This document shows, piece after piece, positions 1-64,000 of a stretch of DNA of 64,000 nt. The DNA is from Isoetes taiwanensis (taxonomy: Eukaryota; Streptophyta; Lycopodiopsida; Isoetales; Isoetaceae), in NCBI GenBank assembly GCA_021234155.1, contig JAJEKV010000169.1:748978-812977 (forward strand), read 5' to 3'. Numbering within the stretch: the first letter of the stretch is position 1; each line of letters starts with the position of its first letter. The notes beneath the pieces were generated by a model, which saw nothing but the letters and a program-made list of their open reading frames with translations, made no database searches and was not told where the DNA came from. The position numbers and the translations under genes were made by a program.

Positions 1-262
1 TGCTTCATATTATTGTACATAATTGACCAGGTGGGTGTACTCGGCCCATTTGGATTACTTGTTCCAATCATAGTTTCTCAATGTGCTCTCCAAATTTGTG
101 TTGGTGCGGTCCCTTTGCCGATTTGACTGCAAATGATGAGCAAAACTCATCAACAAGTTGGTGCAGCTCGTGTTGAAGAAGTCTTGCTAAACGTCGCTAA
201 AGAACTTTGGATCTCTATTGGTGATGATCGACCTGTGCCTTCCATGCAGCCTAAAAGAACTC

Positions 263-448
263 TTATTTAGACCACACGGCTAGGTCCAAGGCGGTGTCTA
301 TGGTGTGGCATGGCAAGTATGTCCCTTTTGATAAACTATATACCACAACCATCAAGGCTTCAAAGCTTCTTGTTGTCCTTGGAAGGCCAACTATAAAACC
401 CATGCTGAGGACTTCCCACTTGGCGTCTGGCACCGCCCAAGGTTCCAA
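263..448 (-). pseudogene. Ty3/gypsy integrase segment (fossil)
   Basis: The translated segment matches the well-conserved stretch of plant Ty3/gypsy integrase that reads like 'SMGFIVGLPRT ... VVVYSLSK' followed by 'CHTIDTALDLA'. It is a fragment of a broken element and no function is expected. It fixes the element's orientation as minus strand. Confidence 0.75.
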
Positions 449-789
449 AACTCCTCAAATTCGAAGTTGTTCCGCCCTTGTCTGCTGATGCCACTGACAT
501 TCTTGGATATATCTGACTATCTGCTTCTTCATGTCCGGCCAGAAGTAGCTACTTCTAATCTTGAAGTAGACCTTTATAAATTTTGCATAGCCGGAAATAA
601 GGCTATTATGCGTGTCATGGAAGATTTTTCTTACTTCTTATACTTTGGGTACGCATAGTTGTTCTTTGATATTAAAGATTACCTTCCTTTTTAAAATATT
701 TGAAGGTTTCTCTTTCTTAATCCGCCCTTGCACTCTTGCAAAGACTAGCCCACTATGCTTGAACTCTATGTTGGAGGAGATGGCTTCTT

Positions 790-1074
790 CTATCTTCTTA
801 CCGAATTCGCCTGCCAAAGTGGAGATGGCATTGCAAATTGCTGCTTCAAAAGCTTGCCAATGAGTGGCGACGTCTTAACATCTCCACGGCTGCATGCTCT
901 TCCATTGATTTGCTGTAGATCACGATGTCGTCGAAGAGAATTGATGAAGAAATCATCCAAGGAATCTTCGAAGACGTCGTCCTCAAATGCATACGAGTTG
1001 GTGGAGCATTCCATAGACTCAAGGGCATCACTGTGAAGTGATAGTGCCCCTACTAAGTTCTGAAGGAGTCTCAT
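790..1074 (-). pseudogene. Ty3/gypsy reverse transcriptase segment (fossil)
   Basis: A short stretch reading like 'FDDIVIYSKSMEEHA' is the catalytic-core neighbourhood typical of Ty3/gypsy reverse transcriptase. It lies upstream, in the minus-strand sense, of the integrase segment. It is a fragment of a broken element. Confidence 0.7.
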
Positions 1075-4000
1075 AATGATCTTCCCCCTTCATCCTTATT
1101 TGGTGATTGCCCGAGCTTAAGTCGATTTTGTAGAAGAATCCTGCTTCTTGGGGCTGATCCATTATGTCATTGCTTGTTGAGCTGCCCATGATTGATATAC
1201 ATCTTTAGACTTCCATCTTGGCCGAAAGGATCCCCAAGTTGATCAACTCCTACAACTGCTTCTTGAGCTCTGCTAGCTCGGAAGTGCTGATCCTATAAAG
1301 AGCCTTGCTGATCGGCTCTACCTCCGGTGCAAGAGTGATTTCAGACTCTATGCCTCTATAGAGCAAAAGCTCTCAAATTTCACCTGGAGATATATCATGG
1401 GACTTCTTGATTAACTTAGAAATTGGCCGAGGCAACTGTTTCGAAGTAGCATCTTCCTTCTTACTCTTGTAGTCGGGGTCGACAACTTGTAGCTTATGTA
1501 CGACCTCATTCCTCGTGATGTACTTAAGTAATTGCTTTACCGACATGCGTTGCACGATTGGAATTACTTCCTTAACTTAAATTATAAGGTACTTGCTCTT
1601 TGGTGCTGGGATAAGTATCTCTTGTTTATGATAATCAATTATTGCCTTAGCCAGCTTTAATATTGCATGCTTATTATGAGGTCATAGTTGCCAGTGTACA
1701 TAAGTTGGTGCCGATGCTCTACTTTGCTTCGCTCTAGGTTGATGTCGAACTTGACTCTTGTTCCGTTGGTGCTGCTAATTACTTGGCCTTGGCTTAATTA
1801 TTGGCCTAGATTTAGACTTAAGAGTCTTGCTCTTAAAGATGTCCGTCATCTAGGAGGTGCGAACTTACAAGTTAAAGAACTACTTACATAAATCCTATGG
1901 CCACAAGTTAGTCGGCATGACATTACTTTTGGGCACACATAGAAAACTATATGATTAGATAATTATTCTTGTTTTAGATCTAATCTATACTCTAGGATCT
2001 ACCCTTTCTTAATTATTACCCTCTTGAAATAGCCCAACCTTTGAGTTGATGCCATCTAAGAAGTTGGCCGGACTTATTAGATTGCTTCCCTTCATTTGGT
2101 CGGATTATTCCTTATGCTGCGGAAGTACTCGTCATATACATGGTCGACGGTTATCCTTCTATTGAATCCTTCTTAGCGAGGTGATCAAGCTCACGAAGAG
2201 GTTCCAATATGTTGGATATCTGCCAGCAATGTATACAATTATTGTACTCCATACATTTTCTTCCCAATACTTGAAGCTTTGCTCCATTCTTGGGTCCATC
2301 TTTCTAAAGGAAAAGACAAAAAAAATCTACTCGAAATTTCGTCCCCATCCCATCATGGATGCTATCACCCATAATTCTAAGAAACTCAACTATCTGATAG
2401 GTCCTCTAGCTTGCTTAAAGTTGGTGTAGTCGTTAGTCACTGGAGTAGCAGGCGATGATCCATAATTTGTTGAAAAGAATCTGGTATCCTTGGAGTTGTT
2501 GCATGATCATTCAAGTGCGCTGCTTTCTTTTAATGCACATATTCTGACTCTGCTCGTTTTTAATGTTGATGCTGACTACCTTCATTAACATTATCCCTCT
2601 TAGTGGACTTGCTGATGTAGATAACATAACGCTCGGTGTCGCATCCCAAGAGCTTGAAGATAATGTTCTCCACATTCTAAAATCTTTCATGTCGCTCATC
2701 TGCCTTGGAGGTTACGAGATTCGAGGATGATTCTACTAACTCTTGAATTGATATTGTTGTGTTGAACTTGTTGATTTGATTCTTCATTTTGGCGGCGACA
2801 TGCTGCTGTTATAAGACTGATGACAATGTTGAGTGCTTTACCACTCCTAACTGTGCAACTTCTCTTGCTGAGAGAAGTTTATTTGCATCCATCTACAAGG
2901 ACTAATCTTGACTGATTAATTAATAATTCTGGTATTTGGTCCTTCATGATGCCTCTTCTTGATGGTGCTTGACCTCTAATCTCTACGGCAGAAGATTGTC
3001 GTAATCTTGAGATGGCGCTGTCGAGGTTGATGCAGCTGCTCTGAAGTATCGGGCTGATGAGGAAGAAGTTTGTTGCAGTTTGCCATATTCCTATTCCTGA
3101 GAGGCCCACCCTTGCTGGCTTGTAGTACCTCCTTAGTCAAGCATGTTTGCTTGAAGTCCAAATCTGATACTACTATGGCCTGGATACCTATGATAATTTC
3201 CCTTCCGAGGAGGTATATCCAGTCTCATCCTTTAGGGCTCTTGATATCATAAGTCGATGAAGTCTACTTGTTGGTGGCGTAGCTGTGACATTAGTCATCG
3301 ATGTGGGGTCGTTCCTCGAGGCAATATGGCACTTAGAGAATATCCTTGACTAGGAGCTAATGTGATCGATTTTATAAGTGCCATGTTGCCCATTGGTTGT
3401 TGCATAGCCCTCTTGGCAAGTCTTGTGTCTATTTTTGATGTCGCAATCGTCCTTCCTTTGGCCTCCTCTTTATTATTTGTGTTCGGGCTTCCCTGTACAG
3501 CCTCTTGGCCTTTTATTTGCTGAAGTTTCCTCCATAAGTTTGCCCTCTGCTTTCAATTCGTTGATGTTGTCGAGTGGCTCCACCGTCGAGGCTCGAGGAT
3601 CCGCAACGAAGGTTCTCCTGACCTATTTTACTGCCCTAGGCACAAGGCAACTAATACTATCATAACAACAATTACTTATGTCTATTTACTCTATAAACCC
3701 TATTTTTATGCCTTTATCCACTCTACCTCAATTGACCCACTTGGCATTTGGCACTTTACTGGACACTGAGAAAGGTACTTATATACTGTTATGGGGTGGT
3801 AGAAGGAGACTCATTCACTGGGTGTACTTGGTGTGCTAGATTGAATTACTTAAATAGAATTACTTCCTAGACAATTATCTATGATACAAGGGCATGGCTG
3901 AAAACACTTGATGATAGTGCACCTATGACGTGTGTTGGTGTATCATACCAACGTGTGACAGCAATTCCTAAGGCCTTGGCAACTAGCTGGGTTTCTAAGA

Positions 4001-4583
4001 AAAGGTTTAATTATACTACCTATATGTAGACAAGAAGACAATTAGCAAGATAAGAGCGACAACTAAGCTGTGATGAGTGCAGATGCCGTCTCTATCTAGC
4101 TTAAGGATCTTGGTTCTAACTCTAAGGCTTGGTCATACTGACAAATGATGACGGTGTAATAGGGAGTTCTAGTCGAAATGGCATGGAGATCAAAGAGATG
4201 ATCAAAGACATGGAAGGCTTGCTCGGCAGGGAAATCACGGATGTGATTGGCCTCACTGTACCATCTAACAAAGCTTGATGGTGCCATTGAGCAGAGATAG
4301 CTATGAAAAATGGCTGCTGGGATTAAGCAAAGGCTAGAAAATCGCCAAAGGAGCTGAGAGCAGTTCTGATGGGGAGAAAATGACAAATGAGGGCCCTTTT
4401 TATAGGCTAGGGTTACCTCGGTTCCGTGCACAAAGGTTCTTGATGGGGCAGACTTCGAATCTATGGCCATGGTTGTCCAAATGAGCTACCATGAAGTGCA
4501 ATTCTAAACAAAGCAAAGCAAGAAACACTGCATGACAGTTTGTTGGGTCAAAATTGGTCAATTTGGGCAAAATTGGGCGAAAT

Positions 4584-4648
4584 CGGGTGGCATCGCGCAG
4601 AATGGCTCTGCGTCGGGGGCGCAGAGGGGTTTTGCGCGATGCGACCCG
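4584..4648. repeat. GC-rich nested hairpin, copy 1
   Basis: The outer arms CGGGTGGCATCGCGCA (4584-4599) and TGCGCGATGCGACCCG (4633-4648) pair at 15 of 16 positions. The inner arms CTCTGCG (4606-4612) and CGCAGAG (4620-4626) pair perfectly around a 7-nt loop. The flanking DNA is AT-rich, so the block stands out in composition. Confidence 0.85.
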
Positions 4649-4785
4649 GTTTCGGGTCATTTCTATTTCTATGAAGGGTTTTTGGGAATTTAAAGATCCT
4701 AACATGACTTTCCAGCATGATTCTAACCTAACTAGCAACTTTTGTTACTCAAATTGGACACCTATTAATGTCAGAATGCCGAAAT

Positions 4786-4850
4786 CGGGTGGCGTCGCGC
4801 AAAATGGCTCTGCGTCGGGGGCGCAGAGGGGTTTCGCGCGATGCGACCCG
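4786..4850. repeat. GC-rich nested hairpin, copy 2
   Basis: Same design as the copy about 200 bp upstream: outer arms at 4786-4800 and 4836-4850 with two mismatches, and an identical inner CTCTGCG/CGCAGAG stem. It is followed by TTGACTTTGACTTTGAC and a T tract of over 20. A degenerate third copy, ending in GATGCAACCCGA and again followed by TTGACTTTGAC, occupies about 4900-4970. Confidence 0.85.
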
Positions 4851-4869
4851 AGTTGACTTTGACTTTGAC

Positions 4870-4893
4870 TTTTTTTTTTTTTTTTTTTTTTTT
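4870..4893. repeat. poly-T tract
   Basis: An uninterrupted T run of more than 20 bases sits directly after the second GC-rich hairpin. It may be a retroposition tail read on the other strand, or simple expansion. Confidence 0.8.
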
Positions 4894-6572
4894 CAAACCG
4901 GGGTCGCGTCGGCAAATGAGGCTGGTTAAGCGTCAAGCGACGCGAGGCCTTTCACGATGCAACCCGAAGTTGACTTTGACTCCATATATATACATACAAC
5001 CATTACTTCTAGGAACATATATATATATAATATATACAAGTTCAAAATCTTATTCAAAGGTTCCTAAATTTCATCTTTTCTAATCCTCCGCGCTAGGTTC
5101 ATGCTCTTGAGCATAATGGTCATCCTCTTGGCATGAATGGTGCAGATCTTGACCTCCTCGGCTTTGGCGCTTCGGCGAGATCCCGCCATCGTTGATGTGG
5201 TTCAAAGAGTCGTGGCCCATCTTGAACTCCTCAATAGACCTTTGATGTAGGCACTTTCGAAGAGAGTTTACGGATCATCGACCGGGTACACCGTTGGCAA
5301 TGTCGAATATTACGGCGAGCTCTCTTTGTCTTTGGGGGATTTGGCCCATGGCGGACCTTCTTCGGGAATCAGTGAGGTGGTGGAGGCTAGCTTTTCGACC
5401 CTGGTCGGCTACCTTGTTAGATCCATTGGCGGAGATAATTCTTGCATGCTGCCTTCTTCTTCTCGTACTCCATATCTTGCTTGAGCTTTAAGTAGCTTCT
5501 CGCTGATGTTGCCCTCCTTGGACTGCATTGGATATGGTTGCCGAGCGTAGGCTGCGTCTGTTCTTCGGCCTCCTCCTCCTCTTCTTCTTTAGCCTCTTGC
5601 TCCTCCTCTTGTTGTTGTGGTCCTTCTTCCTCGGGCTCATCCTCCTCCAGTTCGTCTAGTTGTGGTTCTCTCCTTGCTTTGCGTCTCTTCCTCCCTTTTC
5701 TTCCGCATTGATTGCTCGCTCCCCTTGCTACTGTTCCTGTGGCTGGGGTTGCTCCTGTTGCCGAGGTTGCTCTCTCCTGGAGTGGAACGATTCGTCCGAA
5801 GAGCTTGAGTGGCCAAGTTCGTCGTCTGGCCTGGGTCGCAGGGCCTCACGAATTTGCTTGTCGCCGCCCACCGTGAGTGCTTCAACGTTCCGTGCAAGCT
5901 GGAGTCTCCAACCTTCCTAGCTACTTGTTTGGTCCTCCTAACAACTTAGCTTCCCTGATGGTGGCCTCTTCGAGCGATCTTGCTTCTATCTTCGCGGCTC
6001 CTTTGGGTCGATCTCGTCGGCTGTTCGTTCGGTGGACACTTTTATGGCAGCTTCGGAGGTTAGCTTCTAATTCGCCCTACAAGGGTAAAGGAAAGGTTCA
6101 AGCTACTATTTGGGAACTTCTAAGGAGTAGAGGTGCTTTTATAGGTTTATTAGCTACTTTTTCTTAAGAGTAAATTTATTATAACTATGGGTTAATAATT
6201 AAGGTACTTCCCCTAATCACTTAACTATTTTTTCAAAATTTCCTAATTCCTTTTTGGGCCAAGTAGTGGTCATTTCACGCCATTTTCTTTCAAGCTTTCT
6301 TTTGAGTGATTTCTCGCTCAATTTTTCGCTTGAAAGGTGCGGTTCATGAACAACTTGAGCTCAATTTTACTAGAAGGTTTCTTTTGACTATATTATTTCT
6401 ACCACTTAGACTATACTTGATCTAATTATGACCACCTTTAATGGGAAAAAAAAAATCTCCCATATTTTTCGCGGTTCAAGATCGGAATTCTCATTCCATT
6501 CCATAGCTAGGCCAGTTAGTCTACCTATTCGGGATATGGTCGATTGCTAGCTCTTGGTCAACCAAGAACATT

Positions 6573-6584
6573 GCTCTGATACCA
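6573..6584 (-). promoter_or_regulatory. LTR-retrotransposon primer-binding site (initiator Met tRNA)
   Basis: On the minus strand the sequence TGGTATCAGAGC lies one base inside the LTR end. This is the standard plant primer site complementary to the 3' end of initiator-Met tRNA. It identifies the adjacent LTR as the 5' LTR and the element as minus-strand. Confidence 0.85.
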
Positions 6585-6585
6585 T

Positions 6586-8234
6586 TGTGACGCTCCCTGC
6601 TAGACATACGGCGCCCGGCCGTACACTCGGCAGGAAATCCCCCGTCCGGCTCAACAACCGCACAGGCCCTCCGTCTATCCCGCACTATGGAACTCCCGTA
6701 GTGCGGAAAGGGGACACGGCGGTGTCTTCGCGCGCCCTTCCCCTATGGGCTCCTATCACAAATGAAAGCATAAACAACGTCAGAACTAGCAATAACAATA
6801 CAACATACTACCTCGAAGGGTAGTCCATCACATATCCACATGAGCAAAGAAGATAATCATAAACCATAAAACATGAGAGCTCCTACCCATGGCTCTGACT
6901 CATAAGGAGGTAGACTGACTGGATAGGTCTCAAGATAGAGCAGACCGAGTCATAACAATGGCGAGGGCTGGCATAGAACAATGGCTAGGGTTGACCACTC
7001 CATCCGCCCCTCCTGTGCATACTTTGCAGATGGGCTAAATCAGGCTCTGGCATGACTCTAGCCTTCCGGAGACGCAATCCCATGGCATCACCCATCAAGA
7101 CTACTCCAGGTTGCATCTCCCTGGTCCGATGAGGCAGGAAGGGTTGCATCTCCCCTTCCCAGGGTCTAGAGGTTCCGTGGGCGGCTAGAGAATCGTGACG
7201 ACACACGATTACATTACCGACTTAACCCCCCAAAACGAGAGCCAAGCCAACACTTGCAGCTCTCGAGAGGCAGGGCGACACCATTGCCCCAGGAGGTGTC
7301 GGACCCATGCTCGGCCCACACGAAGTGACCGACCATAAGCCTAGCCCACTATGGGATCCCCCGAAGCCCCCACTCGGCAGGGATCCTCCCTCCACATTCC
7401 CTCTAGCCCCGTTATGTGGTGCTGAGTCATATCATAGCCTCGATAGCCTGGTGGGCTCCTATGCACAGGCCGCATCTAATAGGAACTAAGGGATCTACTC
7501 TAGGAGCATACTACATATGGCCCTAGGTCTCTACCCCCCTTCCCAATACAAGAGGAGCAAACATGATCAACCAACATCACATAATCATCATATCCTAAGA
7601 ATGATCATAAGAAGAACATCTTAACCTAATCATACAATCTAACTAATAGTTAGGGTTCCTTGATTAGGGTTCAAGATGTTGAATATGGGTTCTAGGATGG
7701 CTCTTCTCTAGATACAAAATACTAGCACATCTGGAATGCTAATCCCAGATGAGCTATCACAACTACTATCCTACATACCTGCTCCTGATGCTCTCCCTCC
7801 AGATCCGGGCGCCTCCATGGTCTTCGGCTCACAAGCTGCTGTTCCTACTCCAAGAACGGGTCTACCCTGCTGGGGCTGCTGCACTAGCCTATGCCACAAC
7901 GAACGAGGTTCGAAACGGGGTTTCGAACAAGTAGGTGAGTCTCGGGGTGCTAGGGCTGGAAAGAGGTCTAGGGTTAGGGTTTATGCCTATATAAGTTAGG
8001 TCCACCTAGGATGCCACGTGGCACCAATCGGGTGAGTCCTGTGTGGCGGTGCCCCAATAGGTTAAGGCCACGTGGATAATGGTCTAAGCCTATGGTTGGC
8101 TAAGTTATGAGAATAACTTAGCCATGCCCCCTAGTGCCACAATCTATGGTATACAAGGCTATAAGGATAGACTTGTATGGTGACGGATCCAGGAATATAC
8201 GTATTTATGGCGTATATTCCCCTGGACCGTCACA
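6586..8234 (-). repeat. 5' long terminal repeat (about 1.65 kb)
   Basis: The block starts TGTGACG and ends CGTCACA on the plus strand, the expected TG...CA inverted termini, and lies against the primer-binding site. A minus-strand TATA-like CTTATATAGGC near 7985-7998 is a candidate promoter. Two G-box CACGTG cores lie near 8012-8020 and 8068-8078. The partner LTR is not in the window, so age cannot be measured here. Confidence 0.8.
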
Positions 8235-8240
8235 ATAGCA

Positions 8241-8755
8241 ATAAAACAAAGCAATAAAGTAGGGAAGCTAACCAACATGAAGAATAATAGTGGTAAACTG
8301 CAGCATCAAACCATAAGAATAGATTGTAAATACTTACCATAGATATAACGCACTTGAAAATCTTAAATACAAACCATACCATACCATTTAACTGTGTGTG
8401 ATTTTTCAAGAATTTAACCCACTAACAAACATTAGTATATCCTAGTCGCTTTATACAAACAAAAAACATAAAAAATTAGTAATGATTCATCTTTGGGGGC
8501 CATGCGCATGCCTCATTTTTTTACTTTACGTGGCCCATATCCATTTCTCATTGCCTCTACCTCATTGCTTCTACAGTACAACTCCTTAGGGCAACTCCCT
8601 GTGCAACAACACCTTGTTTTACTAAGTAGCTCCGAGATAAAAAAAACAATTTAATTTATATGTTTATATAATGGTGATGTGACATCTTATTTTATAAATG
8701 GGTTAGAAAATCACCCTATTTCCTCTTTGTCTGGGACCAGTCTATCCTAACATAT
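8241..8755 (-). pseudogene. Decayed copy of the 3' end and 3' flank of the alpha/beta hydrolase gene
   Basis: This stretch aligns by eye with 35075-35655, which is the 3' flank plus part of the last exon of the hydrolase gene. Shared landmarks include ATAAAACAAAGCAATAAA, TCTTTGGGGGCCATGCGCAT, ACAACACCTTGTTTTA and GTGATGTGACATCTTATTTT. The piece GACAAAGAGGAAAT (minus strand) matches the coding triplets for Asn-Lys-Glu-Glu in the intact gene. Most of the last exon is missing. The retrotransposon LTR abuts the copy within a few bases, so the retroelement seems to have inserted into this duplicated flank. Confidence 0.7.
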
Positions 8756-8967
8756 ATAATGCAGTCTTATTATTTGTTTGAGATGTAATATTTTTTTGAA
8801 GAGCTCTCGTAATGACACCTGGAGAGCTGAAGTAAAAAAGATGTGACGTCAATTTCTGCACTTGGTATTGAAGATTCCTCCGATGAATCTTCCCAGCAGG
8901 GCAATCTCTTTATACTATGCTTCGCCTGCTTAGGGGGCATCTCGACTAGCCCAATTTCAGGGCTTCT

Positions 8968-9266
8968 TTATGCCTCGTGAGCATTGGGCACAGATTTGAC
9001 CAATTCATGACGGATGTGATCACCAAAAGAACGAGTTTTAGCTTCGAACCAAGTTGCAAATCTTCTCCTTCTTCTGTTTCGTGGCTGCATAGCTCTTATA
9101 GATCGGATCTGCAGAGAAGATTGGGTGGATGTATTTTTGGAAGTGACTGAACCCAAGTTCTTTAGGAACTCATTATGTAGCCTCGGCGGGAACTCATCAA
9201 TTGCCGAAATAAAGTTCACAGCTGTAGCATCCTTGATTGCTAGCTCTTCTTGAATTTTCGATGCCC
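8968..9266 (-). CDS. Unrecognised coding exon (partial)
   Basis: An open minus-strand stretch of about 95 codons ends in a normal stop. It reads like real protein, with a helical charged start, 'AIDEFPPRLHNEFLKNLG' and a basic 'PRNRRRRRFATWF' patch that could be a nuclear localisation signal. It has no clear upstream exon and I do not recognise the family. The frame stays open before the first Met, so this is probably a terminal exon or gene fragment. It could equally be part of an unidentified transposon. Confidence 0.35.
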
Positions 9267-9269
9267 TAA

Positions 9270-10200
9270 GAAAACGTCATTGCATCTCATCGCAAGCTGT
9301 CCACACACAGAAATCCTCTTTCACAGCAAGTCCCCTTCACAATGGATGTTTCGCAATCACCCTGAACCAACATCTGTTGTTAGCTGGAGGAGCTGGAGTT
9401 AACATCTGGTCGGCCGATTGTTGGTCGCAACTTGGTCCAGCTTGTCGATGTTTAGCTTGTCGATCTTTTTACACAGATGTCCGCCCAAAAGTCTAAGATG
9501 TGCTATGCTATTAATCCTGGTGTAGCTAGATGTTGGTTAGTCGCTGCCCTCTTCAGGTTTGCCTTTTAGGATCCTTTTCTCGCGCTTAGAGCCCCTTGTA
9601 GTAATATTATAGGCTTTTTCTATTTTAGGCTAACTTTTCTCTAAAGGTCATGGCGAATATTATTTTAACATTTTGGATAATTCTGCAACTGCATATATTA
9701 TTCTTGGTACCTTCCGATTTTGTAAGAATTCTGTTGGGCATCACAAGTCCGGGAGAATACTAAGCACTTTCAGCACATGTCCATATAGTGCTTTCTATAC
9801 ATCAGTATAGAATTTACACCACTAACTTATTTGAATGCAAAGACTACAGGATACCTTATTATGAAAACTAATATCAATTCTATCAACTATCACTACATAT
9901 ATAATTCATTCTCACCAATATTCGATTCCTCCGATTCCTTAGATTCTTGAGTGGGGGAAAAAATAGTGGAAAAAAAAAGCTGAAAAATTCTTTCCTGTTG
10001 GCACTGGAGCATTACCTTACCTATCCAGTGCCATAGCAGCGAGTTGCGATCATAGCCATGGCATCCATAAGATTAGAGCCTTAAATCATTGTATTAGACT
10101 TTGGACATGAAGGCAACAACGGTAGTCCGGCGACCTCAGCATTTAGAGCCCATCTTCATCAATAGGGTGTAAAATCGCTAGTGGGGTACTTTAAGCACTT
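9270..10200. other. Non-coding stretch, nothing recognised
   Basis: AT-rich DNA without a coherent reading frame. At its right edge (10190-10207) lies the imperfect palindrome TAAGCACTTTAAGTGCTGA. It resembles the AGTGCTTA motifs that cluster at 27-28 kb. Confidence 0.5.
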
Positions 10201-10293
10201 TAAGTGCTGAAACTCGCGGACGTCGAAGCTCGTCACACCCTTCTCCCTCCTTTTCCCCTAGGCGCGAAAACTCAGATCAGTGTTTCACTGTTG

Positions 10294-11305
10294 ATGATGG
10301 AGGCATGGAGCGCGGATGATTTTCACTGCAATTCGGGGGTGAAGCCCCACGAGGAAGAAACTTGGTTGGAAAATAATGTCACGGATCGAGATTGGGATTC
10401 TGTTTGGACAAAGAAGTTGAACAAGGGAAAGATAAAATGGCACTATGCAAAGGAGCATCTTCAAGAGAAGTTAGAAACACTCTGCCGAAAAATCTACAAG
10501 AATTGTCACAACAAAGAAGTAAGAAAGCAACTGGCCCTTGCTTTTGCGTTTGAAAATTGCACTAGATCAATAGTTGCACCTGAGGAACACAAAGTAAACT
10601 GGGCTGCATTTGCTGTGCAATGCCAAAGATACCACAACAATAGACAAGTAAAAACAGAGGCAGATGTTGTAGCACATGTTAGGAAAATTGAAATGAAGGC
10701 AAAGCCAAAGGTGGCAAAATGGATCAAATGAGATCGCTGCATGTGATGAACACATAAAAACCTTAGAGAATGCGATGCGAGATTGGAAAATCAGTTTTAC
10801 TTATCACAAAGAATCGAAGCAAAGAGGGAAGTGAGCTGAAAGGCAATGAGAAGCCTCTGAATTACAGAAAATGATGTTGGAAGAGGCTGAGAACAGTTTA
10901 AGACAGGCCACAAATGATTTGGCTACAAAACAGGAGGAGTTCAAGCTTAATCCAAACTGTGAGTTGGAGGTAGAAATTAAAGATTTGGAGCAGACTGTCC
11001 AGATGGAAACTTGGCACAGGAACAAGGTACAAAAAGCAATGAACCCTACATCTGTTAATGAGCAGGTCAAATGTAAAATCAAACTTGAGGAGGAGTTAAA
11101 AGTTCTCGAAGAAGAACAGAGACTTCTGCATTTCTACATAAACAATTTGTGGAAGCTGAAAATGGATACTCCTGCAACATTTAGCATCTCTACTATTATA
11201 CGAGATAAGTTGTTAGTGCAAGATCCATTTTATACATGTTCAAAGATGTGGTCCGAATTCACTAAAGCTTACGAGGTTAAGTTTAGCAATCAATTGCCAA
11301 CATGA
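10294..11305 (+). pseudogene. Broken coiled-coil protein gene, N-terminal part
   Basis: Two open segments in different frames (10294-10731 and 10871-11305) look like one protein. The first ATG with good continuity is at 10294. The first segment is charged, with Trp-rich 'WTKKLNKGKIKWHYAKEHL' and several Cys/His residues. The second is a long heptad-rich coiled coil ('LEEAENSLRQATNDLATKQ', 'KIKLEEELKVLEEEQ'). At least one frame change lies near 10730-10870. About 900 bp downstream on the same strand is an FCP1-like domain, possibly its C-terminal exon. I do not recognise the N-terminal family. It may be a host gene or a transposon-captured one. Confidence 0.45.
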
Positions 11306-11309
11306 GTAT

Positions 11310-12210
11310 CGTATAGCTTGTTGTTCATTGTTGAGAGGAGGACAATGTATTCATGGTTGCCCCTGAAAGGTGCCGGAGGGTGTATTTGATTTAGCTAGGT
11401 TTTGGCCATGTTGCGTGTGCTTCAAATAGTACACCAAAAAAGGATGTGTTAATCCGTCCCCGCAATTGAGGTCTCACCCTTCGTGGTTCAAAGAAGGACA
11501 ATGGTGCCATTTGAAGATGCACTACACCGCAAAGTCCTATAGGAGTACAGTCAATTGTGATCGATTTGAATGCAACAAATGAGAACCACCACCACCAGTC
11601 AAGAAGTTGTCCAAGAAGCTATAGAAGAAGTCAGTAAACCAAGACACCGGTTGTAAACACGGCACCAGTTGTGGAAAAAACAAAAGACCCGAGTGTACAC
11701 ACTGAAGCACTTAAGGAAGTTGAGGGAGTAATTCCATTGGATGAGGGCAACTTGAGTGATTTTTGCCAAAAAGAAAAGGGCGTAAGAACAAAGAGGGGTA
11801 AGTCGGAGGATAGCAAAGAAGTTGTTCAAAGCTACAAGAAAGAGAACAAGAAGTAGGTATGCTAAAGATGCACGAAAGCGGTCTCAATCATGACACCACA
11901 CCTATCACAAATTGTTCTCAAGAAAAATGCGAATCAGGGCCCTCAAGTTTCAGGTGAGCCTGATCTTCAACAAGTGATTGATGCCCTTAATAACCCTGGA
12001 AAGTCAGTGTGGACATTGCTGGCCAAGGCCACAACTTAGTGTTGCTTAAAACATTGAATATTATTGATTTTCTTTTGTTGCATTCACTGTAGGATTACCA
12101 GTTGATTCTGTTAGGTCGAGAAATCCTGGCTTGTTGATACAAAAGGTTTCCACATTCAACCCATTTTTCATTTTTATCTTCATCTATTTACTCATGTAGT
12201 AATTCCTGTT
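11310..12210. other. Gene remnant or intron between coiled-coil and FCP1 parts
   Basis: Contains a Lys-rich open stretch near 11670-11856 and a Thr/Glu-rich piece near 11580-11640, neither starting or ending cleanly. A T-rich tract before 12216 ends in GTGTAG and looks like a splice acceptor. Probably intron plus decayed exons of the same gene. Confidence 0.35.
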
Positions 12211-12216
12211 GTGTAG

Positions 12217-12820
12217 GTATTCAGGATGTTCCAACGTACTAAATATTGATTTGGCAGCAAAAGATAAAGTCATTGTCTTGGATTTAAATGGTGTGTTGGT
12301 AAAAACATTTGGTGCAAATGAACACATACGCTTGGAATCAGGATTGACAATGACATACACTAGCGTAAAAGAAAGTGATATTCGGACTGAAGCGTTGTTC
12401 TTCTTGAAGACTTTGTTACAGAAGTGTTGTGTTGGTATATGGTCATCAATGCAACTCTCTAATGTGGAAGATGTGCTGCAAGTACTATGTCCAGATTTGA
12501 GGGACGGATTTCTATTTGTATGGGGACAGGAAAAATGTGTGAAGACCAGTTTTCACCACCCTAACAAACCTGGCTATCCAGTCATGATGAAGCCACTTGG
12601 GAAAATATATGAGTCATACCCAAGATTTAAAGGTAAGACTTTGCTTCTTGATGATTCATTATACAAGTCTTACCTTAGCAGTCCCTGGAAACTTCTGCTA
12701 GTACCTGCATTCAAGATGGATGTTTATGATGAAGTGCTAACAGTACTCACCCCAAAGATAGAAGAAATACTGCAGGCCAAGACTGAGGAAAAAATGAAGT
12801 TACTGGTGAAGAATATGTAG
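12217..12820 (+). CDS. FCP1/NIF-like phosphatase domain exon, catalytic Asp altered
   Basis: About 200 codons are open from a splice acceptor (GTGTAG, ending at 12216) to a TAG stop. The fold matches the FCP1/NLI-interacting-factor group of HAD phosphatases, which remove phosphate from Ser/Thr in targets such as the RNA polymerase II tail. Motif I reads VLDLNGVLV where the family has DxDx(T/V). The first Asp is kept (codon at 12281) but the second, the general acid, is Asn. Motif IV 'LLLDDS' is present. No ATG opens the exon, so it needs an upstream exon, perhaps the broken coiled-coil gene. Likely a weak or inactive enzyme; alternatively a captured gene fragment. Confidence 0.6.
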
Positions 12821-12839
12821 CATAATAATAGGGGGTTTT

Positions 12840-14590
12840 TTTTGTATTTTTGTACGGTTTTTCCAATGGTTTTTATATGATTTGATGGGCGTATTGCACA
12901 AGGCCTACTAATTAGTACATCTAGAGTGCGCATTGTATTTGCATACGCTTGAATTAATTTTAATGCATCTTTTCAATAGTGTAGACCCATATATCATATA
13001 TATTTTTCCGTTTAAGTTCTATTTTTCGTATTACATTTTATTTTGCTCGACATGCAAAGCTCGAGCAGCTCATTTTAGGGTTCTTGTTAACTCCAAAATT
13101 AGATCTATGGGTTATGGTTTTTCGATCTCGAAAATCAAAGCAAAACCTCTTAGAAGTTGAAACATAGATCCGACAGAATGGAGAAGGTCTCTAGGTTTTG
13201 TTTGTGCCGTTTGGTTGCTGGAGATTTCGTCCTTGTTATACGGTGAACTAGCTTCCACAAAGGTATTCAATTTTTGCATTTCTGTTGCCAGGCCATTCCG
13301 CCCCATTCCAGATGGATTTGGACGAGTCCAAACAGTTGCAGTTGGATTTGGGCGAGTCCAGACAGTTCCAGACGGATTTGAGACTTGTTGCTTGTTTCCA
13401 GTAAAAAACTTGTGTCTCTGTCATGCTGTTGCTTTGCTATATTTTGAACTGTTCGAATAGAAGGATGAAATGAGCATATTTGGTGTCTTACCAGCCAAAA
13501 CGTGATCCGAGGTCTATGGTCAAGTTCCCCTGTGAAAATATAAGTGGGTCATTGTTTTGAAGCATACGTCCATGGCGAACTCTGTCATGTAAATGTAGGA
13601 GTTCATGGAACTCCTTGCTGTTTTTTGCTGGCCATAATCGACTGTCATCTCCATGTGCCTTCAGAAGTTTTTGCCCCTCGCTTCGAATATCTGTGGAATG
13701 ATATTGAAGCCCAAAGAGGTCGCAATGCAGGCGGCTGCATAAAGGCTATGATGCAAAGTAAGAACAACCCGTGCTTTTGGCAAAGGGCCCGCTGACTAGT
13801 AAATCTCCTCATTCTTTGTTGTTGGGTTATTTACGAGGGTGCTTTGGTAGTAAGAGCCGTGATCACAAAGCGTGGCTGTGAGTTTGAGTCTGAGGCAGTA
13901 ATATCTATTGTTTAAATTTGGTTTTTCCGGCACCCCAAAAACTTTTTAGATTTTTTTTTTAACTTGATTTCCTAAGATTTCGAGGGTTTTGGCGGCCGGA
14001 AAATAATTCCGATTTGCCAAAAATCGGGAAAATTTCCTTGGGGTTTAATTTCGCCCCTTTCTGATTTCGCCCCTTCCAATCCGGCATGCGTATGCCACGA
14101 TGAACAGCCCCATCTGATCTCCAAGCAGAGCATGCATATGCCACGATGAACAGCCCCATCTGATCTCCAAGCAGAGACGTGAAAGCTTTGTATATGATGC
14201 ATGCTTCTTCTTGCAAATAGGTTTGTGGCATTCGAGGAGCTCTTGAACGGACCTAAATTGAGGCAAGCATCTTGAAATTTCGGTTTCTTTCTCAATAACA
14301 GATTTGTTGTTGAAGGATTATGTGCAACGGTCGAATTTGCCCTCTTTTAAAGTCTGAGTTTTGAAGGGCACTGCCATAGATTAGATTGCTACTATGTTAA
14401 TCTAATGCTTGAGGAAATATGATGAAGTGAGGAGGCCGAATTTGTTGTCAATGGTTTGTCTACCTATGCATGAGAGGTTTGGAGGATTTACTGCAATGCA
14501 TGTCTCATTTTTTTCTCGCTTTTGATTCCAAAATGGCGATTCGGGGTTTCAATTTCATAAATATGTTTTGATCATTCTGTTTATCTTTCA
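12840..14590. other. Non-coding stretch with short tandem duplications
   Basis: No coherent gene. A GATTTGGRCGAGTCCARACAGTT-type unit of about 30 bp is repeated between 13310 and 13385. A ~49-bp unit containing GCCACGATGAACAGCCCC is tandemly duplicated at about 14083-14180. An open stretch at 13544-13795 reads plausibly as protein but has no splice context that I can support. Confidence 0.45.
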
Positions 14591-14599
14591 CTACAATGA

Positions 14600-15490
14600 T
14601 TTGGCCCTATGTTTTGCAGGTTTGGGCCAGAATATGGCTGCGTATGTGTAACAAAACTTCAAACTCTAGGTATTGCTTATTTTTTCCTTTTGAGATGTGT
14701 TCTTTATGTTCATCTTTCTTCCAGACATCTTGCAACAACAAAGGCAGCTATTTTCCACGTTTTAAGTGTGCCAAGCTATGTGTTGAAGAACTACCACCAC
14801 ATGTGGAAAGCCCAAGGTAATGACGATTATTTGATTTTAAATTCTTATAACCGACACAATAACATTTCAGATAATTTATCTGCGCATTTGATCATTTTCT
14901 ACCATTAGTAGCATTTCTTTATTAGGAATAGAAGTTATTCTTTATCTGTGCTAGAACTCTCTTTATTTTGCATGTTCAGCCTCGCTATCGTCTTATCTTT
15001 TATAGAGACTTGGGATCTCTGCGGTCATTATTTCTACCCAAAGGCTTCAGAACCTTTGAATCCCTTTACATGTAAGTACATTCCTCTCAAACCCTTATAA
15101 ATTTCAGTTTCTCTAAAATGATGTATCAACCTCATCAAGATTGTTCTGAAGTGTACTTCTTGAAAAGTCCCTGGTAAGATGCATGGTTGATTGTAAAATA
15201 CATGGCTGTAGAAACGTGGGATCTCTGCGATCATGATTTTTTGGCTTTGTATCAAGCTGATCAAGATTGTGGTGAAGCGTACTTCTTGAAGCGAGTCTTC
15301 AAGAAGAAGGATCTGCCCAATGCTGACCTTCTATTATTTTTGCAAATTGATTTTGCAAACTTCAAACGTGATTCCATCATGTACAACTTGCAAAAACTTA
15401 TGCTAGAGTATGATCCAGGCTTTGTAGGTGTAGTAGTCTTCCTTTCTGTTGTACTAGAGGCTTCCATAGCAAATCTTATGCTGGCTATAT
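14600..15490 (+). pseudogene. Exon-like fragments of an unrecognised gene
   Basis: Several short open stretches have splice-like borders: near 14620-14672, 14725-14818 (acceptor TTCCAG, donor AGGTAATG), 15005-15072 (donor before GTAAGTAC) and 15204-15490. The segments at about 15004-15175 and 15205-15300 share 'TGGGATCTCTGCG' and 'ATCAAGATTGT...GAAG(T/C)GTACTTCTTGAA', so part of the gene is tandemly duplicated. The protein pieces are not recognisable to me. Likely a decayed or captured host gene. Confidence 0.3.
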
Positions 15491-15599
15491 AGAAGACCTG
15501 CAAGATACACATGATTCTAACACAAGATACGCATGATTTTAACACATCCAGATATGCATCTATTCTGCAGTCAAAATGCATTTTTTCATCATCTCTTAC

Positions 15600-16591
15600 C
15601 CCCCACAAAGGTCAGCAATCTCAAGGCCATTCTCAGGCTTTGGCACTATTACACTGATAGCCTGGTTGCGGAGGATTGCCCGCCAACATTAGTAGGGCAT
15701 GCAGATTGCATGGGAGGGTTCGTGCAATTTTTGTATCGTGATGCAAAAGTGCAAGTGGTAGGAAGAGGAAGGCCAGCCCCCATCTTGAGGATCCCGAAAT
15801 AGTTGTGCTGCAAATACGAGAATCAAGATCACAAAAACCATACCGTCCACAAACTCTTGAGGCACCGCACGATGAACGTCTTAGTTATTAAGAAACAGCC
15901 GAGCATAAGAAAGCGAGGTGAAGGCTGTCCGAGAAAGTGTGTTATAACTTAGATCAATGTTCACAATGCTCACCGCCCCGGTGGAATCACTGTCCCGAAG
16001 CTTATTCCTCTGCAGCAGCAGGTCTGTCAATTTGAAGCCGAATATCGCCGATGGAATGCTTCCAGTAAATTCATTGAAGCTCAAATCTAGAAAGGTTAAC
16101 CTGTTGAGGCCACTTACAGGTCCCAAAGAGCCTGAGAAGGAATTCCTGGCAAGAGACAGATACTCCAATGTATATGGCAATGCAGGCAGGTCACCACTTA
16201 GAGCATTCTTTTGAAGATCAAGGTGAATCAAAGGGGATGTAATCCTTGGCAGGGAACCTGATAGACTGTTATGGGCCAATGTGAGTGTGTTTAGCCTTGG
16301 AAGGCTGCCAAGCCCGGATGGAATTGATCCTGTAAGGATATTGAAGCTCAAATCTAGACCCTCTAAGTTTACTAGATTTGAGATACAAGAGGAGATTGAA
16401 CCTGTTAATTTGTTCTTGCTGATACCAATGAACTGAAGATCTCTGAGCTCACCTATTGAATCTGGAAGCTTACCTCTAACTGCTCCAGGAACAAGTGTTA
16501 ACATTTTAAGATACTTGAGCTTACCAATAGAAGGCTCAAGCTGTCCAGAGAGGCCCGGCGCTCCGGTGAGACCGCTTCCAAGGCTAAGCAT
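15600..16591 (-). pseudogene. Leucine-rich-repeat protein gene fragment (plant extracellular LRR type)
   Basis: The main open frame (15881-16591, 236 codons) holds about nine plant-type LRRs of the form LxxLxLSxNxLTGSIPxxL, such as 'LEGLDLSFNILTGSIPSGL' and 'LTFLDLSFNEFTGSIPSAI'. These repeats form the ligand-binding or scaffold region of plant LRR receptors and secreted LRR proteins. No signal peptide or N-cap Cys pair precedes them, so the N-terminal part is missing. After a stop at 15878-15880 the homology seems to continue leftwards to about 15600 in another frame, with the asymmetric tail typical of kinase-less LRR proteins. There is no kinase domain. Confidence 0.7.
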
Positions 16592-16599
16592 AGTATCAG

Positions 16600-18900
16600 C
16601 AATCTATTTATGTGGAAGGCCTAAGGCAGCATTTACGTGGAATAGCATACGCACATTAGTTCCTTAATGTCATAGGTGATTCCCTTCTAATGTTATTCTT
16701 TTATTTATTAAAAAGAGGATGAGAAGTTGACAAACTAATAGCTATGTAGCAATGATGATATCCAAAGTGGTTACTAGAATGTGGTGATGTATGGGACTGG
16801 CAATGTGGTAATCTGTTGTATAGGACTGGAGATGTAGGTCACTCTTTTGATATGTATTTTTTCTCAATTTCGTCATGTATTTTTGATACATGGTTGTAAT
16901 TCCAAAGATGATGTGTATAGTAACAAACACGTAGAAGAATACCTTATACACATGATACTTCTAAATTCATGAACATGTAATGGCAAATACAGAATCTGCT
17001 TCGTCTGTTGGAGATGTAATTCAGAAAGATTACTCTTTTGGTACGTAATTGTTTCTTAAATTTGTGAAGTATTTAGTAACACATGGTTATAATTCCAGAA
17101 TTTGACACTAGAAAATGATATGCAGAATTTTAAATGTGCAGAAGAACATTTTATACGCAGACTGTTTGGGTAACGCCACTGCTTTAGAGTGCTTTTTTGT
17201 TCGTAAGTTTTATAGCAGAGTTTTCCGGCTCCCTTGAAGACAGTGGCTCCCTGCTGTGTCTTTATTTTTCAATCTTCTATTGTGTGGCTCTCAAAATTGC
17301 TCTGCTTGGGTAGTTTCCAAAACATCGAAGCTTCTGCAATCGGATAACTTTTGATTGATTTTATGATTGATTATCCTCTTTAGCCCCTACTTGGCCTAAT
17401 TGGTTCCTAGCACTTTGATATTGTGCACAGAGTTCTTTATGAGACAATCCAACATACAAGCTCTCTAATTTGTATTCGGTGTTGATGCAAATCAGGAACT
17501 TCAAAGCCCGTATTATGGTTCCTTTTTAGTGGCGAATGTTGTATGAGTCCCATGATGTCTTTTGGAGACTTTCATCTATATTCTTTATCTCATCATTGTG
17601 CCATGATGTCTTTTCTAATACCTGCTGATATAAAGTCATGATGCACCAGATCAGTTTATGGTGCCAATTTTGAGTTGATGAAATTAGGGAAATTATACGT
17701 AAGGTAAAAAGTTATACATTATGGATTTCCTTTTCCAGAGGACAATGCAAAGAGGCCTGGATCCAGTGGGAGCTGGCAGTGTTTTGCCTCCGATAGAAGC
17801 TTTCATTGTTCAATTCACGAGCTCGGCATTGGTACAAGAAAGAAATATGAGAAAAACACACTCTTTGGCCATGTTATTGTATTAACATGTTGATATTTCT
17901 TAGTCTGGAATTCTATTCTTTTGCTGGAAGCACGTTTATGGGTGCTTCTATCTGTCTAAATGCAATAATGGGTTGCATTTGGACCAATAACTGAGCTAAT
18001 TATGATAGTGCTCTGTATTTATGGTTTCGTGATTTGCATAAGGCGTATTTTGATTATTGTTAAAAATTACGCTTAAAAGGCAACAAAAAACTAATATAAA
18101 CCAACAAGTTGCACTTTAAAAACTAGACACGTTTCATTCTCACTTGAAAATCGATTTGTTACAAATGCTAAAGCAAAGACCAACATGTACCTCACGGATT
18201 GGCCTTGCTCTTTGTTGTTTGGTCTAGGTATAAATGGTTTATATATCATGTCCAGAAAGAACAGGCTGCAGATACTGTGTACAGTTTCTTCAAACATTGT
18301 AGTAAATGTTATGTTGGCTGCCCTGATATCCCTTTCAATGCATGGTATACATTTATGGCTTAGCTAGCCCAACAAAGATTTTAGCGATTGTTAAATAATA
18401 TGCGTGCCTTATGCACCCTCCTATATTGAAACACGTATTAACAATGGCATTTCTAACACAACATCAAACTCAAACTCACATTTTATAATTTGACCAGGAA
18501 TCAAGCGTCCATCCTTTAAGTTGCATATCAGAGTACCACAATCATTCCCTCGACACTCAGATGACACCATAGCCGTGCACAATGTATCCCCAATTAGTGC
18601 ACTCCATTTTACCACATTGTGGACACTCAATTTGCAAACAAACTTATGTGTCTCAAGATGGCTCCTACTTAGTTCTACCACCTATCCCCTCTATAGTTAT
18701 AGCACCTACACACCTGCATGTCATCTATAATGTATGGTTATGCCATCTGCCCATAATTAGTAGTACATCAACTATTAAATGGTTGCCTTCCATATATTAT
18801 GGCTTCACACTTATATAGCATTCTCACTTTTCAAATTTAAACACATTAATAACCTATGTGATGTTTATTTCTAATTCATTTTACTTACTACACAAAGATC
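16600..18900. other. AT-rich non-coding stretch
   Basis: No gene recognised. A short exon-like piece near 17738-17850 (after CTTTTCCAG) reads as 'RGLDPVGAGSVLPPIEAF' but stands alone. The right part may be the body of a non-autonomous Helitron that ends at 18947. Confidence 0.4.
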
Positions 18901-18918
18901 TGCCAATGTATGTAGCTA

Positions 18919-18948
18919 TGCCCGGCAACGCCGGGCACCGTTACTAGT
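18919..18948 (+). mobile_element. Helitron-like 3' terminus
   Basis: The hairpin TGCCCGGC-aac-GCCGGGCA (18919-18937) is followed 6 nt later by CTAG at 18944-18947 and then a T. A GC hairpin a few bases before CTRR with insertion ahead of T is the Helitron 3' signature. The element would extend to the left. I could not place its 5' TC end, and I see no Rep/helicase gene, so it would be non-autonomous. Confidence 0.6.
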
Positions 18949-18949
18949 T

Positions 18950-19880
18950 ATATCTGTAAGTCTAAGTTTGAGGCAGTAGCTATTTACAAATCTGGTTGCC
19001 ATTTTAAGCTTGTTGCCATTTTAAGCTTGTTGCTCACGATTTTGGTTAAGTTGAATTGTTGTGGCAATCTTATATGGAGGACTTATTGAAATCTTGATTC
19101 AAGATTGTGGTTGTTTTATTCGAAATCCATATTCTAACAATTGCAGGTAAATGTAAATGTAAATGTGGTAAACTAATATTACCATAGATGTATGGAAATT
19201 GAGGCATATCCTGCTGCAACTTTTTCCTTGTAGAAGTAGGCTTTGTATTTGTGCTTCTACTTCATCCGAGAATTTACTTTTGCTCAGGCACCTTGGATAG
19301 CCTTATGAATTGGATAGCCTTATGAATATGAGTGGTATTGATACGATTCATTGTTTATAGGGAACTATTCAACTGATTAACAGCATCTGCCCTGTGCAAG
19401 AAGGGAAACTGCTTCACAAGGAATCTAAGGTTTTTCCTTAATAGGTTTTTCCTGTTCAGTTTCAGCAACTCCGGGCAGAGGTTAACCAGCTTCTGCATCA
19501 TCTCGGTTGGCAGACTTTCTCACTATCTCATAAGACAGATCTCGGCTCGCCATTGATCCACTGCAATTCATATAGATTGGCAGCTGGCCCGCTAAATATC
19601 TCTGACTTTCGGATGCAGCAGGAGTTCGCCCACAAATCCCTGTTCATGGTCTACAAGTTACTATTCATGACCAAGATTTGCTGTTTTATGTCGCCCATCT
19701 CTCTCCCTTTGTTACAGGTACCATGCTATATTTTGCTGTCCCGGCCTTTTCTCCAAAACACCATGCATAATAAAGGTAAGGAAAAATCTTATAATAATAG
19801 CCCCTTCTCTTCCTTTATTTGAACGTCCACTTTTTTATAAGGAAAAGGCCCTTTATCCTTAGAATCTTGGCCCTTTTTCC
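18950..19880. other. Non-coding stretch with two micro-duplications
   Basis: TTGCCATTTTAAGCTTG is repeated in tandem at about 18998-19032, and TTGGATAGCCTTATGAA at about 19290-19325. Exon-like pieces near 19360-19430 and 19463-19560 have no recognisable product. Confidence 0.4.
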
Positions 19881-19890
19881 CGTAATATTA

Positions 19891-20621
19891 CTCACATATG
19901 GTGTCAGATTTTCATGTGCCTGGGCTTGTTGGAAAGCTGGTTCAGAGATCTTTCCAACGGTGTATGATACCTGCATGCTTGGCTTTGTTTCTGTGCTCAA
20001 ATTGGCACTTTTCCGGGCTGTGTGCTAGGGTTTCTGTGGCAACCGGTAGACACTTCGACGGACTGTATCTCTCACATCCGGTGTCAGATTTTCATGTGCT
20101 TGAGCTTGTTGGAAAGCTGGTTCAGAGAGCTTTCCAAGGTGTATGATACCTGCATGTTTGTCTTTGTTTCAGTGCTCAAATCTGCTGTTTTCCGGGCTGT
20201 GTGCTAGGGTTTTTGTGGCAGCCCTTCTTCTTCCTTCTTTGAGAAGTATAGCCCTCGCCTGATGCCGTTGTTGGCCTTGGCCACGCGGTGTTGAAAGGTG
20301 TGTGTTGTACTCTTATTGAAGGTTACGAGAATGTTTTACTAATTCATACCCTAGTTCCTGATGGTGTTGTTGATGAAAGTCCGACACCAATATAGGGATT
20401 GGCGTATGTTTTAGTAAGTATTCGATTGGTCTCGTCTTGCAGGAGAATTTTGATCAGTCATATCTCTCGCATCCGGTGTCAGATTTTCATGTGCTTGGGC
20501 TTGTTGGAAAGCTGGTTCAGAGAGCTTTCCAATGATGTATGATACCTGCATGCTTGTCTTTGTTTCAGTGCTCAAATCTGCATTTTTCCGGGCTGTGTGC
20601 TAGGGTTTTTGTGGCAGCCGG
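19891..20621 (+). repeat. Three ~155-bp repeats at the 5' side of the LINE
   Basis: Copies begin near 19891, 20071 and 20465. All share GGTGTCAGATTTTCATGTG, the inverted pair TTGGAAAGCT / AGCTTTCCAA (20109-20118 with 20128-20137; 20504-20513 with 20523-20532; one base changed in copy 1), GATACCTGCATG and CCGGGCTGTGTGCTAGGGTT. The first two are 180 bp apart, the third 394 bp further. They lead directly into the LINE ORF1. They may be promoter-bearing 5' UTR monomers or an unrelated repeat. Confidence 0.8.
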
Positions 20622-20664
20622 TACACACCAGATATCCAGGAGTCGTCGCCCAAGTCATACCCCA

Positions 20665-22230
20665 AGTCATGGCCACAGACACAGTCCCGTGTGTGGACCC
20701 ACACTTGGTTGGTGAGCTACCTCAGACCACACCAACCCATCCTAGGAAGGCCCAAACACACCAACCACCGGTTGACCCCACGCAGGCAGAGCCCTCTGGG
20801 GAAGACCATGAAGCGGGACCACCAAGGAAGAGGCCTCGGGCAGAGGGAGAGACGTCTTCCATGAAGAGGGAGGCCCGAGCCAAGGCCTAGTCGACCCGAC
20901 AGGCGGGCCACACAGGCAATCTGCCAGTCGAACCTTGGAGCCGCATCCAGGCGAGGGTTGACGCCAACAGTGCACGCCTTGTAGGCCTCCCGACAGAGGT
21001 GGAGAACATAACATCTCGGATGTTGCGCAGGCAGTTGGTGCCAGAAAAACGACGAATCACAGAATTGGAGGATCGCGTACGACAGGCAGATGATAGCATC
21101 CACTTGCTACAATTTGACAGACATCAATACCAGCAGGAGCTTGCGTGATATGAGGGGCTGTAGACACCGTGGTTCGCAGCCTTATGGAAGCCGGGACGCA
21201 GACGAAACCTGCAGAGCAGGAGACACTGTGAACCCCGCTCGGATCTAGGCCGAGGTTGAGGAGGCTAAGGCCACGGCACGAGGAGCACAGGCCGCCCTCC
21301 TGTCAGAGGTTGCGGAGGCCGCCACTGTGAGACAAGGATTCCAAGTTGCTTTGGAAGTTAGCCAGGCAGAACTGAGTGCTCTTCGGAGTAAGGATTTAGC
21401 ACGAGATCGGGAGCTACAGGAGCTTCGGGCGGCCGTTGCCCAGCAAGGCAAGGGCCTCCATGCCGAGGCACATGAGCAACTCCGCCATTGCACGCGGGAG
21501 ATGGCAAGACATGACAACGTCCTGCAAGAGCTGAGCTCCGTGACCGGAGAACGAAACCACAAAGAAAGAACACACCAACCCCGGGCGAACCCACCAACCT
21601 ACGGGGACGCCAACACGGAACACATGCCGCCGGACATATCGATCACGCCGCCGCCACCACCCGGCGCCGCCCCGCCCTACTATGCCTCACCCACCTCAAC
21701 CAACACCTGGTGCGGCCCCCGCCAAACTCCAGGAACAGAGACGCAGGAGCCGCAATGTGGTAGTGCGAGGCCTGACGGAGGAGTCGGGAGAACATCTCAC
21801 TTCCCGACTCCAGACACGAATCTTGGACCGGATGATGTTCCCAGCACCTGTGACCATTGGAAAGGCGAGTCGTCATGGAATTCCCGGCCACCGCGCCCGG
21901 TGGTCATCTTCACGCTTGAGAGCGTGCGGGCGGGTGGCCATCCCCGTCGGGCTGGGAAGTTGAAGGGAACGGCTCAACGTTGGACCGACTTGACCCCAAA
22001 GCCTGGAGAGACCCGGCGCGAACCGCCAAAGTCGTGGACTGCCGCAGAGACGAGGAGGGGCGCGGGGCTGGTCCGGGAAGGATGCGGGAATTCAGCAGCC
22101 AAACAGGGGATGCGGGCACCGGCCCCTCGAGTCCCCTTTGAGGGGCCCCAGCCGCACAGTGCATCCACATCTTCCGCCCCCCAGGACCACCACTACCACC
22201 GACCTCGGTGGCGATGCATGCCACTAAATA
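20665..22230 (+). pseudogene. LINE ORF1 (RNA-binding, coiled-coil), broken
   Basis: ORF1 products of LINEs coat the element RNA. Here a Pro-rich start is followed by a basic 'PPRKRPRAEG' patch. Next come two coiled-coil runs (about 20930-21150 and 21330-21540, for example 'ELSALRSKDLARDRELQEL'), a Pro-rich linker, and near 21735 'RRRSRNVVVRGLTEESG', which resembles the RRM start of L1-type ORF1 proteins. The segments lie in more than one frame. The longest continuous piece is 21327-22283 (318 codons), but it changes away from the RRM frame. Confidence 0.6.
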
Positions 22231-22236
22231 GGGATC

Positions 22237-25200
22237 GTGCCTCGGCGGGTATCCCGGAATTGCCGTGGCTTTCCATGGCGTAAGGGGACAATCTCAATTC
22301 GCCGCCATGGACATGGACCTTATCTTCCTCATGGAAACATGGGAACATGCCGGTCACAAGGCTACCGATTTGCCAGATACCAGCTACTCTCGGCCTTCAA
22401 TGAGTGCACCGAAACGAGGACACGGAGGAATTGCGTATACTACCCGACATGCCTTTGGCCCAATCGGCTCCCCTTGCAAGGCGACGAGGCTAACAATATA
22501 CCGTGGGTACGAGTGTAGAACAAATGATGGCAGCCCTCTCTTTGTGGCGGCTTGCTACTTCCCACATGCCGAGAGCAACTTTTACCGCGACGCACTTGGA
22601 TGTGGATGTGCAGGAGCCCTATGTCGATCTATATGATGACATACGTTAGCAATTTGCACAATTGGGCAAGGTCATGTTGCTTGAGATTTCAATGCGCCGC
22701 GACAGGGGCGCAGATCCCAAAATTTGCACCTCTAGCCGAGGATGTGTTGCAAATGGACCCCCTGGGAGATGGTTTGGCCAAGGGCGCCGATGACGGATAG
22801 TGACACGGTATGGCCGCAGCATTTCCGTTGTTCTTTGAAGATCTTTGACCCGGTCATTTGCAATGGGCTAGCACGCTGGCCGGCCCTCCACCGCTTCACT
22901 TGTAGACGGGGAAACCAGGGGCGCACCAAGTGTGGTGGATTACATGCTAGCAGACGAGCAATGCCTACACTTGATCACTCGCGCTTCGATGTCGGGACGG
23001 TGGCCGGACGAGGAAGTAGATTTCACCATCACCGTTCTTGCGGATAGATTGGCAAGGCCAACCGAAAGCACCCATTGCCCCAACACCCCATGTACCACGG
23101 GCTAAGGCCCGACTATGATCATGCGCGGCGGTCTATGCGAGGATGCTTGAGCATGAGCTGCCGGAGTGCCGCAACTCCCCACACTTCAACAAATAGATGG
23201 CCCAAATGAACCATCTCCTTCGAGGGTAGGGGATGATGCTTTTTGGAGAGGCCGCTCTCGACGATCCACGGGGCTGCAACCACCTTCCCCGCAATCACTG
23301 GTTCGATGACGAAATGTCGGAGTGAAAACGATGGCTCCGCCAAGTGCCGACCCCACCATTCGCCGCGCAGGCCGCCCGGTCATATACGCCCCTTCCTCAA
23401 GACCAAAACGCCAGGTACCTTTATGGAGCACCAAAGAATGATGTTTGGTCTTCTAGACCGCCACCCTAGGGCCTTTTGGAGAAAGGTCTTGAGTAAGCCC
23501 GCACAGTCCACGTCCACGAAATATTACCCCGAACAATGGGTGAGATACTTGCGGCGGTTGTATGACCCAATGGGAAGCGGGCACCGGGTACCTCCATGAG
23601 GCCTAGCCTAGCGGGTCATTCTTGAAGGGGATATCATAATGGGCACCTGCAACTCTTAACGGGAAGGCAGATTGGATGGTATGCGGTGAGCTTCTCAAGT
23701 GGGCGGGCCCCAATGGTGCCGTTCTCACAAAGACTTCACCGGGGCATTGCAAGAAGGCTTCCCCGCGACCGGACTACCAGAGTTGTGCCCATATACAAAG
23801 CGAGGGGACCCCCACGCCTGAAACTATCGTACCATTATGGTCAGGTTACGTCTTTGCCAAGTTGCTTGCCGGGATTCTTGGCGGCGATTGACACTTTAGG
23901 CGGAGGATGGAGAAGTCGCGGGCTCTCCGCCGCGAGGCTTCTTCGCCCGGCATTCTACTATTGACCATATCTTCACTCTGCGAACACTCATAGAGGATAG
24001 CGGAATCGGCCTTGAGAATCTGTCTTGTTGCTTTGTGGATTTCGCAAAAGGCTTTTTGACACACGGTGCCTCGGGATAAGTTGTGGGACAGATTGAGAGG
24101 CGACTAGGGACCCCCGTCAACTTGCGTAATGCTATATACGCATTATCTGAGGCTTGCTCCGGCCGTCTCACACCTTGTCGGGAGCCCGTTGTTAGTAGCA
24201 TTGGGGTGCGCCGGGGCTGCCCTCTATCCCCGACGCTCTTTTGCTTGTACATTGACCAGCTAGAAGAATGGCTAGGCGAAAGCACCTGAGGCGGTTGATG
24301 CACCACATAATCCGCAACTCATATATCGCGATGATGTTGACCTGCCGCATATACCCCAGAGGACATGCAACGCCACCTGGATGCTTTGGACACTTTCTGC
24401 CAATTCACTCCGACATGAGAGTTAACTTGGCCAAGACAAGGGTGCTGCTGGTCCCATCATCCCGGCACCCACGCCTTCCCTCATTCACTTACCAAAAGGG
24501 CAGGTAGTGGAGGTGGCTCGCCTTATAAGTATTTGGGCATTGAGTTTTCTACTACCACACACGATGCATCCATCGTTTACGGGTCACTGCAGTTTGGAAA
24601 GCCCCCGTATGCAATGCAAAACAACAATCACAAGGCGTAGCGGTATGCATGGGGTCACCAGCACACTTGTTCGGGGCCTTGGTTGAACCGGGTCCTCCTC
24701 TATGGGGCGAATGTGGGGGCAGTGATATCCCTCACCACTTGGAATGATCTAGAGCAGTACAGAAGGCTTTCTTGGCCCTAACCGGGAGTGAAATCCACGG
24801 TCCCATATCGGATCTTGCTCCAGAGACGGGCTTCCTTCCATTACAGAGGGGCTGCGTTGGAACGTCACATTATTTACTTCCGAAGGTGGTGGCTATGGAT
24901 GAAGCCCGGCTGCCCAACCTTGCTTTAGCGGTGGCGATGGGCCCGCAGCGACTCAAAGCTTCTTTGGAAAGACAAGCAAGCCCGGTGGTTCTTGCTATGG
25001 AATGTGCGAGCACACGGATGTGGACCCGGCATACACCGAAGGAGCGTGCGTCGCCTTGAAGCAAGATTTCCGGATGCTTGCTTCATGGCCAAGCTTTGGG
25101 ATCACGAGGCCCCGTCACATGTCAAGGTGGCAAATTATCGACAGCGAGGTTAATCCCATGTTCACGAGGGGCCCACACCACTACTACGCACCCATCTACC

Positions 25201-25260
25201 CATGAAAAAGCGCCAGGGTGATTGCTTCCATTCGCGAGGTGCACACCACCTCGCATTGAG
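22237..25260 (+). pseudogene. LINE ORF2 (endonuclease and reverse transcriptase), broken
   Basis: The endonuclease part shows 'DLIFLMETWE' (catalytic Glu codon near 22334), 'GGIAYTTR', 'LFVAACYFPHAES' and a later 'VVDYMLADEQ' near 22934. The reverse-transcriptase part shows 'VPIYKARG' (about 23788), 'CCFVDFAKGF' (about 24027), 'GVRRGCPLSPTLFCLYIDQL' (about 24200) and YRDD at 24324-24335 in place of the usual YADD. These parts nick target DNA and copy the RNA into it. The frames shift several times between them. Length and order fit a near-full-length but dead copy. Confidence 0.75.
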
Positions 25261-25683
25261 ACAGGGGAGATGGATTCGAGGAGCGTGGAGGACAGAGTCT
25301 AGAGGCCATTGAGGATGAAGGTCCGCCCTCGAGGCCTGTCCGTCATTTCAGCATATCCGGCCTCGGTATGCTTTCGGTTAGTTGTGCCCCATCGCCTTGC
25401 ATGAGCTCTTGAGCCACGGCCTCTTTGTAGGCTTGTTGGGATCATACCTCCGGGGAGGTAATAGATCACTGTGGACTCGGTTATGCCCCCGTCCGACATT
25501 AACCTCCGGTTGTACTTGTGATTATGTATATAAGCGTGCGGTATGTCAGCATCCTTATTGCTACTAAGGTTTTCCCCGAAAACCCTTCTTCAGCGGGGGT
25601 TTTAATCCCGGTAGTAATCGCTGCTTTCTCTCTCTTTTGTACTTGGGTCCCATAGGCCAGTTGGTCTCCGTGGACGATAAAAT

Positions 25684-25711
25684 CATATTCTATTCTATTC
25701 TATTCTATTCT
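25684..25711 (+). repeat. (ATTCT)n LINE tail
   Basis: About five ATTCT units directly follow the LINE's 3' UTR, in the place where other LINEs carry poly-A. A similar short array lies at 37918-37941. Confidence 0.8.
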
Positions 25712-25714
25712 TTC

Positions 25715-26037
25715 ACAAACCAATGGTTCATGACCCCTTCCAATAATTATGCCCTTGCCCATATAACCTAGGCAACAACTAGAAATGTTTGCATAACTTT
25801 GCCATATTTTGCCATGCCACATAACCCCAATAGTGGGACCATTCCTCCGTCTTTGTACTTCATTATCGGTCGTATGTTGTAACTCGGCATATAATGATAC
25901 ATAATCATGTAAATGCGGATAAAGGAATATTGCCATAGATGTATGGAAAGAACATCATACGAGTTTTGGATGTTTTACATGTTTTTACATATGTTTACTT
26001 TTTTTTAGGGCCCGAAGGGCCCAAAAAATTTTTAGTA
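25715..26037. other. Non-coding stretch between LINE tail and foldback element
   Basis: No gene. It contains the small palindrome GGGCCCGAAGGGCCC near 26008 and a 23-bp near-copy (25927-25949) of 19176-19198. Confidence 0.5.
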
Positions 26038-26656
26038 TAACACCCAACACATAACTACCATTAACATTAATTAACACAACCATTGAGTCCAACACATTTA
26101 AATTAAAATCCCCCTTAAACCCCCTTTGGTTTGGGTGCATATTCACACGGGGGGTGACTCCGGGCAACGAGAGCCTTTATAATTATATTTTGCACGTACA
26201 AAATCAACACCATATAGTATTTTGCTTGAAATCTTATAGTATTTTGCAAATCTTGTTATACGGTATAGCAAATTTTGTACTTGCATACCCCACAAACGAG
26301 GAACTTTACGTACGGTGTAGACTCCGGGCAACGAGAGCTGTTGGATAGGCATATTCACCCCTTATTCCTTAATCTACACCGTACGTAAAGTTCCTCGTTT
26401 GTGGGGTATGCAAGTACAAAATTTGCTATACCGTATAACAAGATTTGCAAAATACTATAAGATTTCAAGCAAAATACTATATGGTGTTGATTTTGTACGT
26501 GCAAAATATAATTATAAAGGCTCTCGTTGCCCGGAGTCACCCCCCGTGTGAATATGCACCCAAACCAAAGGGGGTTTAAGGGGGATTTTAATTTAAATGT
26601 GTTGGACTCAATGGTTGTGTTAATTAATGTTAATGGTAGTTATGTGTTGGGTGTTA
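26038..26656. mobile_element. Foldback MITE with 284-bp identical arms
   Basis: The left arm (26038-26321) and right arm (26373-26656) are equal in length and appear to be exact reverse complements. They surround a 51-bp loop (26322-26372). Termini read TAACACCC...GGGTGTTA, which can be read as element ends ACACCC/GGGTGT in a TA target duplication. The loop repeats pieces of the arm (CTCCGGGCAACGAGAGC and GCATATTCAC). No coding capacity. Long identical arms point to a very young insertion or to recent arm-to-arm conversion. Confidence 0.9.
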
Positions 26657-26659
26657 CAG

Positions 26660-26806
26660 ATACAAGCCCTGGCCTATGACAGATAGAAAGATTATGAAGC
26701 TATGCTTGGAAAGACTTTCTGGAAAACAATTGCAGTTCTGCAGGTTTGTGAATGAGGAATTGGAGAAGGTTTATGGTGATGAACTTTGTCATTCTCCATT
26801 ACTGTG
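26660..26806 (+). CDS. Terminal exon of an unrecognised gene
   Basis: Starting right after TTACAG at the foldback element's edge, 48 codons are open to a TGA stop. The peptide looks like genuine protein ('KIMKLCLERLSGKQLQFCRF', then 'VNEELEKVYGDELCHSP'). The acceptor AG overlaps the foldback boundary, so the transposon sits in the preceding intron or has replaced it. Upstream exons may be the orphan exon-like pieces at 17.7 and 19.4 kb, but this is a guess. Confidence 0.4.
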
Positions 26807-27600
26807 ATTAAGCCTGAGACATTTATGATTATTGGCCTGATTGTCATTTATTTAGGCCAAGGAATCCTACATGTTTCATGTACCATCTTTATCTTAATTT
26901 AAGAATGTTTTTGCTATATTGTTTATATAGTTCAATGCAGACTTGTCTATAAGTTTTTGCTATATTGTTTATATCTACTTCAATGCTGACTGCAAGGGAT
27001 GCTTAAAACTTATCAAGTGGTTAAAAAAAAAATTTGCCTGCAAGTGCTAGTATGGTATGTCTTAATGGCAGATACTGCTTACTGTCATGCAGTGACAGTT
27101 ACTAAGTATGTAGTTGCTTAACGCTAGCAGAAGTGTTAATGTCATCAAGTGCTTACCGCCATGCGCTTAAGATCAAAGATTACTTCTTGTTATGCTATAT
27201 AACCGTTTAAAGCTAGCCGTTTATTGCATGTGTGTCGTGTGTTCCAAAGGCTTACTCACAAGCACCGCTTGAAACTAATTAAAGTGCTTAGTGTTTGAGC
27301 TAGAGCACTTTACATTCAAGCGTAATATGGACTGTACAAGAATTCAATGTTTTGCCACCTGCATGGATAATAGAAGTAAGAACATCAAATGAATTCATTC
27401 TTTACATAATGGAAAAAACAAAATGTGAGACAAAAAAGAAGTAGATGAGACAAAAAAACTTCATATATTTGATAGACGAAAAGAACATTTGATAGACAAA
27501 AAAAATGACAAAGAAAGAACAAAGTGGTAGAGACAAAAACTTTTATATTAACAAAATATTTTACAAAAAAGGCCTTGGGGCCGATTAATCTTCGAGGGGT
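26807..27600. repeat. Non-coding stretch with a 49-bp duplication and AGTGCTTA motifs
   Basis: TTTTTGCTATATTGTTTATAT followed by (A/C)TTCAATGC(A/T)GAC occurs twice at about 26908-26955 and 26957-27000. From 26990 to 27310 there are many variants of AGTGCTTA/TAAGCGCTT on both strands. Such clustering is typical of subterminal transposase-binding regions and may mark one end of the DDE transposon to the right. Confidence 0.4.
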
Positions 27601-27765
27601 GTCTTGAGGGTGTCTTGGGGATGTCTTGGGGGCTTTAGGGGCTTTACGGTTGGGACTTCGGGCTCCTCCACACATTCTCCTCAATTCCCGCCTCCTCTGC
27701 CTTTTGGTGGGCTCTTAAATGCGCTCTCTCGAAAACCAGCTGCTTTTCTTCTTCTTCATCTCCTC

Positions 27766-27832
27766 TTCCTCTTCCTCTTCCTCTTCCTCTTCCTCTTCCT
27801 CTTCCTCTTCCTCTTCCTCCTCCTCTTCCTCG
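27766..27832 (+). repeat. (CTTCCT)n microsatellite
   Basis: About eleven hexamer units. They create long Ser/Glu/Arg homopolymer reading frames that have no coding meaning. Confidence 0.95.
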
Positions 27833-27839
27833 AATTCTC

Positions 27840-28800
27840 CTCCTCTTGAAAAACAAAACAAAAAAAAAATTGCAAAACAAAAAGAATACCTTCTTCTTCC
27901 TCCACGGTCTTGATTATGCATTTGCTTCCATTTGAATGAGCCAGGCTTCGAAAAAAAGTAAGGCGTTCTGTATAGCGGAGCGACGTCGCATTTTCGTGGC
28001 ACCTCGCTTTAAGCACATACTCGGTGCTTGATTTGACTTTGCATCGAGGCCATTGCAAAGGAATTTGGGCAAGATGGCGCAGCAGGGCGTAAGAAGAGGA
28101 TTTGGGCAAGATGTCGGCTTAAGGTGGAAGCGTGAGGGCGTAAGAAGAGCTTAAATCCTATGATTAGGGGCCTAGTGCTTAAATCCTATGCTTAGGCGAT
28201 CAATGTACTGAAAAAACCTCACACGCCAACAATTAATTCAGAACTGGACTTAAATATTTACATTATGACCATTGGAATTGACACATGTCACATCGAGGAA
28301 ATGCCTTGACAATATAATTTTGCCAAGAATGTTGGGATAATGATGGTACCAAAATAAATAATTGAATGTTATTCCAATGTCACAAATGTACATTCTTAAA
28401 CAACAATCTTCATTTTATGCGTGTCCATGCACACCACCCTTGTGCATCCTCACTATTATTAATATATATACAAATGTGTGCTTACTTGCTTAGGTCTGGA
28501 ACAACAAATCACTTGCAAAAGAATTACATCAATTTGGTTAAGTGTCAAAGAATTACAATGTTATTGGGAGATCGGCCATAATTTTTTCATGGGTCTCCCC
28601 GTGAAATTTTGTACATGTCTGTGCCTTCTATTTTGTCCATATCAATTTTAGGATATCTTACCACATGGCTGTGCACGGAGGCTTCGGGTTGTTTAGTGAG
28701 CAACATGTACTTGAAATTACCCAAGATTTGATAATACAATCCACTTAAGATAACCTCATGCACTCCAAATTTTTGCCCCCATCCATCTTTGTATGAATCT
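27840..28800. other. Non-coding stretch
   Basis: No gene recognised. Near 28120-28190 the sequence GCTTAAATCCTATG occurs twice 32 bp apart, together with further TAAGCAC-type motifs. Confidence 0.4.
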
Positions 28801-28809
28801 TCAAGTGTG

Positions 28810-31200
28810 CATTTGGGTTCTGTTCACTTGAGGATGTAGAAGTCCACACCCTCTGAATTGTCTACCTCAGCATTCACTGCAAAATTGTCACCTACCTCTA
28901 CCAAATTACTGATCCATTCATTGGCGTGTTCAAGAGTCTCCTTTTTTTTCTCAACTCTTGGTTTTAAGTCAGTTACCTCCCACTTTCCAAATCTACCTAT
29001 ATTGATGCAGGAGTCCCAATTCTGATCCATGCAAAACAAGCAGAAACATGACAGGCATCTATATGAGCAAGCCTATTTGGTCTACTCCTGCTGACAGGTC
29101 TGATACAGTGAATCTTCTTTGTGCCTTTAAGTGTTTCAATTTCATATTCTTCCATGTTTGCCACAACAACAGGTTCAATTTTCCAAAAATATCTTTTGAT
29201 CTCATCTGTTTCATCAACTGGTAGACTGCTGAAATATGTACACATAAATTTTACAATATCTTTAGCATGCCTCAGTTGCACACCATTGGGTTTGAGTTGT
29301 TCCTTACTTAGCAGCCTTTTGATAATGTAAAGACTGCACCATCATGTTCACCTTTACCATGAGCAGTGGCAAAGTAGTTTCACACTATTTCCTTGTCATT
29401 CATTGTGAAGTACCTGCCTAAGAAAAAAAAAGGTTTTCCTGACTTGAATTGTGATGAGCAGCCATCACTTCAAACCCAATGCTTCTCATACTCTATTTCC
29501 TGTTCCTTAAGCCATGCAACATGCTTTTGTAGGCAGTGTTCCACAAATAATGAGTCATGCACTTTATCATCAAAATGTAAAAGTGAGTCTCTTTTATGAT
29601 CTTCCTACCATTGTTGAGTCTATTCCCGATCTGCTCCAATTTTCTTTCTTTTTTTCTTCTTTGGGCCAGTCTTCTTTTGTCCCTTGACAGAAGCAGAATA
29701 TCGACACTTTGTCATGTCTATATGTTATGTGAACAAGTATAGAAACTTGATGCGTATGCCGCTGCATTGACTGGGGCTCATTACGGATCTTGATCTTTGT
29801 AATTTTCTGCAAAGTCAATCAATAAATGATACAATTGTATCTTCCGGAAATGATGACACACAATCGCTTAAAAGCGATTGGCCCGCCAATGTGCTATGTA
29901 ATTGTGTGGAACAAAATCTAATATTACCTTCTTCACATCCTCTTGAAACTCTTTGGGACTTCTCTCATTTTCATACTAATCTTAAGACAGTTTGTACCTC
30001 AAAGCCTTTCTTGGATCCCCTGAATTCTCTCCCGGTCCACATGTTGCTTTTCAAATGTCTTCCAAGTAACTAGTAATGAACCCGCGCCATCCATTTCTGT
30101 GGACATTTTCTAATTCTATCCAACCCACATTTTTACACACTAACATCAAGCGCTTATGATCAAACCACTCCTCATCATCACCTTTTGTTGCATACCACTT
30201 GTCTCCATAAATCACCGGTGCACTTGATTGTATGCTCCTTGGCTGCACATTCGGGCGAGGGCCACAAATCTCACAGCTGGGCGAGTTGCAATTGTCATGA
30301 ACTCCACCGATTTTCTCGTTCAATCCCCTCATGATGTATTCAAATTTCAAGTGGTACATGCAACAAGCATGTATGCCTCTCACGATCCTCCTTACAAAAC
30401 TCGGTTTCAACCTCTCAAAAGTTTGCAATGCAATTTTGATATGAGGATTCTCCTCTCTAAACCTGAGTTAGAATTGCAACTCAGTGGAAATCGTGAATGC
30501 CAAATAAATGCTACATATAATGAACCCCTACAATATAGGATGAATACTTACTTGGTTGACTTCAAGAAGGTGAATTGATGTTCCATCTTTATTCCCCGCT
30601 ACGATACATACCTCCTCACGCCTTTCTTGTATGGAGAAACGCTTGTATTTTTCTCACCGAACTTGATAACAGCTTCTCTATTGTAATCTAACATGCTATC
30701 CATCCGCTTCCTCCTCCTCAACATTGACCAAGGTCCTTCCCTTTGTTAGCTTGCACCCTTCTTTGAAAAGCATTTGAAATTGTTTTTCCTGGGATGCCGA
30801 GCAACTGCCACTGCTTGATTCAATGGCTTGACACCATTTGTACCTGCTGCGCCATTATCGTAGGTGGACTTCCTTGCACGAAGCATGTCATGATTCCTCT
30901 CATACTTATGTTCTTGCATTGTTTCCTTCAAATTCTTCACCATTTGCTTTCGGCCATAGTAACCCGTTTAGATTTCTTTATAGAAGCAATTGGTAAATCC
31001 CTTGCCCTCAAAGAAGACCGTATCAAGGATACGGCATTTGTCATTGTCATCAACATATGTACTAATTTGGTTGAATACTTCATAAATTTCTCCTGAAATT
31101 TCTCTTATTCTCATGGGGTCACTCGGCCTCAATTTCTTGTTCTTCTTTGAAGGCGAATCTTTAGAAGGGGAATTCTTCATTTGCTACCTTCTTTGCATAT
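28810..31200 (-). mobile_element. Decayed DNA transposon with an unusual DDE transposase
   Basis: The minus-strand remains, in order, are a Lys/Ser-rich N-terminus (31180-30968), a region with 'RHPRKNNFKCF' (about 30770) and 'FERLKPSFVRR' (about 30410). A Cys cluster 'CNSPSCEICG' follows (about 30280). Then come 'DFAENYK' (29796-29816), 'SDGCSSQFKS' (29440-29469), 'HGKGEHDGA' (29335-29361) and a basic tail. The two Asp motifs and the HGKG block form a catalytic-core pattern that I associate with a transposase-like family seen mainly in animal genomes. Stops and frame changes are spread through it. Terminal repeats were not found. Confidence 0.6.
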
Positions 31201-32300
31201 AATCTTTGCCTCCTCTCTTCCTTGCTGCATCAATGGCTCAGAAAGTGAACGGGAGAGGAATTGGGTATCATCTATCCCGGATTTCGTGTATTGCAAAATT
31301 GGTGAGGGCAAATTGTTGAATTTCGTTCGTGCAATTCTTGGAAACAATTAGTCCCTCCATTTTGCTTGAATTAAGATAGGCTAGCCCGCCATCTACGAAT
31401 ATGGCGGGCTACGTGCATTCATGTTTCGGCACCAAACAAGCTCATGATTCTCTCACATTTGATTTGACGCCAAGACCCTACATGTCAATTGATCAATCAT
31501 GCACGCCGTGTTTTAAAACACGCCAATTTTAAGCACTTGTAAGTAAGCGCGACGGACGGTGATTTTTGCACCCAATATCCTTCGAGATCCGATCCGGCCC
31601 TACCCAAAGTTCCGTGGGTATTTGTTTTATTTTGTTGCACCCAATATCGATCTACCCTTGCAATTGATTTGATCCGGTCGGCCTTTTCAAATCCGGACAA
31701 AGTTCCGTGGGTATTTGTTTTATTTTATTTTGTTAGCCACTTATTCCCAATTTGTGTTTGTATCGATCTACCCTCTATCAAATTGATTTGAGCAAGTGCT
31801 TGCAGAGAGTAGGAATATTTTTTCAAATCAGTTTATTTCGGCATTCGAACTACCGACCTTTGAGAAGTGGGTTATCCCCATAAGAATCCTTATGTTTGTG
31901 CCCATAGCCACTTATTCTTCCATCGTTTAGAACTTGGTTGCATTAGATGTGAAATGAAAAGATCTTTCTTTTTATGACTATGATGTATTTCAATATGGCT
32001 ATATCGCCTCAAAAATATCTATCAAATATTTATATCGTAAAAAGATGTAGCAAGTGCTTTGCATAGAGTTTTCCTTTTCTCTTATAATGGAATACGTTTT
32101 TCAAACAAGAAGGAAATGAGATATAATCGCTTCTTTAAAAGCTAGTAGCAAAGGCAATCCCTTGATGTATTAATTATCTCTTTCTAAGAAGGTTTCTTGG
32201 TACATTCTTTATGGTTCAGGAACATAATAGAAGGGAATCAAAGGGATTAGATTTAGATTTATACTCAAAAGGGAATGGAAAGGTCTTGAACCTGGAGAAT
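31200..32300. repeat. Non-coding stretch with a ~95-bp spaced duplication
   Basis: AAAGTTCCGTGGGTATTTGT plus TTTATTTTGTT occurs at about 31605-31636 and again at about 31699-31735. GCACCCAATATC also occurs twice. TAAGCACTT and AGTGCTTG motifs at 31525 and 31796 resemble those at 27 kb. No gene. Confidence 0.45.
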
Positions 32301-33050
32301 AACAAAGAGATTGGATGTGCAAGAAAGATGAAACAGCTGGAAAGTTCTTGCAGCTCCTTCTATTGGCAGTAAATGGAAACTGTTCTTTATTTGCAATCAA
32401 AGCATCAGATGGTATGTGTATATTCAGGAGAAATGAAAAGAAACTCTATCGAAGTGCCATCTTTTTAACTGTAACAGCCTACTTATCAAATCACTGGATG
32501 TTACCACCTAACCACATGAAAGTTCCATTTGCACTATCAAATGTTTCTGCTGCCTAACTATTCTAATGATGGATGCTGGAATCAAAATCACACATTACAA
32601 CTGTACTTACCAGAGAAAATTCACTACAAAATTCAACTAGTATTCTCCAATTTCAATGACACTGACATTTGTCTTACTGCTTCCTGGAGCCTTCTAGCTT
32701 TTCCTTCCACTGTATGAACCATATCTTGCTAAGTAGTTATCTGCAGTGACAGTGTATCTACTAGTGCTTTTGTTGTCTTTAAATTCATTAACAAGGACAC
32801 ATTTTGCTCTTTAACCATCAAGCACGCTTTTACCTTAGATTATGCATACGTAAGATGGGGAAGCAACCGATCACCAAAAAATTTTTTTTTACATTCTTCA
32901 TTTGGGATTTTATAGAGCTCTCTAGGAGATACAAAGCACCAAATACTGTAGATAAAGCTGCACCCAGATTATTCAAAACTCCAGGGGACGAAATTGCTGA
33001 GGTTTCATAAAAAAAATACAAAGGTTCATAAGGCAAATAAACAGTGAACA
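32300..33050 (-). other. Possible exons of an unrecognised gene
   Basis: On the minus strand, 33020-32850 reads 'SAISSPGVLNNLGAALSTVF' with a hydrophobic run. Near 32720-32640 'VHTVEGKARRLQEAVRQM' is an amphipathic helix-like piece followed by a stop. They may be exons of a small host gene, but splice borders are unclear. Confidence 0.25.
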
Positions 33051-33129
33051 AATAATGCCAGTGACCGCTTGAATTGTTGTTTGATCTCGCAAACCAAAGG
33101 GAAGCACCTCAACCAAGTAAAGAGAACGG

Positions 33130-34330
33130 GATTGAGATGCATAGCATTGGTTGGTTGCTAAGCACTTGGGCGTGTATTCCTTTGGGAAACCGACACTTAG
33201 GGCGCTTCTTCCTTGGTGTCTCTTTTTATCGCCTTCGCCCATATCCGGAATGCTTCCCCTTCTTAAAGGGACTGCTAATTCTTGGGAGACAGTTTGTGTG
33301 CTATTTAAGATTAATCGGTGTGTGTCCACAGGTAGGTTCTCTGTGTTGATGGATTCCTCTAGATAATCACATGCCTCTATGTGCTACTATACATCCATTG
33401 ACTCAGCAGGCGTTAGAGGCTTGTTGGTATTCTCATAGTTGGTGCTTGGTATGAGGCTTTGACACTTGTTGACTTGGATGCTTTTCGGACTAAGTTTATG
33501 CTATCTCGATGGGACAGAGCTCGCGGGCAAAAGTTGGTCGACATTACGCGGATGCTCCTTCACAATCGGTTGATGTGCCTATTTGACCTGCCCCAAATTG
33601 TTAATGCACATCATCTTGTGCATTCGCTATATCAATGGTTAATGTTGACATTGTCCCCCTCAATTTTGGTTGGCGACTCTGCATTCCCCTTCCTTAGTGG
33701 AAGCATGGTCCTAGGTCTGGAATAAATTGCTGCATCCCAAAGTTTCTACCTTATGGTGGCAACTCCTTCACAGATGTATGTGGGTTAATGTGCTGGTTCA
33801 TAAGTTTTATCCCTGCATTTTAACTCTCGCCTCTTGTGTAGCAAAGAGTTGAGAGTCTCGAGCACTGCTTCTTTCCATGTGACCAAGTTCAGTCAGTTTG
33901 GTCATGGTTACTATCTCTCATCCATGTGGCCTTGACTAGCTAGTAGTTGCTTCTCGCCATTTATCCTTCCACTTGGAACAGCTTGCAGCAACAGGCTTTC
34001 CACTTAGCTTCAGGCTGGTTGTTGTGGTCTGTTTGGAAAAGAAGACGGTTGTGCATCTTCAAAGGCTCATCAATTAGTGTTGACCAACCTCTTCACGAGG
34101 TGCAAGATAGATTGGTGAAGGCATACCTATGTTCTCAGCTTGTTCCTGAGAAAAAACATTTGTTTTTTGAGGAATACTTGGGTATCTTATCTTATGAGGT
34201 GGCTGCACTCAGTGGATTATCTTTGTCTGCTGAGATTTTATTCATGTCTCTGCATCTTTCTTCTGGAATATTGAATAAGACTTTGTCGTCCTTCCAAAAA
34301 AACATGTGTTTTGCCTTTTTTAAGTGACCC
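33130..34330 (+). pseudogene. 3' part of a second, L1-type LINE
   Basis: Several frames give the tail of plant L1 ORF2. Near 33725 'LLHPKVSTLWWQLLHRCMWV' is followed by a Cys/His block near 33850 ('ESLEHCFFPC' then 'VWSWLL'), the zf-RVT region. Then comes 'WLLWSVWKRRRLCIFKGSS' near 34015, the usual end of the protein. Frameshifts separate these pieces. It is much more decayed than the LINE at 20.6-25.7 kb and of different type. Confidence 0.6.
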
Positions 34331-34429
34331 TCTGTAAGTAGTGGTGCATCAAGGGTGCTTGCTTATTTTCTTATTATTTGTTTTTGTGGTGGTTGATTTT
34401 TTCTTGCTTTACTCTTGCAGGTTCATGAC

Positions 34430-34849
34430 TATCAATTACAAGGACTCGTTTAGATGGAGGTCAGTGATAGTGATGCAGACTCTAAAGGCCACCACTCTGT
34501 GTATATAGGTATCTGGATAATGGCAGAGCTTTGGCCTTTTGTTGAGGCAGATTTTGAACAACTCCTGTAGTTGTTTGATGCGAGGTTTGGCAAAGAAATT
34601 GGGGTTGTAAAATATATGTTTATAGGGGAAAGAATTTCAGCAGAAACTTCTGTCTAACTGCAGCATAACTAACCCATTTGGCTATTGAAACAGCCATGGT
34701 GTTTAAATCAAAGTGTATGTTACTTTTTTATAAGCAAAAACGTAGGTGTATGTAATCAATCTTTATATCAAGTCTTAAGTCTTACAAGTCACTTGCATTG
34801 CAACTTAAAACAGAGAGCACATATAATTTTACCAATGTTCCCCTCAAAC
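34430..34849. other. Non-coding stretch
   Basis: Nothing recognised beyond what may be the 3' UTR of the LINE fragment. Confidence 0.4.
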
Positions 34850-35012
34850 CAATGGACTAAGGAAATCATAATATGGACCTTTACTTTTCTTTATATTTAA
34901 CAACAATGGTTCATATGACACCACTATGAGTTGCACAATGGACTAAGGAAATCATAACTTTTCTTTCTATTTAACAACAATGGTTCATATGACACCACTA
35001 TGAGTTGCACAA
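34850..35012 (+). repeat. 86-bp tandem duplication
   Basis: CAATGGACTAAGGAAATCAT begins at 34850 and again at 34936. Both copies run through TTTAACAACAATGGTTCATA to TATGAGTTGCA. The first copy has about 10 extra bases. Confidence 0.85.
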
Positions 35013-35074
35013 TTGAAGCATACAGTGGTGTAGAGCTTATACTATTGAGTGGAATCTATACTTAGAACATAATA

Positions 35075-35582
35075 ATAAAACAAAGCAATAAAGGAGGAAA
35101 GCTAATCAACATGAAGAACAATAGTAAACTGTAGCAGCAAACCTGTAGACAGTTTGTAAGTACTTAACATATTAACATTTAACTCCATACGAGTTTTCAA
35201 CAATTTAACCCACTAATTAACATCAATATATCCCATTCGTTTTATTAAAAAAAAAAAAAAAAAAAAAAGACACAACAAACTGATAATGATTCATCTTTGG
35301 GGGCCATGCGCATGTTTCATCAACAACTTGATACATATTCATTTTCTCATCGCCTCTACCTCATTGCCCCTACAGTACAACTCCTTAAGGCAACCCATGT
35401 GCCACAACACCTTGTTTTAATACTGTTTTTATAAGTAGCCACCGTCGAGCCACCCTCTGTGAAAAAACAATTCAAGTTATGTGTTGTAGATAATGGTGAT
35501 GTGACATCTTATTTTATAAATGGATTAGAAAATGACCCTTGTTAGAGTGCCTATGATCAGATTATTTTGAGCAGCCCTCTAG
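35075..35582 (-). repeat. 3' flank of the hydrolase gene, shared with 8.24-8.7 kb
   Basis: This is the presumed 3' UTR and downstream region of the hydrolase gene. It aligns with 8241-8735 over most of its length. It includes an A tract of over 20 (about 35248-35268) absent from the left copy. Confidence 0.7.
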
Positions 35583-37007
35583 CTAGGTAGCAAGTCTGGC
35601 GATGACTTCATCCACCAGAATTTCCTCTTTGTTTGGTACTAGTCTATGTTGCATAATCCATGGAAGCTTGCCATACACATGCTCCTCTGCTAGCTTGCTA
35701 GCTGGATCTTCATCTTTCTGCCATATATGGACTTTTGCACTACTTTCATCCTTAAAATAACCATGCAGTTGTTCTGGTTCAAAATCCCAATTCCCAAACT
35801 GTAAAATCCTGTCCTTCCTCATGGAATCTTCCGATCGTTGCCTTCTTAGGCCCATTTCTACCTGCATAAGCTTTATTCAAGAGAATTTTCATCTTTGTAG
35901 AAAACAAAAATGCTTTAGAGAACGATATTGATGCTTAAATCTACCTTGCTTGAATCATTCTTAGGAATCAAATTGTCAGTCATCCACCAATGCAGAAGCC
36001 ATGGAGCATGATGTGCCAATAGCACTGCACGCCTTTCTGGTTTGGGAAGAACGGAAAGTGCCTTGTAGGCTGCCGATAATGGTATACTGTTCCACCAAAA
36101 ATTAATCACAGGTTCCACCATAGATACTCCAGCAAGCCTGTTTTAAGAACCAAGCTTCAGATTCAGAATTTACTCTTCTTACAGAAGAAAAGATTTGAAA
36201 TTGAACCTGTCAGTAATATATCTCATGGAAGCCCAAGCAGAGTATGACCCAATTCCAAAAGACAAAACGTAGAATTTATCACCAAGGCTCAGGCCATCTG
36301 CCAAGTCTTCTATGTCATGAGCTTCTGAAAGCAGAGTACGGTAGGGAAAGGGTTCGCTCTCGCCGTAACCGGGCCGATCATAACCAATAATACAAATACC
36401 ATTTTCATAAAGGGGTGCCTGAAGAAATTTGACTATCAGTACTATCTAATGCTTTCGAAATCCCCAACATGCAGTATGAATCTAAACTGACCTGAGAGAC
36501 AGAAAGAACATCCCGTTTAGATCCACCATAGCCGTGCAGAAATATGACTTTCCGTGATGTTCCGTCCCTGCAGGGGCCCCTTTCTTCATAGGCCAAAAAT
36601 CTACCATCTCTGGTGAATATTCCTGAAGCGGCTATAGGCCTGGCTACCTTCTCAGATTTCGTTGCAGATAAAGACGGATAAATAAGCACAAAACTGGTCA
36701 AGCATATGATCAACAACAACCGAACGTCGGAACCTATAAAATCACCACACAACACAAAATGCTTGAGCGAAACAAACTAAAACGAAATGCGTCGAAAGGC
36801 AAACAGCATATCAAAACTAAATTTATCAAAGAACACAAAAACTGAGCGAAATAAGCTAAAACAAGAAAGATCAAGAGGGATAAAAAGTTCATTAATCAGA
36901 ACAAGAGTCGCACCATTAGGCTCGCACCAAGCAAGACGGTGGACATGATCAACTGCAGCTTGAAACTCCGCAGAAGTATTGTTACGGTTAAGAAGCTTGT
37001 TCGCCAT
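35583..37007 (-). CDS. Alpha/beta hydrolase superfamily protein, likely catalytically dead
   Basis: Five exons join in frame: 37007-36914, 36733-36492, 36418-36207, 36137-35945, 35861-35583 (stop). All introns are GT-AG and 69-180 bp. They give 339 codons, close to the plant family's 330-380. The start is the first in-frame ATG at 37007. Residues 36-53 form a hydrophobic segment, probably a signal anchor. 'VIFLHGYGGSK' (94-104) and 'IIGYDRPGYGESEP' (122-135) match the family. 'WQKDED' (294-299) keeps the acidic residue. The nucleophile elbow, GFSMG in relatives, reads SFGIG (165-169), so the Ser is Gly. The C-terminal PGAGH block with the catalytic His is absent. The frame is intact despite this, suggesting a pseudoenzyme or a young pseudogene. 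The family's substrates are mostly unknown. Confidence 0.85.
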
Positions 37008-37130
37008 AGCCAAGAAAACACAGAAAAGTATGAAGAGAAGGGAGGAATATAAATTGAAACAAAGAAGGGATCAAAACGACAGATCTAGCAGAAGCAAATA
37101 GGCTAAGCATGAAGGGTTAGGCAAAGACAG

Positions 37131-37302
37131 GATACTTACCTGGCTCTAGTAAATGAACGCTGGGGTCGCTTAATTCAACAAGTCCGGCGGCATCGCCATG
37201 AATGCGCTTTGGTCCCAAAATTATGGCCCGAACAAAGGGCCCATATAACGTACACGAGCCATGCATGTATTTGGAATTTTTTTGCCCCAAAGTCCATTTC
37301 AC
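37131..37302 (-). other. Upstream exon-like stretch of the hydrolase gene
   Basis: An open minus-strand frame starting at an ATG ends in CCAG|GTAAGT, a strong donor. It could be a 5' UTR exon or part of an upstream reading frame. Splicing into a coding acceptor upstream of 37007 is not obvious, so its role is unclear. Confidence 0.35.
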
Positions 37303-37399
37303 AGATACATATTGAGATTAGTCTCCTAAATTTTAGATCACAATCCTTATTTTCGGGTTTGAGTTCTTATTTGCTGGCAAATAACCTGTGGGGTTTCTT

Positions 37400-37683
37400 T
37401 CAAAATCTATTCAAAATCCGGTGGAGCCCTTCAAAATCTGGCAAGTCTATTCAAAATCCTGTGGAGCATTACATTTACCAGCAAATTATCTGGTTGAAGC
37501 TACTGGGATTTCGAATCCTGGTCCACTGTGTGTGTTAGATTTGCATGGGCATATAAAAGATAAAACCATAGGTTAGCTCAATTTTGTCCTTCCTCATTCA
37601 ATAGCACCCTTGCTAACCAATGCTTCCATCATGGTTCCCCACATCCCAAACAAACACGCTTCATGACTCATGGTGTGCTTCTG
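37400..37683. repeat. Short internal repeats upstream of the hydrolase gene
   Basis: TCTATTCAAAATCC(G/T)GTGGAGC appears twice (about 37407 and 37446) with a shorter TCAAAATCTGG between. No gene. Confidence 0.5.
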
Positions 37684-37758
37684 GAAATACAGAAGAACAA
37701 GAGCATATATTCAGTTGGAATCACACACTGATAGGGCAGTTCAGATCTTGAAGGAAAA

Positions 37759-37790
<32 letters not shown>

Positions 37791-37941
37791 CGAAAGATGC
37801 GCGATGCCTTGGTTCGAGAAATACCAAGGAATAAGAGCATCTATCTGGTTGGCATTGAAAATTAGTAGAGTCACTTAGATCTTGAAGGAATTTTTCCTGC
37901 CACGAAATAAAGGGTTTCCTTATTCTATTCTATTCTATTCC
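37684..37941 (+). repeat. Duplicated ~74-bp unit with (AAAT)n and (ATTCT)n tracts
   Basis: A unit running from GAAATAC through AAGAGCAT to AGATCTTGAAGGAA occurs at 37684-37757 and 37818-37892. (AAAT)n lies between them (about 37758-37789). An (ATTCT)n array (about 37918-37941) follows CACGAAATAAAGGGTTTCC. The tail could mark the 3' end of a short retroposon related by tail type to the LINE at 20.6-25.7 kb. Confidence 0.6.
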
Positions 37942-38079
37942 TTGATAGTCCTTTAGCAGTAGTAGGTTAGAGCTCTACATTAAGCTGAGAAACTTGTAGG
38001 AAATCTTCATGACTAAAGCAAATGCTCTAGTATAAAACCTTAGGTTTATTTGCTCCATTCCAAAAATTATTGTCAATTA

Positions 38080-38370
38080 TTGTTCCTTCCACCAGCAAGT
38101 AGAACCTTTACTAACCACTAGTTCCATCAAGCATTTGCCACATCTAATCAAGGAATGAAAACGTGCTATTTACTACTAATATTATCCTTCCTTTCACCAA
38201 TGAGTTGCAACCTTATTAGGCTCCATCAAGAATGCGACACATTGGAGCGAAGCATTGAGGCAGGTATTACTACTGCTTGCACTTAAACACCCTGGCCTTA
38301 TTCTTCTCTATTCAACAACCAAGTCGTTATCCTTCCACCAATAAATAGCACCTTGACCAACCACTGCAAA
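38080..38370 (+). repeat. Decayed minisatellite, ~110-140 bp period
   Basis: CCTTCCACCA(G/A)(C/T)AA(G/A)TAG...CCTT(T/G)AC(T/C)AACCACT is repeated loosely at about 38086, 38190 and 38330. A related piece lies near 37600. Divergence is high. Confidence 0.4.
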
Positions 38371-41220
38371 TCATGTGAAAATATTTCTCTTTAGAACGTC
38401 CTTCATCCATCCTATAATGGTTTCGTCATTACTACTTTTGTGGATCATACATCCATCCCACCAGACAACTATTAACTTCAATAGATCCGTACCCTTCTGC
38501 AAATAACTAGCACTTGCAATAAAAAAAACCAAGAGAAATAGGCTTGGCTTTTGATTATAGTCTTTGTTAGGTTACATCGTTCAACTTAAACATTAGGAAG
38601 ATAAAACACTACTTTTACGCATCTAACCAATAATAAAAGAAACCTTCTATTGAGGACGAATATCCCCCTTGCCTTTGTTAGTGTCCTAGATTGATGTTAT
38701 CCCACCAACAAATATCGTCTTGAAACAATCAAATGACATATACAATCAAATTATATACACCTTATATTTTTATGTTTCTGTTAAATATATTTTGAAGTTA
38801 ACTGTTCAAATTTGCATGGTATGAAAAGGTAAAAGAACTTATGTTGTAATACTACCAAATTACATCTTCTACTGCCCTTTTTTTTTTTTTTTTTTTTCCT
38901 AGAGAGAAAAAAAAGTTTTTCTCTAAAAAAAATTGCATCTTTTTTAAATTATGTAAAAATAATATTACTATAACAAACACATAATCTCAACCCAAGTCCA
39001 TTTTATATTTTATACAATGCCCTTGTGGCCTTTTATATAATAATCTCAACCCAAGTCCAAAACCGCAGCCCTCTATGAAAATTCCCGGAATATTCCTGTC
39101 TCTTTACTTTAGGTAATCCCGGTTTTATACGTTCTTGGCGGCGCCGCTACACTTCGCCATAGCGAGCTTCCTATCTTGTTCGAAATACCATAGCCGATGC
39201 CATATGAGCGCCATAGCAGATGTTCCAAATACGCCATAGCCGATGCCATAGCGGATCTTCGGCGCCATAATGTTCGAGCGCCATAGCCGTCGAAGTTGTG
39301 CGGCCAGGATAGAATGGTGGATATAATCCAAAGTGATTAACAATAGCCGATGTTCTCATAGCAGCGTTCCTGATCTTATTTGCGTGAGCATTTGTTGCGG
39401 TTATGTGTGAAGATCCCCGCGTTTTGCCAAAGATCCCCCGTTCTTGAGCTATCCGAGAGAGCAACACATATGGCCTTGTTCCCCAACCTGCGGTCCGGTG
39501 GAGCAAATAGGGCGGCGGATCTTATCTTTCATTTGCAGTACCGATGAGGCGCTTTTGCAATGGCCTTTCGATATTGACTCAAATCCTTGTTTGTGTGAAG
39601 ATCTACCGCTTGAGCCGTGGCCCTTTTCTTGAGCTTGCAGATCCTTTTCTTTTGCAAAGAAAGAAGCTTCCAATACGAATAACGAGAAACTAACGAGATT
39701 ACGCCCGCTTTCTTCAACGATTGTAGAGATTAAAGGGCCAAAATCGGAAAAAGAAAACCCAAAATCGCAAAGAAAACTCAACGCCCGTAACCAAGAACAC
39801 CAAGAACGTAATTTTCCAGAATCTGCGGTTTACGGCTGGTAACCGTAACGGATTGAGGGTTTCCTACGGTAGAACCGGAACAATTCACGACACTGCCTTG
39901 TTCTCCTGCATGCAAGGATGAGCTCCAGAAATTTGTAGAGAATACACATTCGAAATGTAATAGGATAACAGAGCACCTTTTGTATGTTAGAGTTTGTCTT
40001 TGGCACTTCTTTATCTCAGATTGTCTTCTTCATCGATTCACTAAGTATAACCATTGGCTGCCTTCTTTTTCTGCATGCAAGTTTTTACTGAAACCTAAGT
40101 TGAATGAAAATCCAAAACCAAAATTTGCACATTAAAGGTGGATTCCTGGGCCTGATGAAGCTCCAACAAGCTCCGCTAAACTAAGTTTCGCCTCCCCTAG
40201 CTTCCCCGCTATGCGAACCAAGTTTTGCCTTCAAGGATATGTCCTGGGTGGCCCTCTTCCCCGATTCTTGCGCTTTGGAGACCGCCTTCTGCGATTTAGA
40301 GAATGCCTTGGTGCGCTTTGGTCCTTAATCGGGGCTGAACAAGAGCCCATAGCCAGCCTGCCGGGAAGGAGCGTAGTCGGGCTATGGCGATGGAAGGTAG
40401 AAGCGCCATGGCGTAGGAAGGATTAGGCGGCGATGCTATTATCGCTTGGCAAAGCCCGACAAAATTGCGTTTTAAAACAGCGTAATTTTACAAGTATTCA
40501 CCCAACCGCTTATTACGAAGTGTAGACGAGTCTCCTGAGCTCCAATTCAGCTTGGGAAATGAACCGACATTCCCCGAAGATGTAGTTTGAACAAAAGACT
40601 TAAAGGAAATTACCAAGTCTGGTAATGTCGGGCAAAAGTTGGAGTTAGTATTTGGTTTTAAGGCTTTGTCTTCCTCTAAGATACTAAAACATGGTATTGT
40701 CATCACACAAACACTTCATTGATGAATGCTACATGGAAAACTTATGTTATTATCCACCTAGAATACAATCTACAAGATAATAAGTTTTGGACATATATAC
40801 TAAAGAATGTGGGAAAATGAAAATTGCTCTTGATTTAGAGTTCTCACCTTCACCGTCAACTTGCTTGCATTGCTTGGTAAAATTGTTTCCATTTGCTAGG
40901 GAAATGGTTGTGGGTTTTCATGCCATCTATAGATTTGCTTCATTTTCGCATGCAATCTCGCAATATATTGGATTCCATTATTGTATCATCAACTTCCTTT
41001 GCCATTTTACATGAGAATCGTATAGTAATGTGTGGATATTAATGTCCATTCATGTTACCAAACTTCTGTTGTTCTCTCACCAACAATGATTTATAAACAA
41101 ATTTGGTTCATATATGGTCATGTTCTCATGCTTTAATGTCAACCATTTATATACAAAAAAACAAAGCATGTTTAGCACCATAAATAGATAGGGATGCAAA
41201 AAATACATATCATTATTCAT
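38370..41220. other. Long non-coding stretch
   Basis: No gene recognised. Contents: a T tract at about 38879-38897 beside a small GAGAGAAAAAAAAG/CTTTTTCTCT-like inverted repeat; a direct repeat of ATAATCTCAACCCAAGTCCA at about 38981 and 39041; and a cluster of GCCATAGC(C/A)GATG motifs on both sides of 39200-39290. Confidence 0.45.
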
Positions 41221-41224
41221 ATAT

Positions 41225-41255
41225 ACTAGAAACGTGTGCCCGGTGATGCCGGGCA
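41225..41255 (-). mobile_element. Helitron-like 3' terminus (minus strand)
   Basis: On the minus strand the stem TGCCCGG / CCGGGCA (41249-41255 with 41237-41243, 5-nt loop) is followed 7 nt later by CTAG at 41229-41226 and then T. The stem shares its GCCCGG/CCGGGC core with the end at 18.92-18.95 kb. The element body would extend to the right, over the RING-like exon region. Confidence 0.55.
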
Positions 41256-41878
41256 TTAGTCATGGACGTGTGGAATAGATAGACATAATGGAGTTCGTAG
41301 GTGGAATGAAAACATGTAAATGCAATTGTATCCATAGAAGTAATTGAGTGTCAAGTGTTGGGGGGGTGAAAGTATGCTGGTGGGTATCAAATAAACGCGT
41401 TCAAACTCCGCCACCGGTACCCTTCATACTATTTTTCCACCCTTCACCAATTGAAGTCTAACCTATTCTATGCCCGCCACTTCACATAGGGCGCATCTGC
41501 TCAATCATAACCCTTCACCGCCCAATCGTAACTAATGAATGTGACCCGGGGTAGCGAATTTTGAATTTGTAATTTGCAACCGTGTTCCCCACCTTTTGCT
41601 ACTCCTACCAAAATAGCCAGCGGAGAAGAAGCTTCGAGAATTTCCATTCACTCTAGTATTCCAAAACTCAAACGCACTATGGTGGCCGAAGGTTGTTAAT
41701 CCGGGCCGTTCACCCAAGAATTCCAATGGATGCCATGCTAGGGGTAAGCAAAAATGCACCGCCAATTTTGATGGCTTACTACGTGCCTGTTAATTTGTTT
41801 TGCTTGCTTTCTTTTCAGCCCGAATGAACGTTCCCCTAAGACCCGGGACCGGCCGATTGCGGCGAGAGGAGGACTTCC

Positions 41879-42566
41879 ATGCTTATGCGGGTCTATCAAA
41901 CGAGGGTGTATCCCTCTCAATTTCGAACAGATGTGATATCTGCAACAGAGTATAATGAGGTTTGGGACACCAATGGTGTCATTCCCAACAAGACATCCAT
42001 CGACAAAGTAAGGCCAGAGCATGAAGAAGCTCTAATTGAACTGTTGAGCAAGATATTACAGAATGTCACCAGGCTGAGGGAGATGACCAAGAGAAATGAT
42101 CAGCAGGTCAGCATCACTCCAATACCATTCCGATTGCCAATTGGAGATGAGGAGAGATGCTCCACCTGTGGTCTTGCATTCCAGGATGATTACACCCTCA
42201 GCCTGCGGATGAAATGTGGACATCATTATCACGTTAGGCAGCCTCGGTTGCACATGGAAAAAGGATGTTTGCCCTCGAAAGTGCACGTGAGACCATTCCT
42301 GGCGTGGTTAGTGCGTGAAATAGGTAAGCTTAATACAAAGAAAGGTGAAGTGTTACATGTTTGGAACATCTCACAAAACCGAGAAGAAGATAATTGATGT
42401 TGATGAGCATGTAGCCACAACTCCTGATAGCAGCAGGAAAAGGAAACAGGTCAACACACCAAGAAGTAAAAGGACCCCAGGATCAGCCAAGCACAAGTCC
42501 ACAAGGGTTCAAACTCCACGACCAAGGCATAGGAAAAAGGTACATGCCTATTTTCGTGCTCATTAG
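41879..42566 (+). CDS. RING-like zinc-binding exon pair of an unrecognised gene (partial)
   Basis: An open frame from 41879 contains 'PEHEEALIELLSKILQNV', a coiled helix. It then has a Cys/His set: CSTCG near 42161 and CGHHYH near 42217, with a further Cys 13 residues on. That resembles part of a RING-H2 finger. A donor GTAAGC follows 'VREIG' near 42325. A second basic, Pro/Ser-rich open stretch (about 42372-42540, 'PRSKRTPGSAKHKSTR') may be the next exon. The frame has no stop between 41879 and 42397. Function is not known; a Helitron-captured gene piece is possible. Confidence 0.4.
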
Positions 42567-42659
42567 AAGGTGTCAGAGACATTGAAACTACCAAATAGCT
42601 CTTCAAAGACATCGGCAAAGACCTAGCAAAGACTTTGGAGAGACACCAAAGCATGCGTA

Positions 42660-43090
42660 ATCCAAGGGAGATTCAAGTAGTACCGATGGTGCCAACAATT
42701 ATATTATAGTTCCAAATTCTCGCACGCTGCCTCTACAAAGGCCTCCTCTAACACCGCTTTCAGAGGGAAGGAAAACGATGGCGAAGATGTCGACAAAGCG
42801 ATTCATACGATTAAGTTAAGCGTCGTCGGCGTTGACACCGCGGTCAAGGGCCGAAAGGTTGTGGAAGAAGAAAGTGAGGGTGAGTCAGAAAATGACCTTG
42901 ATGAGGACGTCCCTATAGAAGTAGCATTTGGAAAAAAAAAAAACAAGGCTAACGTAATTTTGCCTTATGTATTTCAGGCAAGCAAACCTTGATTTTGCAA
43001 GACAACCCTAAACCATCAGCCAAAAGGTTTTTGTTCAAATAATTAATATATTTGATCCCTGTTTTATCCGCCATAGCCAGGGCTTCAAAT
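42660..43090 (+). other. Degenerate coding-like stretch, acidic
   Basis: Around 42780-42960 one frame reads 'VKGRKVVEEESEGESENDLD' and another nearby is Lys-rich. It may continue the preceding gene remnant. No domain recognised. Confidence 0.25.
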
Positions 43091-43096
43091 GCGGAT

Positions 43097-43318
43097 GCAT
43101 AAAATCGCTGATTGATGCATAAAATCGCTGATTGATGCATAAAATCGCTGATTGATGCAAAAAACCATCTTCAATCTCTGTGGCAAAAAACCATCTTCAA
43201 TCTCTGTGGCAATGGAGCTCACTACAGTAGATTTGACGCCTGCCGCCGGAAACAGAGGAAAACAGAGAAGCCCCTTGCCGCCAGAAACAGAGAAAACAGA
43301 GAAGCCCCTTGCCACGTG
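43097..43318 (+). repeat. Three different short tandem repeats back to back
   Basis: A 20-bp unit (GCATAAAATCGCTGATTGAT) is present three times at 43097-43157. It is followed by two copies of a 26-bp unit holding CCATCTTCAATCTCTGTGGC, then two copies of a unit of about 35 bp holding AACAGAGAAGCCCCTTGCC. Each array is nearly perfect, so all are recent. Confidence 0.9.
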
Positions 43319-43674
43319 TTCGTTCGTAATTCGCCCAACTGTTTATTACGTACGGGAAACTACTTTTCTTGAAGATTCCCTCGGGAATATTCCCTCGTGG
43401 AATCTTCTCGAACCGTAGTTTCCCTAGTACTTTACAACAACTCTTGGTAGCAATACAAGATACAAAAATTACAAATTTGGACTAAAAATTCTTCCAAATA
43501 CTAGAACACAAGTCGTGTATTTGTTTCTACTGTACATCAGGAGCCACATACCTTTGGTCACTTTCGAACAGCTGCCATTACAGACGACGTGGGAGACGTG
43601 GATTATAAAACAGGATTTCATGTAATAGCCAGTTAAGTTCACATTATTGGCACGAAACATAGAATATTAATTAT

Positions 43675-44646
43675 ATGAACAGTCCTATTAGGGCCAGGAA
43701 AATCATTCAGGCTCGGATGGGTATGGAAATGGATGCAAAGGTGATAGTGGCTATAGATTTTGGGACTACATATTCTGGATTTGCATATGCCCATCAGAGC
43801 AATCCCAACGAGGTTTACATTTTTGACAATTGGCCTGCTTATATTGAGGCTGGTGGTGGTAGAAGGTACTTTGCAAAACTCGGACTAGTCTTTTTTATTC
43901 TCGCTTCGGACCTTTTGGATCCGTGGAACTAAAAGCATGGGGTTGGCCTCGCATTGTTAGAGTATGTTAATGCTCTTGAAGGGGCCAGAGATGCTAGAGA
44001 TATGAGTACGAAACATCTAACAATGCGTAAATTATTTCTATCACGGGATGCAAATAATAACATGGGATATTTTCTCACCAAATTCAAGTTGTATTTGGCA
44101 CCAGTAATCCTGAGCCGTTTCTACCAACCGGGCTCACAAATGAGAAGCTAGTTGTTGATTATCTTAGAGCAATATCCGAATTTGCCATGGGAGAATTGAA
44201 GGCGTGCTATGGTGAGAATTTCAGCAAGTCGATGTGAAGTGGTGTATTACGATGTTCTTAATTTGGGATGAATGTGCCAAGCAAACCATGGAAATCGTGC
44301 GCGTAAAAAGGCTGGGATGGTGGTGGGAGCAAATTGTAGGGATGTTGACGCTTAGTTGTCATCCTTTGTCTATAACTTTAGAACCGTAAGCGACTTCCAT
44401 TTATTCACGAAGCCGGTACCGCTTTTTAAAGAAGGGGATAAATTCTTGGTAGCTGATATTGGGGGTGGAACCATTGATCTTGCACTGCATCAAAAAGTAG
44501 ACGATCGATCCCTGCAAGTTCGAGAAGTAGGCATGAGCAGTGGTTGCATGGGGGGTGGAACATTTGTGGACATGAACTTCCTCAATGTTGTTTGGAAAAA
44601 ATTAAGCTTTTTCAAGAGCTTTAGCGAATCCAATCCCAAAGACCCT
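43675..44646 (+). pseudogene. HSPA12-like (HSP70 superfamily) gene fragment
   Basis: The start reads as an HSP70-fold ATPase: phosphate-1 loop 'VAIDFGTTYSGFAY' (codons from about 43747), later 'YFLTKFKLYLAP' (about 44069), 'FAMGELKACYGENFSK' (about 44182) and phosphate-2 'VADIGGGTIDLALHQK' (about 44449). The 'GGTFVDMNFL' stretch near 44554 is typical of the HSPA12 branch rather than DnaK. The pieces lie in several frames and the middle is shortened, so it is a pseudogene. It stops abruptly after 'SFSESNPKDP', where TTTGTCACG repeats of a CACTA-like element begin. The rest of the ATPase domain is missing from the window. Confidence 0.7.
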
Positions 44647-44649
44647 TGT

Positions 44650-44992
44650 TTGTCACGGTTTTTGTCACGCAAAATACACTATATTATTATATTATTAGTA
44701 TCGTGACAAATAACTTTTCTCACTCGTGACAAACATGAAACCACTTGTCACGCGTGATAAATAAATATATTTGTCACGCGTGACAGAATGTTAGTTTGTC
44801 ACGCGTGATAAATAAATATATTTGTCACGCGTAACAAATGTTAGTTTGTCACGCCCTGATAAATAATTATATTTGTCACGCATGACAAATCTTAGTTTGT
44901 CACGCGTGACAAAACCTTTACTTTTGTCACGCCTGCCAATTTTACTTTTGTCACGCGTGACAAACTGATATTTAATAATATTTATTTTTTGA
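44650..44992 (-). repeat. Subterminal palindromic repeats, left end
   Basis: A dozen or so copies of TTTGTCACG or its complement occur, several fused into the 18-bp perfect palindrome TTTGTCACGCGTGACAAA. They alternate with TAAATAAATATA spacers. Probably transposase-binding sites. Confidence 0.85.
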
Positions 44993-46839
44993 TTTTTTTC
45001 TACATAATGTTTTTTATATTTTATTAAGCTAATTTTGATTATCCCTGATTGGTTGCAAATTGGCACAAACATAAAATGAAATTGATATACATAAAATTTA
45101 TATAAAGTACATATGCAAGTATACAAAATATAAGTGCAAAGTCTATCAATACGCACAACTGCCACTGTCTCCATCCCTGCATCATGGCGCCGAGACATAT
45201 CGTCCCCCTCTACTCCATCTCCCTGAAAAAATGGTCTGTCATCTGGGACATCGATGTCATAGTCTTCCTCTGCCAAATTCTGGGCCTCGCCTTCTTGGAG
45301 CATCCGTACAATCCTCTACAAAAAATAAGTAGTATTAGAAACTATGTTGATCAGTGGTATCTTCATTGGCTTCAAGTTAGTTACTGACCTCTCTATCGGC
45401 TTCATGAAGTGGCCATATGTTAAGTCCTGCCATGTACAACTCAAAGTCGGGCTGTGACATATATTTTCTTACATCGCACTGGTCCTGGGTGGGCGCAAAT
45501 CCGTATTGCGCATACTAAAAATAAAGTAGCAGTTAGTATGCAAAACGCGAAAGCCTCATATAAGACTATAGGCCATTACAAAAGACTCAAATACTTACGA
45601 ACTTAGCCTCGAATCCTGATTGGCCAGAACTACCAAAACGATGACCCACTGGTTGCTTTGCAATTCTCGCACTACACATGTAGAAAGTCTTAAAAGAGAG
45701 AATAAAATATTGCAAGCTAAAATAAAGTAAACTTACGATGTGGCTTCCTTCTGCTGCGCATGTCTGTCTGGTTCTGCATCATCTGCCGCGATCTCTCGAA
45801 GGGCCCACTCCCATGCTTCGTCAGGGATACGTTTTCGCTTAGAAGTTCCCTCTTCTAGATGATGCTTAACCTCCTTCTTCAGCTTAGAGCGATGGCTTCT
45901 GAAAAAAATAAGAGCATTAATACAATAAGAATTTTAATGAAGATGGTTGAAGTTTAATAGAATTGAAGACAATAACAGCACACCTATGGATCTCAGATAA
46001 CTTGTGCCGTATAAAGGACTCCGAGACATCCCCATGTATTTTCTTAACCTCACGTATCACCTGCATTTAAGTATGAGATACAAACACTTTTAATTTAGTA
46101 CAAAGAGAGTGATTGTTATAAGAAATGATGAGTAAAGCATTTCACCAGCTCAATGTGCTCAGGATCTTGCTCTTTCATTTTCTTGTGAGGTGCTTTCCAA
46201 TAAAAATGATCGTGCGCTATATAGTTTTTATAGTCCTGCGTAAGGCACTATCTCCTGGTCCAAACTTTGGCTTGCCCATCGGGCTTATCACCAAAGCGGG
46301 TACATCTGGTGAGCCCTCTAAGATCCTACAGCCTGCAGGATACTTAAATATCCCCACCTGCAAGTCAAACATCTTAGTTTATATTTTAAATTATTATGGA
46401 AGTGTGAAAAATAGTTACCTGCACTTCTTCAAAGTCTACAGGTGGTATACCCCTACCTCGCCCCCCACGTCCACGTCCACGCCCACGCCCTGCAACATAT
46501 AGCAAAATATGTATATAGCATGTTTCTAAAAGAAACAAGATTGAAATTTATACCTATAACTGACTCATGTGGAGCTGGAGCTGTAGGTGTCACTGTAGGT
46601 GGTGTAGGTGCAGGTGGAGGTACAGAAGGCAAGGGTGATCGATACGCAGTAGCAGCAGTGGCCTCCCGCTCCCGCATCCGCCGATCAAAGGTTGTATTAA
46701 GGACCCTGGCCTCATTAATAGTCTCTTGAGAATTTTGGGCCCATTCACGAAACCTTTGTGCGGGATCACCACCAGTACCATATAGGTCCTGCAATATCAC
46801 GATTGCTTGGTGCAAGGGATCATCTAAGTTATCGCCCAT
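44993..46839 (-). pseudogene. Eight-exon transposon gene (TNPA-like accessory protein), one frameshift
   Basis: Exons: 46839-46554, 46489-46419, 46357-46146, 46060-45984, 45898-45737, 45671-45599, 45514-45389, and from 45315. All borders are GT-AG and all phases agree, except for a 1-nt shift in exon 3 after 'FGPGDSALR'. Features in order: a Pro/Thr-rich end to exon 1, a Gly-Arg run (GRGRGRGRGGRGRG) spanning exon 2, 'VGIFKYPAGCRILEGSP' with 'FGPGD' in exon 3, and a basic then acidic helix 'KRKRIPDEAWEWALREI' in exon 5. Exon 7 has 'YAQYGFAPTQDQCDV'. Exon 8 is acidic and runs open toward the repeats without a clear natural stop. By position and style it resembles the second (DNA-binding) gene of En/Spm elements; that is inference. 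Confidence 0.55.
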
Positions 46840-46999
46840 CTGAATGTGAAACCAAATATTAGAAATAAAGCAAGCACAACTGAGACAAAAAATTACAACC
46901 TAGTTGCCACATCTAGTGCAATCTGCAACCCAAGTTCAGCTACAACATTGAAAAAGTGCACATGCATCAAATTTCCCCTTGAGTTCAAATTGTAGGATG

Positions 47000-49900
47000 C
47001 TCACTTGATATTTGATTAAAATATGAATGTTGGGTCGCTTTAGAGGACATGTGATATCAAGAATCAAATTCACGAAATATCAACCAAAAATTTAACCTCA
47101 TAATGACTATTACCTTGTTGAAAATGTTCTAAAACTCTATGCTACAGTAAAAATAAGATCATTTTCATTGCTACAGTGATTTCTACATGTGACGTATTAT
47201 CAAATTACTAACCTCTTGGAATATGAGTTCGGCTCTCCAAATTGACACTCCACTTGCCTTTCCCTCTTTACCAGCTTTCTCTAATTTACTGTTTTACTAG
47301 AGTTGAATGCGTAATCTCCTTAACCTGCAATTATATTTTAAAAAGAATCATCACAATTGGTTTAGGGAGTCCCTTATACAAAGCAAACTTTGAGAAAGAA
47401 ATCCAAATTTTGCTGTAGCAATGACATTCGTGCATAAGTGTGCCAATGGTTACTCAATTTCCACCTAAACACAGCCATCTACTGGCAACAACCTTAATTT
47501 ATCACAATAGGTATAAAGTATCTAGCCACATCCATGAAAACACTCTGCACATGCAGGGTAACTTAAAAAACCTAAAGTCGCCTAAAAATACTAGCAATGG
47601 TGTTAATGCATATGAAATTAAAAATACAAGCACAACTAAGAGCTATAAAATAGAATGAGTCAACAGTGATGAACAGTAAATCCACTTAGCAAAGTAATCA
47701 TGTATGCACAACACTTAAGCAGGATAGGCATCGACAAGCAATGCACACAACCAAGGCCAACAAAAAGCATAAGAATCCAACCATACTCCCATGAAAACTA
47801 CAAAGATCAACATATTCATGTAAATCCACAATATGCATGCAACATCACTCTAAATTGGAATTACACGTGAATGAGAATAAATATAGATAAAAGCAACAAA
47901 ATCGCCACTTGAATCCATGGCTATAACATAAAAAGAAAACATCTTAGCCAACGCACCACAAATTTTAAAAATTTTACAATTGAAAAAAATTGTAGCGAAG
48001 TGAAGGACAATAAACCCAAAATAAATATCAAGTTGCTAAGGAGTTTTCAAAGGCAAATCGTGGCCCTACGCAATATACCACTACACTTGCTATACCCTAG
48101 CCAAGTATATAGAGTTAAAACATTTGGAAATGGATGATGAGTCAGACCCAAATAAAAAGGGAAGACAAATCTAGGGAAAATAGCATTGTGTAGGGTAAAG
48201 AGGAAGTAGAGAGGCAAGGATAAAGTTCAAATAAAAAGCAACTAAGATTGCAATGTTTGAGGCTCAAAAATATCACTTTTTGATACCTCCACAACAACTT
48301 TTTGCACAATTCCTTAAATATGATAAAAAAGGGGAGAAACATACCTAAACAAAAAGGGCAAATCGCTAGTACTCAAAGGAAAAGAAAGGGTTGCAAGTAT
48401 GATGGAAAAGGGAGGGAAATATTTCCTAAAATGAACAGTAGAGGTAACCTATGAAATATCAGGTATCATGCACGATGTCATGGGGAAAACCATTGGTGAA
48501 CGTCGAGAAGGGAGCAAGACAAACATGAGAAAGGTAGAGGTATAGGATAATTCCCGGGCTTAAGCTTTGGCATCAAGGGCAAAGGGGCAAAACTCAATTT
48601 TGGATGCATCTAGAGAATGCCCCGACTTGTTAGAAAAGTAAATGCATGAGCCAGTTAGATGACCAATGCATTTAACCAGATAACATTTTTATGTTTAATA
48701 ATAACAGTGTCGGGTTTTATTGACATAGGTAACCAGTTCCATTGACATTGCCTCAATGCATCCTTGAAACGTTAGGAATGTTGAGAGATGATAGTTGTGG
48801 CAGAATTTAGCCCTTCAGAAGCCTTGTTTGAGGAATTATCTGAATAGAATTAATTATCTCAGCATTGTTTTGAAAACAATTGGTCGTGTTTGAGTTGAAT
48901 GGGCCTTTGCTTAGATGCAACTGTATACTCGGGTGAGTACTTGGATGCTAACCTCTGGAGAAGCTATCATAGGCAAGAGAACGACACTGCAAGAGAAAGA
49001 GAAAGGTCGGATCTGAGCAATGCTCTTAACTAAGTGCCAGAATCTTAGAAACTTCTTTCAATCAAGAGGATAGAACCTATAGACAGTTAAGTACGAGACA
49101 AAGGAAGTCAGAAGCAAAAGGTTTGAATGAGAAACAGAGAAAGACGGTGAAGAAAAACGACTATAAACCCAAGAAACCTCATATAAGATGGTAAGGACCA
49201 AGGATCCGTCTGATTGCCAAACTGCTACAGGGCTAGAAACCTAGCCTAAAAAGCTAGAGAGAAGTTTAACAAGATTTGATCCCACACAACAATAAAAGAA
49301 CAACAACAGAGAAAACTATTTGAGTGGTTCTTATGCATTTGTGAATGGCATTGAAGTGGTGTCTATTCCGCATCGTGGCTATCTTTGATGATGCCATTTC
49401 TTTAGGGTCTAGTTCTATTCAAAAGCTTGGAATGGATGGAATTGCCTTGCAAACAATGTACGGGGTGAATGTTGGGGCGGGTTACGTCCAATCCGGTTAA
49501 TGATTCCAGACGAGATGAGAACATGGAAACCGATGACGCTTATCTTGTAGCCCGGACTACACACTTACTATCTTCTCCTGAGTCTTTATTAAACTGAAAC
49601 CTCACTCTAACCTCTCGCCATGATGATTTGGACCTAGATACTAGAAATATATTTCACTTCATTTTTATCTTGAAAATAATGCAAAGATCTTTGCTCAAAG
49701 ATGTGCGGGGAACCGGGCACTTACCTACTTTATCTTGATTTGCGATATTAAAACATGGAAGGAAGATCATCTTTGGAACCAAAAAGAAATCAAGACTACT
49801 TTTTCAAAGGAATCACAACCTTACATTGGCATCTAATTTTTCGTTCGAGTTCCATTTATGTATGGGCAACCAAAAGTGCAAGAAATATATTTATTAAGCA

Positions 49901-51240
49901 ACCCGGAAGAGCGCGGTGCAGCGTAACATAAAAAGCCTTCAATACAAGACATTCTGACATCCGAACATTGAAGTCCGGGGTAGCAACCTCGATACTTTAG
50001 TTTTCCTGTTATATATTTGTTCTAGAACATTTAACCTTGTATAAGGAAATACAAAATCGCACCAATGCGGTTTTTGAACGAGGGACGAAAATATCTATAC
50101 CACTTGAGGTACATGTTTCTTTAATGTATAGAATTTGAACTAAACCATGCTCTATTTTCTTATACTCACGGGAACATATTTCGACAATAGATTGAGTGCA
50201 TCGATAGATTTCACGAGGCCTTGCTATTGAGCATATTGCTCGTGATAGGTGCAAAATATCAAATAAAACGGGATCAACTCTCTATAGAAACGCATTAGTT
50301 TGATAATATTGCGGGTTGAGAATCTCATTACTCTACGCCAAAGACCGATTACGTCGGTGTAGGTGTAGAAAATGTCACAGGGCAAGATTTGGAGCTCCTA
50401 CAAGACTTGTCTGGCAAGTCTGAAAAACCCATGTCGTCATTGACAGCACGGTATTCTGGTCTGGGAACTTGCAGAACTTTCATTTGATGAAATGCATGCT
50501 GGTCTCAAAATAAAGAGACTTGTTGTAAACACAGAAAGACTATGAATCTGAAGGATGTGGTCCTTTTTCATACTTGCAGTCCTAAACATTTTATCTTGAA
50601 AATAATGCAACACTGCTCAAATATGTGTAGGGAACCAGGCACTTACCTCTCTATACTGATTTGCAGATATTAAAACATGGAAGGAAGATCATGCTGGTAC
50701 CTTGTTGCAGAGTCCAATATCATGACATGAAATATAATAGATGCAGTCAATTCTTAACAATTACCATAAGTTGTTAAGGTAAATATGAAAGGTTTTCAGC
50801 GTAAAGTTTTTCAGTGTATAAATATGCAATGATGTGCTGGTTTAAGCTCTAGCCACCAGGTTCCCCAAAAAGAAACTACCAGTCATCTAGAATCTCTAAT
50901 GTAGATAATGGATTTCAAATAGACGCTCAAATGTACTCACGTTCTGCCATCAAGATCTATTCAGAATCTTAGGAAGACTGTGGGATCTGCTGCGAAGTGG
51001 GAATGTTCCTTTGACTCAACCTGCAATTATAGTTTCATGTAAAATTATCACAAATAGAATTCATGCAAACTTTGCTTCCAAAATCAAATTCTCAAAACCT
51101 TTCAATCCAGGACACAAAAACCAGTTTTCTATTCTGTTTACCTGTTTTCTGATTCTAGATTTGGCGCCCGAGAATGCAAGAACAGCAAGAAAGCATTTCC
51201 CATTTCCCGCTTCCCACCGAATTTTGCTCAAATTTTTTCG
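47000..51240. other. Interior of the CACTA-like element, no gene seen
   Basis: AT-rich. No TNP2 motifs on either strand. A ~105-bp direct repeat is described separately. The region 48.5-49.5 kb is purine-rich on the plus strand. Confidence 0.4.
49661..50697 (+). repeat. ~105-bp direct repeat flanking a 0.8-kb segment
   Basis: TTTTATCTTGAAAATAATGC...GGGAACC(G/A)GGCACTTACC...ATATTAAAACATGGAAGGAA occurs at about 49661-49771 and 50590-50695. The left copy differs by about a dozen bases. The enclosed 0.8 kb has no coding content. It could be an insertion that duplicated its flank, or a tandem duplication of a ~0.93-kb unit with loss of similarity. Confidence 0.75.
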
Positions 51241-51255
51241 CCGAATTGTGCTCAA

Positions 51256-51345
51256 AATTTGTCACGAACGTAAATTTTTTTGTCCTACGTGACAAAAACT
51301 AGTTTGTCACGAATGCACCATTTTCCACGCGACATAAATTTGTTT
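51256..51345 (-). repeat. Subterminal repeats, right end
   Basis: TTTGTCACGAACG, CTACGTGACAAAAA, TTTGTCACGAATG and CCACGCGACA lie within 90 bp, matching the motif at 44.65-44.99 kb. They mark the other end of the same element. Confidence 0.7.
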
Positions 51346-52620
51346 GTTATTTCAATGGTCCATATAGTTATAGGCTACAATAGAAATAGAGTTCTCCTTT
51401 GGCAAAAAATAATTTACTGCCACATGGCAAGTCCATACAATGCAAAATGGAAGTCGGCTAACCCCATTCCACATGACTGACCGTTGGAGCCGTTTTCAAG
51501 GTTTCTTTAGGGATGTCATTGCCGCATTGCTCTTTCTGCAAAGTTTTCGCACTGTTTTTCGAGCAAAGTTCTTCCTTAGAGTTGTCGCCACCACATTGTT
51601 CTTTGAGTCCTTGATAGAGTTTTCTTCACCATTTCTTTCCCACGATCAGGAAGTCAATGGCTCAATAGCAATTTTTCTGTAGTTGCATTGCCTACATAGC
51701 TTCACAACAATTTATGCAATAGATGAGGATGCAATTTATCGTGTCCTCTAGTATATGCTTGGTTGCCATAGATGATCCTCAGCTTAGAAATGCTTCCAAA
51801 CTTCCAATAATATTGATTCCAATGTACAATATATTTTGCTTCCTGTATATGGATGGCCGAAACGGAACGTTTGCTTTCACACTTTTGAAATTTTGAAGAA
51901 TGTGCCAATGGATTCTCTTATCCTTAAGACATACATCATCATATTCAACTTCATGCTTCAAACTTCCGTATGTCCACAAGGTGAAAGTCTAAAAGAGACC
52001 TTTCCTAGAGTGAACAATTGTTGATCAATGAAGTTCCAAAAGAGATTCTCACTCTTAACAATGTTATTATAGCCATATTCATGAAGATGTCTGAAGCTAT
52101 TCTATGAAACCCTAGCCTAGACGATAGAAAAGACTTCAAGGACTAACAAGAAACTATATATGTTGGGCCCAATTATGTATCTATTATCATGATGTTAAAT
52201 GTACAAAAAGATGGAGATCACAAATTCAATCTTGCATCCATAGGCACAACACGTTTCTAGTCATGGGCCACAATTACAAGGTAGAATGAGATAAATAACA
52301 ATGAAGCCTTATATGTAAATTGTATATTTTTTTATTTGCCGAGACGTATCCAAGCATTGCCAAATTTTGTTGAAGATCTTAAATTACGTATTATCAGGCC
52401 TACCTTGAAGGGTGGGCTTTTCTTGCATTTTTAAGCGTGCCATGTCATAGTTTTTTGCTATTAGTTTTTTGCCCATATTGACCTCAGATCTAATTTCCCA
52501 CATCTAGCAATAGTGAAAATTACAAAATGGATGATAAATATTCTATTTTCATTTCCCTAACCTAAGGCAATGAAATGAAAGCACAGAAGAATGTGACACT
52601 AGCTTTTTTTTTCCCCCTTT
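51346..52620. other. Non-coding stretch before the satellite
   Basis: No gene recognised. If the HSPA12-like gene once continued past the transposon, I cannot find it here. Confidence 0.45.
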
Positions 52621-52623
52621 TTT

Positions 52624-52642
52624 GGGGGGGGGGGGGGGGGGG
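52624..52642 (+). repeat. 19-bp G tract at the satellite edge
   Basis: Directly preceded by a C5T6-9 run and followed within about 10 bp by the first satellite sequence. Such a run is uncommon in plant DNA and is also a spot for sequencing error. Confidence 0.85.
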
Positions 52643-52649
52643 TTACCAT

Positions 52650-55600
52650 ACATTCTGAGCTTCCTAGAGTGGTCGAACTGGAGGAACACCTTATTTCTTG
52701 GTCGTGCCCCTATGTGGGGAAGGGGAAAATTTAAGGGTTCGCACATCCGAGCATTGGATTTCCAACTTTTATTTTCGGAGATGTTTCTCGGGACATGAAC
52801 TCTTATTTGAATGATGGGATTAGCGAACGACGCGATTTTGGTGCCTTGATACGTAAACCCTACTAAATCTGTAGGGTTTAGGTCTTTACAGCCTTCCCTA
52901 CATCGTCGAGAGCTTACGTGCACAGTTTCCTCAAGGGTCCGAAAAGAGGCCCCAAGAGTGAGAACAAAGAACCCCTTCCTAGGCACTGGTTCCAAACTTG
53001 CACCCTTGCGATGGCTCGTAACAAGCTAGATATTGTGCAACCGGGCATGCTAGAAGGCAGGACATGACAGTTTCGCTCCGTCCTTACATCTAGACGGCGA
53101 GAGTCACCCTTGAACACATGTTTGAGGAGTAGACAATCGATCAAACGCCTGGCTTGCCTTGTACATCCTATGCTTAGATTAGCGCACTAGGCAAGGAATG
53201 CATTGAATGAGAGGTCCACTATAGCTGCTCATATCGAGTAGAGATTAGTTCTATTGGTCATGGAAGTTGGTCCCTAGAGTGACTTCGATGCTTTGAACTC
53301 ATGTGCGAAGTCAAAATAAGGTTCTGAGCTCGATAGACGTGGCTGAATTGGGGGATCACGCCATTTTCTCGTCGTTTTCCTACGTCGAGAAGGGGAAAAT
53401 TTGGGGGTTGGCACATCCGGGTTGTAGGTGTTCATTTTTTCTTTTAAGAGATGTTTCATGAGACATGAACAACCATTGGAACGGTGGGATTAGCAGATGA
53501 AGCTGTTTTGGTGCCCCGATACTTAAACCCTACTAAATTTGTAGGGTTTAGGTTTTGGAAGCCTTCCCTACCTCTAAAGTGGTCGAGAGCTTGCAAGCAT
53601 AGTCCCTAAAAGATTTGATGTTTTTGACTCATGCACAAAGTCAAAACCACATTCTGAGAGTGGTCGAACTGGAGGAACACCCCATTTCTTGGTCGTGCCC
53701 ATGTGTGGGAAAGAGGAAAATTTGGGGGTTGGCACATCCGTGTGATAGATGTTCATTTTTTCCTTTGAGAGATGTTTCATGAGACATGACCTACCATTTG
53801 AACGGTGGGATTAGCAGATGAAGCTGTTTTGGTGCCCCGATACTTAAACCCTACTAAATTTGTAGGGTTTAGGTTTTGGAAGCCTTTCCTACTTCTGAAG
53901 TGGGTCGAGAGCTTGCATCCATAGGCCTGTAAGTAAATTGGATGTTTTTGACTCATGCACAAAGTTAAAAGCACATTCTGAGCTTGCTAGAGTGGTCGAA
54001 CTGGAGGAACACCCCATTTCTTGGTCGTGCCCCTACGTGGGAAAGGGGGAAATTTAGGGGTTCGCACATCCGAGCATTGGATTTCCAACTTTTATTTTCG
54101 GAGATGTTTCTCGGGACATTATTTGAACGATGGGATTAGCAAACGACGCGATTTTGTTGCCTCGATATGTAAACCCTACTAAATCTGTAGGGTTTAGGTC
54201 TTGACAGCCTTCCCTACATCGAAAGTAGTCGAGAGCTTACGTGCACAGTTTCCTCAAGGGTCCGAAAAGAGGCCCCAAGAGTGAGAACAAAGAACCCCTT
54301 CCTAGGCACTGGTTCCAAACTTGCACCCTTGCGATGGCTCGTAACAAGCTAGATATTGTGCAACCGGGCATGCTAGAAGGCATGACATGACAGTTTGGCT
54401 CCGTCCTTGCATCTAGACGGCGAGAGTCACCCTTGAACACATGTTTGAGGAGTAGACAATCGATCAAACGCCTGGCTTGCCTTGTACATCCTATGCTTAG
54501 ATTAGCGCACTAGGCAAGGAATGCATTGAATGAGAGGTCCACTAGCTGCGCATATCGAGTAGAGATTAGTTCTATTGGTCATGGAAGTTGGTCCCTAGAG
54601 TGACTTCGATGCTTTGAACTCATGTGCGAAGTCAAAATAAGGTTCTCGAGGCTTCGATAGAGTGGCTGAATTGGGGATCACGCCATTTTCTCGCCGTTTT
54701 CCTCGTCGAGAAGGGGAAAATTGGGGGTTGGCACATCCGGGTTGTAGGTGTTCATTTTTTCTTTTAAAGAGATGTTTCATGGGACATGAACAACCATTGG
54801 AACAGTGGGATTAGCGAGATGAAGCTGTTTTGGTGCCCGATACTTAAACCCTACTAAATTTGTAGGGTTTAGGTTTTGGAAGCCTTCCCTACCTCTAAAG
54901 TGGTCGAGAGCTTGCAAGCATAGTCCCTAAAAGATTTGATGTTTTTGACTCATGCACAAAGTCAAAACCACATTCTGAGAGTGGTCAAACTGGAGGAACA
55001 CCCCATTTCTTGGTCGTGCCCATGTGTGGGAAAGAGGAAAATTTGGGGGTTGGCACATCCGTGTGATAGATGTTCATTTTTTCCTTTGAGAGATGTTTCA
55101 TGAGACATGACCTACCATTTGAACGGTGGGATTAGCAGATGAAGCTGTTTTGGTACCCCGATACTTAAACCCTACTAAATTTGTAGGGTTTAGGTTTTGG
55201 AAGCCTTTCCTACTTCTGAAGTGGGTCGAGAGCTTGCATCCATAGGCCTGTAAGTAAATTGGATGTTTTTGACTCATGCACAAAGTTAAAAGCACATTCT
55301 GAGCTTGCTAGAGTGGTCGAACTGGAGGAACACCCCATTTCTTGGTCGTGCCCCTCACGCGGGAAAGGGGAAATTTAGGGGTTCGCACATCCGAGCATTG
55401 GATTTCCAACTTTTATTTTCGGAGATGTTTCTCGGGACATTATTTGAACGATGGGATTAGCAAACGACGCGATTTCGTTGCCTCGATATGTAAACCCTAC
55501 TAAATCTGTAGGGTTTAGGTCTTGACAGCCTTCCCTACATCGAAAGTGAGTAGTCGAGAGCTTACGTGCCGCGGTTTCCTCAAGGGTCTGAAAAAAGAGG

Positions 55601-58600
55601 CCCCAAGAGTGAGAACAAAGAACCCCTTCCTAGGCAACCGGTTCCAAACTTGCACCCTTGCGATGGCTCGTAACAAGCTAGATATTGTGCAACCGGGCAT
55701 GCTAGAAGGCATGACATGACAGTTTGGCTCCGTTCTTGCATCTAGACGGCGAGAGTCACCCTTGAACACATGTTTGAGGAGTAGACAATCGATCAAACGC
55801 CTGGCTTGCCTTGTACATCCTATGCTTAGATTAGCGCACTAGGCAAGGAATGCATTGAATGAGAGGTCCACTAGCTGCGCATATCGAGTAGAGATTAGTT
55901 CTATTGGTCATGGAAGTTGGTCCCTAGAGTAACTTCGATGCTTTGAACTCATGTGCGAAGTCAAAATAAGGTTCTGAGCTCGATAGAGTGGCTGAATTGG
56001 GGGATCACGCCATTTTCTCGTCGTTTTCCTACGTCGAGAAGGGGAAAATTTGGGGGTTGGCACATCCGGGTTGTAGGTGTTCATTTTTTCTTTTAAGAGA
56101 TGTTTCATGGGACATGAGCAACCATTGGAACAGTGGGATTAGCAGATGAAGCTGTTTTGGTGCCCGGATACTTAAACCCTACTAAATTTGTAGGGTTTAG
56201 GTTTTGGAAGCCTTCCCTGCTTTCGAAGTGGTCAAGAGCTTGCATGCATAGTCCCTAAAGTAAATTGGATGTTTTTGACTCATGCACAAAGTTAAAAGCA
56301 CATTCTGCGCTTGCTAGAGTGGTCGAATTGGAGGAACACCCCATTTCTTGGTCGTGCCCCTGCGTGGGAAAAAGGAAAATTTGGGGATTGGCATATCCGT
56401 GTGATAGATGTTCATTTTTTCTTTTGAGAGACGTTTCATGAGACATGACCTACCATTTGAACGGTGAGATTAGCAGATGAAGCTGTTTTGGTGCCCCGAT
56501 ACTTAAACCCTACTAAATTCGTAGTGTTTAGGTTTTGGAAGACTTTCCTACTTCTGAAGTGGGTCGAGAGCTTGCATGCATAGGCCCTAAAGTAAATTGG
56601 ATGTTTTTTACTCATGCACAAAGTTAAAAGCACATTCTGAGCTTGCTAGAGTGGTCTAACTGGAGGAACACCCCATTTCTTGGTCGTGCCCCTGCGTGGG
56701 AAAGGGGGAAATTTAGGGGTTCGCACATCCGAGCATTGGATTTCCAACTTTTATTTTCGGAGATGTTTCTCGGGACATGAACTCTTATTTGAACGATGGG
56801 ATTAGCAAACGATGCGATTTTGTTGCCTCGATATGTAAACCCTACTAAATCTGTAGGGTTTAGGTCTTGACAGCCTTCCCTACATCGAAAGTAGTCGAGA
56901 GCTTACGTGCACAGTTTCCTCAAGGGTCCGAAAAGAGGCCCCAAGAGTGAGAACAAAGAACCCCTTCCTAGGCACTGGTTCCAAACTTGCACCCTTGCGA
57001 TGGCTCGTAACAAGCTAGATATTGTGCAACCGGGCATGCTAGAAGGCATGACATCACAGTTTGGCTCCGTCCTTGCATCTAGACGGCGAGAGTCACCCTT
57101 GAACACATGTTTGAGGAGTAGACAATCGATCAAACGCCTGGCTTGCCTTGTACATCCTATGCTTAGATTAGCGCACTAGGCAAGGAATGCATTGAATGAG
57201 AGGTCCACTAAAGCTGCTCATATCGAGTAGAGATTAGTTCTATTGGTCATGGAAGTTGGTCCCTAGAGTGACTTCGATGCTTTGAACTCATGTGCGAAGT
57301 CAAAATAAGGTTCTGAGCTCGATAGAGTGGCTGAATTGGGGGATCACGCCATTTTCTCGTCGTTTTCCTACGTCGAGAAGGGGAAAATTTGGGGGTTGGC
57401 ACATCCGGGTTGTAGGTGTACATTTTTTCTTTTAAGAGATATTTCATGGGACATGAACAACCATTGGAACGGTGGGATTAGCAGATGAAGCTGTTTTGGT
57501 GCCCCGATACTTAAACCCTACTAAATTTGTAGGGTTTAGGTTTTGGAAGCCTTCCCTGCTTTCGAAGTGGTCAAGAGCTTGCATGCATAGTCCCTAAAGT
57601 AAATTGGATGTTTTTGACTCATGCACAAAGTTAAAAGCACATTCTGAGCTTGCTAGAGTGGTCGAATTGGAGGAACACCCCATTTCTTGGTCGTGCCCCT
57701 GCGTTGGAAAGAGGAAAATTTGGGGGTTGGCATATCCGTGCAATAGGTGTTCATTTTTTCTTTTGAGAGACGTTTCATGAGACATGACCTACCATTTGAA
57801 CGGTGGGATTAGCAGATGAAGCTGTTTTGGTGCCCCGATACTTAAACCCTACTAAATTTGTAGGGTTTAGGTTTTGGAAGCCTTTCCTACTTCTGAAGTG
57901 GGTCGAGAGCTTGCATCCATAGGCCTGTAAGTAAATTGGATGTTTTTGACTCATGCACAAAGTTAAAAGCACATTCTGAGCTTGCTAGAGTGGTCGAACT
58001 GGAGGAACACCCCATTTCTTGGTCGTGCCCCTACGTGGGAAAGGGGGAAATTTAGGGGTTCGCACATCCGAGCATTGGATTTCCAACTTTTATTTTCGGA
58101 GATGTTTCTCGGGACATGAACTCTTATTTGAACGATGGGATTAGCAAACGACGCGATTTTGTTGCCTCGATATGTAAACCCTACTAAATCTGTAGGGTTT
58201 AGGTCTTGACAGCCTTCCCTACATCGAAAGTAGTCGAGAGCTTACGTGCACAGTTTCCTCAAGGGTCCGAAAAGAGGCCCCAAGAGTGAGAACAAAGAAC
58301 CCCTTCCTAGGCACTGGTTCCAAACTTGCACCCTTGTGATGGCTCGTAACAAGCTAGATATTGTGCAACCGGGCATGTTAGAAGGCATGACATGACAGTT
58401 TGGCTCCGTCCTTGCATTTAGACGGCGAGAGTCACCCTTGAACACATGTTTGAGGAGTAGACAATCGATCAAACGCCTGGCTTGCCTTGTACATCCTATG
58501 CTTAGATTAGCGCACTAGGCAAGGAATGCATTGAATGAGAGGTCCACTAGGCTGCGCATATCGAGTAGAGATTAGTTCTATTGGTCATGGAAGTTGGTCC

Positions 58601-59738
58601 CTAGAGTAACTTCGATGCTTTGAACTCATGTGCGAAGTCAAAATAAGGTTCTGAGCTCGATAGAGTGGCTGAATTGGGGATCACGCCATTTTCTCGCCGT
58701 TTTCCCTACGAGAGAAGGGGAAATTTTGGGGGTTGGCACATCCGGGTTGTAGGTGTTCATTTTTTCTTTTAAGAGATGTTTCATGAGACATGAGCAACCA
58801 TTTGAACAGTGGGATTAGCGGATGAAAGTTGTTTTGGTGCCGGATACTTAAACCCTACTAAATTTGTAGGGTTTAGGTTTTGGAAGCCTTCCCTTTTCAA
58901 GTGGTCAAGACTTGCATGCATAGTCCCTAAAGTAAATTGGATGTTTTTGACTCATGCACAAAGTTAAAAGCACATTCTGAGCTTGCTAGAGTGGTCGAAT
59001 TGGAGGAACACCCCATTTCTTGGTCGTGCCCCTGCGTGGGAAAAAGGAAAATTTGGGGATTGGCATATCCGTGTGATAGATGTTCATTTTTTCTTTTGAG
59101 AGACGTTTCATGAGACATGACCTACCATTTGAACGGTGGGATTAGCAGATGAAGCTGTTTTGGTGCCCCGATACTTAAACCCTACTAAATTTATAGGGTT
59201 TAGGTTTTGGAAGACTTTCATACTTCTGAAGTGGGTCGAGAGCTTGCATGCATAGGCCCTAAAGTAAATTGGATGTTTTTTACTCATGCACAAAGTTAAA
59301 AGCACATTCTGAGCTTGCTAGAGTGGTCGAACTGGAGGAACACCCCATTTCTTGGTCGTGCCCCTGCGTGGGAAAGGGGGAAATTTAGGGGTTCGCACAT
59401 CCGAGCATTGGATTTCCAACTTTTATTTTCGGAGATGTTTCTCGGGACATGAACTCTTATTTGAACGATGGGATTAGCAAACGATGCGATTTGTTGCCTC
59501 GATATGTAAACCCTACTAAATCTGTAGGGTTTAGGTCTTGACAGCCTTCCCTACATCGAAAGTAGTCGAGAGCTTACGTGCACAGTTTCCTCAAGGGTCC
59601 GAAAAGAGGCCCCAAGAGTGAGAACAAAGAACCCCTTCCTAGGCACTTGTTCCAAACTTGCACCCTTGCGATGGCTCGTAACATGCTAGATATTGTGCAA
59701 CCGGGCATGCTAGAAGGCATGACATGACAGTTTGGCTC
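52650..59738. repeat. Tandem satellite array with ~1.33-kb higher-order unit
   Basis: Five complete periods, flanked by partial units, with lengths 1316, 1321, 1345, 1339 and 1332 bp measured between equivalent points. Each unit has three related subunits: A (holding CATCCGAGCATTGG), B (CATCCGGGTTGTAGG) and C (CATCCGTGTGATAG). A carries an additional ~345-bp block (with GATGGCTCGTAACAAGCTAG) that lacks the palindrome. Subunit spacing is A-B 670-682, B-C 321-331, C-A 325-332 bp. Copies are very similar, so amplification is recent. The repeated 65- and 76-codon open frames are by-products. The array ends inside subunit A at the CACTA junction. Confidence 0.95.
52855..59532. promoter_or_regulatory. 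Sixteen inverted telo-box palindromes, one per satellite subunit
   Basis: Each subunit has AAACCCTAC and GTAGGGTTT as inverted arms around a 7-nt spacer (TAAATTT or TAAATCT), usually followed by AGG. Starts: 52855, 53525, 53846, 54171, 54846, 55167, 55492, 56174, 56505, 56837, 57513, 57844, 58176, 58850, 59177, 59508. The copies at 56505 and 59177 have a changed base or two. AAACCCTA is the plant telo-box, bound by telomere-repeat-binding MYB proteins and linked to Polycomb recruitment. Whether these copies bind anything is inference. Confidence 0.85.
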
Positions 59739-59739
59739 C

Positions 59740-62700
59740 TGCAAATATATCCATTGTACAATGAAACCTGCAAAATCGAGCAAAGATTGACATAATGTAA
59801 ACAAGTACAAGCTTCAAAGAAATATAACTTACCCAACTTGAAGGTCCAAAGGCAATTTCTCTTTCCTCATCAGTTACAGAGTTGGGGTCCTCTCTCTTTG
59901 ACGCTAAGACGGTCTTTAATATCCAATCTTCGGGCATAGTATCTGGTAGTGTGCATAGCTCAGGAGGGTATGGTGCTCGTGATTGTTGTCGCCATTGTCG
60001 TCGTTCTAGTTCCCTGGCTTGCTTTAGCTCATCATACTTTCGAACCCATTTCTCCATGCATTGCTCATTATGCACTATGTAAAATTTGATTGCATTAAGC
60101 TCATCGTGCTTTAGTTTGTAATTGCGCCCTTTGCTATGTAGCTTATCCAAGCTTTGTTCATGTTGTAGGAACGACACTGCTTCCTTATCAACTTTCTTAA
60201 GGTACGTTGATATGGCAAACTTGCAATCCTCGGCAACCCATCCTTCCGGACATGCTCCCTTCAAAGCTTAGCAAATTGCCTCACAAAGTCCTTAAGGACT
60301 TTCATGAACCGCTCAAGAAAAAACATCCAACGATAGGAGACGGGCCCTGCCCAATCAATGTCCTCAACTAGATGTACGAGCAAATGTACCTATTACAAAT
60401 AAATTTGTGAGAAACACTTGCGATAATGATCGACATATAAAAACTTTGTTACATTTTGAAACAAGCAAAGGTGCACTCAGATATCAAAGAAACTTGTTGG
60501 GAACACTTTCTCAAATAGGCAAAGGACTTCAATGGATAGCTCCTTCATTTGTTGAAGGTCTTTTTCATCAATCTCCTTTAATGATATCCATCCAGTAATG
60601 TAGAGATATCCTTCAATATACTTGTATCTATAATCACATCTACATAATCAAAGTTTGTAAATGAGCTTACCTACATAGCTTGGCCAATTTGAAAATAGGC
60701 TCACAAACTTTAGAAAGGCGATCCGTCGTAGAACCATAGGTAAAATCTCCTACAAGACAAGGACAAAGAAAAACAATAATTAAAAAAAACAGAGGTCAAT
60801 AAACTATATGACATATATACTCATATTATAGGAACTTACTCAAGCATTAACATTTTGTGGTAGTCATGGGACTTCAATCCGGTTAACTTATTGCCCTTCT
60901 TTGCCCAACACCTTTTAAAAGAGGAGCAGTACCCGGTTGGCATCTTCACTTCTTTAATAGACTCTTGCACAATATCCAAGTTCTTTTTAGTCAAAACCCA
61001 TGGCGGACGAGATTTTGGATTCTTTAGACTTGCATTACGACACGGGCTGTAATAATAAACAATCTTGTCGAGAAGCAACACTATCTTTCTCCCCGATGAT
61101 ATCTTTGCCATAGAGAATCTGAAATATTTTTCATGATATGCATTGGATCCAATAAAGCCGTGTACTTCAACTCCCAGCCAGTATGGTAACTCAAATAGTA
61201 TAGATAATCGTTTCATGCCATTTGGAGGAGTGACAATGATGTCATCAGGGACCTTCATAAACATCGCTTGCATGTTCACCTCTTTCCATGCCTTGTCTTC
61301 TCTTACGTTCCCATTGATCGAGCCAATCTCTTGTGGTCATGCACTTTGGAGTGTCTATTTTTGCTAGGGCTCCCCAAGTAATGGATGATCCATTGGTAAA
61401 AATTTTCATGGCCCTCGTATACATGTTTCTTCAATGAACTGTGAGTATCTTGATGTGATTTGGTCACCACAACGTCACATAAGCATATTGACCTTTAGTT
61501 TGTAGACCTATAGATATAAAAACAATTTTTATTATTGATGTAATTTTCATATAAAAAAAAGCCCTCAAAATAAATAAAAAGAACAAGAAGATACCGATTT
61601 ACATATCTTTGAGACCGGGGATAGTCATGCATTGTCCACATTAATATAGCCTTCAATGTAAATCTTTGCTCCCTAGATATTCTCTTAGAGATATCTACCA
61701 TGGGAACACCACTCCATAGAGTTTTCAAGTCGTCAATTAAGGGTGATAGATATACATCAAAATTTTTAGGTTGTGAAGGGCCTGCAATATCAAGACTCGG
61801 CATGATTAAAGACTCCCACTACATTTTATATAAAAAAAATATATTCCTAATAGAACTAAATGAATTGTACAAACCTGGAATTATCATGCTCAAGATGATA
61901 TGACCCCGTTTGATGGACTCATGTGGAGGGATGTTATAGTTTACAAGCATGACTGGCCATGTGGACCACGATGCTGTCCGTTGCGAAAAAGGATTGAAAC
62001 CATCTGTTGCGAGACCAAAGTGAATATGTCTTGGTTCATTTTGAAATTCGGGCTTATTTATAAATCTCCATGCATCCGAATCAGCGGGAATGCGCATAAC
62101 TCCATTAGAGCTACAGTTATTTACATGCCAACCCATCAAGGCAGCAATCTCCTTTGTCCTAAACATATGTTTAAGTCTAGGAATTATAGGAAAATACCGC
62201 AATACCTTGCATGGAATGGTCGAGCCTTGGACATCTTTACGGTACCTCGACTCGTTACATTTTGGACAATGAACCATATCCTTGGTGTCCTTATAATATA
62301 AGGTACACTCGTTTGGACATACATGGATGTTCTCGTACTCAAAACCAAGCGTCTTTATGAGCTTACGTGCTTCAGAACGACTAGAAGGAACCTTGTTTTC
62401 AGGAGGCAATATTTTGCAAATAAGTCTGCATACACAAATATATGATGATTAAGCCAACAAAGATAAACAATAAAATTTCATATGTTCGAGAATTAAGAGT
62501 TAGGAAGGGAAGGAAGAACCTTAATATTGCATCAACTGCAACATTTGATATCTTATATTGCCCTTGCAAGTTGAGGAGGCATAGGTTAAATGTCAATCTC
62601 GATATTTTGCAGCCCTCGTATAATTTTGTTTTGGCATCCTGGATTATCTGATCATCAAGGTATTTAGCTGGATCTACCTCAATGACTTCATCAACCTCAG

Positions 62701-62908
62701 AGGCGTGCATATCTTGTTTGTCAATGTCATTATCAATGCCTTGCATGAGAAACTCAAATTGAGCATGCTCGTACAACAAATCTTGAGTCGCCTCATCATA
62801 AGCATGACCAGTGTTTTGTTCCACATTCCCATTAACTATAGGATTTTCTCGTGCAATCTTTTCCATATCATCACGGTGGAACTTTGATATACGAGGAGCA
62901 TCTGGTAC
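59740..62908 (-). pseudogene. TNP2-like CACTA transposase (Transposase_21 with DUF4218 region), decayed
   Basis: Minus-strand exons follow the TNP2 plan. From 62908: an acidic N-terminal region ('LYEGCKISRLTFNLCLLNLQ'). 62427-61876: the conserved core with 'CPNECTLYYKD', 'CPKCNESRYR' and 'GLATDGFNPF'. 61803-61600: 'FDVYLSPLIDDLKTLW' and 'LMWTMHDYPR'. 61279-60836: 'LFELPYWL' and 'MPTGYCSSFKRC' then 'GLKSHDYHKMLM', the entry to DUF4218. 60390-60260: 'WAGPVSYRWMFFLERFM'. 60264-59830: the DUF4218 tail 'PEGWVAEDCKFAISTYL' and a linker to the missing C-terminal domain. Breaks include stops or shifts near 61450, 60700 and 60265. TNP2 proteins cut and join CACTA ends. Confidence 0.75.
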
Positions 62909-62989
62909 CTATAAAGCAGAATTTCATTAAAGTTGGAAATTTCGTGATTCCAATTTCTCGTGAAATCAGTTTCTTCCCTGTTTTATCAC

Positions 62990-63425
62990 ACATTTATGGC
63001 TAGATATGGCACTATTTGCTTAAAAAGAAACCAGTTATCATGCAAAAACCGCTACATTTAATATAAAACAGCGCGGTTTTAGTTGTCAGGAAGAGAACTA
63101 TGGCGCCATTTACTTGGAAAGTATGAGGAAAAGCGGCCCGAGAAACACAAAAGCAAATATTAAATTGCCAAAAAGCGCCCAGCAAGCAAACAAAATGGCG
63201 CGACGCTCCTTTAGCTTAGAAATAACCACAAAGCAAATAAGCGCAAACGCGATATTTGCTTTAACGTGAAAGGAAGCAAATGGTGTGCGCTATTTGCTTG
63301 AACGTGAAAGCAAGCAAATAGTGCGACGCCGCTTATTTAAGAGCGAGCAAATAGTGCAGGCGCGCTATTTGCGTGAACGTGAAGACCAAGCAAATAGTGC
63401 TCTCGCGCCATTTTGCTATAGATAA
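62990..63425 (-). repeat. Subterminal repeats of the TNP2 element (5' side)
   Basis: At least ten variants of GCAAATAGTGCGC / GCGC(T)ATTTGCTT are packed into about 430 bp on both strands, together with GCGCCATTT variants. On the minus strand they read CACTATTTGC, containing CACTA itself. The outermost copy ends at about 63399, a candidate terminus. Confidence 0.75.
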
Positions 63426-63577
63426 CACATATTTTCAGAAGACCATGTAGATATATATATTAATAGAAATATTATATAAGATACAATTTTTCAAAACACG
63501 AATTTTTTTAATAGTCATTGGCGAAGTGTTCATCGGAGACTTTCTCATAATCATCCGAAGGTTAATTTTCTTTGCGG
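63426..63577. other. Short AT-rich spacer
   Basis: Flank between the CACTA element and the retroelement fragment. Nothing recognised. Confidence 0.4.
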
Positions 63578-64000
63578 TCAATTTGATCCCCGCTTTCTTG
63601 CTCCGGCTTGGGCCGACGTCTCACCTTTCTGCTCAAATGAGAAGCTTCTTCGTCTGCCCCGAAATTCACCATCTTGCAAAGTCAAGACTTCCCGTTGGCG
63701 TTGGTCAATGGCCTTTGGGTCAAGCCAGGGGTACATGACGTTCTCGACCCTACCCAGAATGCCCGCTACGCATTTCATCTTTCCTAACTCATGCTCGTAT
63801 GTCACACTTGATTCTTCCCACATGAAGGGATGCCCTAGAGAAGGCTCCACAGGAAGAAATCTAGTACAATGTTACCTTTGAGGGCGGAGCTTATCAACAA
63901 GGTAGAACGCAGTTGGACCAATCGCTTTATGCACCAGGATATTCTCCCTCCATACCCCATAACTCCACTTAAACCTCTTTGCATGAGTTTTTAGCCATAA
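63578..64000 (-). mobile_element. Possible Ty3/gypsy integrase C-terminal fragment (fossil), runs off window
   Basis: The minus-strand reading resembles the 'WAYRT ... TGATPF.LVYG ... LPVEVEIPSL' region that ends gypsy-type integrases, in a weak form ('KWSYGVW' ... 'FLPVEPSLGHPF'). It is broken (a few interruptions in 420 bp) and old. It could also be an unrelated host exon. Confidence 0.35.

Follow-up and report, generated by a model that had tools for sequence, protein, structure and literature searches.

Satellite arrays inside CACTA transposons are known, and the closest described case is Jozin of Chenopodium quinoa which, as far as the excerpted text of its description goes, is a 16.5-kb CACTA element with a Transposase_21 domain in which several kb of tandem repeats follow the coding part towards the 3' end, the satellite family being dispersed along the chromosomes (PMC8978399). 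The telo-box (AAACCCTA) is familiar from plant promoters where, in the excerpt of PMC3022908, it usually lies in 5' flanks or 5' UTRs and, in ribosome-related genes, is accompanied by site II or tef boxes. In fungi, DNA transposons carry TET/JBP dioxygenase genes (PMC12730594, in part). Here, we analyzed a stretch of 64,000 nucleotides from Isoetes taiwanensis (the window; contig JAJEKV010000169.1, positions 748,978 to 812,977). It contains an array of telo-box pairs that forms the internal tandem-repeat block in a family of ~18-kb DNA transposons of the CACTA (En/Spm) type and lies just 3' to the transposase gene. Like Jozin, as excerpted, this is a several-kb tandem array inside a CACTA element with Transposase_21, on the 3' side of the coding part. 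However, the Jozin unit is 171 bp, whereas the one found here measures ~330 bp, is organized into higher-order units, and contains a telo-box pair under constraint. We found no report of an array with such content, and neither "telomer" nor "palindrom" appears in the main text of the Jozin paper (PMC8978399). The 8-bp core is identical to that of the promoter telo-boxes in the excerpt mentioned above, but here it forms inverted pairs with a near-fixed gap, in tandem, within a transposon and without site II or tef boxes. With the fungal elements, as far as that partial text describes them, the family shares an epigenetic enzyme gene on a DNA transposon, in this case an ORF with a SET domain, carried by CACTA elements of a plant. 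A 2018 study by Zhou et al. reportedly dealt with TRB/PRC2 telo-box targets; the motif is identical and the reader protein plausible, the array described here being known from sequence. To our knowledge, those targets include no transposon array.

The array occupies positions 52650..59739 of the window (+ strand) and consists of ~330-bp subunits arranged in a 1.32-1.34-kb higher-order unit (period, 1,321-1,339 bp). A pattern search recovered AAACCCTAC 16 times from 52855 to 59508, each time with a GTAGGGTTT-type arm 7 bp further on. The resulting inverted pairs (52855..52879, 53525..53549, 53846..53870, 54171..54195, 54846..54870, 55167..55191, 55492..55516, 56174..56198, 56505..56529, 56837..56861, 57513..57537, 57844..57868, 58176..58200, 58850..58874, 59177..59201, and 59508..59532) are 321-332 bp apart, or 670-682 bp across the longer block, which confirms the number and spacing of palindromes given in the first-pass annotation; its identification of the arms as telo-box cores is also supported by the sequence. 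Fourteen of the 16 pairs are letter perfect, with a single mismatch in each of the other two. At 59177 it falls outside the right box core and leaves TAGGGTTT intact, and at 56505 it breaks the right-arm box, so that the 32 sites originally claimed are reduced to 31 intact ones. A known RNA family was discarded as a candidate (Rfam, 0 window matches at gathering scores).

The same annotation had taken the array for an independent satellite, and this did not hold, since the array lies within the elements of a dispersed CACTA family and ends at 59739 against the transposase gene. The window copy of the element is defective. The sequence shared with other copies begins at 44643 and is followed, within 44643..44964, by subterminal repeats with the palindromic motif TTTGTCACGCGTGACAAA; no CACTA terminus is recognizable at this left end, the right side is interrupted, and the termini could not be read by pairing ends within the window alone. 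Next come open frames on the − strand at 45153-45315, 45736-45933, and 46456-46899 (span 45153..46899), which may represent exons of another gene of the transposon (TNPA-like, judged solely by position); none of them matched a transposon protein in Pfam. The remainder of the left internal segment (46900..52649), whose coding content is not clear by eye, has pieces in common with copies C952, C1053, C1049, and others. On the other side of the array, comparison with other copies identified 59740..62913 (− strand) as a remnant of the transposase (TNPD-type) gene whose 3' end adjoins the array; about 1 kb that separates the two in C952 is missing here. It includes a frame at 61819..62448 (− strand) that matches Transposase_21 (tnp2; PF02992, E 9.2e-27). 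The element is then interrupted by another repeat (62914..63400), with three matches elsewhere, on C1106 and C1025, and none of the listed transposase copies runs into it beyond a few bases. Incidentally, three frames to the left of the element look Hsp70-like by eye, with no match in Pfam.

A complete copy, C952, is 18,308 bp long and flanked on both sides by TGG. Its ends (CACTAGTAGAG... and CACTACAAGGC...) both begin with CACTA, adjoin the border of the shared sequence, and match each other at only 10 of the first 18 letters. Pfam matches were to Transposase_21 (8.5e-29, 6.4e-18, and 1.6e-8) and DUF4218 (2.4e-19), together with one to DUF4216 that is below the Pfam cut-off (5.7e-6). This domain combination, with CACTA termini and a 3-bp target duplication, is that of a CACTA element. 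Subterminal repeats of the TTTGTCACGCGTGACAAA type are found at both ends of the family, including the right ends of C952 and C1053 (the left end of the latter was not found). Only four intact telo-box pairs (eight boxes) are present in C952. The context of the array was tallied over 25 sampled arrays, grouped by hand from 141 matches of a genome search by unit homology, those with 505-bp and 732-bp spacing, the most diverged, lying outside the sample; the tally used all 40 SET rows and 53 of 56 transposase rows, leaving aside three that match nothing but the inserted repeat. In 19 of the 25, the same family's transposase or SET sequence was found on the same strand, on the 3' side and within 20 kb, and this conserved position rules out a free-standing satellite. 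Five others had no transposase or SET match and one was rearranged. At C1049, one SET match lies 5' of the array and probably comes from a neighboring copy. All these genome search counts are lower bounds because only part of the first-look candidates were scored (27 of 622 for the unit, 40 of 925 for the transposase, and 40 of 76 for the left internal segment).

Among the 16 subunits of the window, which are not independent because they fall into few types, the arms are 99.3% conserved versus 84.4% elsewhere in the subunit, and the palindrome ranks 5th of 295 25-column segments, with a value tied with the top. For a broader sample, redundancy was removed from 458 profile hits; of the 286 subunits that remained, 180 cover the block (106 incomplete ones were left out). 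They comprise 34 from loci found via the palindrome itself and 146 chosen by unit homology, regardless of the palindrome (L054, in the palindrome listing, was counted among the latter, its array also being in the unit homology search). That the palindromes might be no better kept than their surroundings was the conservation half of the refutation proposed at the outset, and the 146 subunits gave the opposite result: 1.5% of core positions are changed (34/2265) versus 12.3% in the flanks (2997/24386). Both boxes are intact in 107 of the 146, against 26.2 expected, and in 36 of the 55 with a flank identity below 0.85, against 1.02 expected, although in 15 of the 146 a gap falls inside a box. Among 151 fetched pairs (both kinds of loci, including L046, from another family, and possibly some locus-edge duplicates), 140 have a gap of exactly 9 bp, and the letters between the boxes differ across loci; in one array (L050, on C320), the fixed gap has been lost in three of four pairs. 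Thus, box cores and gap are constrained beyond the average of the remaining subunit. The AAACCCTA core is under constraint, as a target of telo-box proteins should be, and neighboring blocks are constrained too. The stretch to the right of the palindrome (AGGTTTTGG..AGCCTTCCC) is conserved equally with it and overlaps the four best segments shown in each of three cuts of the homology-chosen data, in which the palindrome is 7th, 8th, and 9th of 225. Only six subunits are mutually less than 85% identical, and there positions 9-14, 16, and 17, outside the boxes, are invariant as well, which makes a constraint confined to the 8-bp boxes a weak claim.

Paired sites that stay intact while much of the surrounding sequence decays suggest protein binding. 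We also considered that the core of an old satellite unit, caught in the transposon, survives without function, through homogenization or recombination hot-spot effects. CACTA elements are known to capture satellites (PMC8978399, as excerpted), our arrays are homogenized within loci, and conservation extends to other blocks of the unit; however, homogenization leaves unexplained boxes that are fixed across arrays differing by 15-33% in their flanks, and we regard this explanation as very unlikely. Equally improbable, in our estimate, is that the palindrome acts as a nucleic acid hairpin (a folded 3' end, a small-RNA source, or a DNA cruciform). In the 2 of 16 subunits that were folded, RNA folds were better than shuffles on the + strand (z of -4.3 and -3.5) and on the strand that holds the transposase frames (z of -2.6 and -2.5), and the spacer has a near-constant length, as a loop could have. 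But it is the antisense strand that folds more strongly, and of the 24 variants (of 175) at facing positions 9/17, just outside the boxes, only one is compensated, while the remaining eleven facing pairs show no compensation (the eight box pairs, with only 2 to 8 variants each, carry little information). This near absence of compensatory changes favors a bound protein over a hairpin.

At the level of the whole genome (1.66 Gb), the palindrome pattern has 547 matches versus 2 for the reversed pattern, and the core pair AAACCCTA-N9-TAGGGTTT has 948 versus 0, so chance can be discarded. Three classes of inward pairs gave 946, 948, and 4192 matches (reversed-pattern controls, 18, 0, and 82), and two of outward pairs gave 102 and 111 (controls, 11 and 89). 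By eye, there are some 10 sequence types among about 50 listed places of the 4192-match class, the outward pairs looking more varied; with so few types, the inward excess reflects amplification by repeat families and not independent gains. Interstitial repeats of the TTTAGGG type are also present in the genome. Besides the CACTA family, inward pairs were found in a second, dispersed tandem family (40 of 1268 candidates scored, hence a lower bound) and, with other gaps, in LTR-like repeats shortly past a TATA-like box, either 3 bp past CTATATAAGGG (L070 and L074) or 10 bp past CTATAAAAGGG (L068).

In the LTR-like repeats that we read, the pair thus sits where a 5' leader would begin, and telo-boxes are concentrated in 5' UTRs in the excerpt of PMC3022908, as would be expected if the pairs were activator or start-site elements of an internal, possibly bidirectional promoter. 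However, the array is 3' of the transposase frames, and neither site II nor tef boxes occur on either strand of 52650-59739; TATAWA is absent too, the single TATA-like match, on the other strand, being the mutated arm at 59190. The usual telo-box core promoter is therefore less likely, and we doubt that the pairs drive transcription from within the array. The pairs might instead bind the second (TNPA-like) protein of the transposon or its transposase, for excision or self-regulation; they belong to the element and are conserved along with it, and the left segment possibly holds a second gene. Against this, the expected transposase sites are the subterminal repeats, whose TTTGTCACGCGTGACAAA motif is different and which have no telo-box in the window copy (44686-44964), and the occurrence of inward pairs in LTR-like repeats does not fit a protein of the element either. 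We consider binding by the transposon's own proteins unlikely, on a par with the promoter.

The alternative to which we give the most weight, if with no more than middling confidence, is that host Myb proteins of the TRB type dock on the pairs and steer chromatin over the CACTA transposon. TRB proteins combine a Myb with an H1/H5 domain; the genome has 19 linker-histone-domain matches, beside which a Myb domain was not readable. Host Myb proteins of the TRB/SMH type, which bind telo-boxes, would recognize each pair as a bivalent site, and the multiplication of these sites in tandem would provide the transposon with a docking platform (31 boxes for the window copy, 8 for C952). In the parts of the sources consulted, a single telo-box suffices for in vitro binding of Arabidopsis TRBs, which contact PRC2 and PEAT (PMC10167121) and are associated with JMJ14 (PMC10049986), and moss TRBs form homo- and heterodimers (PMC12616469). 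More speculatively, the docked proteins might recruit host chromatin complexes (PRC2, PEAT, or JMJ14), and these might tune or dampen transcription and accessibility near the end of the transposase gene.

The SET-domain ORF carried by the CACTA family is probably under purifying selection. Twelve of its 40 places in the genome were fetched, the search having scored 40 of 205 candidates (again a lower bound), and nothing relevant was matched in PDB or NCBIfam. Taking the repeats together, one may tentatively propose, as a rather doubtful extension, that unrelated repeats (the CACTA family, LTR-type retrotransposons, and the second tandem family) each took up inward telo-box pairs to dock host telomere-repeat-binding proteins, and that the CACTA family went on to make arrays and to carry its own SET-domain gene, i.e., a transposon with its own chromatin platform and enzyme. 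The ORF would add another case of an epigenetic enzyme carried by a transposon. If TRB-type proteins do bind the arrays, these transposons would use, or be policed by, the plant telomere and Polycomb recruitment code, and the many dispersed arrays, with intact and broken boxes, would make it possible to test directly if telo-box pairs suffice on their own to nucleate H3K27me3.

The array at 52650-59739 contains sixteen left arms, AAACCCTAC, and as many right arms of the GTAGGGTTT type that begin 16 bp downstream, 14 of them perfect. The palindromes lie 321-332 or 670-682 bp apart, in agreement with the first-pass annotation (sixteen palindromes at 321-332 bp, about double across one block), within a higher-order period of 1.32-1.34 kb; the 32 telo-box sites claimed there are present as 16 pairs, but 31 cores rather than 32 are intact. 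Among the windows of the subunit, the palindrome ranked 5th of 295 for conservation, with a value equal to the top rank, and its exact-arm pattern had 547 matches in the genome (1.66 Gb, 1,110 contigs) versus 2 for a reversed control. The idea that this satellite is an independent array did not hold. Its end at 59739 adjoins a transposase gene on the minus strand (match to Transposase_21 at E 9.2e-27), and genome DNA searches with the array unit, the transposase gene and the left side overlapped in many of their loci. When the genome matches to the array unit were grouped into 25 arrays, 19 had strand-matched CACTA transposase or SET sequence within 20 kb, to the 3' side of the array (one has a SET match on the other side too), five had no such match in that position, and one was rearranged.

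Comparison of the window with the copies on contigs C952 and C1053 revealed a single element, which runs from the left subterminal repeats through a left segment, the array and the transposase gene to the right subterminal repeats. The bounded copy (C952:22094426-22112733, 18,308 bp) has the left end CACTAGTAGAG and the right end CACTACAAGGC, with TGG on both sides. The first 18 letters of these ends match at only 10 positions, and no left end could be located for C1053, so the CACTA terminus rests on one copy. By the ends of this copy and the protein domains, the element is assigned to a CACTA family. The window copy is defective: no left CACTA terminus was recognisable when looked for, ca. 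1 kb between array and transposase gene is missing, and a different repeat begins at 62914. Intact telo-box pairs number four in the complete C952 copy versus fifteen in the window, and site number therefore varies widely between copies. The subterminal repeats, units of an 18-bp palindrome, TTTGTCACGCGTGACAAA, were seen at 44745-44964 in the window and at the right ends of C952 and C1053, and are probably transposase binding sites. Directly left of the element, frames at 43663-44706 (+) look Hsp70-like by eye; a Pfam search of them gave no match at E 0.01. Elsewhere in the window are a NIF-type phosphatase domain (12203-12820, +, E 1.4e-10) and leucine-rich repeats (15881-16603, -, protein domain match).

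On the minus strand of C952, from the right end inward, there are a Transpos_assoc frame (weak match, E 0.049), a SET-domain frame of 268 codons (L039:9166-9969; PF00856, E 2.2e-5, exceeding the Pfam cut-off), Transposase_21 in three frames, a DUF4218 frame (Pfam domain match), a DUF4216 frame (E 5.7e-6, under the Pfam cut-off), an acidic tail and the array. The SET ORF, thus placed between the first frame and Transposase_21, gave a minimum of 40 genomic matches, with 40 out of 205 candidates scored. Across 13 copies, pooled pN/pS was 0.51 and median dN/dS 0.50; comparisons of the first copy with the remaining listed ones gave values of 0.18-1.03, which are purely descriptive. Five copies have no stop or inserted base (L039, L055, L056, L057 and L061), L057 and L061 have gapped codons, and three of the 13 are fully intact. 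This substitution pattern suggests purifying selection and, together with the frames free of stops in some copies, that the transposon needed the SET protein during its spread. The SET ORF was not readable in the window copy. Frames at 45.2-46.9 kb may be a second transposon gene; their Pfam search gave no transposon match.

Constraint on the telo-boxes was assessed with a whole-subunit profile at loci found by unit homology, i.e., with subunits chosen independently of the palindrome. In 146 such subunits, 1.5% of box-core sites deviated from the consensus versus 12.3% in the flanks, so that the box cores are better conserved than the flanks, contrary to the refuting case named in the first-pass annotation. 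Both boxes were kept in 107 (26.2 expected from flank identity), and in 36 of the 55 subunits with flank identity below 0.85 (1.02 expected); a gap fell within a box in 15 of the 146. A sample of 34 subunits, biased because its loci were picked by the palindrome, gave 0.7% versus 18.5%, with 29 intact against 1.4 expected, and 11 palindrome-found loci were 67-77% identical to the window unit. Only six subunits were mutually less than 85% identical; in these, 16 random flank columns matched the core conservation with a probability of 0.00035 and the box pair ranked 3rd of 201 windows, while the letters between the boxes were as fixed as the boxes, except position 15. Of the 151 pairs fetched, 140 had a gap of 9 bp; the letters inside it vary between loci. 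Counting against constraint on the boxes are the fixed letters in those six subunits, the 15 subunits with a gap in a box, the sequence directly right of the palindrome, whose conservation equals that of the palindrome, and one array in which the fixed gap length was lost.

RNA from two subunits folded more stably, on either strand, than shuffled sequences did (z -2.5 to -4.3), as a hairpin would. However, changes at facing positions 9/17 were compensated in one of 24 variants and at the other eleven facing pairs in none, box positions varying too little to be informative. Because facing changes are almost never compensated, we prefer a protein site. TRB-type Myb proteins would be the obvious candidate readers: for Arabidopsis TRBs a single telo-box suffices in vitro, they contact PRC2 and PEAT (PMC10167121), and moss TRBs dimerise (PMC12616469).

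Genome-wide, telo-box pairs facing inward across 0-39 bp had 6,086 matches (reversed controls 0, 82 and 18), and those facing outward across 0-38 bp had 213 (controls 89 and 11). The inward excess stems from amplified repeats: arrays like the window's, LTR-like repeats and a second tandem family. The LTR nature is inferred from five pairs of copies 9.8-11.7 kb apart and 91-96% alike, with ends of the TGTGACG...CGTCACA type. In these repeats (L068-L077) the inward pair lies shortly 3' of a TATA-like box: 3 bp after CTATATAAGGG in L070 and L074, 10 bp after CTATAAAAGGG in L068, and preceded by a TATTTAG-like box in L072 and L076. The second family carries four telo-boxes as nested inverted pairs (AAACCCTATCAAACCCTAGGGTTTGCTAGGGTTT) every 299-317 bp, in short, dispersed arrays (C35:754958, C64:55699, C161:81008 and others). 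L046 (801-834), similar to the window unit only over a 38-bp stretch at the palindrome, is a probable relative. At L078:622 a pair is centred, by eye, in an apparent large inverted repeat (fold-back element).

Satellite arrays within CACTA elements are already known. The quinoa CACTA element Jozin, like ours, has an internal array, 5.5 kb of a 171-bp unit 3' of the coding part (PMC8978399). Promoter telo-boxes are on record as well (PMC3022908). In the literature searched, which covered few subscription journals, neither telo-box arrays in transposons nor a SET gene in a plant CACTA family was recognised. A regulatory reading of the CACTA telo-box array is testable and possibly important.
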